In this document: piece by piece, positions 1-64,000 of the stretch | Layout of the letters: the number at the start of each line of letters is the position of its first letter | Numbering within the stretch: position 1 is the first letter of the stretch | NCBI GenBank assembly: GCA_902623255.1 | Contig: CACNSY010000005.1 | Span: 1-64,000, forward strand | Direction of reading: 5' to 3' | From: an uncultured Alphaproteobacteria bacterium | GTDB taxonomy: Bacteria > Pseudomonadota > Alphaproteobacteria > HIMB59 > GCA-002718135 | Length of the DNA stretch: 64,000 nucleotides | Translations under genes and position numbers: made by a program | The notes under the pieces: model-generated | Databases searched by the model: none | Told to the model about the DNA's origin: nothing | What the model saw: only the letters and a program-made list of their open reading frames with translations

Positions 1-150
1 TTAGTAGTAGCTGGCATAGTTCTAAATTATTTTAGTGGTTCTGTTATTTATACTGCTTTTAGTGGCATGCTTGATCAAATTGGTGGATTGATTAGTGGAG
101 CAATTTTAATTCTTTTATATTTTTCACCAATTAAAAATAACTTTAGATAA
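1..150 (+). CDS. C-terminal end of a truncated membrane protein
   Basis: Frame 1 is open from the window edge to a TAA at 148-150 and gives 49 residues. These include a Gly- and Ile-rich hydrophobic segment (GGLISGAILILLYF) followed by a short basic tail (KNNFR). This looks like the last membrane helix of a transporter-type protein, with the tail probably on the cytoplasmic side. The start and most of the gene lie outside the window, so I cannot name the family. Confidence 0.6.
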   Translation, partial: LVVAGIVLNYFSGSVIYTAFSGMLDQIGGLISGAILILLYFSPIKNNFR

Positions 151-268
151 AAAATAACTTAGTTTTCTGCAATCAAATCAATATTTATGTATTTTTTAAC
201 AAAAATTAGTTAGAATATATAAATAGGTTGGTCAAAACCCTTGTAAAAAAAAGACCATAAATTTAATT

Positions 269-661
269 ATGGTAAGAACATTAGCTAAAATTATTATTGG
301 TTTATTAAGCATATGGGCATTAGTATTTATAATTGCAGAGATTATGGGTGTAACTATCTATTTTCCATTCACTATAGTTGAAAAACAAGAAGTACCATAT
401 CATAGGATTACTTCAGTCAGATTAGCTGTTTTTCTAACTTTTGCATACTTTGGTTTTAGATATCTTTTCTTTCAATCAGAAAAACTTTATCCTATTCAGT
501 TTTTAGAAACTTATATAAAATCTTTAACAATTTGTTGTTTATTTGTTTTCTACACCAGTCAAGTTGAATTTAGAGAATACTATTTTGTTTTTTTCTTATT
601 TATAGTTTCATTAATCTTACATTTTGCATCAAGAAAAAAAATTAGAAGTTATTTTAATTAA
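269..661 (+). CDS. Small membrane protein, unknown function
   Basis: The 130-residue product is mostly hydrophobic, with about four predicted membrane segments near residues 8-28, 50-68, 82-97 and 103-120. A basic tail (ASRKKIRSYFN) is probably cytoplasmic. I recognise no catalytic motif or family. The gene starts with ATG and has no strong Shine-Dalgarno sequence. It converges on the next gene, and a 7-bp stem-loop lies between them. It is probably real because the reading frame is long for such AT-rich DNA and the segments have normal membrane-protein composition. Confidence 0.7.
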   Translation: MVRTLAKIIIGLLSIWALVFIIAEIMGVTIYFPFTIVEKQEVPYHRITSVRLAVFLTFAYFGFRYLFFQSEKLYPIQFLETYIKSLTICCLFVFYTSQVEFREYYFVFFLFIVSLILHFASRKKIRSYFN

Positions 662-663
662 AA

Positions 664-685
664 CAAGCGGCTATTACACCGCTTG
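664..685 (-). terminator. Stem-loop between convergent genes
   Basis: A perfect 7-bp stem (CAAGCGG / CCGCTTG) with an 8-base loop sits between the stop codons of two convergent genes. Read on the minus strand it is followed by TTTT, which fits a weak intrinsic terminator for the 696-1127 gene. It may also serve the plus-strand gene, although no T-run follows it in that direction. Confidence 0.6.
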
Positions 686-695
686 CTAATCAATA

Positions 696-1127
696 TTAAT
701 AAGCCTCAAACATCGTTCTAAGAATAATTAAAATCAGTCCAACTAATGGAAACATTACACCTCTAATATTAGGGGTTATACCGTAGTTGTTTACAAGATT
801 AAAATATCTAACAACAGAGCTAATTAAAGCTATTGCCATAAGCATAAATAAGAATGAGTACCAAAATTTATATTGTACTACATTTTCATCGTAAGTATTT
901 CCTGTAACATCAAAAGTTAACAATATAGACATTAATAACATTGTTAAAAAAACTGCACCTAAAGGACCTCTAAATACTAATTTAGGCTCCTCATTGGAAA
1001 AACCTAATTCATTAAAAAATTTGTCATTAAAATAAAACTGATAAATAATAAATAAATTAAAAAGCATGAATAAAACATGGAATGTAAATGCCATTGTTCC
1101 TCCAGCTTCAAGAATATATTCAGCCAT
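696..1127 (-). CDS. Four-helix membrane protein, unknown function
   Basis: The 143-residue protein has about four predicted membrane segments and no signal peptide. AGGAGAT lies just ahead of the ATG. Size and topology resemble the two small membrane proteins at 36429-37276, but I see little clear sequence identity, so a common family is only a guess. I see no metal or cofactor motif. The gene stands alone on the minus strand, divergent from the SDR gene. Confidence 0.75.
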   Translation of the reverse strand: MAEYILEAGGTMAFTFHVLFMLFNLFIIYQFYFNDKFFNELGFSNEEPKLVFRGPLGAVFLTMLLMSILLTFDVTGNTYDENVVQYKFWYSFLFMLMAIALISSVVRYFNLVNNYGITPNIRGVMFPLVGLILIILRTMFEAY

Positions 1128-1202
1128 AAAAATCTCCTATTTTATAAATAATTATCAAATTTTTAATGATTCTTTATAAAAAAATTATTAAAGTAATTTA
1201 AA

Positions 1203-2057
1203 ATGAAAAATATATTAGTTACAGGTGGTTCGGGTAAAGCGGGAAGAGCAACAATAAATTTACTATTAAAAAAAAACTATAATGTGTTTAATGTAGATTT
1301 AGCTAATAATTCAGAATTGGATGTCCCTTTTTCTAAAGTTAATTTAGAAAATTTTGGTGATGCAATGGAGTCTGTATCTGAAATAGATGACCGTATTAAT
1401 GGAATTGATGCAATTATTCATCAAGCAGCTATTCCTGCACCAGGTTTAGAAACCAATCATAAAACTTTTAGAATGAATACTCTGAGTACTTACAATATTT
1501 TTCAGGCAGCTAAAGTTTTAAAAATAAATAATATTGTATGGGCTTCAAGTGAAACTGTTCTTGGTTTACCTTTTGACACATATCCGCCATATGTCCCAGT
1601 TGATGAAGAATATTATCCTCGTCCTGAATCTAGCTATTCCTTATCAAAGGTAATGGGTGAAGAAATGGCTAGACAATATTGCAGGAGAAATCCTGAAATG
1701 AAAATATTTGGACTTCGCTACTCAAATATAATGGAAGAGAAAGATTACAAACAATTTCAATCATTCCAAAAAGATCCGTTCTTAAGAAAATGGAATTTTT
1801 GGGGATATATTGACGCTAGAGATGTAGCTCAAGCTTGTTTATTAGCAATGGAAAGTAAATTAAAAGGTGCTGAGAATTTTATTATAGCCGCTGATGATAC
1901 TGTTATGGAAGAAGATAATAAATCTCTTCTTGATAAAGTATTTCCAAATATTCAAATTAAAGGTGAAATTGGAAAAAATAAAACATTGCTAAGTAATGAT
2001 AAAGCTAAAAAAATTTTAGGATTTAAACCAGAATATTCTTGGAAAAATATTAATTAA
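1203..2057 (+). CDS. NAD(P)-dependent epimerase/dehydratase (extended SDR)
   Basis: The 284-residue protein starts with the Rossmann motif TGGSGKAG (residues 7-14). It carries the SDR catalytic pair in YSLSK (around residue 145), with a Ser-rich segment (WASSE) upstream as the third catalytic position. This is the extended SDR family, which acts on nucleotide sugars, uronates or sugar lactones; the exact substrate is not readable. It converges on the GH32/68-like gene, and the two stop codons overlap by 4 bases. Its position beside sugar genes suggests a role in sugar or sugar-acid conversion in the cytoplasm. Confidence 0.85.
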   Translation: MKNILVTGGSGKAGRATINLLLKKNYNVFNVDLANNSELDVPFSKVNLENFGDAMESVSEIDDRINGIDAIIHQAAIPAPGLETNHKTFRMNTLSTYNIFQAAKVLKINNIVWASSETVLGLPFDTYPPYVPVDEEYYPRPESSYSLSKVMGEEMARQYCRRNPEMKIFGLRYSNIMEEKDYKQFQSFQKDPFLRKWNFWGYIDARDVAQACLLAMESKLKGAENFIIAADDTVMEEDNKSLLDKVFPNIQIKGEIGKNKTLLSNDKAKKILGFKPEYSWKNIN

Positions 2058-3016
2058 ATTTCCAAACTCATTAAACCATTTTTATCAAAACTAATTGGAA
2101 TTGGATTTGATATTTCTCCAATAAAATTACCATTTTGATCATCATGCAAAAAAGCCATAAAGAAAAATTTATTATCTTTTTCAATAACTCTACCTGCATA
2201 AAGTTCTATTTCAGAACTTGTTGTAAAGTAGGGGCCTGGTGCCAGATTCCATGGACCTTCAAATTTATCTGCAATTAAATAATGGGTTCCTCGCTTATTT
2301 GGCCCATTATAATTTTTTTTGAATTCATTCGACCAATCTTCGGGATGATTGCAAAATAAACAATACCATTTATTTTTAACTTTAAATATTTGAGGAACTT
2401 CTAACTGACTAAATAATCCTCCAAATAAAGGTTGAATAGATTTCCATTCAAAAAGGTCATTTGATTCAGCCATTCCAATTACACCACACTGATAAGGATC
2501 ATTGTGGATTGATGCTCTAGCAGTGTATGCCATTATAAATTTATTTTCATAAGGATGCTTCATTACCCATGGATCACGCATAGCACGATCTTGCCAATAA
2601 TTATCACTCTCTAACTCTTGGTAAATATTTTTATCTAAATCGAGAGCCAATCCATTTCCATATCTATTAAAAGAATAGGGTGTGTCACCTATTGCATGAC
2701 CAATTCTTTGTTTACTGCCATTTTCCTTTTTATTTCTACCTGTATAAAAGTAGTGCCATATATTTTGATTTTTAATTATTGACCCTGTCCAAGTTGTATA
2801 ATCATCAAAATTTTCATTTTTAGAAGAAGTAAATACTGTACCATGATATTCCCAATTAATTAAATCTTTTGAGGTAGCTAATCCATGAGTAACATTATTA
2901 TGCCTAAGATCTGGATCTTTTAGAGATTTATCAGCTTGAAGAAAATAACAATACCAAATATCGTTATCATAACTGATCCAAAAATCCCAAAGCCATTTTT
3001 CTTTAAGTTTTATCAA
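2054..3016 (-). CDS. Five-bladed propeller glycoside hydrolase, GH32/GH68-like
   Basis: The 320-residue protein has the three acidic sites expected of clan GH-J enzymes: WDFW near the N-terminus (nucleophile Asp), MRDPW (the RDP transition-state Asp) and QLEVPQ (acid/base Glu). It also has the DPDLRH and SKDLINWE segments typical of this group. There is no signal peptide, so it should act in the cytoplasm on an imported fructoside or similar glycoside. The start is TTG, one base after the upstream stop (TAA-A-TTG), which suggests translational coupling to the PQQ-dehydrogenase-like gene. GH43 is the main alternative. Confidence 0.8.
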   Translation of the reverse strand: MIKLKEKWLWDFWISYDNDIWYCYFLQADKSLKDPDLRHNNVTHGLATSKDLINWEYHGTVFTSSKNENFDDYTTWTGSIIKNQNIWHYFYTGRNKKENGSKQRIGHAIGDTPYSFNRYGNGLALDLDKNIYQELESDNYWQDRAMRDPWVMKHPYENKFIMAYTARASIHNDPYQCGVIGMAESNDLFEWKSIQPLFGGLFSQLEVPQIFKVKNKWYCLFCNHPEDWSNEFKKNYNGPNKRGTHYLIADKFEGPWNLAPGPYFTTSSEIELYAGRVIEKDNKFFFMAFLHDDQNGNFIGEISNPIPISFDKNGLMSLEI

Positions 3017-3017
3017 T

Positions 3018-4643
3018 TTAATTAAAAGAGATTTCTGCTAAAGAAGCAGTATCTTCCAAGTATAAATATAATTTATCATTGTAATAAATCATATCCCTTA
3101 TTCTTTCACCGATATCTAATTTTTTTACAATATTAAAATTATTATCTTTGTTATTATTATAGTATTCAAAAAAATATAAAGAATGGGCTTTTAAAGACGC
3201 TACAACATATTGATTCTCATTATTTAAACCAATAATTTGAGAAATTCCTATTGATGGATTGAAATATTTTAAAGGTTCTATAAATCCATATTCAGAATGT
3301 GATTTATGTAGTGGATATTTTTCATATTTATTTTTATTTTCAGGTGCATTTTTACCTCCATAATGTTCTCCATAAGATGAAATGGCCCAACCAAAATTTT
3401 GTATAGTATTATTATTAAGTTTAATAACATTAATTTCATCTCCACCTTGAGGTCCATGTTCTGCTTCTAAAAGAAAATTTTCTTCTTCATTATAAAAAAG
3501 ACCTTGAGGATTTCTATGCCCCATACTTATAACTTCATAATTTTTATTTTTCTTATTAAATCTGATGACTTTACCGAAGATGCTATTTTCCATTTGCGAT
3601 CTATATCGACTTCTAAAATCACCTATGGAAAATAAAAGTGTTTCATTATTTAAATTAATTATTCTTCCACCTGATTGATGCGCATTATACTCATCATCAA
3701 TATTATCATATTCATTCACACATTCTTCAGATGTAAATAAAGTTGTAAAATGTATATACACATAATTCATTTTTCCAGAAAGCAAGCTAGTATTCCAACA
3801 ATTTTCTTTAACTTCTTTTGTATAGGAGACATAAATATCTCCATCAAAGATTTCTACATCTTTTATTGAGTACCAACCTCCTTTTAACCATGAGTATTTA
3901 GGATCATCGAAGTGTCTTGATTTTTTAAATTGCTCAATATCAATAAAATTATTAAGATTATTCTGTATCTGTTTAAGAGATATTCCAAATTTTGGTTTAT
4001 TTAATGGTTTTTTGGAATATCCAATAACACCACTAGAAGAAACCAGAATTAGATTATCATCATAAATATCTAAATAACCACTTCCAGGAGTCGTATTAGT
4101 TATTCCATAGAGTAAAGTATCACCAATAGGAGTATAAAATTTGACACTTAAATTATCATCATAAATATTGAAGCGTCCATCATAACCATAATTTAAATCT
4201 TTTCCTTGTTCTTTAAACATCATATCGAATTCAGAGGGATCAATTGTTTTAAAAATTTGATTAAAAGTTATTTGATTTTGTTCTAATTTTTTCAAATTAT
4301 TATTAAGATTATCATTCAAGTTATTAAATGCATTGACAAATATTTCTTTATCTCCGCTAATTAATATTTTTTGTTTATCTAATTCCTTTATTTTTTCTTC
4401 TAGATCATTAATATTTGTTTCATCAACTTGAACCGTAGCTTCTAAGTTCTGTTTGTTTATATTTTCATATTGTTTAATCTTCTTTTCTAAATTTCCAATG
4501 TTTTTGAATGGGACTAAATATTGATAAGCAAATTCTCTAAATTCTTTTCCTAGACTATTTGTAACAAAAGAAAAATCTAATAACAAATTTAATGAAAGAA
4601 CTAAAATTAAAATAATAACAGATATTTTTTTTAAATTTAGCAA
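3018..4643 (-). CDS. Membrane-anchored PQQ-type sugar dehydrogenase-like protein (copy 2)
   Basis: The catalytic domain matches soluble glucose dehydrogenase (GSDH): HQSGGRI with a following IGD (catalytic His and nearby Asp), GHRNPQG (PQQ-binding Arg-Asn), EHGPQGGDEIN (Ca/PQQ loop) and a YGEHYGG segment. The N-terminus has one membrane anchor, then about 100 residues rich in Lys, Glu and Asn that look like a coiled coil, so the propeller is probably periplasmic. I chose the TTG at 4643 because the N-terminus then aligns without gaps to the tandem paralogue and lies one base after its stop; a TTG at 4667 is also possible. PQQ synthesis genes are not in the window. Confidence 0.8.
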   Translation of the reverse strand: MLNLKKISVIILILVLSLNLLLDFSFVTNSLGKEFREFAYQYLVPFKNIGNLEKKIKQYENINKQNLEATVQVDETNINDLEEKIKELDKQKILISGDKEIFVNAFNNLNDNLNNNLKKLEQNQITFNQIFKTIDPSEFDMMFKEQGKDLNYGYDGRFNIYDDNLSVKFYTPIGDTLLYGITNTTPGSGYLDIYDDNLILVSSSGVIGYSKKPLNKPKFGISLKQIQNNLNNFIDIEQFKKSRHFDDPKYSWLKGGWYSIKDVEIFDGDIYVSYTKEVKENCWNTSLLSGKMNYVYIHFTTLFTSEECVNEYDNIDDEYNAHQSGGRIINLNNETLLFSIGDFRSRYRSQMENSIFGKVIRFNKKNKNYEVISMGHRNPQGLFYNEEENFLLEAEHGPQGGDEINVIKLNNNTIQNFGWAISSYGEHYGGKNAPENKNKYEKYPLHKSHSEYGFIEPLKYFNPSIGISQIIGLNNENQYVVASLKAHSLYFFEYYNNNKDNNFNIVKKLDIGERIRDMIYYNDKLYLYLEDTASLAEISFN

Positions 4644-4644
4644 T

Positions 4645-6195
4645 TTAATTAATATATACTTCTGCAATAGATGCTGTATCTTCTAAATATAAATATAATT
4701 TATCATTGTAATAAATCATATCTCTAATTCTTTCACCAATGTGAACTCTTTCAATTTTTATATTTTCAGCATTACCATTACTTACTTTATTTGGAGTATT
4801 TATTTTTTTATCATTGTAATCATATTCAAAAAAATAAAGAGACTCGTCTTTCATTGAAGCTACAACGTAGCTATTATCTTTATCTAAGCCAACTATTTGA
4901 GAAATACCAATAGATGGATTAAAATAAATAACAGGTTCAATAAAATTATATTCAGAGTGAGATTTATGTAGTGGATACTTTAAGTATTTTTTTTTGTTAA
5001 AGGAGGCATTTTTCCCACCATAATGTTCGCCGTATGAAGAAATAGCCCATCCATAATTAGGGATTTTATCATTATTAAATTCTATTAAATTAATTTCATC
5101 ACCACCTTCTGGACCGTGCTCTGCTTCTAATAAGAAATCATTATTTTTATTATAATATAAACCTTGAGGGTTTCTGTGCCCCATACTGACAACTTTGTAA
5201 TCATTAGTATATTTATTTATTTCAATAATTTTACTAAATAAACTATCTTCTTTTTGAGCTCTAAATCTACTTCTAAAATCACCAGTAGAAAAAAGTAGAT
5301 TGTTATCATCTACATTAATTATTCGTCCCCCTGATTGATGGGCATTAAATTCACCATCAATGTTATCATAAAAATGAACACATTCATCAGATGTAAAAAG
5401 AATATCAAATATAATAAGTTCATAATTTATTTTCCCATGTAATAAACTTGTATTCCAACAATTTTCTTTAACCTCTCTTGTATAAGAGACATAAATTTGA
5501 TCTTTATAAATATTAATATCTTTTATTGAGAACCAACCTCCTTGTAACCAATCAAAATCATGAACTCTTGATTTTTTAAATTGCTCTTCGCCTATGAATT
5601 TATCAATATTTGTTTTAATTTGTTTAAAATGTAAATCTTTTTTTATGTTTTGAATTTGATTATTTGAATAAGCTAAAATACCACTAGCTGATATTAGGAT
5701 TAAATTATCTTCATATATTTCCAAATAACCACTTCCAGGAAGGTTATTAGATATACCATATAATAATATATTATTTAGAGGACTAAAAATTCTAGTCCGA
5801 ATTTTATTATTAGCAAAGCTCTGCTCAGGATTAATTGAATATTCTAAATTGCTGTTATTTTTTTTGATGTTCATATCAAATTCATAAGGATCAAATTGCT
5901 CTAAAATTGTATATAATAATTCTGAGTCATTTTTAGTTTCAATATTTTCTTCATATAAATCATTATAAGCTTCCTCAAATAATTCTTTTTGTCCTCTAAA
6001 TTGATTGCGTTCTTTTTTAAGATCTTTGATTTCAGATTTTAAATTTATCGAATTTTTATGAAATAAAATATACTTATAAACAAAGTCATTTAAATTATTA
6101 TTAATTTGCTTATTTATATATGCGAAATCGAATAAAAAATTAAAAGAAAGAAAGCTGAATATTAAAATTACAACAAAATTTATAAAAATTTTCAT
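4645..6195 (-). CDS. Membrane-anchored PQQ-type sugar dehydrogenase-like protein (copy 1)
   Basis: This 516-residue paralogue of the next gene has the same layout: an N-terminal membrane anchor (residues about 4-22), a charged coiled-coil stretch to about residue 85, then a GSDH beta-propeller. The key segments HQSGGRI/TGD, GHRNPQG and EHGPEGGDEIN are all kept. Such enzymes oxidise sugars to lactones and pass electrons to a quinone or cytochrome. A local insertion near residue 470 (NGNAENIKIE) is absent in copy 2. The start is ATG. It is probably in one transcript with the downstream copy and the GH32/68-like gene. Confidence 0.8.
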   Translation of the reverse strand: MKIFINFVVILIFSFLSFNFLFDFAYINKQINNNLNDFVYKYILFHKNSINLKSEIKDLKKERNQFRGQKELFEEAYNDLYEENIETKNDSELLYTILEQFDPYEFDMNIKKNNSNLEYSINPEQSFANNKIRTRIFSPLNNILLYGISNNLPGSGYLEIYEDNLILISASGILAYSNNQIQNIKKDLHFKQIKTNIDKFIGEEQFKKSRVHDFDWLQGGWFSIKDINIYKDQIYVSYTREVKENCWNTSLLHGKINYELIIFDILFTSDECVHFYDNIDGEFNAHQSGGRIINVDDNNLLFSTGDFRSRFRAQKEDSLFSKIIEINKYTNDYKVVSMGHRNPQGLYYNKNNDFLLEAEHGPEGGDEINLIEFNNDKIPNYGWAISSYGEHYGGKNASFNKKKYLKYPLHKSHSEYNFIEPVIYFNPSIGISQIVGLDKDNSYVVASMKDESLYFFEYDYNDKKINTPNKVSNGNAENIKIERVHIGERIRDMIYYNDKLYLYLEDTASIAEVYIN

Positions 6196-6236
6196 TCAAA
6201 AAAATTATCAAAAAATAAAACTATTTTCAATATCTT

Positions 6237-7160
6237 TTAATAATTAACTTGGTTTTTTAATTTATTTGAATTTAAAAAATCTGATATATTTTGAGAGCTT
6301 ACTATAGCCATTTTTTCTCTTGTATCCAAAGTACCACTTCCATTATGAGGAGATAATAAAACATTATTTAATTTTAAAAATTTATTATTAATTTTTGGTT
6401 CCATTTTAAACACATCTAGTGCTGCACCGCCTATTAAATTTTTTTTCAAAACATCTAATAAATGTAATTCATTAATTACAGATCCTCTTGAAACATTTAC
6501 TATTATTGAAGTATTTTTCATAAGTTTTAATATACTTTTATTTATTAGGTGTTTTGTTTTACTGCCACCAATACATGTAATTACCATTACATCAATTAAA
6601 CTAGCCATATCTTTCAAATTTTTGAAATATGTAAAATTCAAATTTTTTTTATTTGGGCCATAGTAAACAATTTTCATAGAAAGAGATTTTGCTCGTTTAG
6701 CAAATGCTTTACCAATTTCACCCATGCCCACAATTCCAACCGTTTTGTTAGTAAGGCTGTTTGTCAGATCAAAAGGTTTCTTATTCCATTTTTTTTGCAA
6801 AATAAAATTATGAGCTTCATTTATTTTTCTTGATAAAGTAATCATAAGACCAAGCGCTAAATCAGCAACATCATCAGTAAGAACTTTAGGAGTATTTGTT
6901 ATAACTATTTTATTATTTTTACAATAATTCAGATCTACATTATCAAATCCAATACCAAATACTGAAACTATTTTTAGATTTTTAAATTTTTTAAGAAATT
7001 TTTTATCAGTTTTAAAGCCACCAGTGACAACAATTCCTTGGTATTTACTAAATTCAATTTTGTTATCTAATTTCCATAAACAATCAACACTAAAATCTTT
7101 TTTATAAACATGCAGAAATTGTTTTATTAAAACATCAGTAATTAAAATATTATATTTCAT
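6237..7160 (-). CDS. D-isomer-specific 2-hydroxyacid dehydrogenase
   Basis: The 307-residue protein has the NAD-binding GMGEIG motif and the three catalytic residues of the family: Arg in SRGSV, Glu in KMEPK and His in SPHNGS. It interconverts a D-2-hydroxyacid and its 2-oxoacid in the cytoplasm. The family covers glyoxylate/hydroxypyruvate reductases and sugar-acid dehydrogenases, and I cannot choose between them. It follows the aldo/keto reductase gene by 6 bases and precedes the PQQ-dehydrogenase pair, so a role in handling oxidised sugar products is plausible. Confidence 0.88.
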   Translation of the reverse strand: MKYNILITDVLIKQFLHVYKKDFSVDCLWKLDNKIEFSKYQGIVVTGGFKTDKKFLKKFKNLKIVSVFGIGFDNVDLNYCKNNKIVITNTPKVLTDDVADLALGLMITLSRKINEAHNFILQKKWNKKPFDLTNSLTNKTVGIVGMGEIGKAFAKRAKSLSMKIVYYGPNKKNLNFTYFKNLKDMASLIDVMVITCIGGSKTKHLINKSILKLMKNTSIIVNVSRGSVINELHLLDVLKKNLIGGAALDVFKMEPKINNKFLKLNNVLLSPHNGSGTLDTREKMAIVSSQNISDFLNSNKLKNQVNY

Positions 7161-7166
7161 TAAATA

Positions 7167-8195
7167 TCAATCTGTACTTGATTTAGCCCATAGATTAATT
7201 TTTTCTTCTTTTGCATATTTGTCAATATTTTTTAATTCAGAATTACTAAAAGTTAGATTATTTTGACTATCTAAACATTCATCTAATTGTCTAACAGTTC
7301 TTGCGCCAATTAGAGCTGATGTCATAGTTGGATGACGAAGTATCCAGGAAAGGGCCAATTGAGGTAATGTTTGTCCTCTTCTATTTGCAATTTTTGTTAA
7401 TTCTTTAATTTTAATTAAATAACTTTTTGTAATCATTTTTTTATCTAGAGATGAATTATCAGAAATTCTTGATACTTTAGGGATAGTTTTTAAATATTTT
7501 CCCGATAGCATTCCTTGAGCAAGAGGAGAGAACGCAATACATCCTATGCCTAATTTTTTTAATGTAATTAACAAATCTTTTTCCACCCATCTATTAATCA
7601 TGGAGTAGGATGGTTGATGAATTAAACAACTAACCCCTCTGTCTTTTAATAACTTGTTCATTTTAATTGTTTGTTTTGAGCTATATGATGAAATTCCAAC
7701 GTATAAAGCCTTACCACTTCTAATTGATTGAGCTAATGCATCTGCTGTCTCTTCTAATGGTGTTAATGGATCAAAACGATGAGAATAAAATATATCTACA
7801 TATTCTAGCTTCATTCTTTTTAAACTCTGATCAAGACTTGCAGTTAAGTATTTTTTTGAACCCCATTCTCCGTATGGCCCAGGCCACATGTCGTAACCAG
7901 CTTTAGTTGATATAATCAATTCATCTCTATATTTATTTAAATCTGAATTCATTACTTTACCAAAATTAGCTTCTGCAGAACCGTAAGGTGGTCCGTAATT
8001 ATTAGCCAAATCAAAATGTGTTACACCTCTATCAAATGCTCTGAAAAGCATTTTTTTTGATTCATTAGACATAGATTTTTTACCACCAAAATTATGCCAT
8101 AGACCAAGTGTAATAGGGGGTAAAAGTAAGCCACTATTTCCACATCTTCTGTAGACTAATTTTTGATATCTTTTTGTGTTGGCTTTGTACGACAT
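7167..8195 (-). CDS. Aldo/keto reductase, YghZ-like
   Basis: The 342-residue TIM-barrel protein has the catalytic tetrad of the family: Asp in FDLANN, Tyr in NNYGPPYG, Lys in STKAGY and His in YSHRFD. The segment MWPGPYGEWGSKKYL is characteristic of the YghZ group (L-glyceraldehyde 3-phosphate reductase, related to Kv beta subunits). It reduces aldehydes with NADPH in the cytoplasm. It is the first gene of the minus-strand run down to 2054, and its promoter lies in the short divergent gap before the small plus-strand membrane protein. Confidence 0.88.
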   Translation of the reverse strand: MSYKANTKRYQKLVYRRCGNSGLLLPPITLGLWHNFGGKKSMSNESKKMLFRAFDRGVTHFDLANNYGPPYGSAEANFGKVMNSDLNKYRDELIISTKAGYDMWPGPYGEWGSKKYLTASLDQSLKRMKLEYVDIFYSHRFDPLTPLEETADALAQSIRSGKALYVGISSYSSKQTIKMNKLLKDRGVSCLIHQPSYSMINRWVEKDLLITLKKLGIGCIAFSPLAQGMLSGKYLKTIPKVSRISDNSSLDKKMITKSYLIKIKELTKIANRRGQTLPQLALSWILRHPTMTSALIGARTVRQLDECLDSQNNLTFSNSELKNIDKYAKEEKINLWAKSSTD

Positions 8196-8244
8196 ACTTA
8201 AAAATAATTATTAATTATAATATAATAATATATAAATTAAATAA

Positions 8245-8424
8245 ATGAATGAGTTACAATGGTATGCTTATCTTGGAGGGTTTGTAGCATTTGCAATTGG
8301 ATGCTACGTATATTATCTTTCTAGAAATAAAGAACTGAATGATCAGCAGATTAAAAATAGAAAAAGAGTTATGAATTTTTTTTTAATAATAGCTTTAGTT
8401 TGCGTGGGTTATTCATGGTTATAA
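8245..8424 (+). CDS. 59-residue membrane protein, unknown
   Basis: An open frame from ATG 8245 to TAA 8424 encodes 59 residues with two hydrophobic segments (about residues 6-24 and 43-58). They are separated by a charged loop with NKELNDQQIKNRKR, giving a helical-hairpin topology. It sits alone between the divergent aldo/keto reductase and the kinase gene, which starts 17 bases after its stop, so it may be co-transcribed with the kinase. No family is recognised. Composition and position support a real small gene. Confidence 0.6.
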   Translation: MNELQWYAYLGGFVAFAIGCYVYYLSRNKELNDQQIKNRKRVMNFFLIIALVCVGYSWL

Positions 8425-8440
8425 ATTTAAGAGATAACTT

Positions 8441-9928
8441 TTGAAATATTATGTTGCAATTGATGCTGGAACTTCAGTAATAAAAGCTGTAATTTTCAAT
8501 ACAAATTTCAAGCAAATAAATTCTTATAGCGTAAAAAATCCAGTAGTAACTGATAAATTTGGTAAATCTGAAATTGAAATGGAAAAATTTTGGTTACTAA
8601 CAGCAAAGTGTATTAAACTTTTAATAAAAAAATCTAAAATTCAGTCACAATCAATTGTTGGTTTAGGCATAACTGGAAATATGGTTGGATTTTGGTCTAT
8701 TAATAATACAAATAAACCAGTAAGAAATGCAATTTTATGGAATGACACAAGAAGTCAAAAAATTTTCACTAATAAAAAAATATTTGATCAAATTTATAAA
8801 ATTACAGGCTCTATCGCGCAATACGGCTGTACTATACCTATTTTAAAGTGGATGACTAAATTTGAAAAAGAAAATTTAAAGAAAATTAAATATATCTTAA
8901 CTTGTAAAGACTGGTTAAGATTTAAATTAACAGGGAATATAAATAATGATGAAACAGAAGTTTCAGTATACCCAGGAGATATAAAAAATAAAAAATTATC
9001 AAAAAAAATTTTCAAAATTTTTAATTTAAGTACTAAATATTTTAAACTGTTCCCAGAAATAAAAAAATCAAATGAATTAGGCGGATACATTACTACAAGT
9101 GCATCAAAATTAACTAATTTAAAAATTGGTACTCCAGTTATAATAGGTTGTGGCGACGTAATAGCTTCCATTTTAGGAGCTGGAGGAATTAATCATAACA
9201 AAAAAATAAGTATAGTTGGAACTACATGTCACAATATTATAGTTAAAAATAATTCAAAAATATCTAAAGATGGCTCAGGTTTATTTTTTGCTTCTTTAAA
9301 TAATACATGGTTAGAAACTAAAATAAACGTTGCAGGAACAACTAATATTGATTGGGTTATTGATAATTTTTATAAAAATTCAAAAAGGTATTCAGATAAA
9401 ATAAAAATAATTAATAATTTTGAAAAAAAATATTTAACTTTTAAATATCCAAAAAATTCATTGATTTTTCTTCCTTATATAAATTATGGAGGATCAATAT
9501 CCCCGTTTGTAAATTTAAATTCTAAAGCTGAAATTTTTGGAATTTTACCACATCATAATAATTTTGATATTATGACTGCTTGTTATGAAGGTTTAGCATT
9601 ATCTATTAAAGATTGTTACGCGAATAAAATTAAAACTAGAGACAGTCTTTATCTTGCGGGAGGTGCATCAAAAAGTAAAATTTTACCTCAATTAATCTCA
9701 AATGTTTTAAATATAAAGGTTAAAATTTTAACTAGTTCCGAACTAGGTGCGTTAGGTATTTCATTCTTAATTGACAGTTATTTACATAAAAAAGATTTAA
9801 AAAATTTAATTAATGATCACCAAAATATTGGTCATATTTACACACCCCAAAGAAAACAATCCAAATATCTTAATAATAAATATCAAAAATATAAAAAATT
9901 AAGAGAGTCATTGAATAATATCTGGTGA
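8441..9928 (+). CDS. FGGY-family carbohydrate kinase (xylulokinase-like)
   Basis: The 495-residue protein has the two-domain FGGY layout. DAGTSVIKAVIF at the N-terminus is the phosphate-1 loop, GLGITGNM and NDTRS are sugar-domain segments, GCGDVIASILGAG starts the second domain, and AGGASKS is the adenosine loop. It phosphorylates a pentulose or related sugar with ATP. The start is TTG at 8441 with GAGA upstream; this start is needed because the ATPase motif begins at residue 8. It precedes an ABC sugar importer by 71 bases, suggesting that it acts on the imported sugar or its keto form. Confidence 0.88.
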   Translation: MKYYVAIDAGTSVIKAVIFNTNFKQINSYSVKNPVVTDKFGKSEIEMEKFWLLTAKCIKLLIKKSKIQSQSIVGLGITGNMVGFWSINNTNKPVRNAILWNDTRSQKIFTNKKIFDQIYKITGSIAQYGCTIPILKWMTKFEKENLKKIKYILTCKDWLRFKLTGNINNDETEVSVYPGDIKNKKLSKKIFKIFNLSTKYFKLFPEIKKSNELGGYITTSASKLTNLKIGTPVIIGCGDVIASILGAGGINHNKKISIVGTTCHNIIVKNNSKISKDGSGLFFASLNNTWLETKINVAGTTNIDWVIDNFYKNSKRYSDKIKIINNFEKKYLTFKYPKNSLIFLPYINYGGSISPFVNLNSKAEIFGILPHHNNFDIMTACYEGLALSIKDCYANKIKTRDSLYLAGGASKSKILPQLISNVLNIKVKILTSSELGALGISFLIDSYLHKKDLKNLINDHQNIGHIYTPQRKQSKYLNNKYQKYKKLRESLNNIW

Positions 9929-9999
9929 AAGTCTCAAATTTAGTTGATAATATTAGTATATTGATATTAAAATATTAATCATAAATTAAGTGAGGAAAA

Positions 10000-11271
10000 A
10001 TGAATAAAATTTTATTATTTTTTATTACAATTCTATTTTCTTTAAATGCTTATGCTGTAACAAATGTTACTTTTTGGCATATGGAAGGTGTTCCACATAG
10101 AGTAGATAGAATTCAAACATTAATAGATGAATTTAATTCTGCTAATCCAGATATTAATGTAACACAAGAAGTTCAAAACTGGGGTGAAATTTACGCTAAA
10201 GCTCCTGCATCAGTAGCTGCAGGAACTGCACCAGAAATATTAGTTGGTATTCCAGATTTTACACCTATACTCGCTGATATGGGTGCAGCACAACCTGTTG
10301 AGGATTTTGTTGCAGAGCTAGATTCAAAATATGGTTTTTACCAAAAAGCACTAGATCAATATACTTACAATGGTCATACCTGGGCTGTTCCTTTGTGGAA
10401 CATGGGTTTATCACTTTGGTATAGAAAAAGTGATTTTGAAGCAGCGGGAATTGAGCCTCCAAAAACTTGGTCTGATTTAAAGAAAGCTGCTAAGGCTCTA
10501 ACTAAAGATGGTGTTTATGGAATAGGTCTTCCAGGTAATAAACAACTTTATACAGATCAAACAATCTACAGTTTTATGGTCAACTCAGGTGCAGAAGAAA
10601 TTTATAATTCCGATGGTACTTTAAGATTTGATAATCCTCAAACTGTAGCGGCATACGATGTTTACAAAGAGTTATATCAGTATTCAGCTCCTGATGCAGC
10701 AAACTGGACTTGGGGTGAAGCCGAAGCATGTTTTGCAAGCAAAGGTTGCGCAATGATATTACAATTCACTGTTATCTCTACATATGACTCACAAGCTGGT
10801 GGAGATGCTAGTGATTTAGGTGTAATTCAAATACCCCATGCTAATGGTAAAGCTCATAGAGCTGGAACTGTTTCATACGTAAATTCTGCAATGATAATGA
10901 CTGCCGATGAAGCAAAAATGGAAGCTTCTAAAAAGTTTCTAAGTTTCTTAATGGAGCCTGGAAATTATGGAAGATTTATCAACATGGAGCCAGGATTATT
11001 TTTACCAATAACTGAAGCTGGAAGTAAAGATTCAACTTATTGGGATGATCCGGTTGTTGTAAAATATAAATCACAAGTAGAAACGATGTTAGACAACTCT
11101 ACAAGAGGAAGTTTATTTGGTTTCACAAATGGTAATACTTTTACAAGCATATCATCCATATCAGCTCAGAATTTATTAGCTCAAACTCTTCAACTAACTT
11201 TAATTGATGGCAAAAGTGCAAAAGATGCAGTTAGTGAAGGTATGGAAATAATGACTGAAGCTATTGAATAA
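10000..11271 (+). CDS. Sugar ABC transporter substrate-binding protein
   Basis: The 423-residue protein has a signal peptide ending in LNAYA, then a family 1 (MalE/UgpB-like) solute-binding fold. Marker segments include TFWHMEGVPHR at the start of the mature protein, EFNSANPDINV and VPLWNMGLSLWYRKSDFEAAGIEPPKTW. It delivers an unidentified sugar or oligosaccharide to the permeases encoded next. GTGAGG lies ahead of the ATG. A perfect 10-bp stem-loop follows the stop codon, which probably keeps the binding-protein message more abundant than the permease message. Confidence 0.92.
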   Translation: MNKILLFFITILFSLNAYAVTNVTFWHMEGVPHRVDRIQTLIDEFNSANPDINVTQEVQNWGEIYAKAPASVAAGTAPEILVGIPDFTPILADMGAAQPVEDFVAELDSKYGFYQKALDQYTYNGHTWAVPLWNMGLSLWYRKSDFEAAGIEPPKTWSDLKKAAKALTKDGVYGIGLPGNKQLYTDQTIYSFMVNSGAEEIYNSDGTLRFDNPQTVAAYDVYKELYQYSAPDAANWTWGEAEACFASKGCAMILQFTVISTYDSQAGGDASDLGVIQIPHANGKAHRAGTVSYVNSAMIMTADEAKMEASKKFLSFLMEPGNYGRFINMEPGLFLPITEAGSKDSTYWDDPVVVKYKSQVETMLDNSTRGSLFGFTNGNTFTSISSISAQNLLAQTLQLTLIDGKSAKDAVSEGMEIMTEAIE

Positions 11272-11282
11272 TTTAAATTTTT

Positions 11283-11305
11283 CAGCACCTCTAATAGAGG
11301 TGCTG
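11283..11305 (+). terminator. Stem-loop after binding-protein gene
   Basis: A perfect 10-bp inverted repeat (CAGCACCTCT / AGAGGTGCTG, 3-base loop) lies 11 bases after the binding-protein stop and 9 bases before the GTG start of the permease gene. A CCCTTTCT tail follows. This is a typical intercistronic element that stabilises or partly terminates the upstream message and raises binding protein over permease. Confidence 0.75.
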
Positions 11306-11313
11306 CCCTTTCT

Positions 11314-12186
11314 GTGAAAAAAAATAATATCGAAGGTTGGTTATTTGTTTCTCCATTAGTTATTTGGATTTCTCTTATTATTATAGTTCCAATTTATATA
11401 GCATTTGAATTAAGTTTATTTAATGTAAAGATAATTGGTACATCAGGAAAATTTGTAGGTATTGATAACTACATAAAACTATTTGGTAAATCTAAATTTT
11501 TAAATGCTTCATTGAATAGTTTTTATTGGATAATTGGTAATGCAATCTGCCAGACATTTTTTGCATTCACTATAGCCTTAACTATTAATTATAAATTTCC
11601 TGGTAAAAAAATTATGGCTAACTGGATTATTTTGTCATTTATTATTCCAACAGTAGTTGTTGTTGTAATTTGGAAATTAATGTTGAGTAGTAGTAGTGGT
11701 GTAATAAATTCAGTTTTAATTGATATTGGATTACTAGATGAAGCAACAGGTTTCTTTAGTTCTCCAAACAAAGCTTTTATAAGTTTAGTTCTTATAAATT
11801 CATGGAGATGGAGTCCATTTTTAGCATTAATTATTCTTTCTGGACTTAATTCTATAAATAGAGAAATGTATGATGCGTCTAAAGTTGATGGAGCGAATTT
11901 TGTTCAGCAATTTCTTTTTATTACTTTTCCCAATCTTAAAAGTGTTCTTTTTGTTTTAGGGTTAGTTGGGACATTATTATCATTCAATATATTTGACATT
12001 ATATGGTTAATTACAAAAGGAGGACCTTCAAGTGCTACAACAACATTGCCATTATTAATTTACGAAACAGCTTTTACTAAATTTAGAATTAGTCAAGCTG
12101 CGACCTTATCTATAATTACTAGCTTTTTGTTATTATTATTTTCAATAATTTTTATAAAATCTATGGCGCCAAAAGAAGATGATTAA
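11314..12186 (+). CDS. Sugar ABC transporter permease, MalF type
   Basis: The 290-residue protein has six predicted membrane helices. The EAA-type cytoplasmic loop reads REMYDASKVDGANFVQQF followed by ITFPNL, close to the family consensus with its Gly. It pairs with the next permease to form the channel of the importer. The start is GTG at 11314, right after the intercistronic stem-loop; the first residues (KKNNIEGW) fit a cytoplasmic N-terminus. Its 3' end overlaps the next gene by 8 bases. Confidence 0.92.
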   Translation: MKKNNIEGWLFVSPLVIWISLIIIVPIYIAFELSLFNVKIIGTSGKFVGIDNYIKLFGKSKFLNASLNSFYWIIGNAICQTFFAFTIALTINYKFPGKKIMANWIILSFIIPTVVVVVIWKLMLSSSSGVINSVLIDIGLLDEATGFFSSPNKAFISLVLINSWRWSPFLALIILSGLNSINREMYDASKVDGANFVQQFLFITFPNLKSVLFVLGLVGTLLSFNIFDIIWLITKGGPSSATTTLPLLIYETAFTKFRISQAATLSIITSFLLLLFSIIFIKSMAPKEDD

Positions 12187-13009
12187 AGAAAATAATATCA
12201 AACTTATATTTTTAAGCTTATCTTTATTGTTAATTATAATCATTTTTTTCTTTCCTTTTTTTTGGATAGTCACATCCTCTTTTAAAAGTCCTGAGGAAAT
12301 TATTGCAACATCTACAACCATTATTCCAAGATCCTTTACCTTAGAACATTATAATAAAATATTATTTAACTCAGATTTTTTTATATATTTAAAAAATAGT
12401 TTAATTGTATCATTTACTTCAATGATAATTTCAATAATTCTATCTGTTTCTGCTGCATATGGGTTACATAAACTCAAATTTTATGGAAATAAATTTGTAG
12501 AGTATGCTCTTCTAGTTACTTATGCCTTCCCAGGTGTCATTTTATTAGTTCCTATTTATTTATTATTTGCAAAAGTAAATCTACTTAACAGTTATTTTGC
12601 TTTAATTATTGTTAATGTTTTATTTGCTACTCCATTTGCAGTTTGGATGCTTAAAGCTTTTTTTAAATTAATACCAAATGAAATAGAAGAGGCGGCATAT
12701 ATTGATGGGGCATCACGATATATTGTAATATCGAGAATTATTGTACCATTAGCTGCTCCAGGTATTGCAAGTGTATCAATATTTTGTTTTATTATATCTT
12801 GGACCGAATATCTTTTTGCTTCTATATTAATCAGTGGTGATGATTTAAAAACCCTCCCTGTTGGATTAGCTGGAATTGTAGGACAATATCAAATCGATTG
12901 GGGTTTTTTATTATCTGGGGCTGTACTATCAAGTTTACCAGTAATATTATTATTTATTTTTATTGGAAAGTATTTTGTATCTGGATTAACAGAAGGTGCG
13001 ATAAAATAA
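12179..13009 (+). CDS. Sugar ABC transporter permease, MalG type
   Basis: The 276-residue protein has six predicted membrane helices and an EAA loop reading EIEEAAYIDGASRYIVISRIIVP, a canonical MalG-type coupling motif. It carries TSSFKSPEEI after helix 1 and the C-terminal VSGLTEGAIK that is usual for MalG subunits. It works with the MalF-type partner overlapping it upstream. No ATPase gene follows; the nearest MalK-type gene in the window is at 58341-59396, so the ATPase is encoded elsewhere or shared. Confidence 0.92.
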   Translation: MIKENNIKLIFLSLSLLLIIIIFFFPFFWIVTSSFKSPEEIIATSTTIIPRSFTLEHYNKILFNSDFFIYLKNSLIVSFTSMIISIILSVSAAYGLHKLKFYGNKFVEYALLVTYAFPGVILLVPIYLLFAKVNLLNSYFALIIVNVLFATPFAVWMLKAFFKLIPNEIEEAAYIDGASRYIVISRIIVPLAAPGIASVSIFCFIISWTEYLFASILISGDDLKTLPVGLAGIVGQYQIDWGFLLSGAVLSSLPVILLFIFIGKYFVSGLTEGAIK

Positions 13010-13990
13010 ATGAAGGAAATAAAATTTTTAGATTATAAATCAGCAAATAATTTAGATCTTATTGATATATTATTAAACAAAAATACTGGTTCTAAAATTA
13101 CATTAACTAATATTAAAAGTATTTATTTATATTCTTATTTATGGACTGTTATAACTAATGATTTTTATATATTTAAAGATTTTGAAAGAGTTTATTCAAA
13201 TATTAAACATCAAGATCATATATTAATACGTCAAGAAGAATTAAAAAAAAAACTTAAATTAACAAATGAAATAAAAGGTAACTATTTTTTACTTGGAGGG
13301 GAAAATAATTATTGGCATTTGTTAGTAGATTATCTTCCAAGATTAGTTTGTTTAAATAAAATTGATTTGAATAATACTTTGGTAATAATAAATTCTGATA
13401 TTTCAGAAAAATTTCAATTATTTATTTTAAAAATAATTAAACTAATGAATTTAAAAAACGTTAAATTTATTAAAATTAATAGAATTAATCAATTATATAA
13501 ATTTGAAAAATTATTTATTTCTTCAAGACCAAGTATAAATTTTGCATATGATTTTTATGAAAAAATGATTGGACAATTTACTGACAAAAAACCTCTAAAA
13601 AATATATATGTTAAAAGAGGTAATGTAATAAATAGAAAAGTTATCAATGAAAATGAAGTGGAGGAGTTATTATTGCGATATAATTACGAAATAGTTGACT
13701 GTTCTAATTTAAGTGTTGATGATCAGATCAAAAAATTTTCATCTGCAAAAAATATAATAATAGTACATGGCGCTTCTTTAGCAAACTTATTATTCGTTCC
13801 AAATAATATTAATGTAATTGAAATTCGATCAAATATTGATGGAGAATTTAGTACGAATTTAAATATTAATAAAAGATTTAATTTATTTCTATTTAATAAA
13901 ACTAAAAAGGTGGGTAAAAAATTTAGAAAAGATATTATTATCAATATTAATGAGTTAAAAAATCTTGTATCTAAAAATAATTTATTTTGA
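13010..13990 (+). CDS. Glycosyltransferase family 61-like protein (DUF563)
   Basis: The 326-residue protein has the GT61 hallmarks: an aromatic segment NYWHLLVDYLPRL near residue 100 and the C-terminal HGASLANLLFVP with IEIRS. Members add sugars to capsular or cell-surface glycans. The ATG lies directly after the permease stop, so it is probably translated with the ABC genes, which is an odd partner for an importer. No signal peptide is visible. A transferase in a catabolic operon could mean that the cluster also feeds a surface glycan; that is inference. Confidence 0.75.
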   Translation: MKEIKFLDYKSANNLDLIDILLNKNTGSKITLTNIKSIYLYSYLWTVITNDFYIFKDFERVYSNIKHQDHILIRQEELKKKLKLTNEIKGNYFLLGGENNYWHLLVDYLPRLVCLNKIDLNNTLVIINSDISEKFQLFILKIIKLMNLKNVKFIKINRINQLYKFEKLFISSRPSINFAYDFYEKMIGQFTDKKPLKNIYVKRGNVINRKVINENEVEELLLRYNYEIVDCSNLSVDDQIKKFSSAKNIIIVHGASLANLLFVPNNINVIEIRSNIDGEFSTNLNINKRFNLFLFNKTKKVGKKFRKDIIININELKNLVSKNNLF

Positions 13991-14042
13991 GATAATATTC
14001 TAATAATTATATAATTAAGCCAAATAAAAAAAAGGAGATAGT

Positions 14043-14327
14043 ATGTCGGTAGCAAGAATAACAACTATTAATTTTAAATCTAAAGAAGATGCTGATCAAT
14101 CTATTAAAGATTATTCAGCAAAAGCACCAGGTGAATTTCCTGAAGCAGAACAATTATTACAAATTCGCGCAAGTGATACAACTGTAATGGCCATTTCTTT
14201 ATATGCTGATAATGATGCAATGGAGCGAGCTTCAACTGCTAGAGCTAAGAGAATGAGTAATAATGAAAAAACTTTTGATGTTGTTGATACAAAGACTGGT
14301 GAAGTAACATTAAATCATAAAAATTAA
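14043..14327 (+). CDS. Small soluble protein, possible ferredoxin-like (ABM/dabb-type) fold
   Basis: The 94-residue soluble protein has strand-helix-strand character: ARITTINF, then a helix with SKEDADQSIKDYS, then TTVMAISLYA, then a helix. This pattern resembles the alpha/beta-barrel dimers of the antibiotic biosynthesis monooxygenase superfamily, but I find no diagnostic motif. It has a strong AAAGGAGAT ribosome site, suggesting high expression. It is followed by tRNA-Arg after 7 bases, so the two may share a transcript. Confidence 0.75.
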   Translation: MSVARITTINFKSKEDADQSIKDYSAKAPGEFPEAEQLLQIRASDTTVMAISLYADNDAMERASTARAKRMSNNEKTFDVVDTKTGEVTLNHKN

Positions 14328-14334
14328 ATAAGGA

Positions 14335-14411
14335 GTGCCCGTAGCTCAGTAGGATAGAGCACCAGATTCCTAATCTGGGGGCCGCATGTTCGAATCATGC
14401 CGGGCACGCCA
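14335..14411 (+). tRNA. tRNA-Arg (anticodon CCT)
   Basis: A complete cloverleaf can be drawn: acceptor GTGCCCG/CGGGCAC, D-stem GCTC/GAGC, anticodon stem CCAGA/TCTGG with loop TTCCTAA, T-stem GCATG/CATGC with loop TTCGAAT, discriminator G and an encoded CCA at 14409-14411. Anticodon CCT at 14369-14371 reads AGG (Arg). It starts 7 bases after the small gene and ends 3 bases before the next start codon. Confidence 0.97.
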
Positions 14412-14414
14412 ATA

Positions 14415-15182
14415 ATGACATATAAATTTACAAATGCAATTGTTAGAAAACCAAATAAGAGTATTAATAATGCATTGAGTTCTCAGTATTTACATCCAAG
14501 TTATGAAAAAATATTAGAGATACATGATAACTATATCAATTCAATTGAAGAAGCAGGATTAAATATAATTTTATTAGAAAGCTTAGAACAATACCCCGAC
14601 AGTATTTTTGTTGAAGATCCTGCTCTCATCTTCAAAAATAATATTATTGTATTAAATCCAAGTGATATTACACGAAACGGTGAGGCAAAAATAATTAAAA
14701 ACGAAATAAGTAAATACTTTGAAAACATATTTGTTGTTGAAAAGGGGGAAATAGAAGGTGGTGATATATTAAATATTAATAATCATTTTATTATAGGTTT
14801 ATCAAATAGAACTAATAAATTAGGGGCAGAAAATTTATCTAATATACTAATCTCACTTGGTGCTACTGTAGAAGTATGTCAAACACCAAAAAATATTCTT
14901 CATTTTAAGTCTGAATGCAGTTTATTAGATGACGATATAATTTTAGTAAGTAATAGAATGTCTAAATTAGATTATTTAAAAAAAAATTATAATTTAATCG
15001 AATTACCATTGGGTGAAGAAAATGCAGCAAACTGTATTCGAATTAATAATAAATTATTAATTCCAGATGGTTTCAATCAAACTGAGGAAATTTTATCTAA
15101 AAGTTTTAATATCATAAAAATTAATGTTGATGAGATATCAAAGGTTGATGCAGGGTTAAGCTGTATGAGTCTCAGATGGTAA
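14415..15182 (+). CDS. Dimethylarginine dimethylaminohydrolase (dimethylargininase) family
   Basis: The 255-residue protein belongs to the DDAH/amidinotransferase superfamily. It has FTNAIVRKP at the N-terminus, DSIFVEDPALIF (substrate loop), EGGDIL, the catalytic His in LHFKSECS and the catalytic Cys in LSCMSLRW at the C-terminus. It would hydrolyse methylated arginines to citrulline and an amine, a nitrogen-salvage step. I place the start at ATG 14415 because the longer frame would run into the tRNA. No Shine-Dalgarno sequence is possible there, as the upstream bases are tRNA. It overlaps the next gene by 7 bases. Confidence 0.85.
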   Translation: MTYKFTNAIVRKPNKSINNALSSQYLHPSYEKILEIHDNYINSIEEAGLNIILLESLEQYPDSIFVEDPALIFKNNIIVLNPSDITRNGEAKIIKNEISKYFENIFVVEKGEIEGGDILNINNHFIIGLSNRTNKLGAENLSNILISLGATVEVCQTPKNILHFKSECSLLDDDIILVSNRMSKLDYLKKNYNLIELPLGEENAANCIRINNKLLIPDGFNQTEEILSKSFNIIKINVDEISKVDAGLSCMSLRW

Positions 15183-15847
15183 AAACCTTTATTCATATAT
15201 TAAGACTTAAAGAAATACCCAAATTATCCTGGAGCTCTCATTTCGAATACAATCTAAAGCCTAAAAAAATAACAATTTTTTATTTAATTTTAGGACTTAT
15301 ACTATTTGGCATTGGTGAAGCATTATTAATTGCTGCAAATTTGGGAGTTTCACCTTGGTTTGTGTTACATCAAGGATTAGCATTTAAAACTGGTTACACA
15401 ATAGGTATTACAACATTTTTTGTAAGTGTTGCGGTATTGTTACTTTGGTTTCCACTAAAACAAAAACCAGGCATTGGAACAATATTAAATGCTATTTTAA
15501 TTTCTGTTATTTTGGATCTTTCATTGATCTATCTTCCTTATCCAAAAGAATTCTTATTTCAATTTTTCCAAGTATTAATTGGTATTTTCATAATAGGTAT
15601 TGGAAGTGGTTTTTATTTAGCTGCAAATTTAGGACCTGGTCCAAGAGATGGATTGATGACTGGCTTAAATAAACAAACTAATTTTTCAATTTCATTAATT
15701 AGAACATTACTTGAACTATCTGCAGTGAGTATAGGATTTTTTTTAGGTGGAAAAGTTGGAATAGGGACATTGATATATGCAATAGGAATAGGTTTTTCAG
15801 TATCTTTAGGTTTATTTTTCGTTGGTAAAATTTATAGGAAAAATTAA
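15176..15847 (+). CDS. YczE/YitT-like membrane protein
   Basis: The 223-residue protein has five or so predicted membrane helices. It carries the YczE-type pattern ANLGVSPWFVLHQGLA, repeated in similar form as AANLGPGPRDGLMTGL, which reflects an internal duplication. Function in this family is not established; B. subtilis YczE is linked to surfactin regulation. Its start overlaps the dimethylargininase stop, so the two are co-translated. It may export or sense a product of that pathway, but that is inference. Confidence 0.8.
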   Translation: MVKTFIHILRLKEIPKLSWSSHFEYNLKPKKITIFYLILGLILFGIGEALLIAANLGVSPWFVLHQGLAFKTGYTIGITTFFVSVAVLLLWFPLKQKPGIGTILNAILISVILDLSLIYLPYPKEFLFQFFQVLIGIFIIGIGSGFYLAANLGPGPRDGLMTGLNKQTNFSISLIRTLLELSAVSIGFFLGGKVGIGTLIYAIGIGFSVSLGLFFVGKIYRKN

Positions 15848-15940
15848 ATTTAACTATTATTTATTAATAATTTTTAATCCTAAACTATTAAGTATTTTAT
15901 TTTCTTAAATTTACTTTCAATTATACTTAATTAAACAATA

Positions 15941-16735
15941 ATGGACAAACTACTCCAAAGATCAAATGGAAAAATAGATATAGAATTTTTAGATAATGAT
16001 TTTTCAAAATTTTTTCAAAGTGGTTGTTGTAAAATCTTAAATCCAAAAAATTATAATGAATTTAAAGAATTAGTTTTAATTAATACTTCTGGAGGCATTA
16101 CTTGTAATGATAATATTGAAATTAATGCTATTATTAATAATTCACAATTGAGTGTTTGTACTCAAGCTGCAGAAAAAGTTTATGCAGGAATTGGAGATCC
16201 AGCTAAAGTAGATATAAATATTAATTTAAATAATTCTACTATGTATTGGTTACCAAAAGAATTAATTTTATTTGATAATTCAAAATTAAGAAGAAATATC
16301 AATATTAATCTATCAGATAATTCTAATTTGATTTTTTGTGAAACAACAATTTTTGGAAGAAAAGCTATGTCTGAAAAAATTAAAAATATTTCTTTTTCTG
16401 ATCAATGGAAAATTTATTCAAATTCTTCCATAAAGCATTTTGAAGCAATTAATATTAAAGGATCAACGATTGATAATTTCAACAACAATTACACTTTTTC
16501 TAATCAATCATCTTTATCAACAATTTTAATTTTTGGTGATATTGTTCATCAACTAGAGTCTGTGTTAAGAAAAGTTAAAAAAAACTTAGGAAATCACTAT
16601 TGTGAAATGACAAAATTTGATAATAAAATTATCATTAGATGCTTAGCAAATGATAATTATGATTTAAAAAAAACACTAAATATTATTATGAAAAATGTAA
16701 TAAATGATAAACTACCAAAAAGTTGGGATCTATAA
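15941..16735 (+). CDS. ureD: Urease accessory protein UreD (UreH)
   Basis: The 264-residue protein matches the UreD family: LINTSGGITCNDNIEI near residue 45, TQAAEKVYAG and MYWLPKELILFDNSKLRR. UreD forms the scaffold complex with UreF and UreG that inserts nickel into apo-urease. It is the first gene of ureDABCEFG and abuts ureA. The 93-base gap upstream should hold the operon promoter, but I see no convincing -35/-10 pair in it. It is slightly shorter and more AT-rich than typical enteric UreD. Confidence 0.92.
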   Translation: MDKLLQRSNGKIDIEFLDNDFSKFFQSGCCKILNPKNYNEFKELVLINTSGGITCNDNIEINAIINNSQLSVCTQAAEKVYAGIGDPAKVDININLNNSTMYWLPKELILFDNSKLRRNININLSDNSNLIFCETTIFGRKAMSEKIKNISFSDQWKIYSNSSIKHFEAINIKGSTIDNFNNNYTFSNQSSLSTILIFGDIVHQLESVLRKVKKNLGNHYCEMTKFDNKIIIRCLANDNYDLKKTLNIIMKNVINDKLPKSWDL

Positions 16736-17038
16736 ATGAAATTAACACCAAGAGAAAAAGATAAGTTGATGGTCAGTATGGCAGCTAACGTTGCTAGAAA
16801 ACGTCTAAAAAGAGGTGTTAAACTTAACTACCCAGAAGCTATAGCCTTGATAACAGATTTTGTCATAGAAGGTGCAAGAGATGGAAAAATGGTATCAGAA
16901 TTAATGGAAACAGGAGCTCAGGTAGTAAAAAAAGAAGATTGTATGGATGGTATTCCTGACATGATTCCTGAGGTACAGGTTGAAGCTACATTTCCAGATG
17001 GAACAAAATTAGTAACAGTACATAAACCGATTAGATAA
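16736..17038 (+). CDS. ureA: Urease subunit gamma
   Basis: The 100-residue protein has the conserved UreA pattern: [11 protein letters not shown] at the start, [16 protein letters not shown] and the C-terminal [17 protein letters not shown]. The length equals that of the family (100). It assembles with UreB and UreC as the (alpha-beta-gamma)3 enzyme that hydrolyses urea to ammonia and carbamate. The ATG directly follows the ureD stop, and its stop overlaps the ureB start by one base. Confidence 0.97.
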
Positions 17039-17349
17039 TGAAACCTGGAGAAATAATAACAAAGCAAAATAGTGATATTAATTTGAACAATGAAAGAAAA
17101 TCAATAACTTTAAAAGTTTCAAATAGTGGGGATCGGCCAATTCAAGTTGGGAGTCATTATCATTTTGCAGAAACAAATGAATATTTAAAATTTGATAGAG
17201 AAAAATCAAATGGTATGCGTTTAGATATACCATCTGGCACAGCTGTTCGGTTTGAACCTGGTCAATCAAAAGATGTAGAATTAATTCAAATTTCAGGAAA
17301 TAGAAAGATATTTGGTTTTAATAAAAAAGTTATGGGTCAATTGAAATGA
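17038..17349 (+). CDS. ureB: Urease subunit beta
   Basis: The 103-residue protein has the UreB signature: PGEIITK at the N-terminus, [21 protein letters not shown], then [16 protein letters not shown] and the C-terminal [12 protein letters not shown]. The length is typical. It is a structural subunit of the urease trimer. Overlaps of 1 base with ureA and 4 bases with ureC indicate tight translational coupling. Confidence 0.97.
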
Positions 17350-19052
17350 AAAAAATAAAAAGAGAAGCTTATGCCGATATGTATGGGCCAACAACTGGTG
17401 ATAAGGTTAGACTTGCTGACACTGAATTATTTATTGAAGTGGAAAAAGATTTAACAACGTATGGAGAAGAAGTAAAATTTGGTGGTGGTAAAGTTATTCG
17501 AGATGGAATGGGGCAATCTCAAGTATCTCGTAAAGATGGTGCTGTTGATACAGTTATAACAAATGCCTTAATAGTAGATGTAAATGGAATTTATAAAGCT
17601 GATATTGGTCTTAAGGATGGATTAATTTATGAAATTGGAAAAGCAGGTAATCCAGATACACAACCCAATGTAAATATTATTATTGGACCTGGAACAGAAA
17701 TAATTGCTGGTGAAGGTAAAATTATAACAGCTGGCGGATTTGACAGTCATATACATTTTATTTGTCCTCAGCAAATTGACGATGCACTTCATTCAGGAAT
17801 TACAACTATGTTAGGTGGAGGAACTGGTCCTGCACATGGCACATTAGCAACAACAGTTACTCCTGGGCCCTGGCATATAGAGAAAATGATACAATCAGCT
17901 GATGCATTTTCTATGAACTTAGCTTTTGCAGGAAAAGGAAATAGTTCATTACCTCAAGCACTTGAAGAACAAGTAATTGCTGGAGCAAGCTCACTAAAAT
18001 TACATGAAGATTGGGGTACAACCCCAGCAGCAATAGATAATTGTTTAAATGTAGCTGATGATCATGACATTCAAGTAATGATTCATACAGATACATTAAA
18101 TGAAAGTGGATTTGTCGAAAGTACAATTAAAGCAATTAATGGACGAACAATTCACGCTTTTCATACTGAAGGAGCTGGTGGGGGTCATGCACCGGATATA
18201 ATTAAAGTATGTGGTGAGCAGTATGTTATTCCGTCATCTACAAATCCAACAAGACCATACACAGTTAATACAGTTGAAGAACATTTGGATATGTTAATGG
18301 TTTGTCATCACTTAGATAAATCAATACCTGAAGATGTTGCTTTTGCAGAAAGTCGTATTCGAAAAGAAACTATTGCAGCAGAAGATATACTTCATGATAT
18401 GGGTGCCTTTTCAATTATAGCATCTGATAGTCAAGCAATGGGTCGTGTTGGTGAAGTTATTATTAGAACATGGCAAACAGCACACAAAATGAAAGTTCAA
18501 CGCGGGCAACTAAAAGAAGAGCAGGGTGATAACGACAATGTACGAGTTAAAAGATATATTGCTAAATATACAATTAATCCTGCAATAGCTCATGGTATTT
18601 CAGACCATATTGGAAGTATCGAAAAAAATAAACGTGCTGACATTGTTATTTGGGATAATGCCTTTTTTGGTGTTAAACCTGATATGATATTGCAAGGTGG
18701 AAGTATAGCATGCGCACAAATGGGCGATCCTAATGCATCAATTCCAACACCACAACCAGTGTACTCAAGACCAATGTTTTCTTCTTTCGGAAAATCATTA
18801 GAAAAATCTACTGTTACTTTTGTAAGTAAAGTTTCTTTAGATAAAGATTCATTTAAAAACTCTGGAGTAAGTAAATCTCTATTACCAGTTAAAAATATTA
18901 GAGAAATTTCTAAAAAAGATATGATATTAAATGATTATTGTCCAAAAATAGAAGTTAACCCAGAAACTTATGAAGTTTTAGCAGATGGTGAATTAATTAC
19001 TTGTGAACCAGCTAAAACATTACCTTTGGCTCAACGTTATTTCATGTATTAA
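17346..19052 (+). CDS. ureC: Urease subunit alpha (catalytic)
   Basis: The 568-residue catalytic subunit keeps the nickel centre: the HIHF metal pair, the carbamylated Lys in SLKLHEDWG, His in IHTDTLN and GGGHAPD, and the Asp in IASDSQAMG. The flap His is in MVCHHLDKS. It hydrolyses urea in the cytoplasm using two Ni ions. The length matches the family (about 567-570). It is followed by ureE after one base. Ni uptake and urea uptake genes are not seen in the window, so they must be elsewhere. Confidence 0.98.
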
Positions 19053-19053
19053 A

Positions 19054-19500
19054 ATGCAAACTTCTTTAAGAATAATTCATCATAATCATAATAATAAGGA
19101 TTTATTAGACGAAATTTCATTATCTTATGAAGAAAGATTTATCCGTAGAAAAAAACTTATAGCAAATAATGGAACTGAATTTTTAGTTAATCTTGAAGAA
19201 ACAGTCAGTGTTGATGAAAATTATTATTTTGAATTAGAAAATGGAAATTTAATTAAAGTTCTATCTAAAGAAGAAAATTTAATTGAAATAAAAGGTAATA
19301 ATTTAAAACAAATCATATGGCACATAGGAAATAGACATCTGCCATGTCAAATTGAAGAAAACAGAATTCTTATTCAGGATGATGCTGTAATTCTTGATAT
19401 GGTTTTAAAATTGCATGGTAATGTTAAAAAAGTTTTTGAAAAATTTAAGCCAGAAGGTGGCGCTTATGGTATTGGTAGAACACATAGCCACAAACATTAA
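19054..19500 (+). CDS. ureE: Urease accessory protein UreE
   Basis: The 148-residue metallochaperone has the UreE order: an N-terminal peptide-binding domain (SYEERFIRRKKL), then the metal-binding domain with WHIGNRHLPCQIEE and LDMVLKLHGNVK. It ends in a short His tail (RTHSHKH) that could bind nickel and is much shorter than in Klebsiella. I take ATG 19054 because it lies one base after the ureC stop; an upstream in-frame start would sit inside ureC. It delivers Ni to the UreDFG complex. Confidence 0.93.
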   Translation: MQTSLRIIHHNHNNKDLLDEISLSYEERFIRRKKLIANNGTEFLVNLEETVSVDENYYFELENGNLIKVLSKEENLIEIKGNNLKQIIWHIGNRHLPCQIEENRILIQDDAVILDMVLKLHGNVKKVFEKFKPEGGAYGIGRTHSHKH

Positions 19501-19501
19501 A

Positions 19502-20137
19502 ATGAAAAAATTTAAAGATCCTCATCAAATATTACAAGTATGGTTTTCATCTTCTTTTCCTATTGGTTCTTACGCGTACTCTCATGGTTTAGAAGCGCTG
19601 ATAGATGATAAAAAAATTATTAATAAAGACGATGTTAAAGAATTTTTAGATGCGCTTTTATTTTATGGCACATTAAGAAATGATTATATTTTTATGAAGT
19701 CTATTTACAAAGGTAAGGAAATAAATGAATTAATTTTAGCAAGTTCTTCTTCGAAAGAAAGGCAAATAGAAATGATAGATATGGGAAATTCTTTTCGTAA
19801 AATCATGAAAGATAGTTGGGAATTATCTCTACCTGAAAATACATCATTTATATATTGTTTGGCAAAAGCTGGATTACATTTTGACATTAAGTTTGATGAT
19901 TTAATTAAGTTATATCTACAATCATTTATTTCTAATTTAATAAATGTATGTGTAAAACATATACCAATGTCACAAAAAGAAGGACAAAGTCTTAATGTTA
20001 TTTTTATTGATCAAATTCATGAATTTTTAACTCATTCAGAAAAACTGACTCTCAAAGATATAGGTACAACTTTTTTTATTGGTGATATTTTTGCCATTAA
20101 GCATGAAAACTTACAATCAAGGATTTATTTAACGTGA
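19502..20137 (+). CDS. ureF: Urease accessory protein UreF
   Basis: The 211-residue protein has the UreF opening [24 protein letters not shown] and the later helical segments typical of the family, ending in SRIYLT. UreF bridges UreD and UreG during nickel insertion. I place the start at ATG 19502, one base after the ureE stop, since the N-terminal motif then begins about 13 residues in, as usual. It overlaps the ureG start by 4 bases. Confidence 0.93.
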
Positions 20138-20745
20138 ATAATATAAATGGACCGTTAAAGGTTGGAATTGGTGGTGGAATAGGGACTGGTAAAACATGTT
20201 TAACAGAAGCTTTATGTCGTTATCTATCTAAAAAGGTTTCTATGGCAGTAATTTCAAATGATATTTATACTACTGAAGATGCAGAATACTTAATGAAAGC
20301 ACAGGTTTTACCTATAGAAAGAATAAAAGGTGTTGAAACTGGTGGCTGTCCACATACAGCCATAAGAGAAGATTGTAGTATTAATTTACTTGCAGTTGAT
20401 GAGATGAAAAAAAAATTTCCAGATCTAGAATTAATACTTATAGAATCTGGTGGTGATAATTTAGCTGCAACTTTTAGTCCAGAGTTAGTTGATTTAACAA
20501 TTTATATGATAGACGTGGCTCAAGGAGCAGATATACCGAGAAAAAAAGCACCAGCAATTAGGAAATCTGATTTATTAGTAATTAATAAAGTTGATCTTGC
20601 TCCATATGTTAATGTTGATCTAGAGCAGATGAAACAGGATGTGAATGAAGCCAGAAATGGTTTACCCTATATATTTGGTGAAATGAAAAATAATAATGGA
20701 ATTGAAAAAATCTCTGACTTCTTAATTTCTCAAGGTGGATTATAA
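20134..20745 (+). CDS. ureG: Urease accessory GTPase UreG
   Basis: The 203-residue GTPase has a P-loop reading GIGTGKT, the nickel-binding CPH motif in [13 protein letters not shown], the ESGGDNL switch, and NKVDLAPYV for guanine specificity. It hydrolyses GTP to drive nickel insertion into urease. The start is GTG at 20134, overlapping the ureF stop. It is the last gene of the operon and converges directly on the 85-residue gene with no spacer. Confidence 0.96.
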
Positions 20746-21003
20746 CTATTCTACTTTTTGTAAAGAATAAACCGTATCTGTACTATTAAATTTTGAATCA
20801 AATTCTTTTGATTTTGGATCATCAAATAAAGCATAAAATTTTTCTTCATCCGTCACATTACACATAATCATTACATGACCATCTTTCACGAAAGCCATAT
20901 CAAATGCATCTGTATATTTGGCAATATCATCTTTAAAAAAATTATATAACTCCATGTAATCTTCTTTAGTAAAAGATCCTTTGGATACAACACATAAATT
21001 CAT
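20746..21003 (-). CDS. 85-residue protein under a SAM riboswitch, function unknown
   Basis: This soluble 85-residue protein has a strand-helix-strand-strand-helix pattern: NLCVVSKG, then KEDYMELYNFFK, then FDMAFVKDGHVMIMCNV, then EEKFYALFD. It could adopt a ferredoxin-like dimer fold, but I recognise no family. A strong AGGAGAT precedes the ATG. Upstream on the same strand lie a hairpin with eight U residues and a SAM-II/SAM-V-type aptamer, so its expression should respond to S-adenosylmethionine. No other gene follows on this strand before ureG converges, so it is the only target. That suggests a role in methionine, SAM or sulfur metabolism. Confidence 0.75.
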   Translation of the reverse strand: MNLCVVSKGSFTKEDYMELYNFFKDDIAKYTDAFDMAFVKDGHVMIMCNVTDEEKFYALFDDPKSKEFDSKFNSTDTVYSLQKVE

Positions 21004-21014
21004 ATTTATCTCCT

Positions 21015-21053
21015 AAAAAAAATATCCTCACCATTTTTCTTAATGGGAGGATA
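21015..21053 (-). terminator. Terminator-like hairpin in riboswitch leader
   Basis: Read on the minus strand, TATCCTCCCAT pairs with ATGGTGAGGATA (one bulge) across an 8-base loop, and is followed directly by eight T residues at 21022-21015. The AGGAGA ribosome site begins one base later. It lies between the SAM aptamer and the 85-residue gene, so it is the likely expression platform. Premature termination here would remove the ribosome site. Confidence 0.7.
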
Positions 21054-21061
21054 AATTTATA

Positions 21062-21112
21062 CGTATCTCATTTTAGCTGCTTTTGAACCGCAATAGAGTC
21101 AAATCGTTCATA
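21062..21112 (-). promoter_or_regulatory. SAM-II/SAM-V-type riboswitch aptamer
   Basis: On the minus strand the RNA has a 5-bp P1 stem (UGAAC / GUUCA, plus-strand 21106-21110 and 21084-21088). Its loop reads GAUUUGACUCUAUUGCG, and GCAGCUAAAAUGAG follows after the stem. The SAM-II class has GAUUUAACCGUAUUGC in the loop and GUAGCUAAAAAGG downstream. The conserved GAUUU, UAUUGC and AGCUAAAA blocks all match. The pseudoknot covaries: CC/GG in SAM-II becomes CUC (21098-21096) with GAG (21069-21067) here. The marine SAM-V subclass is most likely given the host type. Confidence 0.8.
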
Positions 21113-21199
21113 TTCTAAATATTATATAATTATTACATTTCAATTAAAAATATTAATACTGTTAATATTTGTTAGTTCATCTTATAAAAATTCATCCTA

Positions 21200-21517
21200 T
21201 TGAGTAATAAAAAACTAAATCTAAATTCATTAATAATCATGTTACAAAACATTTCGAATTTATTTAATGTAAATAATAAATATAAAACTGAAGAACATAC
21301 CATTCCTGATAATTTACGAAGTAAGGAATTAGAATGGAAATTAGCTTTACTAGTAAGAAAAGTTGATAACGTAGAAGATATGGACCTGCAATTTGTAAAA
21401 ATTACTAAAATTAATATGGGAACAAAGCAAGACCTTTACACTTCTTACAGATTAGATTTTGATGTTAGAGAAAAATTAAATCAATTTAAAAAAAAATACA
21501 AAGATATACTTTTATAA
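21200..21517 (+). CDS. Hypothetical small protein
   Basis: The frame gives 105 residues from TTG 21200, or 92 from ATG 21239. The shorter form is plausible because neither start has a clear ribosome site. The C-terminal half is hydrophilic and has strand-helix character (MDLQFVKITKIN, RLDFDVREKLNQFKKKY). There is no signal peptide and no recognised family. It converges on the membrane protein at 21519, with one base between stops. Its promoter region overlaps the upstream leader of the SAM-regulated gene on the other strand. Confidence 0.55.
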   Translation: MSNKKLNLNSLIIMLQNISNLFNVNNKYKTEEHTIPDNLRSKELEWKLALLVRKVDNVEDMDLQFVKITKINMGTKQDLYTSYRLDFDVREKLNQFKKKYKDILL

Positions 21518-21518
21518 A

Positions 21519-21923
21519 TCACTCATATTTATCAGAATACAAATAAGGTATCCCAATAACTAAAATAATATAGAAAACCATAAAGCTGGCAATAAGAGGT
21601 AATACTTCTCCAGCTGGTACTGTGCTAAACGGACCAATAACAAATCCATAAATTACAAAAAGAATATTTAAACCTACTAAATAATAACCACCACTTCTTT
21701 TCATACTGTACAACATATAAATTGTGTAAGCGATTGCTAATTGAAAAACTATGCCCACAATAAAATCCAAAGTGGAAAGTTGGACATTAAAATCTCCTAC
21801 AGGTGGTTGCACGCCTTGACCTGAAAAATATCCATACGTAATTCGATAAGATGTATCAATAAAATCAAGAGAGATAAGGATTAACATAATCCAATGTAGA
21901 GGTTTAAATAATCTTTCTTTCAT
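21519..21923 (-). CDS. Four-helix membrane protein, unknown
   Basis: The 134-residue protein has about four predicted membrane helices (residues 9-25, 47-70, 79-98, 108-128). A periplasm-facing loop (GYFSGQGVQPPVGDFN) is likely between helices 1 and 2. It shows no catalytic motif. It follows the bactofilin gene by 17 bases and may be co-transcribed with it, which could link it to envelope shape. I recognise no family. Confidence 0.75.
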   Translation of the reverse strand: MKERLFKPLHWIMLILISLDFIDTSYRITYGYFSGQGVQPPVGDFNVQLSTLDFIVGIVFQLAIAYTIYMLYSMKRSGGYYLVGLNILFVIYGFVIGPFSTVPAGEVLPLIASFMVFYIILVIGIPYLYSDKYE

Positions 21924-21940
21924 ACTAACAAATAAAATTA

Positions 21941-22390
21941 CTAATCTTTTTTAATTGCTTCTTGTAATGAATTATTTTCTTCTGATGGTTTTGAATCTTT
22001 TTTAATAGGTTGAATCTTATCAGATTTTTTAATATCACCACTAATTTGACCGCCAAGCTTAATTTGTAAGTTTTGGTACTCGATGTCTCCAGAAGCAACT
22101 CCTTGCTCTTGGATAGTTAAAGTACCTGAAGCCTTTATTTCACCATCAAATTTTCCCCAGATGTCAGCATTATGTGTTTCTATATTCCCTTTACAATCTC
22201 CAGTAGCACCAATAACTACATTATCAGTTTTCATAGTAACATCTGCTTCACCATCAATCTGAACTTCATCAGCTTTTTTAATTTCACCATTAATTGTTAC
22301 ACCGTGACCAATTACAACTTTTGCAGATCCCTTAGCAGGTCTAAATACATCAGGTGTTGAATTTGAATTATCGTCTTTTTTATCAAACAT
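21941..22390 (-). CDS. Bactofilin (polymer-forming cytoskeletal protein)
   Basis: The 149-residue protein has the bactofilin beta-helix core: KVVIGHGVTINGEI, then repeated short strands with the pattern xVxIxGxAxG (IDGEADV, VVIGATGDCKGNIE, IWGKFDGEIKASGTLTIQ, KLGGQISGDI). Disordered charged tails flank it at both ends. Bactofilins assemble without nucleotide into filaments at the membrane and affect cell shape or polarity. GGGAGG lies ahead of the ATG. The membrane protein downstream is a possible partner. Confidence 0.9.
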   Translation of the reverse strand: MFDKKDDNSNSTPDVFRPAKGSAKVVIGHGVTINGEIKKADEVQIDGEADVTMKTDNVVIGATGDCKGNIETHNADIWGKFDGEIKASGTLTIQEQGVASGDIEYQNLQIKLGGQISGDIKKSDKIQPIKKDSKPSEENNSLQEAIKKD

Positions 22391-22499
22391 TATACCTCCC
22401 TATAGTTTTGTTAATGCAGGTAATCTACAACTGCTATAATTTCTGTAACTAATTAGCATATAAGTATTAATTTTTGAAGATATATGTAATTTTTACAGG

Positions 22500-23183
22500 T
22501 TATTTTTGATGATTTACAACATCAACAAGGATAGCAATCACCAAATTCAATATTGTAATTGAGCAAATTGAAATAAAGCTGAAAAAATAAATCCATGCCC
22601 ACCAGTAAATTGCCTGCATTGGCAGCATAACATTCTCCCAACTAGATAATGTTAAAACTTGGAAAAGAGTAATTAGGGATATTCCTAGATCGGCCCATCG
22701 TTCTGGATCATCTTCCCCAAATAAAATTGAACCCATTGTTGCATAAATATAAAGAATAATAAATAAAAGTAGACTAACAAAAAATACTCTTTTTATGGAA
22801 GCAAGAATAGCTTCTATAATTTTTTTTAATTCTGGAATAACTGATATTAAACGTAAAACTCTAAATATTCGAAGAAGACGTAAAACTAAAAAACTAGAAT
22901 TGTTTGGAATAGGAATCAGAGAAATTGCTACTATTATTGTATCAAATACATTCCAACCATCTTTTAGGAAATTTTTCTTTTCTTTTTCTCCTATAAAACG
23001 AATTAAAATTTCAATAACAAAGAAAACAGTAATGGCATAATCAAGTAAATGAATAGTATTTAAAAATATAGGATCTAATTGATATGTTGTGGCCCCAATA
23101 AGAATGGCATTTAATATAATTATAACAACAACAGAAAATTGAAAAATACGATTATCTTTCAACTTAGAAAAAAAATCTATCAT
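22500..23183 (-). CDS. Voltage-gated cation channel, BacNav-like
   Basis: The 227-residue protein has six helices. S4 carries Arg every third position (LRLLRIFRVLRLI), and the pore has FQVLTLSSWENVMLP followed by S6 ending in LNLVIAILVDVVN. This matches the single-domain prokaryotic sodium channel (NaChBac) family. The selectivity filter is TLSSWEN instead of TLESWS, so the usual filter Glu is Ser and an acidic residue appears three positions later. The C-terminal coiled coil found in NaChBac is almost absent. Ion selectivity cannot be predicted with confidence. Confidence 0.85.
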   Translation of the reverse strand: MIDFFSKLKDNRIFQFSVVVIIILNAILIGATTYQLDPIFLNTIHLLDYAITVFFVIEILIRFIGEKEKKNFLKDGWNVFDTIIVAISLIPIPNNSSFLVLRLLRIFRVLRLISVIPELKKIIEAILASIKRVFFVSLLLFIILYIYATMGSILFGEDDPERWADLGISLITLFQVLTLSSWENVMLPMQAIYWWAWIYFFSFISICSITILNLVIAILVDVVNHQK

Positions 23184-23189
23184 ATTAAA

Positions 23190-24212
23190 TTAAATAGTTT
23201 TTAAGTTATCAATTTTTCTATCCATCACAAAAAACCACAAAGGAGGGATTAAAGCCATAATTAGCATAACAGAATAATTAGCAGGCATCTCAATTGCTTT
23301 TTCTTCTTGAGATAAAAGAGGATAAGGTTTTGATGCACTCTGGTGATGTTCTGCATGAAGACCTAAATTAAATGTCGACCAATTAGCAGAGATGTGACGA
23401 CTATTCCAAGAATGTAAATCTGTAAATCTTTCGTACCTTCCATTTTCTTTTTTTCTTTCTAAACCATAATGTTGAATATAATTTACTAATTCCAATAAGA
23501 TTATAGAAACAAAAGAATGAAAGATAATAAAAATTAAACCATTCATACCGGCAATTAAATAAGCAAATACTAAAAATAAAAATTCTAATACAAAATAATG
23601 AATCATTCTGTTTTGGAAACTAAATGTATTTAGATTTTTTCTATCAAGAATATTTTTTTCAATATTCCATGATGAAATCACACTATTGATCACACAGCGA
23701 ATAAAATAAAAATAAAAATTTTCTCCTCTTCTAGCTGTAGCAGGATCTTCTTTAGTAGCTACATTTAAATGATGACCATAAATATGCTCAATTCGAAAAT
23801 GGCCATAACAACATAAAACTAGTAAGAATACTCCTATACCGCGCATAAATTTATTTTTTCGATGAATAAGTTCATGTGCAGTTGTAATGCCGATAGAACC
23901 GCCAGACATACCTACAGCTGCCCCCAAAGCTGCAGCCGTTAATAAAGTGATAGTGGAGTCAGAAACAATAATTAAACCAAATATAATTAAAAATAAAATG
24001 CAGGGGAGCACAATTAAAATAGAAAAATTGTGAAATACACTTTCATTTAGCTCAACATCATCTTTACTTAAGTAAGGTAATACAAGGTCAATAATTGGAA
24101 CTAATACGAAAACCCAAATAAAAGGTGAAATTGACCAAGAGGGATTAATGATTAATCCTAAAGAACTAGCAAAAATCAATATTAGTGGTGTTACAAGGTA
24201 AAAAATCATCAA
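23190..24212 (-). CDS. AlkB-type membrane alkane hydroxylase
   Basis: The 340-residue integral-membrane di-iron enzyme has the histidine boxes HELIHR, EHIYGHH and LGLHAEHH, plus the AlkB-type NYIQHYG segment. About six membrane helices surround them. Enzymes of this type hydroxylate the end of medium-chain alkanes or related chains using rubredoxin electrons; no rubredoxin gene is visible here. The NYxEHYG motif has Gln in place of Glu. It starts with ATG-ATG, so the exact first residue is uncertain, and it lies 6 bases ahead of the channel gene. Confidence 0.85.
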   Translation of the reverse strand: MMIFYLVTPLILIFASSLGLIINPSWSISPFIWVFVLVPIIDLVLPYLSKDDVELNESVFHNFSILIVLPCILFLIIFGLIIVSDSTITLLTAAALGAAVGMSGGSIGITTAHELIHRKNKFMRGIGVFLLVLCCYGHFRIEHIYGHHLNVATKEDPATARRGENFYFYFIRCVINSVISSWNIEKNILDRKNLNTFSFQNRMIHYFVLEFLFLVFAYLIAGMNGLIFIIFHSFVSIILLELVNYIQHYGLERKKENGRYERFTDLHSWNSRHISANWSTFNLGLHAEHHQSASKPYPLLSQEEKAIEMPANYSVMLIMALIPPLWFFVMDRKIDNLKTI

Positions 24213-24272
24213 AATAATTATATATTATTTTTTTTTCTAAACTAATACCTAAATTACTCTAAGAAAATTGAT

Positions 24273-25208
24273 ATGAATAATAACATAAAAGGTCTTATTT
24301 TAATTATTGTGGGGATGTTGTTCATCATTACCCAGGACGTCTTAATTAAATACACCATTCATGATGCCTCTTTAATGCAAATACTCGTATTTAGAGGAGG
24401 GGTAGGTTTTTCAATTTTATGTCTATATTTACTTTATACAAAACAGCCTATTTTCTTTGGAACAGCTCATCCATATATAGCGATGTTTAGAGGCTCAACA
24501 TTCTTCTTTGGATTTACTTTGTTTTTTATTTCGTTAAGCCAAATTACTTTAGCGGAAGCAACAAGTTTGTTTTTTGTGAGTCCATTTTTTATAACTATTT
24601 ATTCGTACTTTATTCTGAATATAAAAATTGGCTTGAATAGGTTATTTTCAATCTTTGTTGGTTTTAGTGGCACACTTTTAATCATCAAACCAGAATTTAA
24701 TGAAATAAATGTTTATATGTTATTTCCAATCATTGCTGCTGCAACTTATGCGTTATCAATGACATTAGCAAAAAAAACTTCAAAAAATGATAGCTTATTC
24801 CAACAAACTTTTCATATTTATATTGGAGCTTTTATTGGGGGAAGTGCGATTAGTATTTTATTGCATAATACAAACTTTAATTTATCAATTTTTTCTATTC
24901 TTAGTAATCCTTGGATACTTAATGATCTTCAATTTATTGGATTAATACTTTTTATTTCTACAACTGGAAGTCTTGGAATATTTTGTTTGATTGCAGCTTA
25001 CAGAGTTGGTTCTCCATTAGTTAATAGTATAACTGAGTACGTTCATCTAATTTTTGCAATAATAATAGGAATTATTATTTTTTCAGAAGTACCTGATATA
25101 AACTCATTTATTGGAATTTTTCTTATTATGGTAAGTGGTATATTTGTTGTATTTAGAGAAAATAAGCGTGAGGAATTAGTTGTAGCTGAGACTACTCTTA
25201 GAACATAA
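24273..25208 (+). CDS. EamA/DMT-family transporter
   Basis: The 311-residue protein has ten predicted membrane helices in two homologous halves, the EamA arrangement. Family-like segments are FRGGVGFSIL, AEATSLFFVSPFF (end of the first half) and RVGSPLVNSITEYVHLIFA (second half). It exports or exchanges a small metabolite such as an amino acid or nucleobase; the substrate is unknown. It stands alone, divergent from AlkB, and converges on the metzincin-like gene. It resembles the two DMT genes at the end of the window only in family. Confidence 0.88.
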   Translation: MNNNIKGLILIIVGMLFIITQDVLIKYTIHDASLMQILVFRGGVGFSILCLYLLYTKQPIFFGTAHPYIAMFRGSTFFFGFTLFFISLSQITLAEATSLFFVSPFFITIYSYFILNIKIGLNRLFSIFVGFSGTLLIIKPEFNEINVYMLFPIIAAATYALSMTLAKKTSKNDSLFQQTFHIYIGAFIGGSAISILLHNTNFNLSIFSILSNPWILNDLQFIGLILFISTTGSLGIFCLIAAYRVGSPLVNSITEYVHLIFAIIIGIIIFSEVPDINSFIGIFLIMVSGIFVVFRENKREELVVAETTLRT

Positions 25209-25213
25209 TTTAA

Positions 25214-26185
25214 CTACAATAATTCTTTTAGAAACTCACTATTTTTTAAATCAGGGCAATCATCTAATCCGTGATTATAATAATCATCATTATTGTAATC
25301 TAAAAATTTTTTTCCTGATTGATTGTACATAACATCATTTTTATTATCATTAACATGAAAGAATTTATTATTAGTTGAACATTTTGCAGGAAAACCCAAT
25401 GAATGAATCATTTCATGTAAAATCGTTGCTTCTGCATCACCAAAAGTTACATCATTTTTATCATTTAAATGATCTTTGTGAGTGCAAGAAAATATTCTGT
25501 CATTATTTGATAAAATTAAATCATCACTAATGTATTTTTTAAATCTAGAGTATGTGTAGTAAATTGCTATGTTTCCATCAAATCTTGATTTTCCACATAT
25601 ATCGTAATCAATATATTTTCTTTTTTCCCAACCTTCAAAAAAAATAATAAACTTCTTTAAAGAAAAATTATTAAATAGATGACTATTATCATTAATAATC
25701 TTTTCAATTTTTTCAGATACTTCAGTAATATCAACATCCTCATCTTTAGTATCTAAATCGCCAAACCAATCCATAGTTTTATTAACGCGCAAAAAAGTTA
25801 CATCAAAATTTCCATTAATTTTTTTATCAAATTTGATTGTTTGTTTATTTGTTTTTTTTTCAAACCAATTATTAATAGCTTCTAAGGATGCTTCTATATT
25901 TTTATTTACATCATAAAGACGATCCTCTCTTTCACATGGTAGTAAAAAGATCGGATGAAATTGGTTGCCATTGTATATATCTTTTTCATCTTCAAATGAT
26001 CTATTCTGATTAATATCACCCTCATGTATAACAAATTCAACTTCATTATTATTATTGCAAGTATCTGGAAGTTTAATTTTGGGTACTAAAAATTTCCAAT
26101 CTTCATTAAAAAATTGAAGATAAATCATTATGATACTAATAATTATAAAAAAACCAATAAAGGGTATCAAAAAATATCTATGCAT
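25214..26185 (-). CDS. Membrane-anchored metzincin-like metalloprotease
   Basis: The 323-residue protein has one N-terminal membrane segment (residues about 4-24) and a large, presumably periplasmic domain. It contains ATILHEMIHSLGFPAKC, the HExxHxxGF zinc motif of metzincins, here with Phe-Pro following. A second zinc-side feature is a downstream Met (DNKNDVMYNQSG), consistent with a Met-turn. The rest is not similar to any family I can name. It may cleave an envelope or extracellular protein. Cys residues suggest disulfides outside the cytoplasm. Confidence 0.65.
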   Translation of the reverse strand: MHRYFLIPFIGFFIIISIIMIYLQFFNEDWKFLVPKIKLPDTCNNNNEVEFVIHEGDINQNRSFEDEKDIYNGNQFHPIFLLPCEREDRLYDVNKNIEASLEAINNWFEKKTNKQTIKFDKKINGNFDVTFLRVNKTMDWFGDLDTKDEDVDITEVSEKIEKIINDNSHLFNNFSLKKFIIFFEGWEKRKYIDYDICGKSRFDGNIAIYYTYSRFKKYISDDLILSNNDRIFSCTHKDHLNDKNDVTFGDAEATILHEMIHSLGFPAKCSTNNKFFHVNDNKNDVMYNQSGKKFLDYNNDDYYNHGLDDCPDLKNSEFLKELL

Positions 26186-26202
26186 AGATTTTAATTGTAT
26201 AT

Positions 26203-26397
26203 TTATTTTTCTATAAATTTTTTTACAGTATCGTAAAATGAAGGTGTTACTGTAAAGTAATAGCCATTTTCCTCATGGACACTATTATTTCCAATACTAT
26301 TATCTGAGTGAAAATCTACAAGGTGCTGATAAAAGCCATTGGGGTCATCTACATGGTATTCTCTTCCATCATCTGCTTTAACTATTAAAGTTTTCAT
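26203..26397 (-). CDS. 64-residue protein, unknown
   Basis: The protein starts KTLIVKADDGREYHVDDP, then has a His-rich middle (FYQHLVDFHSDN, SVHEENGYYFTV) and a helical end (SFYDTVKKFIEK). It is soluble with no signal peptide. No ribosome site is obvious. It lies 17 bases upstream of the metzincin gene on the same strand, so a shared transcript is likely. The function is unknown, and the several His residues could bind metal. Confidence 0.6.
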   Translation of the reverse strand: MKTLIVKADDGREYHVDDPNGFYQHLVDFHSDNSIGNNSVHEENGYYFTVTPSFYDTVKKFIEK

Positions 26398-26449
26398 CTT
26401 GATATTAAATATAGAAACACGTAAAAAATTAAAATAGAAAAATTTATAT

Positions 26450-28057
26450 ATGGAAAAAAAATATGATTTTATAATTGTAGGTGGTGGAACATCAGGAATT
26501 ATTACAGCAACAAAATTAATTGAGCATGGTGCCTCTGTTTTAATTTTAGAAGAGGGAATTAAATCAAATAATTTACTTTTATCGATGCCAGCTGGTTGGA
26601 TTAAAGGTTTAGAGAATAGTCCATTCTTAAAATTTTATGAATCTATTCCACAAAAACAATTAAATAATCGTCAGCATTTTATAGCTCAAGCTAAAACTCT
26701 TGGCGGTGGATCAAAAGTAAACGGTATGGTTTATATGCGTGGTAAACCTTCAGATTATAATAAATGGGAAGCGGAGACTGAAGATGGTAATTGGAATTGG
26801 AACTCGTTGCTTAAGCATTTTATTAAACTTGAAAATAATCAACGTATTCAAAATGAATATCATGGGAATAAAGGTAACTTAAAAGTTTCAGATCCTGGTT
26901 ATATCGTAGAAGGGTCAAATTTATATATCAAAACAATGCAAGCTATGGGTTTGCCTTATAATAATGATTTTAATGATGGTGATCAATATGGTGTAGGAAC
27001 TATGCAATACACCATTGGTAATGGCAAAAGGTGTGATGTGTATAGTGCTTTTTTAGATTCAAAAACAAAAAACAAAAATTTAGATATTAAAACTAGTTCT
27101 GTTGTTACAAAAATTATCCTTGATCAAAAAAAAGCAATTGGTGTTGAGTGTGTATCAAATGGTAAATTAACTAAATATTTTGCCAATGATATTATTTTAA
27201 CTGCAGGTGCTTATGTTACTCCTAAAATATTAATGCATTCGGGTATAGGGGAAGAAAAGCAATTAAACGAGTTTAATATTACTGTGATTGAAAACTTAAA
27301 AGGTGTAGGTAAAAATTTACAGGACCATCATGAAGTTCCTGTTATTTCTAGAGTTAAACCAGGATATAGTTACTTTAAACAAGATCAAGGTTGGCGAATG
27401 ATAAAAAATGGAATTGAGTATTTATTATTTAATTCAGGCCCTGTTCGATCTCAAGGTGTTGATAGTTGCTCTTTTTTTAATCCAGAAAATTTAGAAGATA
27501 AAAAAGATCCTAAAATTAAACTGTATTGCGTGCCCATAATGTATACCGATAGGGATACAAAAGGCATTAAACCTGATCACGGTTTAACTCTTACATCTTG
27601 TCTTATGAACCCAAAATCACGAGGGGAGGTTAGAATTCAATCTTCCAACCCATTAGATTTACCACTTATTGATCCAAATTTCTTAAGTCATGAAGATGAT
27701 ATGAGTGTTATGTTAAATGCCGTAAAGCTTGCAAGAAAAGTTATTCAAACAAAACCTTTATCCGATATTGTGTTGGAAGAAACAGTTCCTGGTCGATCCA
27801 TTAATTCAGATGAAGATCTTATTAATTATTCAAAAAAAATGATCAAAACAAATTGGCATCCAGTTGGCACATGTAAAATGGGCAAGGATAATGATGAAAT
27901 GGCAGTGCTTAATACAAAATTGGAAGTAAAAGGTATAAAAAATTTAAGAGTTTTTGATGTATCGATGATGCCAACAATTGTCGGTGCTAATACTAATGCA
28001 CCAGCTATGGCAATAGCTGATAAAGCTACAGACTTATTATTGAGGTCAAACCAATAA
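26450..28057 (+). CDS. GMC-family FAD oxidoreductase
   Basis: The 535-residue flavoprotein has the FAD-binding IIVGGGTSG at residue 8 and ILEEG at the end of the second strand. The GMC signatures TLGGGSKVNGMVYMRG and TAGAYVTPKILMHSGIG are present, and the C-terminal active site is NWHPVGTCKMG, followed by NTNAPAMAIADK. The His and Asn of the active pair are present. It oxidises an alcohol such as choline or a long-chain alcohol. It has no signal peptide. A structured hairpin region follows it before the macA-like gene. Confidence 0.93.
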   Translation: MEKKYDFIIVGGGTSGIITATKLIEHGASVLILEEGIKSNNLLLSMPAGWIKGLENSPFLKFYESIPQKQLNNRQHFIAQAKTLGGGSKVNGMVYMRGKPSDYNKWEAETEDGNWNWNSLLKHFIKLENNQRIQNEYHGNKGNLKVSDPGYIVEGSNLYIKTMQAMGLPYNNDFNDGDQYGVGTMQYTIGNGKRCDVYSAFLDSKTKNKNLDIKTSSVVTKIILDQKKAIGVECVSNGKLTKYFANDIILTAGAYVTPKILMHSGIGEEKQLNEFNITVIENLKGVGKNLQDHHEVPVISRVKPGYSYFKQDQGWRMIKNGIEYLLFNSGPVRSQGVDSCSFFNPENLEDKKDPKIKLYCVPIMYTDRDTKGIKPDHGLTLTSCLMNPKSRGEVRIQSSNPLDLPLIDPNFLSHEDDMSVMLNAVKLARKVIQTKPLSDIVLEETVPGRSINSDEDLINYSKKMIKTNWHPVGTCKMGKDNDEMAVLNTKLEVKGIKNLRVFDVSMMPTIVGANTNAPAMAIADKATDLLLRSNQ

Positions 28058-28091
28058 TTTATTAAAGAAAAAAGAAATTAATTTTATTAAA

Positions 28092-28131
28092 TGGGGCAAA
28101 ACTCCCTCAGTGGAGAGGGCTTTATACCCCA
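28092..28131. other. Nested hairpin in the 132-base gap before the macA-like gene
   Basis: The segment has an outer TGGGG/CCCCA stem (28092-28096 and 28127-28131), a middle AAA/TTT pair block and an inner CCCTC/GAGGG stem closing a short loop. It is GC-rich in an otherwise AT-rich gap and lies about 60 bases before the ATG of the adaptor gene. No T-run follows on either side, so it is not a standard terminator. It could be a structured leader or a 3' end stabiliser. Confidence 0.5.
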
Positions 28132-28189
28132 AGTCATTATATTGTATCTTTTTCTTATCTAAAACTATATTCGACCTAGATAATATAAA

Positions 28190-29764
28190 ATGAAAAAATT
28201 TATCTTATTAATTTTAGCAATAATTATAGCAGGGGGAGGTTACTACTATTTCTTTGTAAGTAATAATACAGAAGTAGCAACTACCAGCTATGAATATATA
28301 AAAATAGAAAAAGGAAATATAAAGAAAACTGTTTCTGCTACTGGTAAAATTATCCCAACATCAACATTAACATTATCATCAGAGATATCTGGAAAAATAG
28401 TTGAAATTAATAAAGACTTTAACGAACAAATAAACAAAGGTGAAGTTCTAGCAATCTTTGATCAAAATCCTTTCACTTTAAGTGTAAAAGAATCTCAAAC
28501 ATCGGTAGACATATCAAAATCTAAGTTAAAACAAAAGCAAGCAAGTCTTGAAAAGGCAAAATCAGAATTAAACAACTCAATTGCAAATAAATACGGTGCT
28601 GAATCTCGATTAGATGATTCAAATTTATATTTAAGTAAATTAGAGGAAAATCTTGAAGAACGAAAAGCTTTATTTGACAAAAAATTTATTTCTAAAAAAG
28701 AATTCGATGACACGAATTTTGATTATGAAAGTGCTATTATTCAAAATGCTACTATCAAATCAGAAATATCATCTCTAGATGCAATTATCAGTTCAAGAAA
28801 GGCTCAAATTGAAATTATTAAAGCAGAAATTGAAGAAGTTGAAAAAATAATTCAACAATCTGAATTAACATTAGAAAGTGAAAAACTAGACTTAACAAAA
28901 ACTAAAATTGTTTCACCAATAGATGGTTTTATTTTAGATAGACATATTAGTGTTGGTGATGTTCTAGGAGCTTATCAAAAAGATTCCATAATGTTTACTA
29001 TTGCAGAAACATTATCCAATATGAATATCGAAATATTTATTGATGAATCAGATATTGGAAACATTCAATTAAATCAGGTTGTCGAATTTTCTACCGATGC
29101 TTTTCCTGATAGAAAATTAAATGCTACTATTAGCCAAATACGTTATTCACCAATAGACGATCAGAATGTTATCACTTATGAAGTAATTGCTTCTTTTGAT
29201 AATCCAGAAAATCTTCTTTTACCTGGCATGACTGCTAACGTTGATATTATTGTTCAAAATAAAGAAGAAGTTTTAAAAGTTAAAAATTCAGCTCTTTCTG
29301 TAAAACTGAATCAAAAGCCTAAACAAAATTCAGGTGGAAGTAGATGGGGCGGGGGAGGCGCATCTCAAATGCAGGAAATCATGGCTCAAATAAACATGAC
29401 TGCTGATCAACAAAATAAAATGAGAAGTGTGTATCCAAAACTGGGTAAAGTAAGAGGATCTTTAGAAGCAAAAAACTTATCACCAGAGAAAATAAGAAAA
29501 GAAATTCAATTATATATTGAGAATGCCTTAGTAGAATTATTAACTGATGAACAAAAAAATAAATATTTCTCTTTAAAAGAATCTTTAAATGTAAAAAAAG
29601 TATACAAATTAGTCGATGGTTCTCATGAACAGATTGATTTGGTTACAGGTCTTAACTCTGGTGGTTATACAGAAATAATAAAAGGTGAGATTCAAGAAGG
29701 CGATGAAGTAATTTCTAAAATTATCGTTGAAACGTCTGAAAAAAAAGCACTACGTCTATTTTAA
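28190..29764 (+). CDS. MacA-type periplasmic adaptor with inserted LTxxQ segment
   Basis: The 524-residue protein has an N-terminal membrane anchor, a lipoyl-like half (GKIIPTSTLTLSSEISGKI), a long coiled-coil hairpin (about residues 95-240), the second lipoyl half (TKIVSPIDGFILDR), and a beta-barrel region ending in LLPGMTANVDI. Between residues about 378 and 466 there is an extra Gly-rich linker followed by helices with MTADQQ and LTDEQK, like the LTxxQ motifs of Spy/CpxP. It links the inner-membrane MacB-type exporter to an outer-membrane channel. The next gene begins one base after its stop codon. Confidence 0.88.
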   Translation: MKKFILLILAIIIAGGGYYYFFVSNNTEVATTSYEYIKIEKGNIKKTVSATGKIIPTSTLTLSSEISGKIVEINKDFNEQINKGEVLAIFDQNPFTLSVKESQTSVDISKSKLKQKQASLEKAKSELNNSIANKYGAESRLDDSNLYLSKLEENLEERKALFDKKFISKKEFDDTNFDYESAIIQNATIKSEISSLDAIISSRKAQIEIIKAEIEEVEKIIQQSELTLESEKLDLTKTKIVSPIDGFILDRHISVGDVLGAYQKDSIMFTIAETLSNMNIEIFIDESDIGNIQLNQVVEFSTDAFPDRKLNATISQIRYSPIDDQNVITYEVIASFDNPENLLLPGMTANVDIIVQNKEEVLKVKNSALSVKLNQKPKQNSGGSRWGGGGASQMQEIMAQINMTADQQNKMRSVYPKLGKVRGSLEAKNLSPEKIRKEIQLYIENALVELLTDEQKNKYFSLKESLNVKKVYKLVDGSHEQIDLVTGLNSGGYTEIIKGEIQEGDEVISKIIVETSEKKALRLF

Positions 29765-29765
29765 G

Positions 29766-30449
29766 ATGATTAATATAAATTCTCTCTCAAAAGAATATAT
29801 CATGGGAGATAACAGGCTATTAGCTCTCGATAATATTGATCTTTCAATCAATGAAGGTGATTTTGTTAGTATTATGGGTTCATCTGGCTCTGGAAAATCA
29901 ACCTTAATGAATATTATCGGATGTTTAGATGTACCATCTAGTGGCGAATATCATTTTAGAGATAATAATGTATCAACTTTAAATTCAAATAAATTAGCTG
30001 AATTACGTAACAAGGACATAGGTTTTGTTTTTCAAAATTTTAATTTACTACCAAGATTGAATGCACAAGAAAATGTTGTGCTGCCATTATTATATTCTGG
30101 TAAAAATTTAAAAGAAAGAAATCAATTAGCAATAGAAGCTCTAGAAAGTGTTGGACTAAAAGATCGTGTTCATCACAGACCCAATCAGTTATCTGGTGGT
30201 CAACAACAAAGAGTATCGATAGCAAGAGCAATAGCTGGATCTCCAAAATTAATTTTAGCAGATGAGCCAACAGGTGCTTTAGATAGTAAAACTGGTTTAG
30301 AGATTATGAAAATTTTAAATGATTTAAATGCAAAAGGTATTACGATTGTTCTTGTTACACATGAAGATGATATAGCAAACTATGGTTCAAGAATTATTAA
30401 AATGAAAGATGGAAGAATTTTAGAGGATAAAAGAAATGTCAATAACTGA
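29766..30449 (+). CDS. MacB/LolD-type ABC transporter ATPase
   Basis: The 227-residue ATPase has Walker A GSSGSGKS, the Q-loop FVFQNFNLLPRLNA, the signature LSGGQQQRVSIARA, Walker B LILADEPTGALDS and the H-loop VTHE. The FNLLP Q-loop is typical of the MacB/LolD group. I start it at ATG 29766 because earlier in-frame codons lie inside the adaptor gene. It powers the membrane subunit encoded by the next gene, which it overlaps by 14 bases. No regulator is nearby. Confidence 0.95.
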   Translation: MININSLSKEYIMGDNRLLALDNIDLSINEGDFVSIMGSSGSGKSTLMNIIGCLDVPSSGEYHFRDNNVSTLNSNKLAELRNKDIGFVFQNFNLLPRLNAQENVVLPLLYSGKNLKERNQLAIEALESVGLKDRVHHRPNQLSGGQQQRVSIARAIAGSPKLILADEPTGALDSKTGLEIMKILNDLNAKGITIVLVTHEDDIANYGSRIIKMKDGRILEDKRNVNN

Positions 30450-31662
30450 TCTTATATATCTTTCACAAAAAAGTTTACGTTCCAATATCTTAAGAAGTAT
30501 TTTAACATCTCTCGGTATCATTATTGGTGTGAGTTCAGTTATTACAATGATTTCAATTGGCTCAGGTGCTAGAATTGAAGTTGAACAACAAATAGAACGA
30601 TTTGGATCGAACAACTTAATTGTTAGATCACAGAGTTCTTCTAATAGAGGTGTATCAATGGGTGCTAACTCAGTTAATACGTTAACATTAAAAGATATGG
30701 AAGCTCTTAAAGAAGAATTACCAGCAATAAAAGCTATCGCACCAAGAGTAAGTTTAAGTACACAAATTGTTGCTAATGGAAATAACTGGCTTGCAACTGT
30801 TACAGGGACAACAAATGATTATTTTGATTTAGGAAATTGGAAATTTGAAAACGGAAGAAGGTTTGAAGAAGAAGAACTAAATTCAGGTTCAAGAGTTGCC
30901 ATTATAGGAAAAACAGTTCAAAAAAATTTATTTGATACTGATAGTCCAATTGATGAGGTAATAAGAATTAATAAAGTTCCTTTTACTGTTATTGGATTAT
31001 TAGATGCAAAAGGAGGAACAGCTTGGGCTGATTTAGATGATACAGTTATTGTTCCATTAAAAACAGCTAAACAACGATTAGTAGCTAAAAAATTTCCTGG
31101 TGATCAAATTCGTAGTATGACTATTAATGTTAGATCCTCTGATTTACTTTTTAAAACTGAAAAAGATGTTGATACAGTTATGCGCAAACTTCATAAAATT
31201 TCAGCCAACGGTAATCCTGACTTTGTCATTAGAAACTACGCACAATTCTTAAATGCCAGACAAGAGTCATCAAGAGTTATGTCTATTCTTCTAGCTACAG
31301 TTGCTGGTATTTCACTAATAGTAGGGGGAATAGGTATTATGAACATTATGCTTGTTACTGTTACGGAGAGAACAAAAGAAATTGGTGTTTGTATGTCTGT
31401 TGGTGCAAAAAAACGAGATATACTCCTTCAATTCTTAATAGAATCATTAATGATATCACTCATTGGAGGCCTAATAGGAATTGCTTTGGGTTTAGGGGTA
31501 ATATTTGGCGTCAGTGAATATTTTAAATGGAAAATGAGTCTTGATTATATGTCTATCGTACTCTCTTTTGTTTTTTCATCGTCAATTGGAATTATTTTTG
31601 GATTTTATCCAGCAAGAAAAGCGGCAAACCTTAATCCTATTGATGCTTTAAGATACGAATAA
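30436..31662 (+). CDS. MacB-type ABC transporter membrane subunit
   Basis: The 408-residue protein has one N-terminal helix (ILTSLGIIIGVSSVITMISIG), a periplasmic MacB-PCD domain, then three C-terminal helices of the FtsX/MacB domain (LLATVAGISLIVGGIGIMNIMLVTV, then IGLI-type segments). The RTKEIG motif after helix 2 is the usual coupling loop. With the separate ATPase and the MacA-type adaptor it forms a three-part exporter of peptides, siderophores or lipids. A strong stem-loop follows the stop. Confidence 0.94.
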   Translation: MSITDLIYLSQKSLRSNILRSILTSLGIIIGVSSVITMISIGSGARIEVEQQIERFGSNNLIVRSQSSSNRGVSMGANSVNTLTLKDMEALKEELPAIKAIAPRVSLSTQIVANGNNWLATVTGTTNDYFDLGNWKFENGRRFEEEELNSGSRVAIIGKTVQKNLFDTDSPIDEVIRINKVPFTVIGLLDAKGGTAWADLDDTVIVPLKTAKQRLVAKKFPGDQIRSMTINVRSSDLLFKTEKDVDTVMRKLHKISANGNPDFVIRNYAQFLNARQESSRVMSILLATVAGISLIVGGIGIMNIMLVTVTERTKEIGVCMSVGAKKRDILLQFLIESLMISLIGGLIGIALGLGVIFGVSEYFKWKMSLDYMSIVLSFVFSSSIGIIFGFYPARKAANLNPIDALRYE

Positions 31663-31664
31663 AA

Positions 31665-31692
31665 TTGAGGGTAAAATAAATATTACCCTCAA
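31665..31692. terminator. Bidirectional terminator-like stem-loop
   Basis: A perfect 10-bp inverted repeat (TTGAGGGTAA / TTACCCTCAA) with an 8-base loop begins 3 bases after the macB-type stop and lies between convergent genes. On the minus strand TTTTATT follows it, fitting an intrinsic terminator for the 31704-31973 gene; it probably also ends the exporter transcript. Confidence 0.75.
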
Positions 31693-31703
31693 TAAAATAA
31701 AAT

Positions 31704-31973
31704 CTACTCAACTAAAAAAACTAATTCCTGGCTATCTAAATCAACACCTGCATCAGTTCTAAGTTTTGCTAATTCTGGATCTTGCATTGCTGCTTGCATT
31801 TTTTCCATCGATTCAATCTCTAAAACTTGATAAATTTTAGTTTCATCATCTTTTGGATGGCCATATGCTAAAACTTTTATTCCATATTTTTCTCTATGTG
31901 TATCAACACTGAGAAAAAGATTTTTCCATTTTTCATAACCTTCTTTTAATTTAACATTCATGATTATTTTCAT
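31704..31973 (-). CDS. Small ferredoxin-like protein (DUF3764-like)
   Basis: The 89-residue protein has the beta-alpha-beta-beta-alpha-beta order of a dimeric alpha/beta barrel: KIIMNVKLKEGYEKWKNLFLS, GIKVLAYGHP, IYQVLEIESMEKMQAAM, then QELVFLVE. This resembles DUF3764/antibiotic-monooxygenase-type proteins. It is cytoplasmic and has no catalytic motif I can name. It is one of four such small genes between 31.7 and 33.3 kb, possibly co-transcribed with the two upstream on this strand. Confidence 0.75.
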   Translation of the reverse strand: MKIIMNVKLKEGYEKWKNLFLSVDTHREKYGIKVLAYGHPKDDETKIYQVLEIESMEKMQAAMQDPELAKLRTDAGVDLDSQELVFLVE

Positions 31974-32043
31974 AATACGTCCTTTTTTTCTATTTCTTTT
32001 AGCTGAATATATTAGTTTATATTTATTAATTACTTTTAGCTAT

Positions 32044-32367
32044 TTAATTTGCTTCTATAATTACTAAATTTCTCACAACAACATCTTCTTTATTGTCACC
32101 TAAAAATGCTAAAGCTTCTTGATATCGAGGATCATTGTAACCATCTATTGCATCTTGTACGCTATTAAATTCAACAACTGCTGAATATAATAAATCAAAA
32201 TTCTTTTGAATATAGAACTTTGGCTCACTGCTAGCAGTAGGTACAAAATTTCCTGATTTTTTTTCTGCTTCCTCCGCAACAATATTCATAAATTTCTCTA
32301 GATATTGTCCCCATTTTTCTTCATTTTTAATTTCTTTTACTTGTCCAACCCAATATCCTTTTTTCAT
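32044..32367 (-). CDS. Small protein, DUF1330-like
   Basis: The 107-residue soluble protein begins KKGYWVGQVKEIKNEEKWGQYLEKF and has later the YSAVVEFNSVQDAIDGYNDPRYQEALAFL segment, the typical end-half of DUF1330 proteins (dimeric ferredoxin-like fold). The function of the family is not established. A TTAAGGAGGA ribosome site lies close to the ATG. It lies 24 bases from the SnoaL-like gene in the same direction, so the two are likely co-expressed. Confidence 0.8.
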   Translation of the reverse strand: MKKGYWVGQVKEIKNEEKWGQYLEKFMNIVAEEAEKKSGNFVPTASSEPKFYIQKNFDLLYSAVVEFNSVQDAIDGYNDPRYQEALAFLGDNKEDVVVRNLVIIEAN

Positions 32368-32391
32368 AAATCCTCCTTAAAATAAGTTTAT

Positions 32392-32712
32392 TTACATTTC
32401 TGTAGCGCCAGTTTCTGTTCTCCAAATTAATCCATCTTTTTTTAATGCAACCATCATTAAGGCTTCCTTATCTCCAGATGCATAAGTATTAAAGCGATGT
32501 GTAACTAAAATTTCATCATTTTCATAAATACAACGAACTTTATCTTGAGTAATATTATTGAACATTTCTAATGTTTGTTCTTCACTTCCCTCACTTTTTT
32601 TAAAAACTTTATTTTGCTTATGACTAATAAATTCATGGTCTTCATGGAAAAGAGCTCTGTGAGCTTTTGCATCTTTTTCTTCAAATGCTTTTTGTAATTT
32701 TTCAAATAACAT
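32392..32712 (-). CDS. SnoaL-like/NTF2-fold protein
   Basis: The 106-residue protein has the NTF2-like pattern: an N-terminal helix pair (LFEKLQKAFEEKDAKAHRALFHEDHEFISH), then strands with RCIYENDEILVTHRFN and MMVALKKDGLIWRTETGATEM. It could bind or isomerise a small ligand; His and Asp residues in the first half are candidate pocket residues. AAAAGGAGAT precedes the ATG. It is divergent from the GYD gene and shares the 234-base upstream region with it. Confidence 0.75.
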   Translation of the reverse strand: MLFEKLQKAFEEKDAKAHRALFHEDHEFISHKQNKVFKKSEGSEEQTLEMFNNITQDKVRCIYENDEILVTHRFNTYASGDKEALMMVALKKDGLIWRTETGATEM

Positions 32713-32946
32713 AAATCTCCTTTTGTTTTTTAAAATTAAAATTCAAATTTTACAATTTTATAAATATTCTATTATTGAATAATAATTAAGTTAAGTAAAA
32801 ATAATATTATTAATAAAAAATAATAAATATTGACGAATAGTTATTCAAACCTTTTAGTTTTATTTAAAAAAAGATTGTTGATCTTGATAAATTTTTAATA
32901 AAAAATTCAATCATAATTTATAATTAAATTGAAAGGAGAGTATTAA
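32713..32946. promoter_or_regulatory. Divergent promoter region with inverted repeats
   Basis: This 234-base AT-rich gap feeds two divergent small-protein genes. It holds TTGACG (32830-32835) as a possible -35 box, with no good -10 at the right spacing. The palindrome GAATAGTTATTC (32834-32845) overlaps it, and further dyads lie near 32768-32785. These are candidate operator sites. I see no reading frame or structured RNA here. Confidence 0.35.
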
Positions 32947-33264
32947 ATGTCAATTTTTGTATCACTTGGTATTTATTCTCAAAAAGGTGCTGACGGTATT
33001 ATTAATGGAGACTCTGACAGAAAAGCAGCTATGGAAAAAATGGTTAGCAGTGTTGGGGGTAAATTAATTGATTATCATATAACAAGAGGTCAGTATGATT
33101 TTGTGATGATTACTGAGGCAGAATCATTTGAAAGTATGGCTGCTTGCGCTTTAAAAGCAAAAGCTGCAGGTACTCTTACTGAGGCAGTTACTTTAGAGTC
33201 TGTTGATTTAAACAAAGTAAGAGAAATGGGAAATAAAGTCGATTTTTCTCCTCCAACTTCGTAA
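32947..33264 (+). CDS. GYD domain protein
   Basis: The 105-residue protein matches the GYD family: VSLGIYSQKGADGI, then VSSVGGKLIDYHITRGQYDFVMITEAESFESMAACALKAKAAG, then LTEAVTLESVDL. The GQYDFV segment corresponds to the family's name motif (G-x-YD). Such proteins are small dimeric ferredoxin-like folds of unknown function. GAAAGGAGAG precedes the ATG, so expression is probably strong, and a clear terminator follows. Confidence 0.85.
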   Translation: MSIFVSLGIYSQKGADGIINGDSDRKAAMEKMVSSVGGKLIDYHITRGQYDFVMITEAESFESMAACALKAKAAGTLTEAVTLESVDLNKVREMGNKVDFSPPTS

Positions 33265-33270
33265 TTTAAG

Positions 33271-33297
33271 AAGCACTCAAACTAGAGTGCTTTTTTT
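33271..33297 (+). terminator. Intrinsic terminator
   Basis: A perfect 7-bp stem (AGCACTC / GAGTGCT) with a 6-base loop begins a few bases after the GYD gene stop and is followed by TTTTTT. This is a textbook Rho-independent terminator for the plus strand. Confidence 0.88.
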
Positions 33298-33304
33298 CAT
33301 TAAA

Positions 33305-33457
33305 TTAAATAAATTTTTCTTTTCTTATGTAACCAACTTCTGTTGTTTTAAAGTGTTTGAAGGGTACATTTAGAGCCTCAATTGCTTTGATTGTTTCATC
33401 TGTAATATTACCGTAAACTTCTATTTCAAATTTATCTGCTATTTCTTGATGTTTTTA
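33305..33457 (-). pseudogene. Out-of-frame continuation after the sirtuin gene
   Basis: In the -1 frame relative to the sirtuin, the minus strand is open for about 50 codons to a TAA at 33305-33307. It reads like a folded protein segment (ADKFEIEVYGNITDE, IKAIEALNVPF, EVGYIRKEKFI). No ATG, GTG or TTG is available at its start. The frame joins the sirtuin at the A-run of ATTAAAAACATC, where one missing A would explain the split. It may be a frameshifted C-terminal extension, an assembly error or the remains of another gene. Confidence 0.4.
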
Positions 33458-34164
33458 ATTAATAAATTTTTAAATTCTTCAACTGCAACTGTTGCTGGTT
33501 TGTGAATAGCAAAATCAAATTGATTTTGATTACTTGATGGCTCTAGATTTAATTCAACTGTTGGTTTGCCCATATCTTTAAACATTGAAACGAAACCGGC
33601 AGCAGGGTAGACTTGTCCTGATGTGCCTATAGAAACAAATAGACTAGATTGTTCAGCTAAATCATGAATTTCATCCATTTGCATTGGCATTTCACCAAAC
33701 CATACAATGTGAGGTCTCAATTGAGAGCCGCATTTAGGGCATTTATGGGTTTCATTTAGATCCTCTATCCACTTAAACACATGATTATTATTCATTATAC
33801 ATCTCGCCTTGTTTAACTCACCGTGCATGTGAATTATTGATGATGAGCCTCCAATCTCATGTAAATTATCGATATTCTGTGTAACTATATGAATTTTATA
33901 AATTTTTTCTAGATCATGTAGCAAAATATGGGCTCTATTTGGCTTTATTCCTGAATTTAGTTCTTTTCGACGTTTATTATAAAAATCGTAAACAAGAGTA
34001 GGGTTTCTATAAAAACCTTCAGGACTGGCAACATCTTCAATCCTATGATTATTCCAAAGCCCATCTGAATCTCTGAATGTTTCAATCCCAGACTCTTTAC
34101 TTATACCAGCACCTGTTAACACAAAGATCTGGGAATCAGCTGAAATCTGCGGTAATTGTTCCAT
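33439..34164 (-). CDS. NAD-dependent protein deacylase, class III sirtuin (CobB-like)
   Basis: The 241-residue protein has GAGISKESGIETFRD (NAD site), FYNKRRKEL (the Tyr and Arg of class III that bind succinyl/malonyl groups), TQNIDNLHE, MHGEL (catalytic His), and zinc Cys residues in RCIMNN and HKCPKCG, as in E. coli CobB. It removes acyl groups from lysines. I prefer ATG 34164 over the GTG at 34173, since the fold begins within 15 residues. An out-of-frame continuation follows the stop codon. Confidence 0.92.
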   Translation of the reverse strand: MEQLPQISADSQIFVLTGAGISKESGIETFRDSDGLWNNHRIEDVASPEGFYRNPTLVYDFYNKRRKELNSGIKPNRAHILLHDLEKIYKIHIVTQNIDNLHEIGGSSSIIHMHGELNKARCIMNNNHVFKWIEDLNETHKCPKCGSQLRPHIVWFGEMPMQMDEIHDLAEQSSLFVSIGTSGQVYPAAGFVSMFKDMGKPTVELNLEPSSNQNQFDFAIHKPATVAVEEFKNLLIKNIKK

Positions 34165-34293
34165 TTGATACACTATATACAGTATTTTATTACACGTGAA
34201 AATCTATATCTAGTTTGCAATATTAGATACATATTTAGATAATATATATAAATAATTGATTTATATGTATAATATTTATCACTTGACTATTAT

Positions 34294-34317
34294 TTACGAT
34301 AACTGTAATTATCGTAA
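34294..34317. promoter_or_regulatory. dif-like palindrome upstream of tyrosine recombinase
   Basis: Two perfect 9-bp inverted arms (TTACGATAA and TTATCGTAA) flank a 6-base centre (CTGTAA). The layout and the inner bases (ATAA-N6-TTAT) match the core of XerC/XerD dif sites, which have 11-bp arms and a 6-base centre. It ends 8 bases before the ATG of the recombinase gene. It could be a recombination site or the recombinase's own operator. Confidence 0.5.
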
Positions 34318-34325
34318 TATATAAT

Positions 34326-35384
34326 ATGGTTAAAATATCACTAAATGAAAACGTAAGTAAGCTAAAGGAAAAATCCAAAGCTAAAAATACTCAGGATAAA
34401 TATCAAGGAGATTGGTTAAAGTTTATAGATTATTGCGAAAATAAATACAATTGCAGTCCTTTAGATGTTGATGATCTAGATAGTGCTTACGCATTAACAG
34501 CCAATTATATGGACTGGCTACATGAAGATCCAGAAGCGAAAATACTCAAAGGATCGAGCAACATACCAGGTAGAGAAAATGTAAATAACAACCCCTACTC
34601 CTCTACTGCCTATAAAGCTTCCACTATACAAAGAATCTTAGCATCTATTACATATAAATATAGAGTTAACGGATTTCAATTTGATAGAAAAAATCCTAAT
34701 ATTTCCGAAACAATTAGTGCAATTGTAAGAGATGAAAAAAATAATAAATCTGGTCAAGCAAGAGAGTTGTTAAAAGCAGATATTGAAAAAATTATTGATA
34801 AAATTCCAAATGATAACGATGATTTTAGAAATATAAGAGATAGAGCTCTTATTTTAATTGGTTTTTATAGTTTTTGTAGAAGATCTGAGCTTTTAGGCAT
34901 GAAATACGAACATCTAAATTTTGAAGAAGATGGTGTTCAAGTATTAATACCTTTTTCTAAGACTGATCAAAAAGGTGAAGGAAGAATGATCTATTTACCT
35001 AAAAATAATTCACCTTATTGTCCCGTATCTGCGTTAAAGAATTGGTTAGAGGTAGCGCTAATTGATTCAGGTCCACTCTTTTATAAAATTAACAAAGCTA
35101 ATAATATAGAAAAATATATTCTTAATAATAAGAATCAAAAAGTAAGTTTGACTGACACAAGTTTTGTTTTAATTTTAAAGAAAAGAGCTGAGGACGCAGG
35201 TATAGAAAATTGTGATAAAATTTCTGGTCACAGCTTAAGAATAGGTTCGATTACTCAAGCTAGAATGAATGGAGTACCTACTCATGAAATTATGGCTCAA
35301 AGCGGTCATAAGACAACGCAAATGATAGATAGATATACGAAGCTAACAAATATAAAAGAAACTAGTGCAGCAAAAAAATTATAA
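34326..35384 (+). CDS. Tyrosine recombinase / site-specific integrase
   Basis: The 352-residue protein has an N-terminal SAM-like core-binding domain (about residues 10-125) and a catalytic domain with Arg in FCRRSELLGM, a Lys in the SKTDQKGEG hairpin, HSLRIG (His-Leu-Arg), QSGHKT (second His) and the nucleophile Tyr in MIDRYTKL. All catalytic residues are present, so it should be active. It resembles phage/Xer-type integrases, but no other phage or element genes surround it. A dif-like palindrome precedes its start. Confidence 0.92.
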   Translation: MVKISLNENVSKLKEKSKAKNTQDKYQGDWLKFIDYCENKYNCSPLDVDDLDSAYALTANYMDWLHEDPEAKILKGSSNIPGRENVNNNPYSSTAYKASTIQRILASITYKYRVNGFQFDRKNPNISETISAIVRDEKNNKSGQARELLKADIEKIIDKIPNDNDDFRNIRDRALILIGFYSFCRRSELLGMKYEHLNFEEDGVQVLIPFSKTDQKGEGRMIYLPKNNSPYCPVSALKNWLEVALIDSGPLFYKINKANNIEKYILNNKNQKVSLTDTSFVLILKKRAEDAGIENCDKISGHSLRIGSITQARMNGVPTHEIMAQSGHKTTQMIDRYTKLTNIKETSAAKKL

Positions 35385-35385
35385 A

Positions 35386-35811
35386 TTAATAAAATGCAAT
35401 TGCTGCTGCAATTAAAACTATTACTAACAGCCCTCTTCCACTCATTGTAGCTATTTTCATTATAGATTTGTTAGGTGGTAAATTATTTTTAGAGCAATTA
35501 AAAACGTGAAAATTTACATAAGCAGATAGGCCTAAAAGAAAACCTGCAGCAATTAATTTGATTGTAAATGCACTATTAATAATAAAGCCTCCATATAAAT
35601 TAATTGAAAGAATAATTCCTGATATCCATAAGATAATAAGAGATATCAAACCTATGTAACCAAGTAATTTTAATATCTTTGCTGTATTTAAATCAGGAAT
35701 TTGATTTGCTTTAGCATAAACAGACTGTATTACGCCACCGCCAACCAAAACACCGCCTGAAAAAACTATTGCAAGATAATGTATGAACTTTAGTATAATT
35801 ATTATTGTCAT
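35386..35811 (-). CDS. Four-helix membrane protein, CopD/DUF2269-like
   Basis: The 141-residue protein has four predicted membrane helices. The N-terminal LKFIHYLAIVFSGGVLVGGG places a His in helix 1, and FHVFNCSKN and SGRGLLVIVLI come later. The pattern is reminiscent of CopD-, DUF2269- or HemJ-type small membrane proteins, in which helix histidines bind copper or haem. Assignment to one family is not secure. It converges tightly on the integrase gene, with only one base between the stops. Confidence 0.7.
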   Translation of the reverse strand: MTIIIILKFIHYLAIVFSGGVLVGGGVIQSVYAKANQIPDLNTAKILKLLGYIGLISLIILWISGIILSINLYGGFIINSAFTIKLIAAGFLLGLSAYVNFHVFNCSKNNLPPNKSIMKIATMSGRGLLVIVLIAAAIAFY

Positions 35812-35857
35812 TAAAATTTAATATTAACTTACTATTTTTATAGTATTATGATTATGT

Positions 35858-36397
35858 ATGAAAATAAAAAAAGGAGATAAATTAGAAGAAATTACCCTAC
35901 CCCGACATGATGGTAATCAATTTAATTTATCAGATACTAAAGGCAAAAAAGTTTTATTGACTTTTTATAGAGTTGCTGGATGCACTTTTTGTAATTTAAG
36001 ACTACTTGAGTTTAATAAAAGATTTAATGAATTTGGTCCAAATTTCACCCACGTAGGAATTTTTCATTCAAATGTTAATCTTTTGAAATCCAATATGAAG
36101 AAGCACGGCCCTATTCCATTTACAGTTTTAGCAGATGAAGAATTTAAATATTTTCAAAAATATTCAATAGAGCGAAGTTGGTTTAAGTTATTTTTGGCAG
36201 GAATTTATAAAACATTCTCTATCTTTCCGGCCTTAATAAGAGGTTTCATGCCCATTCCTCTTGGAGGATATTTTAATACTGCAGTAACAGATATAATGAT
36301 TAATGAAGAAGGTATTGTGGAAGAAGTTTTATATGCAAAAAAACATGCTGCGGATCATTTTGCATTTAATAAAGTAAAAGAATTTTCTTTAAATTGA
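35858..36397 (+). CDS. Peroxiredoxin-like protein (AhpC/TSA family)
   Basis: The 179-residue thioredoxin-fold protein has LTFYRVAGCTFCNLRLLEF, in which GCTFC forms a CxxC active site, and FTVLADEEFKYFQKY as the later conserved strand and helix. It is a PRX-like2-type or thiol reductase-like redoxin and has no signal peptide. It may reduce peroxides or disulfides in the cytoplasm. A stem-loop follows it. The divergent neighbour is the CopD-like gene, 46 bases upstream, so the two might share control. Confidence 0.85.
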   Translation: MKIKKGDKLEEITLPRHDGNQFNLSDTKGKKVLLTFYRVAGCTFCNLRLLEFNKRFNEFGPNFTHVGIFHSNVNLLKSNMKKHGPIPFTVLADEEFKYFQKYSIERSWFKLFLAGIYKTFSIFPALIRGFMPIPLGGYFNTAVTDIMINEEGIVEEVLYAKKHAADHFAFNKVKEFSLN

Positions 36398-36398
36398 T

Positions 36399-36426
36399 AA
36401 AAGCTGGGAATTGAATCCCAGCTTTT
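36399..36426. terminator. Bidirectional terminator between convergent genes
   Basis: A perfect 11-bp inverted repeat (AAAAGCTGGGA / TCCCAGCTTTT) with a 6-base loop lies just after the peroxiredoxin-like stop and just before the stop of the convergent membrane gene. The A and T ends give a U-run on both strands, fitting termination of both genes. Confidence 0.85.
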
Positions 36427-36428
36427 AG

Positions 36429-36839
36429 TTACATATAAATTATATCTGACATATTATAAATAAGATATATTGATACAAATAAAAATACATGCCCTATTAC
36501 TTCATCAGCGACATCACTTTTTGCATCCGGGTCTATAAATTTTAATCTTTGGGCCCAACTTAAAATCACTTGAGCAAAAGAAAGTAAAAATCCGTTTACA
36601 AAAAATATCCAGCAAGATTGAGGTCCATTTTCTCTAAATAATATCCAAATTCCAATTATTACTATTGGCACAATAAATGTCCCTATGATTCTTACAATTG
36701 GCAAAGCTTTTTCTCCTAAATCATATCTTGTAACAAGTGAATTTGGTGAAAATACAGTTAGGAAACCATAGTAAGATATACCTAATAAATTAAGTAAAAA
36801 TAAAACTAGATTTAAAGTACCTCCAAAATTTTCAACCAT
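36429..36839 (-). CDS. Four-helix membrane protein, paralogue A
   Basis: The 136-residue protein has four predicted membrane helices. It begins MVENFGGTLNLVLFLLNL and ends YNMSDIIYM. The neighbour upstream has the same start (MVESFNG), length and end (YGLSDKIYL), together with a YYGF/YYSF motif after helix 1 and an ILF segment, so the two are tandem paralogues. AAGGAGTAATT precedes the ATG. The function is unknown. Confidence 0.8.
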   Translation of the reverse strand: MVENFGGTLNLVLFLLNLLGISYYGFLTVFSPNSLVTRYDLGEKALPIVRIIGTFIVPIVIIGIWILFRENGPQSCWIFFVNGFLLSFAQVILSWAQRLKFIDPDAKSDVADEVIGHVFLFVSIYLIYNMSDIIYM

Positions 36840-36859
36840 AATTACTCCTTTTAAAATTA

Positions 36860-37276
36860 TTATAGATAAATTTTATCAGATAAACCATAAATTATAATTA
36901 AGTTTAATACTAGAACTACTGCTGATACAATTGGCTGTTCTATTGTCGAATTAACCTTATCTCTTCCGAATAGGAAAGCTATTTTAAAATGAAAACAAAA
37001 ATTGTAGACAGTTGCCATTGCAAAGACAATAACGTTAATTATAAAGAAAGGCCAAGTACCTTCAGGTCCAGTAAATAAAATATAAAGACCAACAAAGAAA
37101 AAAGCAGTAACCCAAAAAATTCCAAAATTCGCTGCAGGTGCAGCACTTGAGTCAGTGTTATATTTTGCAAATTCTTTTTCTTTATTAAATAAAAATGTAA
37201 ATGAGTAATAACCAGCTAACGCAATGTTAATTATGTATAAAATCAAATAAAAAATTCCATTAAAACTCTCAACCAT
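36860..37276 (-). CDS. Four-helix membrane protein, paralogue B
   Basis: The 138-residue protein is the tandem paralogue of the previous gene, 20 bases away. It has MVESFNGIFYLILYIIN at the start, AGYYSFTFLF in the first helical hairpin, a Pro/Ala-rich loop (SSAAPAANFG) and the LSDKIYL end. A strong AGGAGGCTTTT precedes the ATG. The pair may form a hetero-oligomer in the inner membrane. I recognise no family. Confidence 0.8.
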   Translation of the reverse strand: MVESFNGIFYLILYIINIALAGYYSFTFLFNKEKEFAKYNTDSSAAPAANFGIFWVTAFFFVGLYILFTGPEGTWPFFIINVIVFAMATVYNFCFHFKIAFLFGRDKVNSTIEQPIVSAVVLVLNLIIIYGLSDKIYL

Positions 37277-37388
37277 AAAAGCCTCCTATAAAAATTGTTT
37301 AAATATATATATTTGTTTTTTAAGATTCTGTGACAATAGTTACCAAATTTGGCTGGTATTTTAAAAAAAATTTAGTTAAAAAAAACAT

Positions 37389-39203
37389 ATGAATTCTGAG
37401 AGAAAATTAGCAACCATTCTTGCTACCGACTGTGTAAATTTTAGTAAACACATGGAGGAGAGCGAAGAGCTTACACTCACCAACCTTAACGAATGCAGAA
37501 AAATAATTGATGAAGTTATAGCTAAATTTGGTGGTAAAATTTTTTCAACTGCTGGTGACTCTGTTGTTGCTGAATTCCCAAGTCCTGTACAGTGCGTAAA
37601 AGCTGCTATTGAATTCCAGGATAAATTATATGAAAGAAATGAACATTCTTTAACTAAGTTACAATTAAACTGGAGAGTTGGTATTCATGTTGATGATGTG
37701 ATTGTAGAAAATAATAATATTATGGGCTCAGGAGTCAATATTGCTGCAAGACTAGAAAGTCAAAGTGAGCCAGGTAAAATTCTTGTTTCAAAAATTGTCA
37801 AAGATCAAGTTGATAAAAGAATTGATTATTCAATAGAAGCTGATGGTACAAGAAAACTAAAAAATATAAGCGATGAGTTCGAAGTTTTCAAAGTAAAAGG
37901 TTTAAAAATTGATGAAGATGATTTTTTCTCTGAAGAAGTAAATGAGGAAAAGAATGAAGATGAAAATAATAAAAAAGATGATAATGTAACTATTTCACGA
38001 AGTTCTTCACAACCAAAAATAGCCATACTTACATTTAAGAATGTGAGTAAAAATGATGATAGTGAATTTTTGGTAGAGGCTATTACAGGTGATTTAATTA
38101 TAGAGTTTTCCAGAATGAAAGAATTTGATGTTGTATCAAAAAAAACATGTGACGATCATGATAAAAGTAATGAAGACGCACTTACATTTGCAAAAAAACA
38201 TAAAATAGACTTTTTAGTTGGTGGAAATATTAGATCAGCTGGTAATAGATTAAGAGTAGCAGTAGATTTAACTAATGCAAAAGATGGTTCCATTATATGG
38301 GGAGATCGATATGATAGAGTTCTTGAAGACATTTTTGATATTCAAGATGAAATTGTACAAAAGATATCAAAAGAATTATTAGGTAATATAGAACTTACAA
38401 ATTTACAAAATATAAAAAGAAAACCTACTGATAATTTAAATTCATATGAAAATTTAGTTATTGGAAGATATCATTGGCTTAGACAATCATCAGCAAAAGA
38501 ACATAATGATAAGGCTTTATTTCACTTTGATAAAGCTATCGAACAAGATGAAACAAATGCAAGAGCACACTCCCTTAAAGCTTGTACAATTGGTGGTGGC
38601 CTAGGTAAACAATATTATGAAGATAATGATAAAATGATGAAAATGATTTTTCATCATATTGAGAAAAGTTTAGAGCATGATGAGAACGATTATGAAGTAA
38701 GAAGAATTAGCTCAGCTATTTCCTTAATGCAAAAAAAATATGAGGAATCAGAAGAACACGGAAAGATTGCCTACTCTATGAATCCAAATGATCCAAGAGT
38801 ACTTGCAGTTTACGGTGAAATATTAGTAAGAAATAAAAAAATTGATCAAGGATTAGAATTACTTCATAAAGCACTTGAATTAGATCCTATACCTGCCGGT
38901 CAAAAAACATCAGATAACAGATATAGAGATCTTGTCTTAGGTTATTTTTGTAAAAAGGATTATGATGTTTGTATAACTCAAGCTCAAAAAATTAAAGAGT
39001 TGGAACCACGATCTTGGGTATTTCTCTTATTTTCATTGAAAGAAAAAGATAATGAAATTAATTTAAAAGAAAATGAATATTTTGTTAACAAATATGATGA
39101 CTATTCAAAACTAGATTGGAAAGAGACAATTAAAAGTTTTCATCTACCAGATGAAGAAATGAATAAAAATTTAGAAAATTTTACAAATCAGGTTATTAAT
39201 TAA
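37389..39203 (+). CDS. Class III nucleotide cyclase with TolB-like and TPR domains
   Basis: The 604-residue protein starts with a class III cyclase domain (residues about 5-165): metal Asp in LATDCVNFS, GDSVVAEF for the second Asp, and GVNIAARLE for the Asn and Arg. A short acidic linker, rich in Glu/Asn/Asp, precedes a TolB-N/FlgO-like domain (KIAILTFKNVS to IIWGDRYDR). TPR-like helices follow, from about residue 350. The position that usually carries the adenine-specifying Lys is Ser here (FSTAGD), so the product is uncertain. It is cytoplasmic and the first gene of the cyclase/channel island. Confidence 0.88.
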   Translation: MNSERKLATILATDCVNFSKHMEESEELTLTNLNECRKIIDEVIAKFGGKIFSTAGDSVVAEFPSPVQCVKAAIEFQDKLYERNEHSLTKLQLNWRVGIHVDDVIVENNNIMGSGVNIAARLESQSEPGKILVSKIVKDQVDKRIDYSIEADGTRKLKNISDEFEVFKVKGLKIDEDDFFSEEVNEEKNEDENNKKDDNVTISRSSSQPKIAILTFKNVSKNDDSEFLVEAITGDLIIEFSRMKEFDVVSKKTCDDHDKSNEDALTFAKKHKIDFLVGGNIRSAGNRLRVAVDLTNAKDGSIIWGDRYDRVLEDIFDIQDEIVQKISKELLGNIELTNLQNIKRKPTDNLNSYENLVIGRYHWLRQSSAKEHNDKALFHFDKAIEQDETNARAHSLKACTIGGGLGKQYYEDNDKMMKMIFHHIEKSLEHDENDYEVRRISSAISLMQKKYEESEEHGKIAYSMNPNDPRVLAVYGEILVRNKKIDQGLELLHKALELDPIPAGQKTSDNRYRDLVLGYFCKKDYDVCITQAQKIKELEPRSWVFLLFSLKEKDNEINLKENEYFVNKYDDYSKLDWKETIKSFHLPDEEMNKNLENFTNQVIN

Positions 39204-39940
39204 TCTTTATTTTTTCTATCTGTAAAAGCACTTGCTAATATACCAGCTGGTAAAGCAACTGCTCCAATTCCAAACAATGCAGTGCATACTGCTGCAAATC
39301 TACCTAAAAATGTAATAGGTGTATAATCACCATAACCTGTTGATAGTAAGGCTGCAGAACTTACCCATAAAGCTCTTGGGATTGATCCAAAAGCTTCAGG
39401 TTGCAAATCTCCCTCTACAACATAAAGTAAAGTAGCAGACAATAACATCAAACTTAGAGTAAGTAGTAATGAAAAAATTAATTCGTGTCTCCTGTCATAT
39501 ATTGCATGAAGTATAAAATCTACTGACTCACTAAAACGTCCAAATCTTAAAATACTAAATATTCTTATAGCTCTTAATAATCTTACTAAAAAACCTTCAT
39601 TTATACCTATTAAAAATAATGGGATAAGTGCAATTGCATCAATTAGAGCAGGTAATGTAAAAATATACTTAAACTTACCTTTAAAACCTTTAAATTTGTC
39701 AATTTGATCTACTGCAATTAATCTACAAATATACTCAATTAGAAATACTATACCAAAAAAAAGTTTTGCTGAGTCAAAGAGTTGATAATATTGCTCATAA
39801 ATCAATTTTTCTGACTCAATAACAACAAAAACACAGTTCAATACAATAAGAAAGAATATAATTTTTTCAATTAATGTAAAATCCTTCTCTTCTAAACCAA
39901 AATGTAAGTGTTCGAATAAATACTTTGAAAATGAATTCAT
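39200..39940 (-). CDS. Voltage-gated potassium channel
   Basis: The 246-residue protein has six predicted helices, an S4 with regular Arg residues (VRLLRAIRIFSILRFGR) and the potassium filter TGYGDYTP, followed by an S6 with a hinge Gly and Pro (ALFGIGAVALPAGIL). It belongs to the Kv/MlotiK-like group but has no cyclic-nucleotide domain at its short C-terminus. It should form a tetrameric K+ channel in the inner membrane. It overlaps the 3' end of the cyclase gene by 4 bases and is divergent from the MscS-type gene. Confidence 0.93.
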   Translation of the reverse strand: MNSFSKYLFEHLHFGLEEKDFTLIEKIIFFLIVLNCVFVVIESEKLIYEQYYQLFDSAKLFFGIVFLIEYICRLIAVDQIDKFKGFKGKFKYIFTLPALIDAIALIPLFLIGINEGFLVRLLRAIRIFSILRFGRFSESVDFILHAIYDRRHELIFSLLLTLSLMLLSATLLYVVEGDLQPEAFGSIPRALWVSSAALLSTGYGDYTPITFLGRFAAVCTALFGIGAVALPAGILASAFTDRKNKD

Positions 39941-39974
39941 TTTTATATAAATTCTTTATAGCAAAAATTACAAA

Positions 39975-41645
39975 ATGAAAATTAACATTTTTTACCTACT
40001 GTCTAAGATTAGTATAATTTTAATAAGCTTGTTATGTATTTTATCTATTCTATTAATTTATAATAATGCGGTTACTTTAAATTCTTTATATATACTCATT
40101 TCTGTATTTATTATTGGCTCCGTAATACAGCTTAACAAATTAAAGAAATTTACACGAGTACTATTTACTATCATTATACTTCCCATTTTATCATATCTAA
40201 TGGTAAATTTTTCCTATGATATAGTTATTCAAAAAGAATTTTTGTTTATTAATGAAACTATAAGTAACGTTACAGATAAAATCTTACTGATAACTTTATA
40301 TTTTATTCCATCAATATTCATAATGATGTTTTATAAATACGAAGTATTATCACTAAATGATAAATCAGGAACAACAATACCTGAGATAATAACATTTCTT
40401 TTTCAGTTTTTATTATTTGCGATACCTGCATTTTTAGTTTTATCCTTTGTTTTTAATTTAGAACTTACAAGTATTCTTGCTGCAGGTGGTATAGTTTTTG
40501 CTGCCATTGCTCTTTCCCTGCAGTCAAGTTTATCAGATTTAATTAAAGGAATTTTTGTAAATATTGAAAGACCATTTGCAATAAATGACTGGATTACGGT
40601 TGATGATAAAACAGGTTATGTAGAAAACATTACCTGGAGAAGTACAAGAATAAGGACATTTCAAAATACCGAAGTAATCATTCCAAATGAAATCGTTGCA
40701 GATTCAATTTTAACTAATTGGAGCAAACAAGATAAAGAAAAAATGAGTGAAGGATTTCATATTTTTAATAAATTATATTTTCATCCATCTCATGACCCAG
40801 AAAATATCTCTAAGTTACTCTATAATGCTCTTAAAAAAGCGAAACCGGTTGATGGTAGAGAGCAATTAAATTTACAGTGGGTTCGTTTTATAGGTGCTAA
40901 TGAGTTTGGATTAGAATTTGTAGTTGCTTTTGATTGCACAAAAAGGATTTTAAAAAATTCGATGCAAGATAGTGTGATGATGGAAATACATAAAACTTTA
41001 AGACATGCAGGTGTTCAAATGTCTGCTGGAAAACTTTATGGAAAACTTGAAGAAGATACAGGGCTACATGCTCTTGACACGCACAGAAGTCGAGAGGATT
41101 TTGAAAAAAGACAGGTTAGTGAATTTAATCCTTATAATGAGTCAGTAAAAAATAGGGTCCTACTCCAAAAAATTCCTATTTTTATGTCATTAAATTCTGA
41201 AGATTTAGATGAGATTGCTGAAAATGCAGAAAGACTCCATTTTGAAAAAGACGATTACATTATTAAACAAAATGATTCTGGTGATTCTCTATACGTTATA
41301 AATGACGGGGTAGTATCTGTTTATTTAGATAATGAAAATAAAGATAAAGTATTTTTAGCTAAACTTGGTGTTGGGGACTTTGTTGGTGAAGGAAGTCTTC
41401 TAACTGGTGAACCAAGATCTGCTAATGTTATAGCTGAAACTCCTTGCATAGTTATAAAAGTAAGCAAGGATATAATAAAAGATATATTTTCTAAAAATCC
41501 TAATGTGTATGATTATGTTGCAAATATTTTAGCACAAAGAAAGTTAAAACTTGATAAGAAAAAAAATGAAAGTCAATTAACTAAAGATGAAAATAAAAAT
41601 CTTGTTAATGATATTAAGAATGCAATAATAAATTTTTTAAAATAG
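39975..41645 (+). CDS. MscS-type channel with cyclic-nucleotide-binding domain (bCNG-like)
   Basis: The 556-residue protein has several N-terminal helices (about residues 8-185), then the MscS core: helix 3 in LAAGGIVFAAIALSLQSSLSD, followed by ERPFAINDWITVDDKTGYVENITWRSTRIRT and PNEIVAD. From about residue 395 to 505 there is a cNMP-binding domain with the phosphate-binding cassette GEGSLLTGEPRSANV, which keeps the Glu and Arg that bind the phosphate and ribose. This is the bacterial cyclic-nucleotide-gated MscS layout. Two cyclase genes flank it, so direct gating by their product is likely. Confidence 0.93.
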   Translation: MKINIFYLLSKISIILISLLCILSILLIYNNAVTLNSLYILISVFIIGSVIQLNKLKKFTRVLFTIIILPILSYLMVNFSYDIVIQKEFLFINETISNVTDKILLITLYFIPSIFIMMFYKYEVLSLNDKSGTTIPEIITFLFQFLLFAIPAFLVLSFVFNLELTSILAAGGIVFAAIALSLQSSLSDLIKGIFVNIERPFAINDWITVDDKTGYVENITWRSTRIRTFQNTEVIIPNEIVADSILTNWSKQDKEKMSEGFHIFNKLYFHPSHDPENISKLLYNALKKAKPVDGREQLNLQWVRFIGANEFGLEFVVAFDCTKRILKNSMQDSVMMEIHKTLRHAGVQMSAGKLYGKLEEDTGLHALDTHRSREDFEKRQVSEFNPYNESVKNRVLLQKIPIFMSLNSEDLDEIAENAERLHFEKDDYIIKQNDSGDSLYVINDGVVSVYLDNENKDKVFLAKLGVGDFVGEGSLLTGEPRSANVIAETPCIVIKVSKDIIKDIFSKNPNVYDYVANILAQRKLKLDKKKNESQLTKDENKNLVNDIKNAIINFLK

Positions 41646-41655
41646 AATAAATCCC

Positions 41656-42942
41656 CTACTCTTCGTCAATTTCTTTACTAAAATCTTCTTGTAATTTTTT
41701 CAATTCTTTCATTGCAGCTTTCATATCAGAACTATCAAATATTTGAATATCCACGTGGTTACCTTTTTTCGAATATGATTTTTTTGTTTTGCTATTTTTC
41801 TTATTTTTAAAATCAATTATCTTGTAAGTTTTAACAGGTCTTACAAAACCTTTAGGAGTTATTTCTTCATACTCTTCGCAGTTTATTTGATTTTTAACTA
41901 AATTATATGTTGTATCAGAAATAATAATTTCATTTTCAGGAGCAATAGATTGCAATCTAGAAGCTAAATTTACAGAAGAACCTATTGCTGTATAATCACT
42001 CATTACGCTAGATCCAAAATCACCAACATTTGCAAAACCTGAAGAGATTCCATATCTTACCTTTAATCCACCTTTAACACCCTGTCTGATCCAGAAAGAT
42101 TGCAGCTCTTTAACTCGTTCTTTCATTTCTAAAGCCATGCTTATACAATTAATAGCATCATTCTCATCTCCTAGTGTTTCAGGAGCTCCATGAAAGGAAA
42201 GAATTGCATCTCCAATAAATTTATCAATTGTAGCATTTGAATTTATTGCAATTAAACTCATTTCACTTAGATAATTATTTAATATTAGAGCAAGTTTTTC
42301 TGCTTCTAACGCATCAGATAAATCAGTAAAATTTACAATATCAGAGAAAAAAATTGTTAAATTTTTTCTTACGTAGCTTTCTTTTGTTTTTTTACCTGAC
42401 TCTTCTTCATCAAAAATAGACTTATATACTTGAGGTGAAAGATATTTTGATAACCTATTAGCAATATTTTCTAATCTTCTCGTTTTTTCTTCAATCAATT
42501 CTCTATCTTTTAATTTTTGATCAAGTAATTCTTCCTTCTCCCTTCGAAGATTATATTCATCTGTTCGATCAACAAATTGTCCTTGAATACCATTTAAAAA
42601 AGGGAAATCTTTGTTTTCAGTATAAGCAGAAAGTAAAGAATATACTTTAATTTCATCACCAATTTTGATTTCTATTTTAGGAATAATAACAAAACCATTT
42701 TTTTCTAAATTTTGTTTAAAATTTTTAATATATTCATCACCAACTCCAAGCTGTTCTAAAATACTAGTAAAGGGAATATTATTGACAGTTTTAAGTATTG
42801 GAAAAAATTTTTTAAAATTTTTATTTACTCGCAAAACTTCTAAGTTACGGTTGGCAAAATAAGCTGCTGTGACAGCATTAGAGAAATTAAAAAAACTTAA
42901 ATCTATGACAGTTTTTTCATCAAAAAACTTATCAAGTTTCAT
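41656..42942 (-). CDS. Class III adenylate cyclase with N-terminal sensor domain
   Basis: The 428-residue protein has an N-terminal PAS-like segment (about residues 20-130), a coiled coil (EEKTRRLENIANRLSKYLS) and a cyclase domain from about residue 190. It carries FFSDIVNFT (metal Asp), DKFIGDAI (adenine-specifying Lys and second Asp), and YTAIGSSVNLASRL (Thr, Asn and Arg). The Lys plus Thr pair is the usual signature of ATP-specific cyclases. It has no membrane helix. It converges on the MscS-type gene with 10 bases between the stops. Confidence 0.9.
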   Translation of the reverse strand: MKLDKFFDEKTVIDLSFFNFSNAVTAAYFANRNLEVLRVNKNFKKFFPILKTVNNIPFTSILEQLGVGDEYIKNFKQNLEKNGFVIIPKIEIKIGDEIKVYSLLSAYTENKDFPFLNGIQGQFVDRTDEYNLRREKEELLDQKLKDRELIEEKTRRLENIANRLSKYLSPQVYKSIFDEEESGKKTKESYVRKNLTIFFSDIVNFTDLSDALEAEKLALILNNYLSEMSLIAINSNATIDKFIGDAILSFHGAPETLGDENDAINCISMALEMKERVKELQSFWIRQGVKGGLKVRYGISSGFANVGDFGSSVMSDYTAIGSSVNLASRLQSIAPENEIIISDTTYNLVKNQINCEEYEEITPKGFVRPVKTYKIIDFKNKKNSKTKKSYSKKGNHVDIQIFDSSDMKAAMKELKKLQEDFSKEIDEE

Positions 42943-42953
42943 TTATAATTTTA

Positions 42954-43472
42954 TTATGGGTGATGTTTAGTAATTCCGCTAATATAATCCATTATTGCTA
43001 TAACTAATCCTGATAAAATAAATACAGCATGAATAAATATCATTAAGTAAATTTCTTCTGATGTTTTTGATCCAACATCAATAAAAGCTTCTAGCAAACC
43101 GATACTTGAGATAGCAACGATTGAGGCAATAAGTTTTAATTTTAAACCTGAAAAATCTAGTTTACCCATCCACTCTGGTTTATCTTCAGACTGATTTGCG
43201 ATATCAATTTTTGAAACAAAATTTTCATAGCCTGCAAATATCACCATTAAAACTAAATTTCCAACAAGAGCTAAGTCAACAATATGTAATACAAATACAA
43301 GAAGTTCATTTAAAGTTAACTCATTTAAGTGTGTAATTTCATAAATGAATAACGCGATAACTTTATATGTAATAACTAGTAGAGTAAGACATAAAGCAAC
43401 ATAAACAGGAGCTAATGCCCATCTGCTAGAAAACATTGCTCTTTCAAGTAATCCTTCAAAAACTCTACGCAT
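42954..43472 (-). CDS. UPF0114/YqhA-family membrane protein
   Basis: The 172-residue protein starts FEGLLERAMFSSRWALAPVYVAL and has the family segment VGNLVLMVIFAGYENFVSKID and then KLKLIASIVAISSIGLLEAFID. These are the usual marks of TIGR00645/UPF0114. It has about four membrane helices. The function is unknown. It stands 11 bases upstream of the cyclase gene on the same strand, so it may be co-transcribed with it and be part of the signalling island. Confidence 0.9.
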   Translation of the reverse strand: MRRVFEGLLERAMFSSRWALAPVYVALCLTLLVITYKVIALFIYEITHLNELTLNELLVFVLHIVDLALVGNLVLMVIFAGYENFVSKIDIANQSEDKPEWMGKLDFSGLKLKLIASIVAISSIGLLEAFIDVGSKTSEEIYLMIFIHAVFILSGLVIAIMDYISGITKHHP

Positions 43473-43516
43473 AAGTTATAAGTAATTTTTAAATAATATT
43501 TGTCAATTAAATTTTA

Positions 43517-44437
43517 TTATTTACCCCAATTGTAAGTAAGTAAATCATATCTTTTTGCAAAATTGAGTAATAAATTTTTTGTATCTAAATCTAACGGCTG
43601 AATAGGATCTCTACAAAAATCTGATTTTATTACACCGCCCTCTTTCATTACTGTTTTAGTAGCTCTGAAACCACATTGTCTATTTTCAAAATTTATTAAA
43701 GGTAGAATATTATTATATATTTCTTCAGCTTTATCTTTTTCATTATTCCAAAAATGATCAATTACTGGAGCAATTTTTTCGGGAAGCAAGGCTGAACTCA
43801 TACTACCAGAAATTCCAGCTTCTAAGTCTGCATACAAAGTGATACTTTCCTCCCCATCAAAAGGTGCATCTAGTCTTTCACTACAATTTTTAATAAGTGC
43901 TCTTATTTTTGAAGCAGCGTTAGCACTTTCAATTTTAAAGCAGGTTAAATTCTCAATCTCATTTATCATCTTTGTCAGTAAGGGAACTGAAAGTTCAATA
44001 CCGGATAAGGGCGCATCTTGAATCATAATTGGTATGCCAACTTTTGAAATTTCATTAAATTGCTCAAATATTTGATCTGGATTACCCTTTAACAATGCAC
44101 CATGATAAGGAGGCATCATCATAATAATATCCGCACCAAGTGACTTTGCTAATTCTGCTCTAGGTCGTACAATATCAGTAGCAAAATGACTAACTGTAAC
44201 TATTGTTTTAACTCTTCCATCAATTTTTTTCATACAGAGTTTTGTTAATTTTTCTCTTTCATCATCAGAAAGTAAAAATTGTTCGGAATAATTTGCAAGA
44301 ATGCATATACCTTGAACTTTTTGATCCACCATACAATCCAATACTCTTTCCATTCCTTCATAATCAACTTCGCCATTATCATGAAATGGTGTTGGTGCTA
44401 CTGGCCACATTCCAAAAAATTTATATTTTTTTTTCAT
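43517..44437 (-). CDS. Dihydrodipicolinate synthase-family aldolase/dehydratase
   Basis: The 306-residue TIM-barrel protein has the Schiff-base Lys in CFKIESANA, MMMPPYHG at the Tyr strand and WPVAPTPF at the N-terminus. The usual GTTGE loop reads LANYSEQ, so it is not a true DapA. The subfamily includes 2-keto-3-deoxy-sugar-acid dehydratases and aldolases. It lies 8 bases after the GH2 gene at the end of an arabinoside-type operon, so L-2-keto-3-deoxyarabonate dehydratase is a plausible role; this is inference. Confidence 0.85.
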   Translation of the reverse strand: MKKKYKFFGMWPVAPTPFHDNGEVDYEGMERVLDCMVDQKVQGICILANYSEQFLLSDDEREKLTKLCMKKIDGRVKTIVTVSHFATDIVRPRAELAKSLGADIIMMMPPYHGALLKGNPDQIFEQFNEISKVGIPIMIQDAPLSGIELSVPLLTKMINEIENLTCFKIESANAASKIRALIKNCSERLDAPFDGEESITLYADLEAGISGSMSSALLPEKIAPVIDHFWNNEKDKAEEIYNNILPLINFENRQCGFRATKTVMKEGGVIKSDFCRDPIQPLDLDTKNLLLNFAKRYDLLTYNWGK

Positions 44438-44445
44438 ATATATGT

Positions 44446-46272
44446 TTATTGAATATAACCTTTTTTAAATTTAATGGACATATCTTTAAAAATACTTTTT
44501 AATTTTTTAATATTAAATTTAATTTTTCTATCGTAATAGTATACTCCATTTGTTTCCTGCTCTACATCAGTAAGCTGTGTATAACAAAAACCTTCGATGT
44601 GTTTTGTTTTTAGTACTACCTCAGTTTGTTTTTCCATTCTTTCAAATACCTCCTTTAAAGTCTTAGGTCTTACAGCATCACCGTGCCCCCATGATCTCAT
44701 TTTCTTTCTTAATTGTTTTGGAAGCCACCAAACTCCACCGTACTCATCGATAATATAAGGTTGATTTTTATAACTTGTTTCAAAATGAGGAAAATTTCTG
44801 TAAACACCTTTTTTAGGATTAAGAGCTTTATTTAATTTTTCTGGTATTGGCTCATAATGATGAACCGTCCAAATATCTGTTTTCTGATGTTGGTACCCGC
44901 TTGTTTCATTTACAGGTCGTGTGGGATCAATTTTTTTTGTAACATCATATGCAATACGCATTAATTTTTTATGCTGTGCATTACATTCAAGTGTATTTGT
45001 TTCATTAAAAGGAGTCCAAGTAATTATTGATGGATGGTTTTTTAAATAGTTTACAATTCTTGGCCACTCTCTTAAAAAATACGTTTCCGAAGCTTTAGCA
45101 TTTTCATTCATACCCCAGTTAGGAAATTCAGCCCATGTAATATAACCTAATTTATCAGCCCAATAATGAAATCGGTCTTCAAATACTTTTTCATGTAACC
45201 TAGCTCCATTAAATCCTGCTTTCATCGATAAAATAATATCATTTTTAAGATCTTTATCTGATGGTGCCGTCCATATACCATTAGGATAAAAACCTTGATC
45301 AAGAACTAAACGTTGATAAAGTTTTTTACCATTAAGATATATTTTATTTTTTTTAACTTCTATTGAACGCATCCCTCCATAGCTTTCTACTTTATCAATA
45401 GTTTTATTTTTATCTAATAAAGTAAAAGTAAAATTATAAAGATTTGGTTTACCAATAGACCACAGTTTAACTTTTGGAATTTTTATTTCAAATTTCTTAA
45501 TTTTAGTAGAAATTAAAGAAGATTTAATTAATTTATTTTTAAAGAAAATATCAACTTTTAAATTTCCAGAAAACTTACTTGAATATTCAGGAATAAAGAC
45601 GAAAGATGAAGATTTAACATTAGCCTGAATATTAATATTTTTTATATTTTTATGATTTACAGCTTCCAACCAAACTGTTTGCCAAATACCTGTAGTTCTA
45701 GTGTAATAGCATCCATAAGAATGTCTAAAGGTAGATTGTTTACCTCTAGGCTGAAACCTATTTTTATTTAAAACCCATTTTTTTATATCATCTTGTGATC
45801 TAAAAACGCCTCTTCCTTTATAATCAAACTTTGGTTCAGGTGATCCTGCACATCTTTTATCAATAACATACAGTTTTAAATCATTTTCAGTATTTTTATT
45901 TAAGGAGGAACTAATCTCTAAACTAAAAGGTGTAGATCCACCTTGATTAAAACCAACTTTCTTTTTGTTAATATAAATTGTTGATTCATAATCAACTCCA
46001 CCAAAATGTAATAATATTTTTTTATTTTTCCAAGTTTCAGGAATTTTAAATGTTTTTTGATAATATATCTCTTGGATAAAATCAGTATGCCCAATTCCTG
46101 ATAATTTACTTTCAGGACAGAAGGGTACATTTATTTTTTTTGTAAATTTTTTTTTATTTAACTTTCTTTTTGAAAAACCTTTAATATCTTTTGAAAATTC
46201 ACAAGACCATTGGCCATTTAAATTTATCCAATCTTTGCGATAGAAAATAGGTCTTGGATGTTCTTTTCTCAT
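44446..46272 (-). CDS. Glycoside hydrolase family 2 enzyme
   Basis: The 608-residue protein has the GH2 order: an N-terminal jelly-roll domain (WSCEFSKDI onward, with FGGVDYESTIYINKKKVGFNQGGSTPF), an immunoglobulin-like domain, and a TIM barrel from about residue 315 with GARLHEK. The acid/base Glu is in TPFNETN and the nucleophile Glu in IIDEYGG. There is no signal peptide, so it acts in the cytoplasm. GH2 includes beta-galactosidases, glucuronidases and alpha-L-arabinopyranosidases; the substrate is open. It sits 6 bases from the GH51 gene. Confidence 0.9.
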   Translation of the reverse strand: MRKEHPRPIFYRKDWINLNGQWSCEFSKDIKGFSKRKLNKKKFTKKINVPFCPESKLSGIGHTDFIQEIYYQKTFKIPETWKNKKILLHFGGVDYESTIYINKKKVGFNQGGSTPFSLEISSSLNKNTENDLKLYVIDKRCAGSPEPKFDYKGRGVFRSQDDIKKWVLNKNRFQPRGKQSTFRHSYGCYYTRTTGIWQTVWLEAVNHKNIKNINIQANVKSSSFVFIPEYSSKFSGNLKVDIFFKNKLIKSSLISTKIKKFEIKIPKVKLWSIGKPNLYNFTFTLLDKNKTIDKVESYGGMRSIEVKKNKIYLNGKKLYQRLVLDQGFYPNGIWTAPSDKDLKNDIILSMKAGFNGARLHEKVFEDRFHYWADKLGYITWAEFPNWGMNENAKASETYFLREWPRIVNYLKNHPSIITWTPFNETNTLECNAQHKKLMRIAYDVTKKIDPTRPVNETSGYQHQKTDIWTVHHYEPIPEKLNKALNPKKGVYRNFPHFETSYKNQPYIIDEYGGVWWLPKQLRKKMRSWGHGDAVRPKTLKEVFERMEKQTEVVLKTKHIEGFCYTQLTDVEQETNGVYYYDRKIKFNIKKLKSIFKDMSIKFKKGYIQ

Positions 46273-46278
46273 TTTGAA

Positions 46279-47799
46279 TTATTTTAATTTTAATCGAACA
46301 AATAAATAGGATAAAGGCGGTATATCAGCTTTTAATTCATTATTCTGATAAGATACAATATTAGTATTTTTTGGAATAATAGCTTTGGGATTGTCTTTTG
46401 TATTAGCTGCATACATATCTTCATTATTAATTATCTGTTGATCAATAATACTATCAACATTGAAATCTTTTAAATCAAAATCAATGTTACAATTATCATT
46501 TTCTGATCTATTAACGATAAAAAAAGATACTTCATTTTTTTCTTTATTCAAAACAGCAGAAGCATCAATATACTTAACATCATCTGCTATTTCTGAGGAA
46601 TATTTAGGGCAATCTACTTTGAGTTGTAAAGAATCTCCTCTTCCATACAATGATGCAAAATATAATGGATAATAAATACTTTGGGGCCAGCTAATACCTT
46701 GTTTAACAGTTGAAATAGCAGGTATTACATTGACTAATTGAGCCATACAGCCAATTTTTACTATGTGAGAATTATTAATGAATGTATTTAAAACTGTTCC
46801 AACTAACAATGTATCTAATATATTATACATATCTTCATACAAAGGTGGTGCTTTAGGCCAATCAGATAAGTTTTCATCTAAATAATTTTGAGTTTGCATG
46901 TCTCTAGTGTGATACCAAGGATTCCACTCATCAAAACTTATGTTAATTTGTTTTTTTGACCTTTTTTTTGCTTTTACGTAATTAATTGTACCTTCAACAG
47001 TTGATATGTATTCTTGTAAGGGAACACTACTTGATAAATATGAATTGGTATTTTTTTCATAGTTAGTCCAATATTTATGAAGGGCTATATAATCAATTGA
47101 ATCATAACTATGTTCTAATATTTCTCTTTCCCAATCCGGGTAAGTAGGCATTGCCTCATTTGAACTGCCAGCAATAATTAACTCTAAAGAAGAATCAAAT
47201 TTTCTCATAGATTTAGCAACTTCATGGACCAATCTGCCATATTCAGTAGCAGTTTTGTGACCAACTTGCCACTCACCATCCATTTCATTTCCTAAACACC
47301 ACATTTTAATATCATGCGGCTCCTTATATCCATGCTTAATTCTTAAATCACTCCAATAAGAACCACTTGGATGATTACAATATTCTAATATGTTCCTAGC
47401 AGCATCTATACCGCGTGTTCCAAGATTAATAGCATACATTGGTTCAATATTTGTTTTTCTACACCAAGTAATAAATTCATTTAACCCAAACTCATTTGTT
47501 TCTCTCGTTTTCCACGCAAGATCAAGTCTTGTAGGTCTCTCTTCTATTGGACCAATTGAATCTTCCCAGTTAAATGATGATATATAATTTCCACCAGGAT
47601 ATCGTACAGTTGGCATATTTAAATCTGTGATTAATTTCATTACATCTTTTCTAAAACCATTTTCATCAGCTTCTGGATGATCAGGTTCATAAATACCTTC
47701 GTATATTGCTCTTCCTAAATGCTCCAAAAAGGAGCCATAAATTCTTTTATCTATAGTAGAAATAGTAAAATCTTTTACAGCTGTAATATTTGCTTTCAT
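46279..47799 (-). CDS. Alpha-L-arabinofuranosidase, GH51
   Basis: The 506-residue protein has the GH51 marks: GSFLEHLGRAIYEGIY at the N-terminus, RYPGGNYISSFNWEDSIGP, the acid/base Glu in CLGNEMDGEWQ and the nucleophile Glu in SFDEWNPWY. A C-terminal beta-domain ends in PPLSYLFVRLKLK. It releases terminal alpha-L-arabinofuranose in the cytoplasm. I take ATG 47799 rather than the GTG at 47802, as AAAGG lies about 7 bases ahead. It overlaps or abuts the MalG-type permease stop, so it is part of the importer operon. Confidence 0.95.
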   Translation of the reverse strand: MKANITAVKDFTISTIDKRIYGSFLEHLGRAIYEGIYEPDHPEADENGFRKDVMKLITDLNMPTVRYPGGNYISSFNWEDSIGPIEERPTRLDLAWKTRETNEFGLNEFITWCRKTNIEPMYAINLGTRGIDAARNILEYCNHPSGSYWSDLRIKHGYKEPHDIKMWCLGNEMDGEWQVGHKTATEYGRLVHEVAKSMRKFDSSLELIIAGSSNEAMPTYPDWEREILEHSYDSIDYIALHKYWTNYEKNTNSYLSSSVPLQEYISTVEGTINYVKAKKRSKKQINISFDEWNPWYHTRDMQTQNYLDENLSDWPKAPPLYEDMYNILDTLLVGTVLNTFINNSHIVKIGCMAQLVNVIPAISTVKQGISWPQSIYYPLYFASLYGRGDSLQLKVDCPKYSSEIADDVKYIDASAVLNKEKNEVSFFIVNRSENDNCNIDFDLKDFNVDSIIDQQIINNEDMYAANTKDNPKAIIPKNTNIVSYQNNELKADIPPLSYLFVRLKLK

Positions 47800-47801
47800 C
47801 A

Positions 47802-48632
47802 CTAACCTTTAATTCCAGAAGTTAACATTATTGCTTGAGTAACGCGTTTTTGGAAAATTAAGAAAAATGCCGTAACGGGTAGAGCGGCAAGAATGGCAAC
47901 TGCCATATCTCTCGCTAAAAATATTCCGTAAGCATCACTAACAGATGTTATTGCTACAGGAACAGTGAACATTTCAGCTTTAGTTGTCATTATAAACGGC
48001 CAAAAGAAATTATTCCATGCTCCAATAAATGTAACTAAGGCTAAAGCAGTTGTGATGCCCCAGTTTAAGGGCATATACACTTTTATTAAAATTTGAAATT
48101 CAGTTGCTCCATCAATGATACTTGCTTCTCTTAATTCCTTAGGAACTTGATCAAAAAATTGTTTATAAACTATGACACAAACTGGTGAGAGAACTTGAGG
48201 TAATATAACTCCAGACCAAGTATTGATCATGTTAAAATCTGAAATGAGGACAAATAGAGCAATAACTAATGCTGTTCCAGGAACCATTATGCTTACTACT
48301 ACTGCTAAAAGAATAATTTTTCTTCCGACAAAATCTATTTGAGATAAAGCATAACCACATGGCATACTAATCAAAATAACTAAAAGCGTAATGCCAACTG
48401 AAGTGGCAATAGAATTTATATACCACGTACCAATTGCAGATTTTGTTAATACATCTAGATATGCTGCTAATGATAAAATTCTTGGAAAAATAGACCAGTT
48501 TGGATCTATAACTTCAGTTTCTTGTTTTAGTGAAGTAACTGCAGCCCAATATAATGGAAACATAAAAATTAATGCAACTATTAAAGAAAGAATTGTTAAG
48601 ACTGTCCAAGATATTGTAATTTTTTTTGTCAT
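47802..48632 (-). CDS. Sugar ABC transporter permease, MalG type
   Basis: The 276-residue protein has six predicted membrane helices and the EAA loop LREASIIDGATEFQILIKVYMPL, which keeps the family Gly. It has TSLKQETEVID after helix 1, and its C-terminal segment is QAIMLTSGIKG, as in MalG subunits. It pairs with the MalF-type partner; the stop of that gene abuts its start. The same operon carries GH51 and GH2 enzymes, so it probably imports an arabinose-containing glycoside. Confidence 0.93.
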   Translation of the reverse strand: MTKKITISWTVLTILSLIVALIFMFPLYWAAVTSLKQETEVIDPNWSIFPRILSLAAYLDVLTKSAIGTWYINSIATSVGITLLVILISMPCGYALSQIDFVGRKIILLAVVVSIMVPGTALVIALFVLISDFNMINTWSGVILPQVLSPVCVIVYKQFFDQVPKELREASIIDGATEFQILIKVYMPLNWGITTALALVTFIGAWNNFFWPFIMTTKAEMFTVPVAITSVSDAYGIFLARDMAVAILAALPVTAFFLIFQKRVTQAIMLTSGIKG

Positions 48633-49513
48633 TATTTATCTTTTTCCTTATCTCTCAAAACATAATATTGCATTATAGACACAACTATAATTATTAAGAA
48701 AAGTACCATAGCTATTGCAGAAGCATAACCTCCTCTATTCATTTGAAAACCTTGTTTGTAAACTAATTGTAAAACAACTAATGTTGAATTAAATGGACCA
48801 CCTGCAGTTAATAAATACATTTGATCAAAAATTTTAAGTTGAAAAATTAATTGCAATGTTAAAACAAGAGCTGTGATAGGCCAAATCAAAGGCCAAGTTA
48901 TATATCTGAACTTAGCCCAAGAATTTGCTCCATCCAAATCGGATGCTTCGTAAATTTCTGGATTAATCGATTTTAGACCAGCAATAAATAATAAAATATT
49001 GAAACCTACGGTCCACCAAATTGTTACAATTGCTACAGCTGGCATTGCAAATTGTTTTTTCTTGAAAAAAGCAATTTTTGCATAACCCAAAAATTCTAAG
49101 AATTCTTGAATAATTCCGTATTGTTTAGATAACATCCAAGACCAAACTTGAGTTACTACCGTAACAGGTAAAATGTGTGGTATAAAGAAACAAGCTAAAA
49201 GAAATGCTGCAATATACGGATTTTTAAGTCTATTGATCATCATTGCACACATCAGACCAATTAAAGTATTTGGCACAACTGTCCAAAAAACAAAAACAAA
49301 TGTATTTTTTAATGATTTAAGAAAAAGTTTATCATTAAAAAGCTTAATATAATTTTCTAAACCTACCCACTTACCCCATCCAATTAAAGGAGAGTCAGTG
49401 AAACTGAATAATAAAGTATAAATTGTAGGATAAAGTAAAAATAGAACATAAAAAAATATAAAAGGGAAAGCAAGCAAGAGGCCCCAAAAATTTGAATTAC
49501 TATATTTTTTCAT
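48632..49513 (-). CDS. Sugar ABC transporter permease, MalF type
   Basis: The 293-residue protein has six predicted membrane helices and the EAA-type loop PEIYEASDLDGANSWAKFRYITWPL. It begins with FWGLLLAFPFIFFYVLFLLYPT, the typical first helix of MalF/UgpA-type permeases. It overlaps the MalG gene by one base. It is separated from the binding-protein gene by a 59-base gap that holds a perfect stem-loop. Confidence 0.93.
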   Translation of the reverse strand: MKKYSNSNFWGLLLAFPFIFFYVLFLLYPTIYTLLFSFTDSPLIGWGKWVGLENYIKLFNDKLFLKSLKNTFVFVFWTVVPNTLIGLMCAMMINRLKNPYIAAFLLACFFIPHILPVTVVTQVWSWMLSKQYGIIQEFLEFLGYAKIAFFKKKQFAMPAVAIVTIWWTVGFNILLFIAGLKSINPEIYEASDLDGANSWAKFRYITWPLIWPITALVLTLQLIFQLKIFDQMYLLTAGGPFNSTLVVLQLVYKQGFQMNRGGYASAIAMVLFLIIIVVSIMQYYVLRDKEKDK

Positions 49514-49523
49514 ATTTTAAATT

Positions 49524-49550
49524 TAAGCTGCAGTAAAGTACTGCAGCTTA
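49524..49550 (-). terminator. Stem-loop after binding-protein gene
   Basis: A perfect 10-bp inverted repeat (TAAGCTGCAG / CTGCAGCTTA) with a 7-base loop lies 22 bases after the binding-protein stop and ahead of the permease gene. It matches the layout of the stem-loop at 11283-11305 in the other importer, suggesting a common way to raise binding-protein message over permease message. Confidence 0.7.
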
Positions 49551-49572
49551 GTTTTATAAAAAGATCTTAACT

Positions 49573-50835
49573 CTACATTAGAGCTTCAAGATCATCTCTC
49601 ATCATTTGAATTGCTTCTTCAGCACTTAATTCACCATTAACTGCCGGAGCAATATAGTTACTAAAAGCATCATAAGTTGGTGAAGCAACACCTGCGATAG
49701 GTAAGAATGGATCTACAACCATATTTTCACCAATATTAGCATAAGTGCTATTTGGCTGCATATTTTTATAGAATACACTATCTACAACTTCTGTATTTGC
49801 AGGTATATGACCAGCTGTTCCCCAGAAGAGACTATTATCACTCATCCAACCCATAACTTTTAAAACTGCTTCCAGTTTCTCATCGGATATTGGATTTTTA
49901 TCACTGTGAGGAATAGCAAATGCATGCGAATCAGACCACGTAGCCATTTTAGGACCAACTTGAGGCATATCTACAACACCAAATTTGAAACCTAATTCAT
50001 TATTTCGCATTAAATCAACCATAGTAGGAACTTCCCATACACCGTTGATGTGAATTGCCGACTCACCACTTATAAACATACCTTTTGCAGATTGGTAATC
50101 TACGTTACTTGGCATATATCCTTTTTCAACAAGATCGATTAAAATTTGTAAAGATTTTTCACATTTATCTCCAGGACAAATACTACTTCCGTCTACGAAA
50201 TCTCCTTCCATCATGTTAAGGATCGAATACCACCATCTCCAAATCATACCTCCGTTATCAGAAGCGAAACCAATTGGAAATTCCATCATTTCATCTAGTT
50301 TAGCTAGACCATTCATAAAATTGTCTACACCATCTAATAATGTTGGATGACCATTTTCATCAAGTAAACCAGCTTCACCCAATACTTCTGCATTAAAATA
50401 CATAACGTTAGCATGAATATCTAGTGGAACACCATGCGTTGCACCTCCAAAGTTAGCTGCTTCCCAGTTAGCAGGAAAAAATCTATCAGCTGTAATTCCA
50501 ACACTTGCTAGTTCTTCAGCACTTATTGGTCTTAAAACTCCAGTAGGTACTGCTAGAGGGAATCTTGATAAATGATAAGTCATAATATCAGGTTGCTCTC
50601 CAACAGCTGCAGATGTTTGAACTTTAGTATAAAATGGAACACCCCATTCTAAAGTTGTAGCATTAATTTGGATATCAGGATGAGCTTCATTGAAATTATC
50701 AATCATTTGCTTCATTCTAACACCATCTCCACCACCTAGAAAATCCCACCAAACAACTTCAGTAACTGCAGAAGCACCAAATGAGTAAATGGAAATTACT
50801 ATTCCAGCGAAGAAAGAAATAATTTTATTTTTCAT
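49573..50835 (-). CDS. Sugar ABC transporter substrate-binding protein
   Basis: The 420-residue protein has a signal peptide (KIISFFAGIVISIYSFGASA) and then VTEVVWWDFLGGGDGVRMKQ, a family 1 solute-binding protein start. The segment FNEAHPDIQINATTLEWGVPFYTKVQTSAAVGEQPDI is typical. I start it at ATG 50835 because GGGAGG lies 5 bases ahead; an in-frame TTG 12 bases further upstream lies within that ribosome site. It is the first gene of the GH51/GH2 operon and lies 134 bases from the divergent phytanoyl-CoA dioxygenase-like gene. Confidence 0.94.
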   Translation of the reverse strand: MKNKIISFFAGIVISIYSFGASAVTEVVWWDFLGGGDGVRMKQMIDNFNEAHPDIQINATTLEWGVPFYTKVQTSAAVGEQPDIMTYHLSRFPLAVPTGVLRPISAEELASVGITADRFFPANWEAANFGGATHGVPLDIHANVMYFNAEVLGEAGLLDENGHPTLLDGVDNFMNGLAKLDEMMEFPIGFASDNGGMIWRWWYSILNMMEGDFVDGSSICPGDKCEKSLQILIDLVEKGYMPSNVDYQSAKGMFISGESAIHINGVWEVPTMVDLMRNNELGFKFGVVDMPQVGPKMATWSDSHAFAIPHSDKNPISDEKLEAVLKVMGWMSDNSLFWGTAGHIPANTEVVDSVFYKNMQPNSTYANIGENMVVDPFLPIAGVASPTYDAFSNYIAPAVNGELSAEEAIQMMRDDLEALM

Positions 50836-50885
50836 AATTCCTCCCAAAATTATTTAATAATAAAATTTAATACCATTTAATTGTC

Positions 50886-50928
50886 TTTTTCAAGTGTAAT
50901 CGGATTGAAAAATTTATTATTTTTCAAT
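50886..50928. promoter_or_regulatory. Repeated TTGAAAAA half-sites, candidate operator
   Basis: Within the divergent gap, TTTTTCAA occurs at 50886-50893, its complement TTGAAAAA at 50905-50912 and TTTTTCAA again at 50920-50927. The last two form a 9-bp inverted repeat with a 7-base centre. Their spacing and their position between the arabinoside operon and the dioxygenase-like gene suggest a regulator binding region. No regulator gene is in the window. Confidence 0.4.
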
Positions 50929-50981
50929 AAGTTAATTTTTTTATTTTTTAATAATAATTCTTACTTTAATTTTTATAAAAC

Positions 50982-51782
50982 ATGACAAAATTACCTGATA
51001 TCGATAGTTATTATAACTTAGAAAAAGAAAAAATTGATTTTTTTTGGCAAAATGGGTTTGTAGTTTTAAAAAATGTTTTATCAAAGAATGAAATTTCTAA
51101 ATATAGAGATGAAATAAAAAAAGTAGCAGAAAAAAGAAATAAAAATAAAGATAAAGAATTTGGTGGTGCTTTTTATCAAGCACTTAATATTCGCTATGAT
51201 TCAAAAGGCGTTGAAAAATTTTGTTTATCAAAACGTTTAGGGAAAATTGCTGCTGATTTAATGAAGGTTAATGCTGTTCGAATTTTTCATGAACAAGCAA
51301 TTTTTAAACATCCAGGAGATACAAAATCCTACTGGCATCAGGATCAATTTTTTTGGCCACTTGATACAAATCTTCATATTGGATTATGGATGCCATTAAT
51401 CGATTGTAATAAAGATATGGGAATTATGCGATTTGTAAAACAATCACACAATATGGGTGATTTAATGGGTGTATCAATAAATGAAAAATCAGAAGATCAT
51501 TATGATAAAATAATTGAAGAAAAAAAATTGGAAGTTGTCGAATTAAATTCAATAGATGCTGGTGATTGCACTTTTCATTTTGGATGGACTATTCACGGAG
51601 CTGGATTAAATAAATCAGACAAAATACGTGAAGCAATGGTTGTTACTTACTATGCAGATGGATCTCGCGTAGGTAAACTTGATACAAAAGATAGAAAAGG
51701 TGATGCTGAATTATTTCTTGGTGGAAAAAAAGCAGGAGAAATAGCAAATCATCCAATGAATAAAATTGTTTATCAACACTAA
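50982..51782 (+). CDS. Phytanoyl-CoA dioxygenase-family Fe(II)/2-oxoglutarate enzyme
   Basis: The 266-residue protein has the iron-binding HxD in SYWHQDQFFWPLD and the distal His in GWTIHGAGLNKSDKIRE, where the following Arg is the 2-oxoglutarate ligand. It belongs to the PhyH family, whose bacterial members hydroxylate diverse small molecules. The substrate is unknown. It is divergent from the arabinoside operon across a gap with repeated half-sites, and it converges on the Gfo/Idh/MocA gene with a 4-base overlap. Confidence 0.88.
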   Translation: MTKLPDIDSYYNLEKEKIDFFWQNGFVVLKNVLSKNEISKYRDEIKKVAEKRNKNKDKEFGGAFYQALNIRYDSKGVEKFCLSKRLGKIAADLMKVNAVRIFHEQAIFKHPGDTKSYWHQDQFFWPLDTNLHIGLWMPLIDCNKDMGIMRFVKQSHNMGDLMGVSINEKSEDHYDKIIEEKKLEVVELNSIDAGDCTFHFGWTIHGAGLNKSDKIREAMVVTYYADGSRVGKLDTKDRKGDAELFLGGKKAGEIANHPMNKIVYQH

Positions 51783-52759
51783 ATATTTATAACTTTTTTT
51801 AATTTAAAAGATTTAATTGATGCAAGTGCAAGTTCTAAGGCACGTTTTCCAGCCTCAGCATGTATTGGAGGTCTCTTCCCCTTGATGAAATTATTAATTA
51901 CTTCTTTATAATGCTCATCAAAAGTTCGTAAAAACTCTCTTTCGTAATCGTTAAAAAATCCTGCTTTCCACACTTCAGCGGTTTCACTATCTTTCTTATT
52001 AAATGTATATTTTTGTACTTGATCCTCTATTAAAATTCTTCCCTTTGAGCCGTTTATTTCAACATAATGGGAATTAGGATATTGATAAGATGTATCATAT
52101 GATCCAAGTAAACTTCCAATTGATTTATTTTTAAAATTCATTGATACAACCATTGTACTAAAACCTTTTTTTGTTTTATCTGTCATAAATGAATGAACTG
52201 ATTTTATTGGTCCATTTAAATATTCAAGCATATCAAATCCATGACATTGAGTTTCAATTAAGTTCCCATTAGGATCTAAATTTTTTCCACCTCCTCCACC
52301 ACCAAATCTCCATGTAATAAAATTAATTTCTCCAAGCTGATTATTTTTAATTGCTTTAATCGCTCTTTTTACAGGAGTTGAATAATGCCAATTAAAATTA
52401 ATTCCAAAAAAGAGATTTCTTTTTTTTGCTTCAGATAAAAGTTTATTTGCTTCACTCATTTTAAAAACAAGAGGCTTCTCAACAAATAAAGGAGTGTTAG
52501 ATTTAATCACTTTCATTGTCATGTCGTAATGATGCTCATTTGGAAGACTTATATTTATTAAATCAGGTTTTTGATTTTTTATTAGTTCTTTGAAATCAAT
52601 ATAATATGGAACATCATAAAGTTTGGCTCTGTTTTTAGTTCTTTCTTTATTTCTTCCTAAAATGCCACAGAACTCTACTTGAGGGCTTTGTGAAAGAATA
52701 CGGCAATGTTGTAAAGACCAATTACCAGTTCCAATTAGTGCAACTTTTATTTTTTTCAT
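51779..52759 (-). CDS. Gfo/Idh/MocA-family oxidoreductase
   Basis: The 326-residue protein has the N-terminal Rossmann motif IGTGNWSLQHCRI and the family motif FVEKPLVF, whose Lys is catalytic. NFNWHYSTPVKRAI follows. Members oxidise or reduce sugars and sugar derivatives with NAD(P). It is the last gene of the large minus-strand operon that starts at the binding protein at 62445, 3 bases after the zinc dehydrogenase gene. The substrate is probably a sugar released by GH127; that is inference. Confidence 0.9.
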   Translation of the reverse strand: MKKIKVALIGTGNWSLQHCRILSQSPQVEFCGILGRNKERTKNRAKLYDVPYYIDFKELIKNQKPDLINISLPNEHHYDMTMKVIKSNTPLFVEKPLVFKMSEANKLLSEAKKRNLFFGINFNWHYSTPVKRAIKAIKNNQLGEINFITWRFGGGGGGKNLDPNGNLIETQCHGFDMLEYLNGPIKSVHSFMTDKTKKGFSTMVVSMNFKNKSIGSLLGSYDTSYQYPNSHYVEINGSKGRILIEDQVQKYTFNKKDSETAEVWKAGFFNDYEREFLRTFDEHYKEVINNFIKGKRPPIHAEAGKRALELALASIKSFKLKKVINI

Positions 52760-52762
52760 AAA

Positions 52763-53797
52763 TCAATTATGAACAACAGCTATTTTACCTGCATCAGAAT
52801 CAGGAGAGAAGAAATGCTCATATGATTTTTGAACATCTTCAATATTATATTGATGTGTAATTATTTGAGATAAATATTCTTGATTATTTTTAAGTAATTC
52901 ATGATTTGCTTCCATCTCATTGTAAGAAAAATATTCACTACCAAGAATGCTTCTTTCAGGACCCCCCATATCTGGATATTGTTCAAATTCTAAACCTTCA
53001 CCATTACCAACCATAACTAATACTCCTCTTTTAGCTAAAGCTTGAAGTGCATTTTTTCTAGCTATTGCTTTGCCTGTGGCATCAATAGCAACATCAGGAT
53101 TTTTAATTCCGTGCTGATCCATGCCCTCTTCTAAAGATTGTTTTGATAAGTCTATAGGTAACCCACCCATCTTTTCTGCTAATGGTAATCTAGATGATTT
53201 AACATCATTAATCAGAACAGGTAAATCTTTTGCAAAAGTTAATTTACTCATCGCTAAAAGTCCAAGACCGATAGGCCCTGCACCATTGATTAGCACTGAT
53301 TGAATATCTTTATGAACTAACTGTGCTCTTTTAGTAGCATGACCACCAGTACCCATTACATCTAAAAGCAATGTCGCATTTATTACATCAACACTTTCAT
53401 CAACTGGAAAGAAAACATAGTCATTAACTAAGTAGTATTCACAAAATGCACCATCAATATTAAAACCATAATCACAATTTTTATGCAAACATTGATTAGT
53501 TAAACCTAATTGGCAACTTCGACATTTATGACAATAATCATACAAGTACACAGCACCTTTCATGCCAATATCAAATTTAGCATTTTTTCCTTTATCTACA
53601 ATTACTCCGGCCCCTTCATGACCTGGAATACATTGAGGACTTCCATTATAAAATTGATTTCTGTCTGAGCCACATAATAAATTTGCTTTTGCCTGAATTA
53701 AAAGTTGATTATCACCTGGAGTTGGAATTTTTCTTTCTTCAAAATGTACTTTACCTTCTCCGGTAAAGATTGGAACATTCATAAATTCATTTTTCAT
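52763..53797 (-). CDS. Zinc-dependent dehydrogenase (MDR family)
   Basis: The 344-residue protein has the catalytic zinc site (Cys in LLCGSD, His-Glu in PGHEGAG), the structural zinc Cys cluster in DYCHKCRSCQLGLTNQC, and the NAD-binding GAGPIGLG. It resembles sorbitol/threonine dehydrogenases. It likely oxidises a sugar or polyol released from the imported substrate. It lies 2 bases after the fourth MalG-type permease gene, within the large operon. Confidence 0.9.
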   Translation of the reverse strand: MKNEFMNVPIFTGEGKVHFEERKIPTPGDNQLLIQAKANLLCGSDRNQFYNGSPQCIPGHEGAGVIVDKGKNAKFDIGMKGAVYLYDYCHKCRSCQLGLTNQCLHKNCDYGFNIDGAFCEYYLVNDYVFFPVDESVDVINATLLLDVMGTGGHATKRAQLVHKDIQSVLINGAGPIGLGLLAMSKLTFAKDLPVLINDVKSSRLPLAEKMGGLPIDLSKQSLEEGMDQHGIKNPDVAIDATGKAIARKNALQALAKRGVLVMVGNGEGLEFEQYPDMGGPERSILGSEYFSYNEMEANHELLKNNQEYLSQIITHQYNIEDVQKSYEHFFSPDSDAGKIAVVHN

Positions 53798-53799
53798 AT

Positions 53800-54618
53800 T
53801 TAAGAAGAAGAAATTATACTCTTAAAATAAAATTTTTGAAGCAAAATGAAAATAATCATGAAAGGTAAGTAAGAAATTACATATCCGGCATATGGATAAA
53901 TTGACCTAAATCCAATTTTAGAAAGAGTGACATTTAACATTTGCATATCAGCAGAGTTCATAATGATAAATGCAAGTAAATAATCTGTCCAAGAAATATA
54001 GATAGCAAATATAATTAAAGTAATTAAACCAGGGATAGCTAATGGAAGCATAATTGAAAAAAGAATTTGTATTTCTGAACTATCATTTAAAATTGCTACT
54101 TCCCGTAGAGATTTTGGGATACTATTAAAAGAATTGAACATTAAAAAAAAACCAATTGGCAAGACATAAATAGTATAAATGATAATTAAACCTAAATAAC
54201 TATCATTTAGATTAATTTTATAGAGCAGAATATATAAAGGAATAATTATTGAATAAACTGGAATTAAAAAAGGTAAAATTAATAAAATAAATATAAAATT
54301 TTTATAAGGTAGTTTTAGTAATGAAATGGAATAAGCTGCTAATACATTAATCATCAATGATAATATGACAGTTCCACTTGTTACAACCAAACTATTAAAA
54401 AAAGATTGTTTGAATGTATTTTTATTTGTTCTTATTTCTAAATCCCAAATAGAAAAAAAATTATTCAAAGTAAATGTACTTAAAAAATTATCAAACCTAA
54501 TTTCAGTTGTAGTTTTAAGAGAAAGAATTAATATTATTAGAACAGGAAATAATATTAAAATAGATAAAACAGTATTAATCGTATAATACCAAAACTTGTC
54601 CTTAAAAATAAAAGACAT
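53800..54618 (-). CDS. MalG-type permease, fourth and diverged copy
   Basis: The 272-residue protein has six predicted membrane helices and is homologous to the three other MalG-type proteins of the operon (shared FLIPVYSIIIPLY, SLREVAIL, LAIPGL, SWTDYLLAF). The EAA loop reads REVAILNDSSEIQ, so the conserved Gly is Asp. The usual C-terminal RGVTGSAVKE is replaced by FKSIISSS, and the SDWYWYY start motif is lost. It may couple poorly to the ATPase, or serve with an altered partner. It is the last permease gene before the dehydrogenases. Confidence 0.85.
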   Translation of the reverse strand: MSFIFKDKFWYYTINTVLSILILFPVLIILILSLKTTTEIRFDNFLSTFTLNNFFSIWDLEIRTNKNTFKQSFFNSLVVTSGTVILSLMINVLAAYSISLLKLPYKNFIFILLILPFLIPVYSIIIPLYILLYKINLNDSYLGLIIIYTIYVLPIGFFLMFNSFNSIPKSLREVAILNDSSEIQILFSIMLPLAIPGLITLIIFAIYISWTDYLLAFIIMNSADMQMLNVTLSKIGFRSIYPYAGYVISYLPFMIIFILLQKFYFKSIISSS

Positions 54619-54623
54619 CGCTT

Positions 54624-55520
54624 TTATTCTTTAACGGCACTTCCTGTAATACCCCTAATAAAGTATCTTTGTAAAATTGAATAAATAATAATAATTGGTA
54701 TAAAACTTATGATTGAACCTGCTGTTAAATTACCCCATTTCATTTCAAATTTAGCACCGCCAAGTGCTATTTTTGCAAGTGTAGTATTAAGCATAATATT
54801 TTCAGGACTATTAATATAAATAAAAGCTAAAATGTAATCATTCCATGAAATATATAAGGCAAAAACCATTACAGTTAATAATCCTGGTACTGCTAGAGGT
54901 ATCATTATTGTAGTCATAATTCTTAGTTCTGAAGTTCCTTCCAACAAAGCCACTTCTCTTAATGATGTAGGGATACTGTTAAAAGCATTTCTCATCATAA
55001 AAACGCCAATAGGCAGCATACCTGTTGCGTGTAAAAATATTAAACCAATATGAGTATCGGTTAAACCAAGAGATTTAAGTAATTTATAGATTGGTATAAT
55101 CAATGAAACTGCAGGAATTAATATCGGTAAAATTAATGCAATAAAAATTGCTTCTTTAAATGGTATTCTAAAAAAAGTTAAAGAATAACCAGCTAGTGTT
55201 GAAACGATTAAAGATAGAACAATAGTTCCTAATGTGACTATACTACTGTTAAAAAAAGCTCTTTCAATACCTGCTGTTATGGTTGTACTGCCAGATATTT
55301 TTTTTTGCAGTTTAGTCCTCATTTCATCATCGAAATTCCATGTGGTGTCATAGTACTCCCATGTCCAATTATGAGGATAGAAAGTTGGGTTACTTGTAAT
55401 TAATTCATCCGGGACCTTAACAGAAGAAATAAAAGTCCAGTAAATAGGGAATAATATTATAACTACTAAAGCATAGTTAATAACATAATACCAATACCAA
55501 TCAGATGAATACCTTTTCAT
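54624..55520 (-). CDS. MalG-type permease, third copy
   Basis: The 298-residue protein has six predicted helices and is close to the copy at 59405 across most of its length: the start RYSSDWYWYYVIN, EAA loop LREVALLEGTSELRI, SWNDYILAFIYINSPEN and the end RGITGSAVKE. A loop insert between helices 1 and 2 (MRTKLQKKISGSTTITAGIE) differs from the other copies and should face the periplasm. It has 5 bases to the fourth copy and 1 base after the second copy. It is a full-length permease. Confidence 0.92.
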   Translation of the reverse strand: MKRYSSDWYWYYVINYALVVIILFPIYWTFISSVKVPDELITSNPTFYPHNWTWEYYDTTWNFDDEMRTKLQKKISGSTTITAGIERAFFNSSIVTLGTIVLSLIVSTLAGYSLTFFRIPFKEAIFIALILPILIPAVSLIIPIYKLLKSLGLTDTHIGLIFLHATGMLPIGVFMMRNAFNSIPTSLREVALLEGTSELRIMTTIMIPLAVPGLLTVMVFALYISWNDYILAFIYINSPENIMLNTTLAKIALGGAKFEMKWGNLTAGSIISFIPIIIIYSILQRYFIRGITGSAVKE

Positions 55521-55521
55521 G

Positions 55522-56379
55522 TTACTCTTTTACGGCACTTCCAGTCACTCCTCTAACAAAGTATTGTTGAAGAAAAATATAGAAAATTATGATTGGTACA
55601 AAACTTATTATTGCGCCAGCATTTAAAAGCCCCCAAAAAGTATCAAATTGAGATCCTGCAAATGTTAGTTTCATAAGGAAGACATTTAACATTTCCATAT
55701 CAATAGTATTTACAAAGAGAAAAGCTAAAATAAAATCATTCCATGAACCATAAAGAGCAAAAACCATTAGCGTTAAAAGACCTGGTATGGCTAATGGCAA
55801 CATCACAGTAAACATAATACGTAATTCACTAGAACCTTCTAACAAAGCTACCTCACGTAAAGATGTTGGTATGCTCATAAAAGCATTTCTCATTAAAAAA
55901 ATACCTAAAGTTAACATGCCTGTGGAGTGAATTAATATTAAGCCTAAATATGAGTTCATCAATCCAAGCTCTTTTACTAATTTATAAAGAGGAATTAAGA
56001 GTGATATTCCAGGTATTAAAATTGGCATAATTATAAGTAAAAAAATAAAATGTCTAAATGGAGTTCTTAAAATAGTAAGAGCATATGCAGCTAAAGTAGA
56101 AATAACTGCTGACACCAGTACAGTTCCAATTGAAACAATTGCACTATTTGTAAATGCAGATCTTACATTACCTCTAGAGCTAGTAGGCTCTAAATTCCAA
56201 ATTCTTTCATAACTTTCAAATGTTGGATTTATAGGAAAGAGTGTTGGAGTATTTGTTATTAATTCATCAGGTGGCTTTATAGATGAAACAAAAGCCCAAT
56301 AAATAGGAAATGAAACAAGAATAATCAAAGTAACATTTATAAGATAATATAAATACCAATCTGTTTTATATTTTTGCAT
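55522..56379 (-). CDS. MalG-type permease, second copy
   Basis: The 285-residue protein has six predicted helices, the EAA loop LREVALLEGSSELRI with its Gly, FPIYWAFVSSIKPPDELI after helix 1 and the RGVTGSAVKE end. Its periplasmic loop insert (EPTSSRGNVRS) is short. I take ATG 56379 over the TTG one codon upstream. It follows the GH127 gene by 18 bases and begins a run of three MalG-type genes. Confidence 0.92.
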   Translation of the reverse strand: MQKYKTDWYLYYLINVTLIILVSFPIYWAFVSSIKPPDELITNTPTLFPINPTFESYERIWNLEPTSSRGNVRSAFTNSAIVSIGTVLVSAVISTLAAYALTILRTPFRHFIFLLIIMPILIPGISLLIPLYKLVKELGLMNSYLGLILIHSTGMLTLGIFLMRNAFMSIPTSLREVALLEGSSELRIMFTVMLPLAIPGLLTLMVFALYGSWNDFILAFLFVNTIDMEMLNVFLMKLTFAGSQFDTFWGLLNAGAIISFVPIIIFYIFLQQYFVRGVTGSAVKE

Positions 56380-56397
56380 CAATTAAATTAATTAAAA

Positions 56398-58344
56398 TTA
56401 ATTTTCATTAACCCATACTAACATTTCATTTTCGCCTCTGTTAGACCAGCAATAATATGGAATAAACTTGAGTGATGTTTCCATCATATCAGGTTTATCT
56501 TGAATATATAAATTATCAGTATCTTTAAATTTAAAACCTTTAGTTGTTAAAGAAATAATATCTTCAGAATGAATTTTTTCGTTTTTTTCATCAAGGTTAT
56601 TATTTGTATTTAAAACTAATTTATTTAAATAATTACCATTATCATGTTCTTCTAAACAATATAGAACAGGACCTCTAAATAAACATGCTCTTCCTACATT
56701 GTATCTAACATTTGGATTGGTGCGAACATATCTCGGAGAAAAATCAAAATGTAATTCAACAACATCATTTTTTTGCCAATTTTTATGTATTTTTGCATAC
56801 CCATTAACAACTTCATAATCGACTTTAGATCCATTAAGATTAATTTGCATATTCTTATCCCATGAAGGAATTCTAAAATAAATCGTTGTTTCCTTGTTAG
56901 CTGATTCAATTATTTCAATTTTTGAATATCCTTTATGAGGAAAATCACTTGTTTGATTTAATTTTATACCCTGAGGCTTATTCATAAAATTAGTTTCTGA
57001 TGAAATATACTGATCAACTACTAATGAATCTTCAAATTCATTGTAAATGTACATATCCATACTTGCAAATAGACGCGTGATATTTGGAGGGCAACAAGAA
57101 CACTTATGATATTCATCTCTTACCCCATGTCTTCTTTGTTGCGAATGTAAATAACCAGGATTACATTCTAAATAATTATCATAGAAAAATCCTTTTCCAT
57201 CAAGTGAAGTGCTAGCAAGTAATAAATTATACAAACTATTTTCAACAATATCACCATACTCACTATTTAATTCCATCTTCGACATTCTATTAGCAAAATA
57301 AATTAGCGCTATTGTTGCACATGTCTCAGCATAAGCCATGTCATTAGGTAAATCATAATCAAAAGTAAATCTCTCGCCTATATGAGCACTTCCAACACCA
57401 CTGTGTACATACATTCTTTTATCAACAATATTTCTCCATAAAGTTTTACAAGCTTTTAACATTTGCTCATCATTATTTAATCTTGCTAAGTCCGCCATGG
57501 CAGTAAACATGTACAGAGCTCTTACAGAATGTCCTTCAGCTGTCTTTTGATCAACTGGCCTCTCATGAGCCTGCCAATAATGCAAATCTCTAAATGTTTT
57601 ACCCATAAAATCTTGATCGAAAGCTGCAAAATCTCTCATTGCTGATGGCAATAATGAAAAATCAATTTCACCTTCTTTTTCCATTAATTTCTTTTTTTCT
57701 TTTACATAATAATGATCTTCGGGTTTTTCGTGGGTTCCACGTTCATCTATAAAGTAAGTTGCAAGATCAAGAAATTTTTTCTTATTTGTATGCTCATAAG
57801 CTTTTACAAGTGCTAATTCAATTTCTTGATGACCAGGATAGCCTCTCATCTTCCCTTCTTCTTTTCCAAATTTAGAAATAATATGATCAACATATCTTTC
57901 CATAGCATCGAAAAATTTTGAATTTCCAGTCGCTTTATGATGTTCAACTGCAGATTCAAGTAAATGTCCCGCGCAATATAATTCATGCCTATCTCTTAAA
58001 TTCGTAAATTTATTATCCGGTTCATGCTTTGAGAAAAAATAATTTAAATAACCATCTTCCTCTTGATTAGCGATAATTTTATCAATAATTGAATCACATA
58101 TTTGTTCTAATTTTTCATCCTTTTCTTGCTGCATAGAAAAGAAAGCACCTTCCATTAATTTTGCTAGATCTGACTCCCAAAAAATATGTGGTCTTTCTTT
58201 CACAGGATCATTGTCACCAGTCAACGCTCTAATTCTTCCAGTATCTTCAAATGATTTTAAAACTGCATATAAAGAAACGTTTTTGTTTAATTCTTTTCTC
58301 TCTTTCCAAAAACCATTATTTATTTTTGTATCTGTAATGTTCAT
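56398..58344 (-). CDS. GH127 beta-L-arabinofuranosidase-like enzyme (DUF1680)
   Basis: The 648-residue protein has the (alpha/alpha)6 barrel typical of GH127, with the zinc/nucleophile region at about residues 390-440: an acidic residue in YLECNPG and the HKCSCCPPN cluster, in which a Cys serves as nucleophile in known GH127 enzymes. A C-terminal beta-domain follows. It has no signal peptide. It would cleave beta-L-arabinofuranosides, such as those on hydroxyproline-rich glycoproteins, in the cytoplasm. It overlaps the ATPase gene by 4 bases and lies among the permease genes. Confidence 0.93.
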   Translation of the reverse strand: MNITDTKINNGFWKERKELNKNVSLYAVLKSFEDTGRIRALTGDNDPVKERPHIFWESDLAKLMEGAFFSMQQEKDEKLEQICDSIIDKIIANQEEDGYLNYFFSKHEPDNKFTNLRDRHELYCAGHLLESAVEHHKATGNSKFFDAMERYVDHIISKFGKEEGKMRGYPGHQEIELALVKAYEHTNKKKFLDLATYFIDERGTHEKPEDHYYVKEKKKLMEKEGEIDFSLLPSAMRDFAAFDQDFMGKTFRDLHYWQAHERPVDQKTAEGHSVRALYMFTAMADLARLNNDEQMLKACKTLWRNIVDKRMYVHSGVGSAHIGERFTFDYDLPNDMAYAETCATIALIYFANRMSKMELNSEYGDIVENSLYNLLLASTSLDGKGFFYDNYLECNPGYLHSQQRRHGVRDEYHKCSCCPPNITRLFASMDMYIYNEFEDSLVVDQYISSETNFMNKPQGIKLNQTSDFPHKGYSKIEIIESANKETTIYFRIPSWDKNMQINLNGSKVDYEVVNGYAKIHKNWQKNDVVELHFDFSPRYVRTNPNVRYNVGRACLFRGPVLYCLEEHDNGNYLNKLVLNTNNNLDEKNEKIHSEDIISLTTKGFKFKDTDNLYIQDKPDMMETSLKFIPYYCWSNRGENEMLVWVNEN

Positions 58345-59396
58345 ATTCTCAATCTCTCCTCACTATTAATATCAAAAAAGTAACAATCTTCTTTATTGAA
58401 GTTTAATTTTAAAACTGAATCAATATCATACTGTGTGTTTTTATCTGTTTTGACAATTAGATTTTGATTATTTGATTTAAATGTTACTAGATTTGCTTCG
58501 CCGGTTAATTCGACAGAATAAACCTTGGCAGATCCATTATTTGTATCAGAATCATTAACTATTTGAATTTTATCAGGTCTTACTCCAAGGGTAATATCAC
58601 CTTCATAATCAATATCAAAAGATGTCGTAAGACTATCAGAAATAAATTTTTTGTTTTCTACACGGCCATCAATCAAATTCATTGCAGGTGAACCAATAAA
58701 ACCAGCAACAAATTTAGAAGAAGGATCATCAAATATTACCTGCGGTTTATCAAACTGCAAAAGTTTTCCGTGGTTCATAACAGCAATTCTATTTGCAAGT
58801 GTCATCGCTTCTACCTGATCGTGAGTTACATATATTGTCGTTACGCCAAGTCGGTGGTGTAGATTTTTTAATTCTGCTCTCGTTGTAACTCTCAATATAG
58901 CATCAAGATTTGAAAGAGGCTCATCCATTAAAAAGACACGTGGTTGACGAACTATTGCTCTTGCTAAAGCAACTCGTTGCCTTTGACCACCTGATAGTTC
59001 CGCTGGCTTACGGTGTAATAAATCTTGCAATTCAACAAGTGAAGAGACTTCTTTAATGAGTTTATCGTGTTCTGAGCTTGGAATTTTTTTCATTTTTAGA
59101 GGATAAGCAATATTATTTCTAACAGTCATGTGGGGGAAAAGACTATAATTTTGGAATACCATTGATACATCTCTTTTTCTTGGGTCAACATCGTTTACAA
59201 TTTCATCACCAATTTTGATCTCGCCATCAGTTATATCTTCTAATCCAGCAACAAGACGCATAGTAGTTGTTTTACCACATCCTGAGGGTCCTAAAAGCAC
59301 AACGAATTCACCTTCATTGATATGAAGATTTACTTCATCAACAGCAGTAACATCTCCCCATTTTTTTGTTACATTTTTTAAATCTACAGAATACAT
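58341..59396 (-). CDS. MalK/UgpC-type sugar ABC transporter ATPase
   Basis: The 351-residue protein has Walker A GPSGCGKT, Q-loop MVFQNYSLFPHM, signature LSGGQRQRVALARA, Walker B VFLMDEPLSNLDA and the H-loop VTHDQVEAMT. A C-terminal OB-fold regulatory domain (about residues 235-351) has GVRPDKIQI. It drives sugar import and is the only MalK-type ATPase gene in the window, although three importers are encoded. It is 8 bases from the first MalG-type gene, and it may be shared. Confidence 0.96.
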   Translation of the reverse strand: MYSVDLKNVTKKWGDVTAVDEVNLHINEGEFVVLLGPSGCGKTTTMRLVAGLEDITDGEIKIGDEIVNDVDPRKRDVSMVFQNYSLFPHMTVRNNIAYPLKMKKIPSSEHDKLIKEVSSLVELQDLLHRKPAELSGGQRQRVALARAIVRQPRVFLMDEPLSNLDAILRVTTRAELKNLHHRLGVTTIYVTHDQVEAMTLANRIAVMNHGKLLQFDKPQVIFDDPSSKFVAGFIGSPAMNLIDGRVENKKFISDSLTTSFDIDYEGDITLGVRPDKIQIVNDSDTNNGSAKVYSVELTGEANLVTFKSNNQNLIVKTDKNTQYDIDSVLKLNFNKEDCYFFDINSEERLRI

Positions 59397-59404
59397 ATAA
59401 CCCC

Positions 59405-60331
59405 CTATTCTTTTACTGCGCTTCCTGTAACTCCTCTAACAAAATATTGCTGAAGAAAAGTATAAAAAATTATTATTGGAAGAAAACTAACAATTGAGCC
59501 CGCTGTTAGACTTCCCCATTTCATTTCAAATTGAGATCCACCTAATGCAATTTTCATTAATGAAATATTTAACATTGTATTTTCTGGTGAATTTATAAAT
59601 ATAAAAGCATAAATGTAATCATTCCACGAAACATACATGGCAAAAACCATAACTGTTAAAAGACCTGGGATTGCTAAAGGTAGCATAACAGAAGTAATAA
59701 TTTTTAATTCACTTGATCCTTCAAGCATTGCCACCTCTCTTAATGAGGAAGGAATGCTGTTAAACGCATTTCTCATCATAAAGATTCCTAAAGGCAACAT
59801 TCCACAAGTATGTATCAAGATTAAACCTAAATGAGTATTAGTAAGACCAAGGTCTTTTAATAATTTATAGAGCGGTATTATTAGAGAAATACCTGGTATT
59901 AAAATTGGTAATATTACTAATAAGAAAAAAAAATTTTTTAAAGGAGTATTTAAAACAGTTAGTGCATATCCCCCTAAGGTACAAACGATAATAGTTAGTA
60001 TAATTGTTCCAGCTGAAACTATTGCACTATTCATAAAAGGTCTTTTAACTCCTTCACCATCAAGTCTAAATTTGCTCTCAATTTCAACACCAGATGATTC
60101 TGAGTCTTCTGACTCAGTATCTTGAAGTCTTTTAAGTCTATCAAAATTCCAAATTTGATCATAATACTGTAGAGTTAAATCATGAGGGTAAAAAGTAGGC
60201 TCACTAGTAATTAGTTCACTAGGTTTTTTAAATGATGAAATAAGTGTCCAATAAATTGGAAAAATAATAATTATAACTAAAGTATAATTAATTGCATAAT
60301 ACCAGTACCAATCTGATGAGTAACGTCTCAC
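59405..60331 (-). CDS. MalG-type permease, first copy
   Basis: The 308-residue protein has six predicted helices, the EAA loop LREVAMLEGSSELKI, SWNDYIYAFIFINSPEN and the end RGVTGSAVKE. It has the longest insert between helices 1 and 2, with an acidic run (DTESEDSESSGVEIES) that should face the periplasm. The start is GTG at 60331, directly after the MalF-type stop. It is the copy directly partnered by gene order with the MalF-type protein and the ATPase. Confidence 0.93.
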   Translation of the reverse strand: MRRYSSDWYWYYAINYTLVIIIIFPIYWTLISSFKKPSELITSEPTFYPHDLTLQYYDQIWNFDRLKRLQDTESEDSESSGVEIESKFRLDGEGVKRPFMNSAIVSAGTIILTIIVCTLGGYALTVLNTPLKNFFFLLVILPILIPGISLIIPLYKLLKDLGLTNTHLGLILIHTCGMLPLGIFMMRNAFNSIPSSLREVAMLEGSSELKIITSVMLPLAIPGLLTVMVFAMYVSWNDYIYAFIFINSPENTMLNISLMKIALGGSQFEMKWGSLTAGSIVSFLPIIIFYTFLQQYFVRGVTGSAVKE

Positions 60332-61210
60332 TTAGTAATTCTTTCTAAATAAACGTAATTGAATTACAGTAAGTACAAAAAGTATTATCATTATAATTAC
60401 ACCAAGAGATGCAGCTGGACCTAATTTGAAATAATCAAATCCCATATCAACAGTGTGCATAACAAGTGTTTTAGTAGAGTTTGAAGGACCACCTCTTGTC
60501 ATAATTACAAATTGTTCATATGCTTGAATTGAACCTGCTATGGATAAAATTAAAGCAAGGGCAATTGAAGGTCTTAAAAGTGGAAGTGTTACATTCCAAA
60601 TTGTTTGCCATCTTGAAGCTCCCATTAATTTAGATGCTTCGTAATAATCATCTCTTATAGCTTGTAATCCAGCTATCAAAATAATCATTTGGATACCAGA
60701 AAACTTCCATGTAACCATAGCATTTACAGCCCACATTGAAGATGTTCCTGTTTTCCAAACATTAAGATTTTTATTTTCTCCACCAAAACCAAAAAATTCT
60801 AATGCATAAACAATAACTCCATACATTTCACTGTAGAGCCATAACCAGACATAACTAGCTGTAGCAAAAGACATAACGACCGGTAAAAAATAGATACTTC
60901 TAAAAAAAGTTGTTCCCCAAGCTTTAGCATTGCATAATAATGCGGTTCCAATAGCAACAACAAATAACATTGGTGTAACGGTTAAAGTGTAAACAAAAGT
61001 AAATTTCAAAGATTCCCAGAAACGTTCATCCTGGAACATAAAAATATAATTATCTAGACCTACCCACTTTGGTTTTCCAAAAAGTGGCCATTTGTGAAAT
61101 GACATGTAAAAAGAATTTACAAGAGGATAAAGAAAAAAGACTGCAAGTAAAATTAATGCAGGCGAAACCATTAAAAGACCAACGAGTTGTTCTTTTCGTA
61201 ATCTACTCAT
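60332..61210 (-). CDS. MalF-type permease
   Basis: The 292-residue protein has six predicted helices and the EAA-type loop DDYYEASKLMGASRWQTIWNVTLPLLRPS. It starts EQLVGLLMVSPALILLAVFFLYPL, the usual MalF/UgpA first helix. It lies 26 bases after the binding-protein gene and directly before the first MalG copy. It is the only MalF-type gene for the four MalG-type genes of the operon. Confidence 0.94.
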   Translation of the reverse strand: MSRLRKEQLVGLLMVSPALILLAVFFLYPLVNSFYMSFHKWPLFGKPKWVGLDNYIFMFQDERFWESLKFTFVYTLTVTPMLFVVAIGTALLCNAKAWGTTFFRSIYFLPVVMSFATASYVWLWLYSEMYGVIVYALEFFGFGGENKNLNVWKTGTSSMWAVNAMVTWKFSGIQMIILIAGLQAIRDDYYEASKLMGASRWQTIWNVTLPLLRPSIALALILSIAGSIQAYEQFVIMTRGGPSNSTKTLVMHTVDMGFDYFKLGPAASLGVIIMIILFVLTVIQLRLFRKNY

Positions 61211-61236
61211 AAGTTTCGCCTACAATGTTTTATCTA

Positions 61237-62445
61237 TTAATGACCAGCATCAATGATTTTTTGCATGATTGCATTTTGTTCATCAAGAACTGTCTGCACA
61301 TCTTCACCAGCAAAAATTCGTTGATTTGCTACTTGCCATGGATCCATTAACTCCTGATAAACAGTTGTATAAGGAACATCTCCAACAGTAGATGCATTTG
61401 CAAATACCATGTGATCATCAGTTAGGTATGGATTACCTTCAAATAGATCTGCTCGAATTGGTATACCACCGTTTTTAGTATACACTTCGATTTGACCAGC
61501 TTCAGATAATACATATTCAATATATTCTAGAGCTGCTTCTTTAGCACCAGTTGTAACTGGGATTGCAATTAAGTCACCTCCGATAAATGCTGAATTTCTT
61601 GAACCATCACTACCCATAAATGCCGTAAATCCAGCATCTACTTTTTCTGTGTGATCTTTAACAACATTAATCATGAAGTTTCCTGTACCAATCATTGCAA
61701 TATCACCTGCTAGGAAGCCATCTTGTTTATCTGGCCAATCCCAAACATCAACGTTTTCTGGCACACAACCAATGTTAATTAAATTTTGGTAATGCTTAAA
61801 CCATTCAACTGTTTTTGGGTGATTTAACTCAGCTGTTTTACCATCTTTACTTACCCATGAACCACCATTTGCCCAAGCAACTGGCATACCTGTAAAGATC
61901 ATACCACCATAACTTTTTGAAGGCCAAGCCATCATTAGTTGTCCTCTTGCAGCAAAGTCTTCACACATACTTGTCATCTCTGCCCAATCTTTTGGAGGGT
62001 TTGGCATAAGTTTTTTATTGTAAACATAACCAGACACATCAGCAGCATTTGGCGCAGCAAAGTGTGTTCCATCATACGATCCTAATGCAAGCATTGGACC
62101 ATTTAATTGATCATAATATGGTTGTGACTTTAAAAAGTCAGTCATATCTTCTAATGCACCTATTGCTGCATAATAAGGAACATTAATTAAGTCGATGTTT
62201 GCAACATCAACTCTTTCACCTGCAGCAAGTGCAGCTGTAAATTTAACCTGAAAGTCAGCATGACCAATAAGGTTGTTAATAGCAACGATATCTTTTCCTT
62301 CGTCAGCCATTTTTTTATTAAACCCTTCAACCATCCAGTCTGACCATCCACCTCTACTCCAAATAATTAATTCTTCTGCAGAAGTAGTTTTAGCGAATGG
62401 AAGAATAGTTAAAGAAATTAAAAATAATTTAACTAGTAATTTCAT
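61237..62445 (-). CDS. Sugar ABC transporter substrate-binding protein
   Basis: The 402-residue protein has a signal peptide (KLLVKLFLISLTILPFAKTTSA) and a family 1 binding-protein fold, with EELIIWSRGGWSDWMVEGFN at the mature start and FTAALAAGERVDVANIDL. I start it at ATG 62445 because GGGAGG lies just ahead; the TTG four codons upstream falls in that site. It is the first gene of the ten-gene minus-strand operon ending at 51779. The sugar is unknown; the GH127 gene suggests an arabinofuranoside. Confidence 0.94.
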   Translation of the reverse strand: MKLLVKLFLISLTILPFAKTTSAEELIIWSRGGWSDWMVEGFNKKMADEGKDIVAINNLIGHADFQVKFTAALAAGERVDVANIDLINVPYYAAIGALEDMTDFLKSQPYYDQLNGPMLALGSYDGTHFAAPNAADVSGYVYNKKLMPNPPKDWAEMTSMCEDFAARGQLMMAWPSKSYGGMIFTGMPVAWANGGSWVSKDGKTAELNHPKTVEWFKHYQNLINIGCVPENVDVWDWPDKQDGFLAGDIAMIGTGNFMINVVKDHTEKVDAGFTAFMGSDGSRNSAFIGGDLIAIPVTTGAKEAALEYIEYVLSEAGQIEVYTKNGGIPIRADLFEGNPYLTDDHMVFANASTVGDVPYTTVYQELMDPWQVANQRIFAGEDVQTVLDEQNAIMQKIIDAGH

Positions 62446-62526
62446 ATTACCTCCCAATAATAAAAAAATTCTACAAAAATTATGATTGTATTACAATAGT
62501 TTATGAAAATATTATTAATTATGAGA

Positions 62527-63405
62527 TTATGTAAAATTGCTATTTTCAGGCATTTTTTTTGAGTTTTTTTCTTTATATGTTATTAATAAAACTGAAGAAA
62601 ATACCACAATTCCACCAATCCATGTCCATAAATCTGGAATTTCATTAAATATAAAATAACCAAATGCGGATCCAAAAATTAAGCCACTAAACCATATTGG
62701 TTGGGTAACAGATAGATCTGCATACTTATAAGCTAAGTTTAGTGATAAATGCAAAATTGTCCCTGAAATCGCAGCACAAAAAACATAAATTATTGAATTT
62801 ATTGATGGCATTTGCCAGAAATAAATTGCTAATGGTAAAGCAAATATAGTCATTAAAGTATATTGGTAAGTAACCATTGTAATAGGTGAATCATCTTTTG
62901 AGACAAATTTTGATAAAATAATTATGAAAGACCAAAAAGTTAATGAAATAAGAATCATAATTGTTCCAATATTAAAATCTACAAATCCAGGTCTTACAAT
63001 AATAAGCATTCCAACAAAACCTACTATTAATGCTAGAATACGAAACATATAAATTTTCTCTCTAAAAATTATAAAGCTTAGTAAAACTACAATTATTGGA
63101 CTTAAGAAATGCATAGCTTTGAATTGCTCAAAAGGTACATAAACTAAAGCGCCAAAACCTAAAATCATCACTGGGATATTGCAAGCGCCTCGTACTAAGT
63201 AGAATTTTAAATTCTTTGTCTTATAAGTAGTAAAATTATTTTTTATTAAATAGGGAAAAATAATCACTAAACCAAAAAAAAATCTCAAGAAGCCAATAGT
63301 ATAAACATTTGAATCATATTGAGCTGCACGAACTAAAACTTCCATGAGCACAGCAAAAAAAGATCCAGAAATTGTTAATAAAATTGCTCTGACATTATTG
63401 TTCAT
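62527..63405 (-). CDS. EamA/DMT-family transporter
   Basis: The 292-residue protein has ten predicted membrane helices in two EamA halves: RFFFGLVIIFPYLI, VPFEQFKAMHFLSPIIVVLLSFIIFREK (end of half 1) and YKYADLSVTQPIWFSGLIFGSAFGYFIFNE (end of half 2). It exports or imports a small metabolite; the substrate is unknown. It is a tandem paralogue of the next gene, 6 bases away. No Shine-Dalgarno sequence stands out. Confidence 0.9.
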   Translation of the reverse strand: MNNNVRAILLTISGSFFAVLMEVLVRAAQYDSNVYTIGFLRFFFGLVIIFPYLIKNNFTTYKTKNLKFYLVRGACNIPVMILGFGALVYVPFEQFKAMHFLSPIIVVLLSFIIFREKIYMFRILALIVGFVGMLIIVRPGFVDFNIGTIMILISLTFWSFIIILSKFVSKDDSPITMVTYQYTLMTIFALPLAIYFWQMPSINSIIYVFCAAISGTILHLSLNLAYKYADLSVTQPIWFSGLIFGSAFGYFIFNEIPDLWTWIGGIVVFSSVLLITYKEKNSKKMPENSNFT

Positions 63406-63411
63406 ATGATA

Positions 63412-64000
63412 TTAAAGTTTAACTGGTATTGATTGCTTTGCTATATCCTTTTTAAGATAATTTTCTCTATATGTAATAATAAGTATTGAAGAGAATATTA
63501 TTAAACCACCAATTATTGTCCAAATATCAGGCACTTCATCGAAGATTAAAAAACCAAATAAAGATGCAATTAATAATCGTGAAAAATTGACTGGTTGTAA
63601 TACTGATAAATCAGTCAATTTATAAGCAGTGTTGATACATAGGTGAACAATTGTTCCTGCTATTCCTGCAAAGACTAAATATATTAAAGTTTCTGATGAT
63701 GGAGATTGCCAAAAATATAAAGCAATAGGAAAAGATAAAAAAGTAACAAGAGTATACTGATAAGATAAAATCGTAAAAGCACTATCAACCCTTGCGGCAA
63801 ATTTTGTAATAATAACAACTACTGACCAGATAGAACAAGAACATAAAACTAAATAAGCCCCCACATTTATTGGCACGATTCCCGGTCTCAAAATAACAAA
63901 GACCCCAATTAGACCAATAAGCAAAGCACCAATACGAATTAAATAAATTTTTTCTTTCAAAAAAATTACACTTAAAACTACCACAATAATAGGAGTAACA
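63412..64000 (-). CDS. EamA/DMT-family transporter, 5' end missing
   Basis: The minus strand is open from the window edge to the stop at 63412, giving about 195 visible residues. They align with the second two-thirds of the paralogue at 62527-63405 (VTPIIVVVLSVIFLKEKIYLIRI corresponds to LSPIIVVLLSFIIFREKIYMFRI). An internal GTG is not the true start, because the match runs into the edge. It shows the same half-2 end, YKLTDLSVLQPVNFSRLL. It is a transporter of unknown substrate. Confidence 0.88.
   Translation of the reverse strand, partial: VTPIIVVVLSVIFLKEKIYLIRIGALLIGLIGVFVILRPGIVPINVGAYLVLCSCSIWSVVVIITKFAARVDSAFTILSYQYTLVTFLSFPIALYFWQSPSSETLIYLVFAGIAGTIVHLCINTAYKLTDLSVLQPVNFSRLLIASLFGFLIFDEVPDIWTIIGGLIIFSSILIITYRENYLKKDIAKQSIPVKL

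Follow-up and report, generated by a model that had tools for sequence, protein, structure and literature searches.

A conserved SAM-II/SAM-V-type leader with an intrinsic terminator precedes the gene of a small barrel-like protein in one genus of uncultured marine Alphaproteobacteria

Results

Layout of the locus

The window (the whole 64,000-nucleotide stretch of DNA analysed here) carries on its minus strand a 52-nt leader element at 21113-21062, followed by a terminator hairpin, a Shine-Dalgarno sequence and an 85-codon gene (Table 1). By direct reading of the sequence, the element is made up of a P1 helix (UGAAC/GUUCA), the blocks GAUUU, GACUC, UAUUGC and AGCUAAAA, and a GAG strand. P1 has 5 bp in the window and 4 bp in most leaders of the class, and related elements have the same 1-nt P1 geometry. 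The pseudoknot helix P2a has 3 bp and is preceded by an unpaired U. The distance from its GAG strand to the AGGAG sequence is 52 nt, with the terminator between them. The terminator hairpin has a folding energy of -13.5 kcal/mol (z -3.9), and none of 200 shuffled sequences was equally stable. A promoter scan returned a single site, below the shuffle mean of 2.0, and gave no terminator, probably because the hairpin has a one-base bulge; folding does find the hairpin. The arrangement put forward in the original prediction was thereby confirmed, direct reading giving the three SAM-II/SAM-V blocks and P1 on the minus strand, and reading together with folding giving the hairpin with U8, then AGGAG, then ATG.

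Table 1 Features of the leader and its gene, in window positions
Feature	Position	Strand	Basis or remark
P1 helix, 5' strand UGAAC	21106..21110	-	partner GUUCA, 21084-21088
P1 helix, 3' strand GUUCA	21084..21088	-	starts 1 nt past UAUUGC
Conserved block GAUUU	21101..21105	-	47/47 leaders (fixed in the collecting pattern)
P2a pseudoknot helix, 5' strand CUC	21096..21098	-	partner GAG, 21067-21069
P2a pseudoknot helix, 3' strand GAG	21067..21069	-	complementary to CUC
Conserved block UAUUGC	21090..21095	-	47/47 leaders (fixed in the collecting pattern)
Conserved block AGCUAAAA	21071..21078	-	46 or 47 of 47 leaders per position; not fixed in the collecting pattern
Terminator hairpin	21024..21052	-	folding energy; conserved in the genus
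U8 tract of terminator	21015..21022	-	direct reading; 8 or 9 T in 44/47 leaders
Shine-Dalgarno AGGAG	21010..21014	-	AGGAG in 35/47 leaders, GGAG in 11 more
85-codon gene	20746..21003	-	ATG at 21003, stop at 20746

A converging ORF at 20134-20745, probably ureG judging by its sequence, directly abuts the 85-codon gene end to end. Elsewhere in the window, positions 17498-17782 of the minus strand matched the Rfam family 5_ureB_sRNA with 95.5 bits, antisense to an ORF at 17346-19052 that is presumably the urease large subunit. This match probably reflects conservation of the coding strand.

Conservation within one genus

A homologue of the gene was found in 66 of the 200 genomes searched, most of which are incomplete assemblies. 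By lineage, 48 of these belong to the genus of the window genome, 17 to a second family (f2) and one to a different genus of the window genome's family, and 65 of the 66 loci were fetched (G144 was left out). The leader was present in all 47 genus loci that have upstream DNA; the one remaining locus (L059) begins at a contig end and has none. The pattern with which the 47 leaders were collected fixes GATTT, TATTGC and GTT, and L059 was the sole genus locus that it missed. Across the genus loci, a stretch from 3 nt before GAUUU through the U tract is near-fixed, with few variable positions, and the DNA upstream of the leader varies freely. The spacing of aptamer, terminator and start codon is near-constant in 47/47 leaders, which suggests that aptamer and terminator are coupled.

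A pattern search of 61 relatives found the leader in 17 of the 18 genus genomes with the gene; the eighteenth (G002, L027) has a single-base change in GCUAAA. In the same set, the leader was found in 0 of 19 genus genomes in which no gene was detected. Two genus loci, L058 (G048) and L062 (G091), have broken copies of the gene (frame break, stop) behind intact leaders that are counted among the 47; the breaks could be either sequencing error or decay. Outside the genus, the leader was absent from 22 of the 22 homologous loci examined (0/17 in the same order, 0/4 in another genus and 0/1 in a further family), and searching the whole of these loci with the leader pattern, or with a loose pattern for the core, gave no match. 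On the question whether homologues of the protein also lie behind SAM-type leaders, they do so throughout the genus, in 47/47 loci, and at none of the 22 loci beyond it.

Covariation of P1 and P2a

The variable fourth pair of P1 was GC in 26, AU in 11, GU in 9 and CC in 1 of the 47 leaders, so that the pair is kept in 46/47 (Fisher P 1.3e-5 over 46 rows, with the CC row left out and relatedness ignored); the fifth pair forms in 23/47. We also aligned 39 elements, including 9 of the 47 leaders; the others were representatives selected from the remaining elements, and the second elements of two tandem loci (L231 and L232) were left out. Of 43 pattern matches, two had been dropped because their P1 was shorter than 3 bp (the metZ-type L114 and an additional reading within L233), a filter that raises the paired percentage. 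Over these 39 elements 93.8% of P1 cells were paired, compared to 55.4% in shuffles, and the P1 covariation score was 0.997, compared to 0.274 in shuffles and 0.15-0.21 with slid partners; for both measures, 0 of 500 shuffles were as high. Two of five covariation measures were no better than shuffles in the 39 elements; pairs with double changes numbered 5 against 4.4 in shuffles, and further pair types 15 against 14.3. GAUUU was unchanged across the 39 elements, which were also pattern-chosen.

The three P2a pairs formed in 47, 47 and 46 of the 47 leaders. Among 23 representatives, hand-picked and partly related, P2a complementarity was matched by 1 of 5000 re-pairings. Hence, the pseudoknot described in the original prediction as covarying is present as CUC/GAG and differs between classes, but within the class it is near-invariant and shows no covariation. 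All covariation figures are inflated by related sequences.

Chance expectation and Rfam models

A descriptor combining the core blocks, a 3-bp P2a and a P1 with a 1-nt linker and no fewer than 4 bp matched once in the window. In 30 Mb of random sequence from a third-order Markov model, this full descriptor had 0 matches and the core with P1 likewise 0; the core by itself was present 18 times. In the genome of the window (G000), the bare core gave 1 match compared to 1 for a reversed control pattern, which is not significant. The full build exceeds chance, whereas the bare core in one genome does not.

The Rfam models, on which the original prediction had staked its test, formally went against it: neither at gathering cut-offs (36 bits for RF00521, 44 for RF01726 and 41 for RF01826) nor at permissive thresholds did any SAM model give a significant hit on the leader. 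RF01726 scored 15 bits against its 44, at rank 19 of the 48 matches listed in the genome, RF00521 was not reported for the leader, and RF01826 had no match in the window. Across 151 relatives, RF00521 gave matches in 22 genomes at E 0.001, only 4 of them above the cut-off, and RF01826 gave none in 151, where its positive controls were silent too. Of nine loci whose elements share this build, L180 alone reached E 0.5, with RF00521 (24.6 bits, below the cut-off); the nine include three metX leaders of the lineage (L183, L222 and L227), which had no Rfam SAM match at E 0.5. Because the metX leaders were missed as well, the Rfam test is insensitive in this lineage and its null result for the leader is not decisive.

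A lineage-specific covariance model

A covariance model (R1) was trained on 25 elements from the order, which came from Rfam matches and a pattern search and did not include the window locus; the training set was partly chosen by a pattern holding the same three blocks. In the window, R1 placed the leader first with 26.4 bits (E 4.6e-4), the next match having 14.8 bits (E 0.22). In the whole genome, the leader again came first (E 0.011), followed by a match of 25.1 bits lying 41 nt upstream of a MetX gene. This gene scored 512 bits with NF001209 (homoserine O-acetyltransferase MetX; cut-off 331) and 443 with TIGR01392, under its 500. The metX leader of the genome, of SAM-II type, lies at G000:C2:82537-82593 (L183) and was missed by Rfam. 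In the R1 alignment of the window leader P1 is improperly paired, and the R1 score therefore rests mainly on sequence.

Run on 19 leaders of the genus, R1 recovered every one, and run on 11 homologous loci from other genera it gave no match at the gene in any. Over 161 relatives it found matches in 90 at E 0.02, a search with a stricter filter in which the genome's own leader was unlisted. Among 20 further R1 matches, chosen by hand, 11 lay before MetX-like proteins and 1 before a metZ-like protein, as judged by eye, and 4 before small ORFs of unknown function; the remaining 4 were apparently false, one having no ORF downstream and three, including an identical pair, being of coding type. In the order, elements with this build precede genes for metX, homocysteine S-methyltransferase, OsmC and rhodanese/sulfurtransferase proteins; the last three were assigned with Pfam, as their scores fall short of the curated NCBIfam cut-offs. 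The anatomy of the element, the R1 model and the genes behind related elements together support the original assignment to the SAM-II/SAM-V pseudoknot kind of aptamer.

Related elements before tiny genes

SAM-II-type elements at L172 and L174 precede two rhodanese/sulfurtransferase-like genes with an export signal recognized by eye; the source of L174 (G035) is an assembly of 170 contigs with 3% contamination. A recurrent SAM-II/V-type element (e.g. UGUCCUGAUUUAGAUACUCUAAUUGCUGGGACA...GCUAAAGGAG) has a pseudoknot strand that is itself the Shine-Dalgarno sequence, with ATG a few nucleotides on. It was seen at L118, L119, L122, L123, L125-L128, L176, L177 (two elements) and L180, and also in another genus at L241. 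The ATG opens ORFs of 47-81 residues from several families without assigned function, among them one zinc-ribbon-like protein and one sharing a QREKxxGxKN motif. In the f2 genomes, SAM-II-like elements (AGCACUGAUUU...AUUGCGAGUGCU...GCAGCUAAAACGG) at L162-L171 precede ORFs of unknown function with roughly 50-70 residues. For one tiny f2 protein, searches of viral contigs and of phage records yielded no relatives, and PHROGs returned nothing for five proteins searched.

Tandem arrangements were seen at L231 and L232, where an aptamer and a terminator are followed by a second aptamer ending in AGGAG, with several tiny ORFs downstream in L231 and one in L232. A further tandem at L173 is cut off by the contig end within the second aptamer. 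The contigs of L231, L232 and L173 could be stray DNA in single-cell assemblies.

The 85-residue protein

As originally predicted, the small protein is the only gene downstream of the leader and has no assigned function: it matched 0 Pfam families (at E up to 1 and then up to 10) and had no match in NCBIfam or PHROGs. Pfam searches with 11 homologues gave three single-member rows at chance level (best E 0.029), none of them ABM, and a sequence search of solved structures gave one chance row (E 2.6). A viral origin was considered and rejected, the protein having no relatives in viral contigs.

The AlphaFold2 monomer model has a beta-alpha-beta-beta-alpha-beta order, with a mean pLDDT of 95.2 and a pTM of 0.81. 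The top Foldseek row was a putative ABM protein (E 8.7e-5, TM 0.50), and the VIA-align neighbours were YgiN (1r6y; Z 9.0, rmsd 2.4 over 83 residues at 6% identity), SnoaB (Z 8.8) and LsrG (Z 8.3). Designed ferredoxin folds and ribosomal protein S6 score close behind (Z 7.5-8.4); a Z near 8 may reflect a common arrangement, and a shared fold proves no function. The confidently predicted fold is ferredoxin-like, and its nearest relatives are probably the dimeric alpha/beta-barrel (ABM/YgiN/LsrG) proteins, with which it has the fold in common and no family-level sequence match. The five neighbours scanned at the f2 locus L051 include ABM, ydhR and SnoaL-like proteins, and DUF3764 was matched there with a score under the cut-off.

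Codon differences per pair were mostly synonymous within the genus (14.8 synonymous-only vs 6.9 amino-acid-changing) and within f2 (16.8 vs 5.4), and not mostly synonymous between the window gene and f2 (18.6 vs 26). Distant homologues without the leader occur in 4 of 61 genomes of another genus, and a further distant one, with 21% identity, lies in another family (L190). Cys4 is invariant in 9 of 9 aligned rows and replaced in the four homologues of the other genus. The protein of the window genome has 7 Met/Cys in 84 residues, compared to 4-8 in four relatives.

Pairing between aptamer and terminator

In the window, complementarity between the P2a strand and the 5' arm of the terminator (hand-chosen segments) was no better than in shuffles (p 0.57). 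The same test gave p 0.038, 0.042 and 0.049 for metZ-type SAM-II controls at L114 (called by NCBIfam), L115 and L238 (both called by eye), and p 0.014 and 0.24 for the tandem loci L232 and L231, respectively. Nascent-length folding of the window leader gave no stable antiterminator.

Two candidate antiterminators are not claimed: pairing of the P2a strand with the terminator arm is weak, ranging from 0 at 37 C to -2.2 kcal/mol at 18 C, and a longer 9-bp version ranges from +1.9 to -0.5. A SAM-ON design, with the CUC strand pairing to the downstream Shine-Dalgarno sequence, was unsupported in the window (p 0.38 and 0.54 with two shuffles); the same pairing gave p 0.06 and 0.15 in a second subclade.

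Discussion

The locus holds a real, conserved variant of the SAM-II/SAM-V kind that scores below the Rfam cut-offs, carries a terminator and, within a single genus, is linked to one small barrel-like protein. The aptamer anatomy, the genus-wide conservation, the coupling to the gene, the terminator and the Shine-Dalgarno sequence can be read directly from the DNA. With SAM-II (RF00521, RF01726) the leader shares P1, GAUUU, the AUUGC block with its 1-nt step to the P1 3' strand, GCUAAA and a predicted H-type pseudoknot, and SAM-II is likewise often followed by a terminator. It differs from SAM-II in scoring far under the Rfam cut-offs, in a P1 of mostly 4-5 bp, in the 3-bp P2a after an unpaired U, in a target that is no methionine gene, and in pairing between the P2 strand and the terminator arm that is not above chance. 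SAM-V (RF01826), found in marine bacteria, has the pseudoknot core, the ligand blocks and the marine alphaproteobacterial host in common with it. In SAM-V, according to PMC6061858, part of the Shine-Dalgarno sequence is hidden in the 3' part of the aptamer, whereas in the window it lies beyond the terminator, at 21014-21010. The first half of the tandem SAM-II/SAM-V arrangement before bhmT in Ca. P. ubique is similar (aptamer, hairpin, poly(U)), but the window locus has no second aptamer; the tandems before tiny genes at L231, L232 and L173 resemble the P. ubique tandem. SAM-V was first located before metY, mmuM and bhmT, as stated in PMC2704228. A search of the open-licence literature found no paper on the leader or on SAM riboswitches in the lineage.

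We consider it probable that the leader contains a diverged SAM-II/SAM-V-kind riboswitch that acts with an intrinsic terminator, and that the gene is switched off by termination when SAM is plentiful. SAM is the likely ligand, judging from the three intact ligand-pocket blocks; the pocket positions of P. ubique, as given in PMC11508383, would map onto the blocks of the leader. Plentiful SAM would bind the aptamer and lock P1 and the P2 pseudoknot, the locked aptamer would leave the terminator free, and transcription would end ahead of the start codon. Under a shortage of SAM or methionine, read-through by RNA polymerase would allow the 85-residue protein to be made. The OFF direction and control by termination are plausible by comparison with known systems: the S. 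meliloti metZ SAM-II is predicted in PMC9373788 to terminate transcription on SAM binding. Since no antiterminator pairing above chance was found in the window, SAM-gated termination is most likely by analogy only.

The same pairing result suits the main rival, which we regard as unlikely: a real aptamer followed by a terminator that SAM does not gate, i.e. a fixed attenuator producing a short leader RNA (a riboswitch sRNA like RA1/RZ of S. meliloti), with SAM affecting how stable the leader is or acting on those few transcripts that read through. For S. meliloti metA, PMC9373788 describes a strong terminator after the SAM-II aptamer, where no SAM-II-driven antiterminator could be predicted. 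The near-constant spacing from aptamer to start codon nevertheless speaks for coupling, and folding energies treat pseudoknots poorly. It is rather improbable that the SAM-II scaffold here binds SAH, another adenosyl compound or something else, in which case the gene need not belong to SAM metabolism. SAM-I variants that reject SAM and bind spermidine are described in PMC10853860, the target is no known SAM gene, and Rfam does not recognise the element; however, all three SAM-pocket blocks are unchanged in the leader, and the genome's own metX leader shares this build, differing by a single base in the middle block (CTTGC for ATTGC). We give very little credence to the reading that there is no riboswitch at all and that a conserved leader, be it a protein site or a plain attenuator, resembles SAM-II by chance: the Rfam scores are at noise level, as this would have it, but the absence of descriptor matches from random sequence, the R1 ranks and the compensatory P1 change within the class all oppose it.

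Under the preferred reading of a SAM-II/SAM-V-kind riboswitch with a terminator, the gene product is probably a small alpha/beta-barrel protein induced in sulfur or SAM limitation, and the SAM-type leader in front of it makes it a candidate part of the sulfur/methionine response. The broader idea of a general SAM or sulfur enzyme is weakened because homologues outside the one genus lack the leader. In sulfur-limited Ca. P. ubique, genes behind SAM riboswitches rise, and two small genes of unknown function rise later, as reported in PMC5069961. We tentatively suggest, with somewhat less than even confidence, that the SAM-sensing riboswitches of the order form a regulon reaching well beyond methionine synthesis, from metX to the 85-residue barrel protein and the tiny-protein families. 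Such a regulon might, equally tentatively, take in protein families of roughly 47-81 residues, some of them behind tandem transcriptional and Shine-Dalgarno-hiding aptamers. The tiny genes behind related elements are a more surprising lead than the window locus itself.

Most SAM-II/V-type elements examined in this lineage, the three metX leaders included, fall under the cut-offs of the current Rfam SAM models, and SAM regulons in marine genomes may therefore be undercounted. An unannotated protein family of uncultured ocean bacteria gains a testable cue, namely SAM or sulfur shortage. If the wider regulon is true, the response of streamlined ocean bacteria to a lack of SAM or sulfur would have a so far undescribed branch, made up of these tiny proteins.

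Follow-up and report, generated by a model that had tools for sequence, protein, structure and literature searches.

Organization of the locus

The window analysed here, a 64,000-nt stretch of DNA from an uncultured alphaproteobacterium whose assembly measures 1.47 Mb and is 87% complete, carries on its minus strand, from about 62457 to 51779, one operon encoding a single substrate-binding protein (SBP), a single MalF, a single MalK and four MalG paralogs (G1 to G4), as well as a GH127 enzyme and two oxidoreductases. The gene order, 5' to 3' on the minus strand, is SBP-malF-malG1-malK-GH127-malG2-malG3-malG4-ADH-Gfo/Idh, and every gene is an open frame at the coordinates given here. By Pfam assignment, the first gene (61237..62457) specifies a protein of the SBP_bac_8/SBP_bac_1 type. 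The operon's only MalF-type permease gene follows (60332..61210; Pfam, and NCBIfam UgpA and GlcT) and abuts, with zero gap, malG1 (59405..60331), which has a conserved GTG start and whose product contains a 63-residue P1 segment of net charge -7. Then come the operon's only ATPase gene (58341..59396), of the MalK/UgpC type with TOBE/OB domains (Pfam, NCBIfam; at 439.2 bits it passes the UgpC subfamily model, whose cut-off is 432), and a gene for a beta-L-arabinofuranosidase-like glycoside hydrolase (56398..58344), in which Pfam recognizes the GH127 catalytic, middle and C-terminal domains. The next three genes are malG2 (55522..56379), malG3 (54624..55520) and malG4 (53800..54618). The last two, both assigned by Pfam and NCBIfam, encode a zinc alcohol dehydrogenase-type sugar/polyol dehydrogenase (ADH; 52763..53797) and, as the final gene, a Gfo/Idh/MocA oxidoreductase (51779..52759). 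For malG2, the ATG at 56379 is the most likely start, rather than the TTG at 56382, because the residue preceding it is F in the L039 and L048 sequences.

Intergenic spacing ranges from 26 bp down to a 4-bp overlap, with gaps of 1, 5 and 2 bp along G2-G3-G4-ADH; such tight packing makes it likely that the whole operon is read as a single transcript. A promoter and terminator scan returned sites no more numerous than in shuffled sequence. MalF and the four MalGs all exceed the Pfam cut-off for BPD_transp_1, and the best NCBIfam matches of the four copies are of the MalG type (GlcU, UgpE, MalG). With these membrane subunits, a MalK-type ATPase bearing a C-terminal TOBE/OB domain and an SBP_bac_1/8 protein, the operon has the components of a type I importer of the CUT1 class. 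The usual CUT1 rule of one MalF and one MalG, customary rather than strictly defining, does not hold here, where one MalF stands beside four MalGs. Domain assignments and coordinates agree with the original prediction of four MalG-type genes, one MalF and one ATPase in one operon.

Downstream lies a second CUT1 importer (SBP-MalF-MalG; 47802..50847, minus strand) with no adjacent ATPase gene, adjoining alpha-L-arabinofuranosidase-type, GH2 and DHDPS-family genes. These neighbours, taken with the GH127 gene, suggest a region devoted to the use of arabinosides. The operon's MalK is possibly common to both importers.

Sequence features of the MalG copies

We take the scoop of MalG to be its TM5-TM6 loop. 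In E. coli MalG, the EAA-X(3)-G motif is reported to contact MalK, the C-terminus to insert close to the Q-loops where the two MalK subunits meet, and residues 70-72, on the periplasmic side, to touch MalE directly (PMC3150292); the scoop loop acts in maltose transfer from MalE (PMC8134467). When the four copies were scored for the elements of a functional MalG, G1, G2 and G3 were found to have all of them: the EAA-X3-G coupling loop, the TM5-TM6 scoop loop and the C-terminal G-x-VK tail.

The variation among G1-G3 is concentrated elsewhere. Loop regions were taken from an AlphaFold2 model of G1 (pLDDT 78.8; best PDB matches SugB and MalG), their boundaries being approximate. Two periplasmic loops show the lowest pairwise identity: P1 (0.40-0.51), which joins TM1 to TM2 and spans 40 residues in G2 and 53 in G3, and the loop joining TM5 to TM6 (0.32-0.76). 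Values are high for the EAA loop (0.72-0.86) and the C-tail (0.82-1.00). Among the columns that are invariant within every copy, those distinguishing G1-G3 from one another number 36 of 58 in the P1 and P3 loops, compared to 9 of 38 in the EAA loop and C-tail (Fisher p 0.0003 for periplasmic loops against MalK-facing parts and 0.0014 against all other columns, the columns being non-independent). Thus, G1-G3 do differ mainly in periplasmic segments that face the binding protein, as had been proposed for the insert between helices 1 and 2, and the MalK-facing parts are common to them. Within a copy, the P1 loop of G3 is near-invariant across genomes, and its pN/pS (0.015) indicates tighter constraint than in the remainder of that protein (0.035); in G1, G2 and G4, P1 is under weaker constraint than the rest.

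The fourth copy presents a different pattern. G4 retains the SLREVA and SWTDY segments but lacks a 7-residue stretch of the TM5-TM6 periplasmic loop as well as the C-terminal G(S)AVKE tail. Its EAA glycine is kept in 2 of 13 genomes; the other 11 have D or N at that position (Asp in the window). The proposal of three copies intact at the EAA loop is borne out in G1-G3; G4 does not show the set of elements outlined above. Its AlphaFold2 model nevertheless adopts a MalG fold (pLDDT 80.4), with TM-scores of about 0.7-0.8 to SugB and MalG, and the frame is open in every G4 sequence.

Selection on the operon

Ratios of dN/dS were obtained from Nei-Gojobori counts pooled over ortholog pairs; they are descriptive, because the pairs are non-independent and recombination is visible. 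Values for the importer core are 0.025 (SBP), 0.012 (MalF, the lowest in the operon) and 0.027 (MalK). Those of the MalG copies are 0.039 (G1), 0.053 (G2), 0.021 (G3) and 0.137 (G4), and those of the enzymes 0.077 (GH127), 0.033 (ADH) and 0.080 (Gfo/Idh). The recombination is seen in GH127, which is present as two allele classes. G1-G3 are under strong purifying selection, comparable to that on the core genes, with G2 and G3 evolving at core-gene pace in 14-15 genomes and no broken copy of either among those extracted. These ratios rule out a pseudogene array for G1-G3. Compared with the other copies, G4 has a ratio roughly 2.5 to 6.5 times as high: it is constrained but relaxed.

Distribution and origin of the array

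A match to the array was found in 15 of the 102 genomes searched in the genus. Thirteen have all four copies in the same order, which answers the call to look for the arrangement in related marine genomes; among them, AG-422-N03 carries six MalGs. The remaining two are limited by contig ends. In AG-457-D17 the contig end falls within G4; in MarineAlpha5_Bin5 the contig begins inside the end of G2 and continues as G2-G3-ADH, G4 being absent between G3 and ADH. The additional MalGs of AG-422-N03 (Gx and Gy) belong to two SBP-MalF-MalG sets inserted between G4 and ADH, in a segment that also holds two fatty acid desaturase genes, a ketopantoate hydroxymethyltransferase-family gene and a PhyH gene.

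Across a sample of the class, 5 of 385 genomes match at E<=1e-50. Two of them are the source genome and a congener that also has the array; the remaining three each contain one distant MalG. Four further alphaproteobacterial genomes gave 57 strong MalG matches (E<=1e-38); as read by eye on draft contigs, not one of these lies within 1 kb of another. Nor is any other MalG gene of the source genome in tandem. The four-MalG array is more than a chance arrangement. An assembly or amplification artefact is unlikely, since separate assemblies from many isolates share it. Among open-licence papers, we found no description of MalG arrays.

The copies differ in their distance from G1, with identities of 68% for G3, 63% for G2 and 44% for G4. 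In a maximum-likelihood tree with outgroup MalGs sampled from the same genome, the genus, the order and other phyla, all four copies of all genomes, together with the two further MalGs of AG-422-N03, form one clade. Support for this clade is 100/99 in a first tree, in which several outgroup rows were on the wrong strand, leaving the array clade unaffected, and 100/100 in a repeat with corrected outgroups, where a misread row (out_L064), whose very long branch falls within that of G3, is to be ignored. Within the array clade, G1, G2, G3 and G4 each form a clade of their own across genomes. This topology indicates that the copies arose by local duplications predating the divergence of these genomes, a point that the original prediction had marked for checking. 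Import of the copies from different operons is ruled out by the single clade, set apart from the other sampled MalGs. The deep forks that would give the order of duplication are below 95/80 support, and an AU test did not reject G1-G4 as a single clade excluding Gx and Gy (p 0.42).

Partners of the surplus MalGs

No unpaired MalF was found in the assembled, 87% complete genome: every MalF-type gene other than that of the operon adjoins a MalG-type gene. Conversely, nearly every other MalG adjoins a MalF. One MalG-type match, on contig C15, lies in a short open frame with no adjacent MalF match. All MalFs being paired, partner MalFs elsewhere in the assembled genome, which would have spoken against exchange of subunits in the operon, are ruled out. 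For the surplus MalGs of the array, the only candidate partners are therefore the MalF of the operon and one another. As for binding proteins, no second member of the SBP family was found at E<=1e-8 in the same 87% complete genome, and the suggestion that the MalGs pair with different binding proteins finds no support there.

A second case in a sister family

In a genus of the HIMB59 type, an unrelated importer shows the arrangement malF-malG-malG', its MalF being 28% identical to that of the window. The two MalGs share 46-49% identity and are adjacent in 17 of 52 genomes of that genus, matched at E<=1e-55. Between the genomes compared, malG is about 96% identical; malG' is mostly 58-63% identical, reaching 89% in two, and retains the EAA motif and the C-tail. 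From these comparisons, multiplication of MalG alone against one MalF arose at least twice, independently, in this order.

Discussion

The operon encodes an ABC importer for sugar, of type I (CUT1), whose substrate is probably an arabinofuranose-containing glycoside. The default partner of MalF would be MalG1, whose translation follows directly on that of MalF. Alternative heterodimers of the single MalF with G2 or G3 would offer other P1 and scoop loops on the periplasmic side for SBP docking and receipt of the substrate while leaving the MalK interface unchanged, and the alternative MalGs would in this way change substrate handling. On present sequence data, a swappable MalG is the best-supported explanation for G1-G3; whether one MalF/MalK2 core is able to assemble with any of the three we regard as an evenly balanced question. 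Local origin, purifying selection, loop divergence and the lack of a spare MalF uphold this part of the original prediction. The parts invoking different binding proteins and four equivalent copies find no support in this genome. Missing its scoop stretch, its C-tail and, in most genomes, its EAA glycine, G4 also evolves faster and is absent in one relative; it is probably something other than an interchangeable MalG. It is best read as a diverged accessory copy from which the usual scoop and the elements that contact MalK have gone, and which would be either drifting or engaged in a non-canonical role.

Several points count against exchange of G1-G3 on a common core: there is a single SBP of this family to set against alternative docking faces, P1 is under looser constraint in G1 and G2, and the genome is 87% complete. 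Moreover, the extra MalGs of AG-422-N03 each have an SBP and a MalF beside them, so that G2-G4 could descend from such sets and may not work with MalF1. Taken further, G2-G4 could all be remnants of former SBP-MalF-MalG sets in an operon that expands and shrinks, with a minor role or on their way to being lost. The membership of Gx and Gy in the same MalG clade fits this account, as do the degeneration of G4 and its absence from MarineAlpha5_Bin5. Yet G2 and G3 evolve as slowly as core genes, no extracted copy of either was broken, and AG-422-N03 has G2-G4 besides its extra sets. We judge a remnant status unlikely, although former sets of this kind may still be where the copies came from.

We think it quite improbable that the surplus MalGs pair with one another, for instance G2 with G3, on MalK to make a second, MalF-less importer sharing the ATPase and the SBP. 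In its favour, three MalGs are surplus and the genome has no MalF to spare; only 1 bp separates G2 from G3, both of which have EAA loops and C-tails; and homodimeric membrane subunits exist in other type I importers (ModB, MetI). However, the CUT1 structures compared (MalFG, SugAB and the alginate importer AlgM1/M2) are heterodimers of a MalF-type and a MalG-type subunit, and it would be unusual for the interface of a MalK dimer to receive the C-tails of two MalGs.

Little credence can be given to a regulatory or decoy role for G4 and the trailing malG' of the HIMB59-type genus, in which these subunits would engage MalF or the SBP but leave the transport cycle incomplete. An open frame, a dN/dS of 0.137 and a predicted MalG fold, in a protein without scoop stretch, C-tail and usually the EAA glycine, would suit such a role, as would the faster divergence of malG' relative to malG (58-60% vs 96%); but malG' retains its EAA motif and C-tail, and simple relaxation explains G4 equally well. 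Least likely of all is that the extra MalGs merely raise the dosage of a subunit that is limiting or unstable: the tandem layout in one apparent transcription unit, judged by gene spacing, is compatible with it, but MalG alone is amplified, and the copies, which dosage would favour as near-identical, are about 59-68% identical, most different in the periplasmic loops and fixed for copy-specific residues.

Among the closest known systems, E. coli MalFGK2-MalE (type I, CUT1) has the same MalF/MalG/MalK/SBP composition and EAA-X3-G loop, and its MalG C-tail (PMC3150292) and scoop loop (PMC8134467) are kept in G1-G3; the operon differs in having four MalGs per MalF, varying P1 lengths and, in G4, neither scoop stretch nor tail. 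The nearest solved relative of the copies by sequence (E 1e-38) and fold, the mycobacterial LpqY-SugABC trehalose importer, has a single SugA and a single SugB. In the MsmK/MsmX systems two or more permease pairs may draw on a single ATPase (PMC4519317, PMC5730181); there, whole pairs use the common ATPase, whereas here only the MalG half is multiplied against one MalF. Thermotogales have related mal operons, mal1 and mal2, in one genome, and their MalG bears a large hydrophilic insert between TM1 and TM2, the very site where the present copies differ; but every MalG lies in its own malEFG operon, with no one-MalF MalG array (PMC2246101).

Surplus MalGs held under purifying selection in a 1.5-Mb genome call for a function. 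More tentatively than for the operon itself, we propose that the MalG half is swappable on a MalF-MalK2 core, that this arose at least twice in the order and that it would offer wider uptake at low cost. ECF transporters likewise have exchangeable membrane specificity subunits, their S-components, on one energising core; their architecture is unrelated and operates without an extracellular binding protein. Bacteria of the host group are abundant in the ocean, and their reduced genomes encode an unusually large number of transporters (PMC10308909, PMC11366302). Should the MalG half be exchangeable, inventories that assign a single substrate to each transporter operon would put the range of uptake too low, and the paralogs would constitute a natural experiment on the role of MalG in SBP docking and specificity.

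The GH127 gene of the main operon (56398-58344) falls into two allele classes among the operons compared, with identities of 97-98% versus 87-89%. Since the classes split even though the flanking genes are nearly identical (mostly 97-100%), these sequence comparisons suggest that the allele was replaced by recombination.

In AG-422-N03, an isolate of the same genus (loci L049 and L051, contig CACGNZ010000007.1), the stretch of the operon between the diverged fourth malG and the zinc dehydrogenase gene carries two additional SBP-MalF-MalG sets, along with genes for desaturases, a ketopantoate hydroxymethyltransferase-family protein and PhyH. Incomplete SBP and malF copies also stand at the start of this contig; they could be genuine or could stem from the assembly.

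Within the window, a tandem pair of EamA-family (DMT) transporter genes (62527-63999) lies upstream of the main operon. The region 43517-50847 holds a second importer, which has no ATPase gene beside it, together with neighbouring alpha-L-arabinofuranosidase-type, GH2 and DHDPS-family genes. At 37389-42942, a mechanosensitive-channel protein that also carries a cyclic-nucleotide-binding domain is encoded between two guanylate/adenylate cyclase-domain proteins.

In the HIMB59-type genus of the sister family, a polyol-type importer, unrelated to the window's, combines one MalF with two tandem MalGs (L105:8109-10676, G037; likewise loci L106-L108). The first MalG is conserved (~96% identity) and the second diverges fast (mostly 58-63%).
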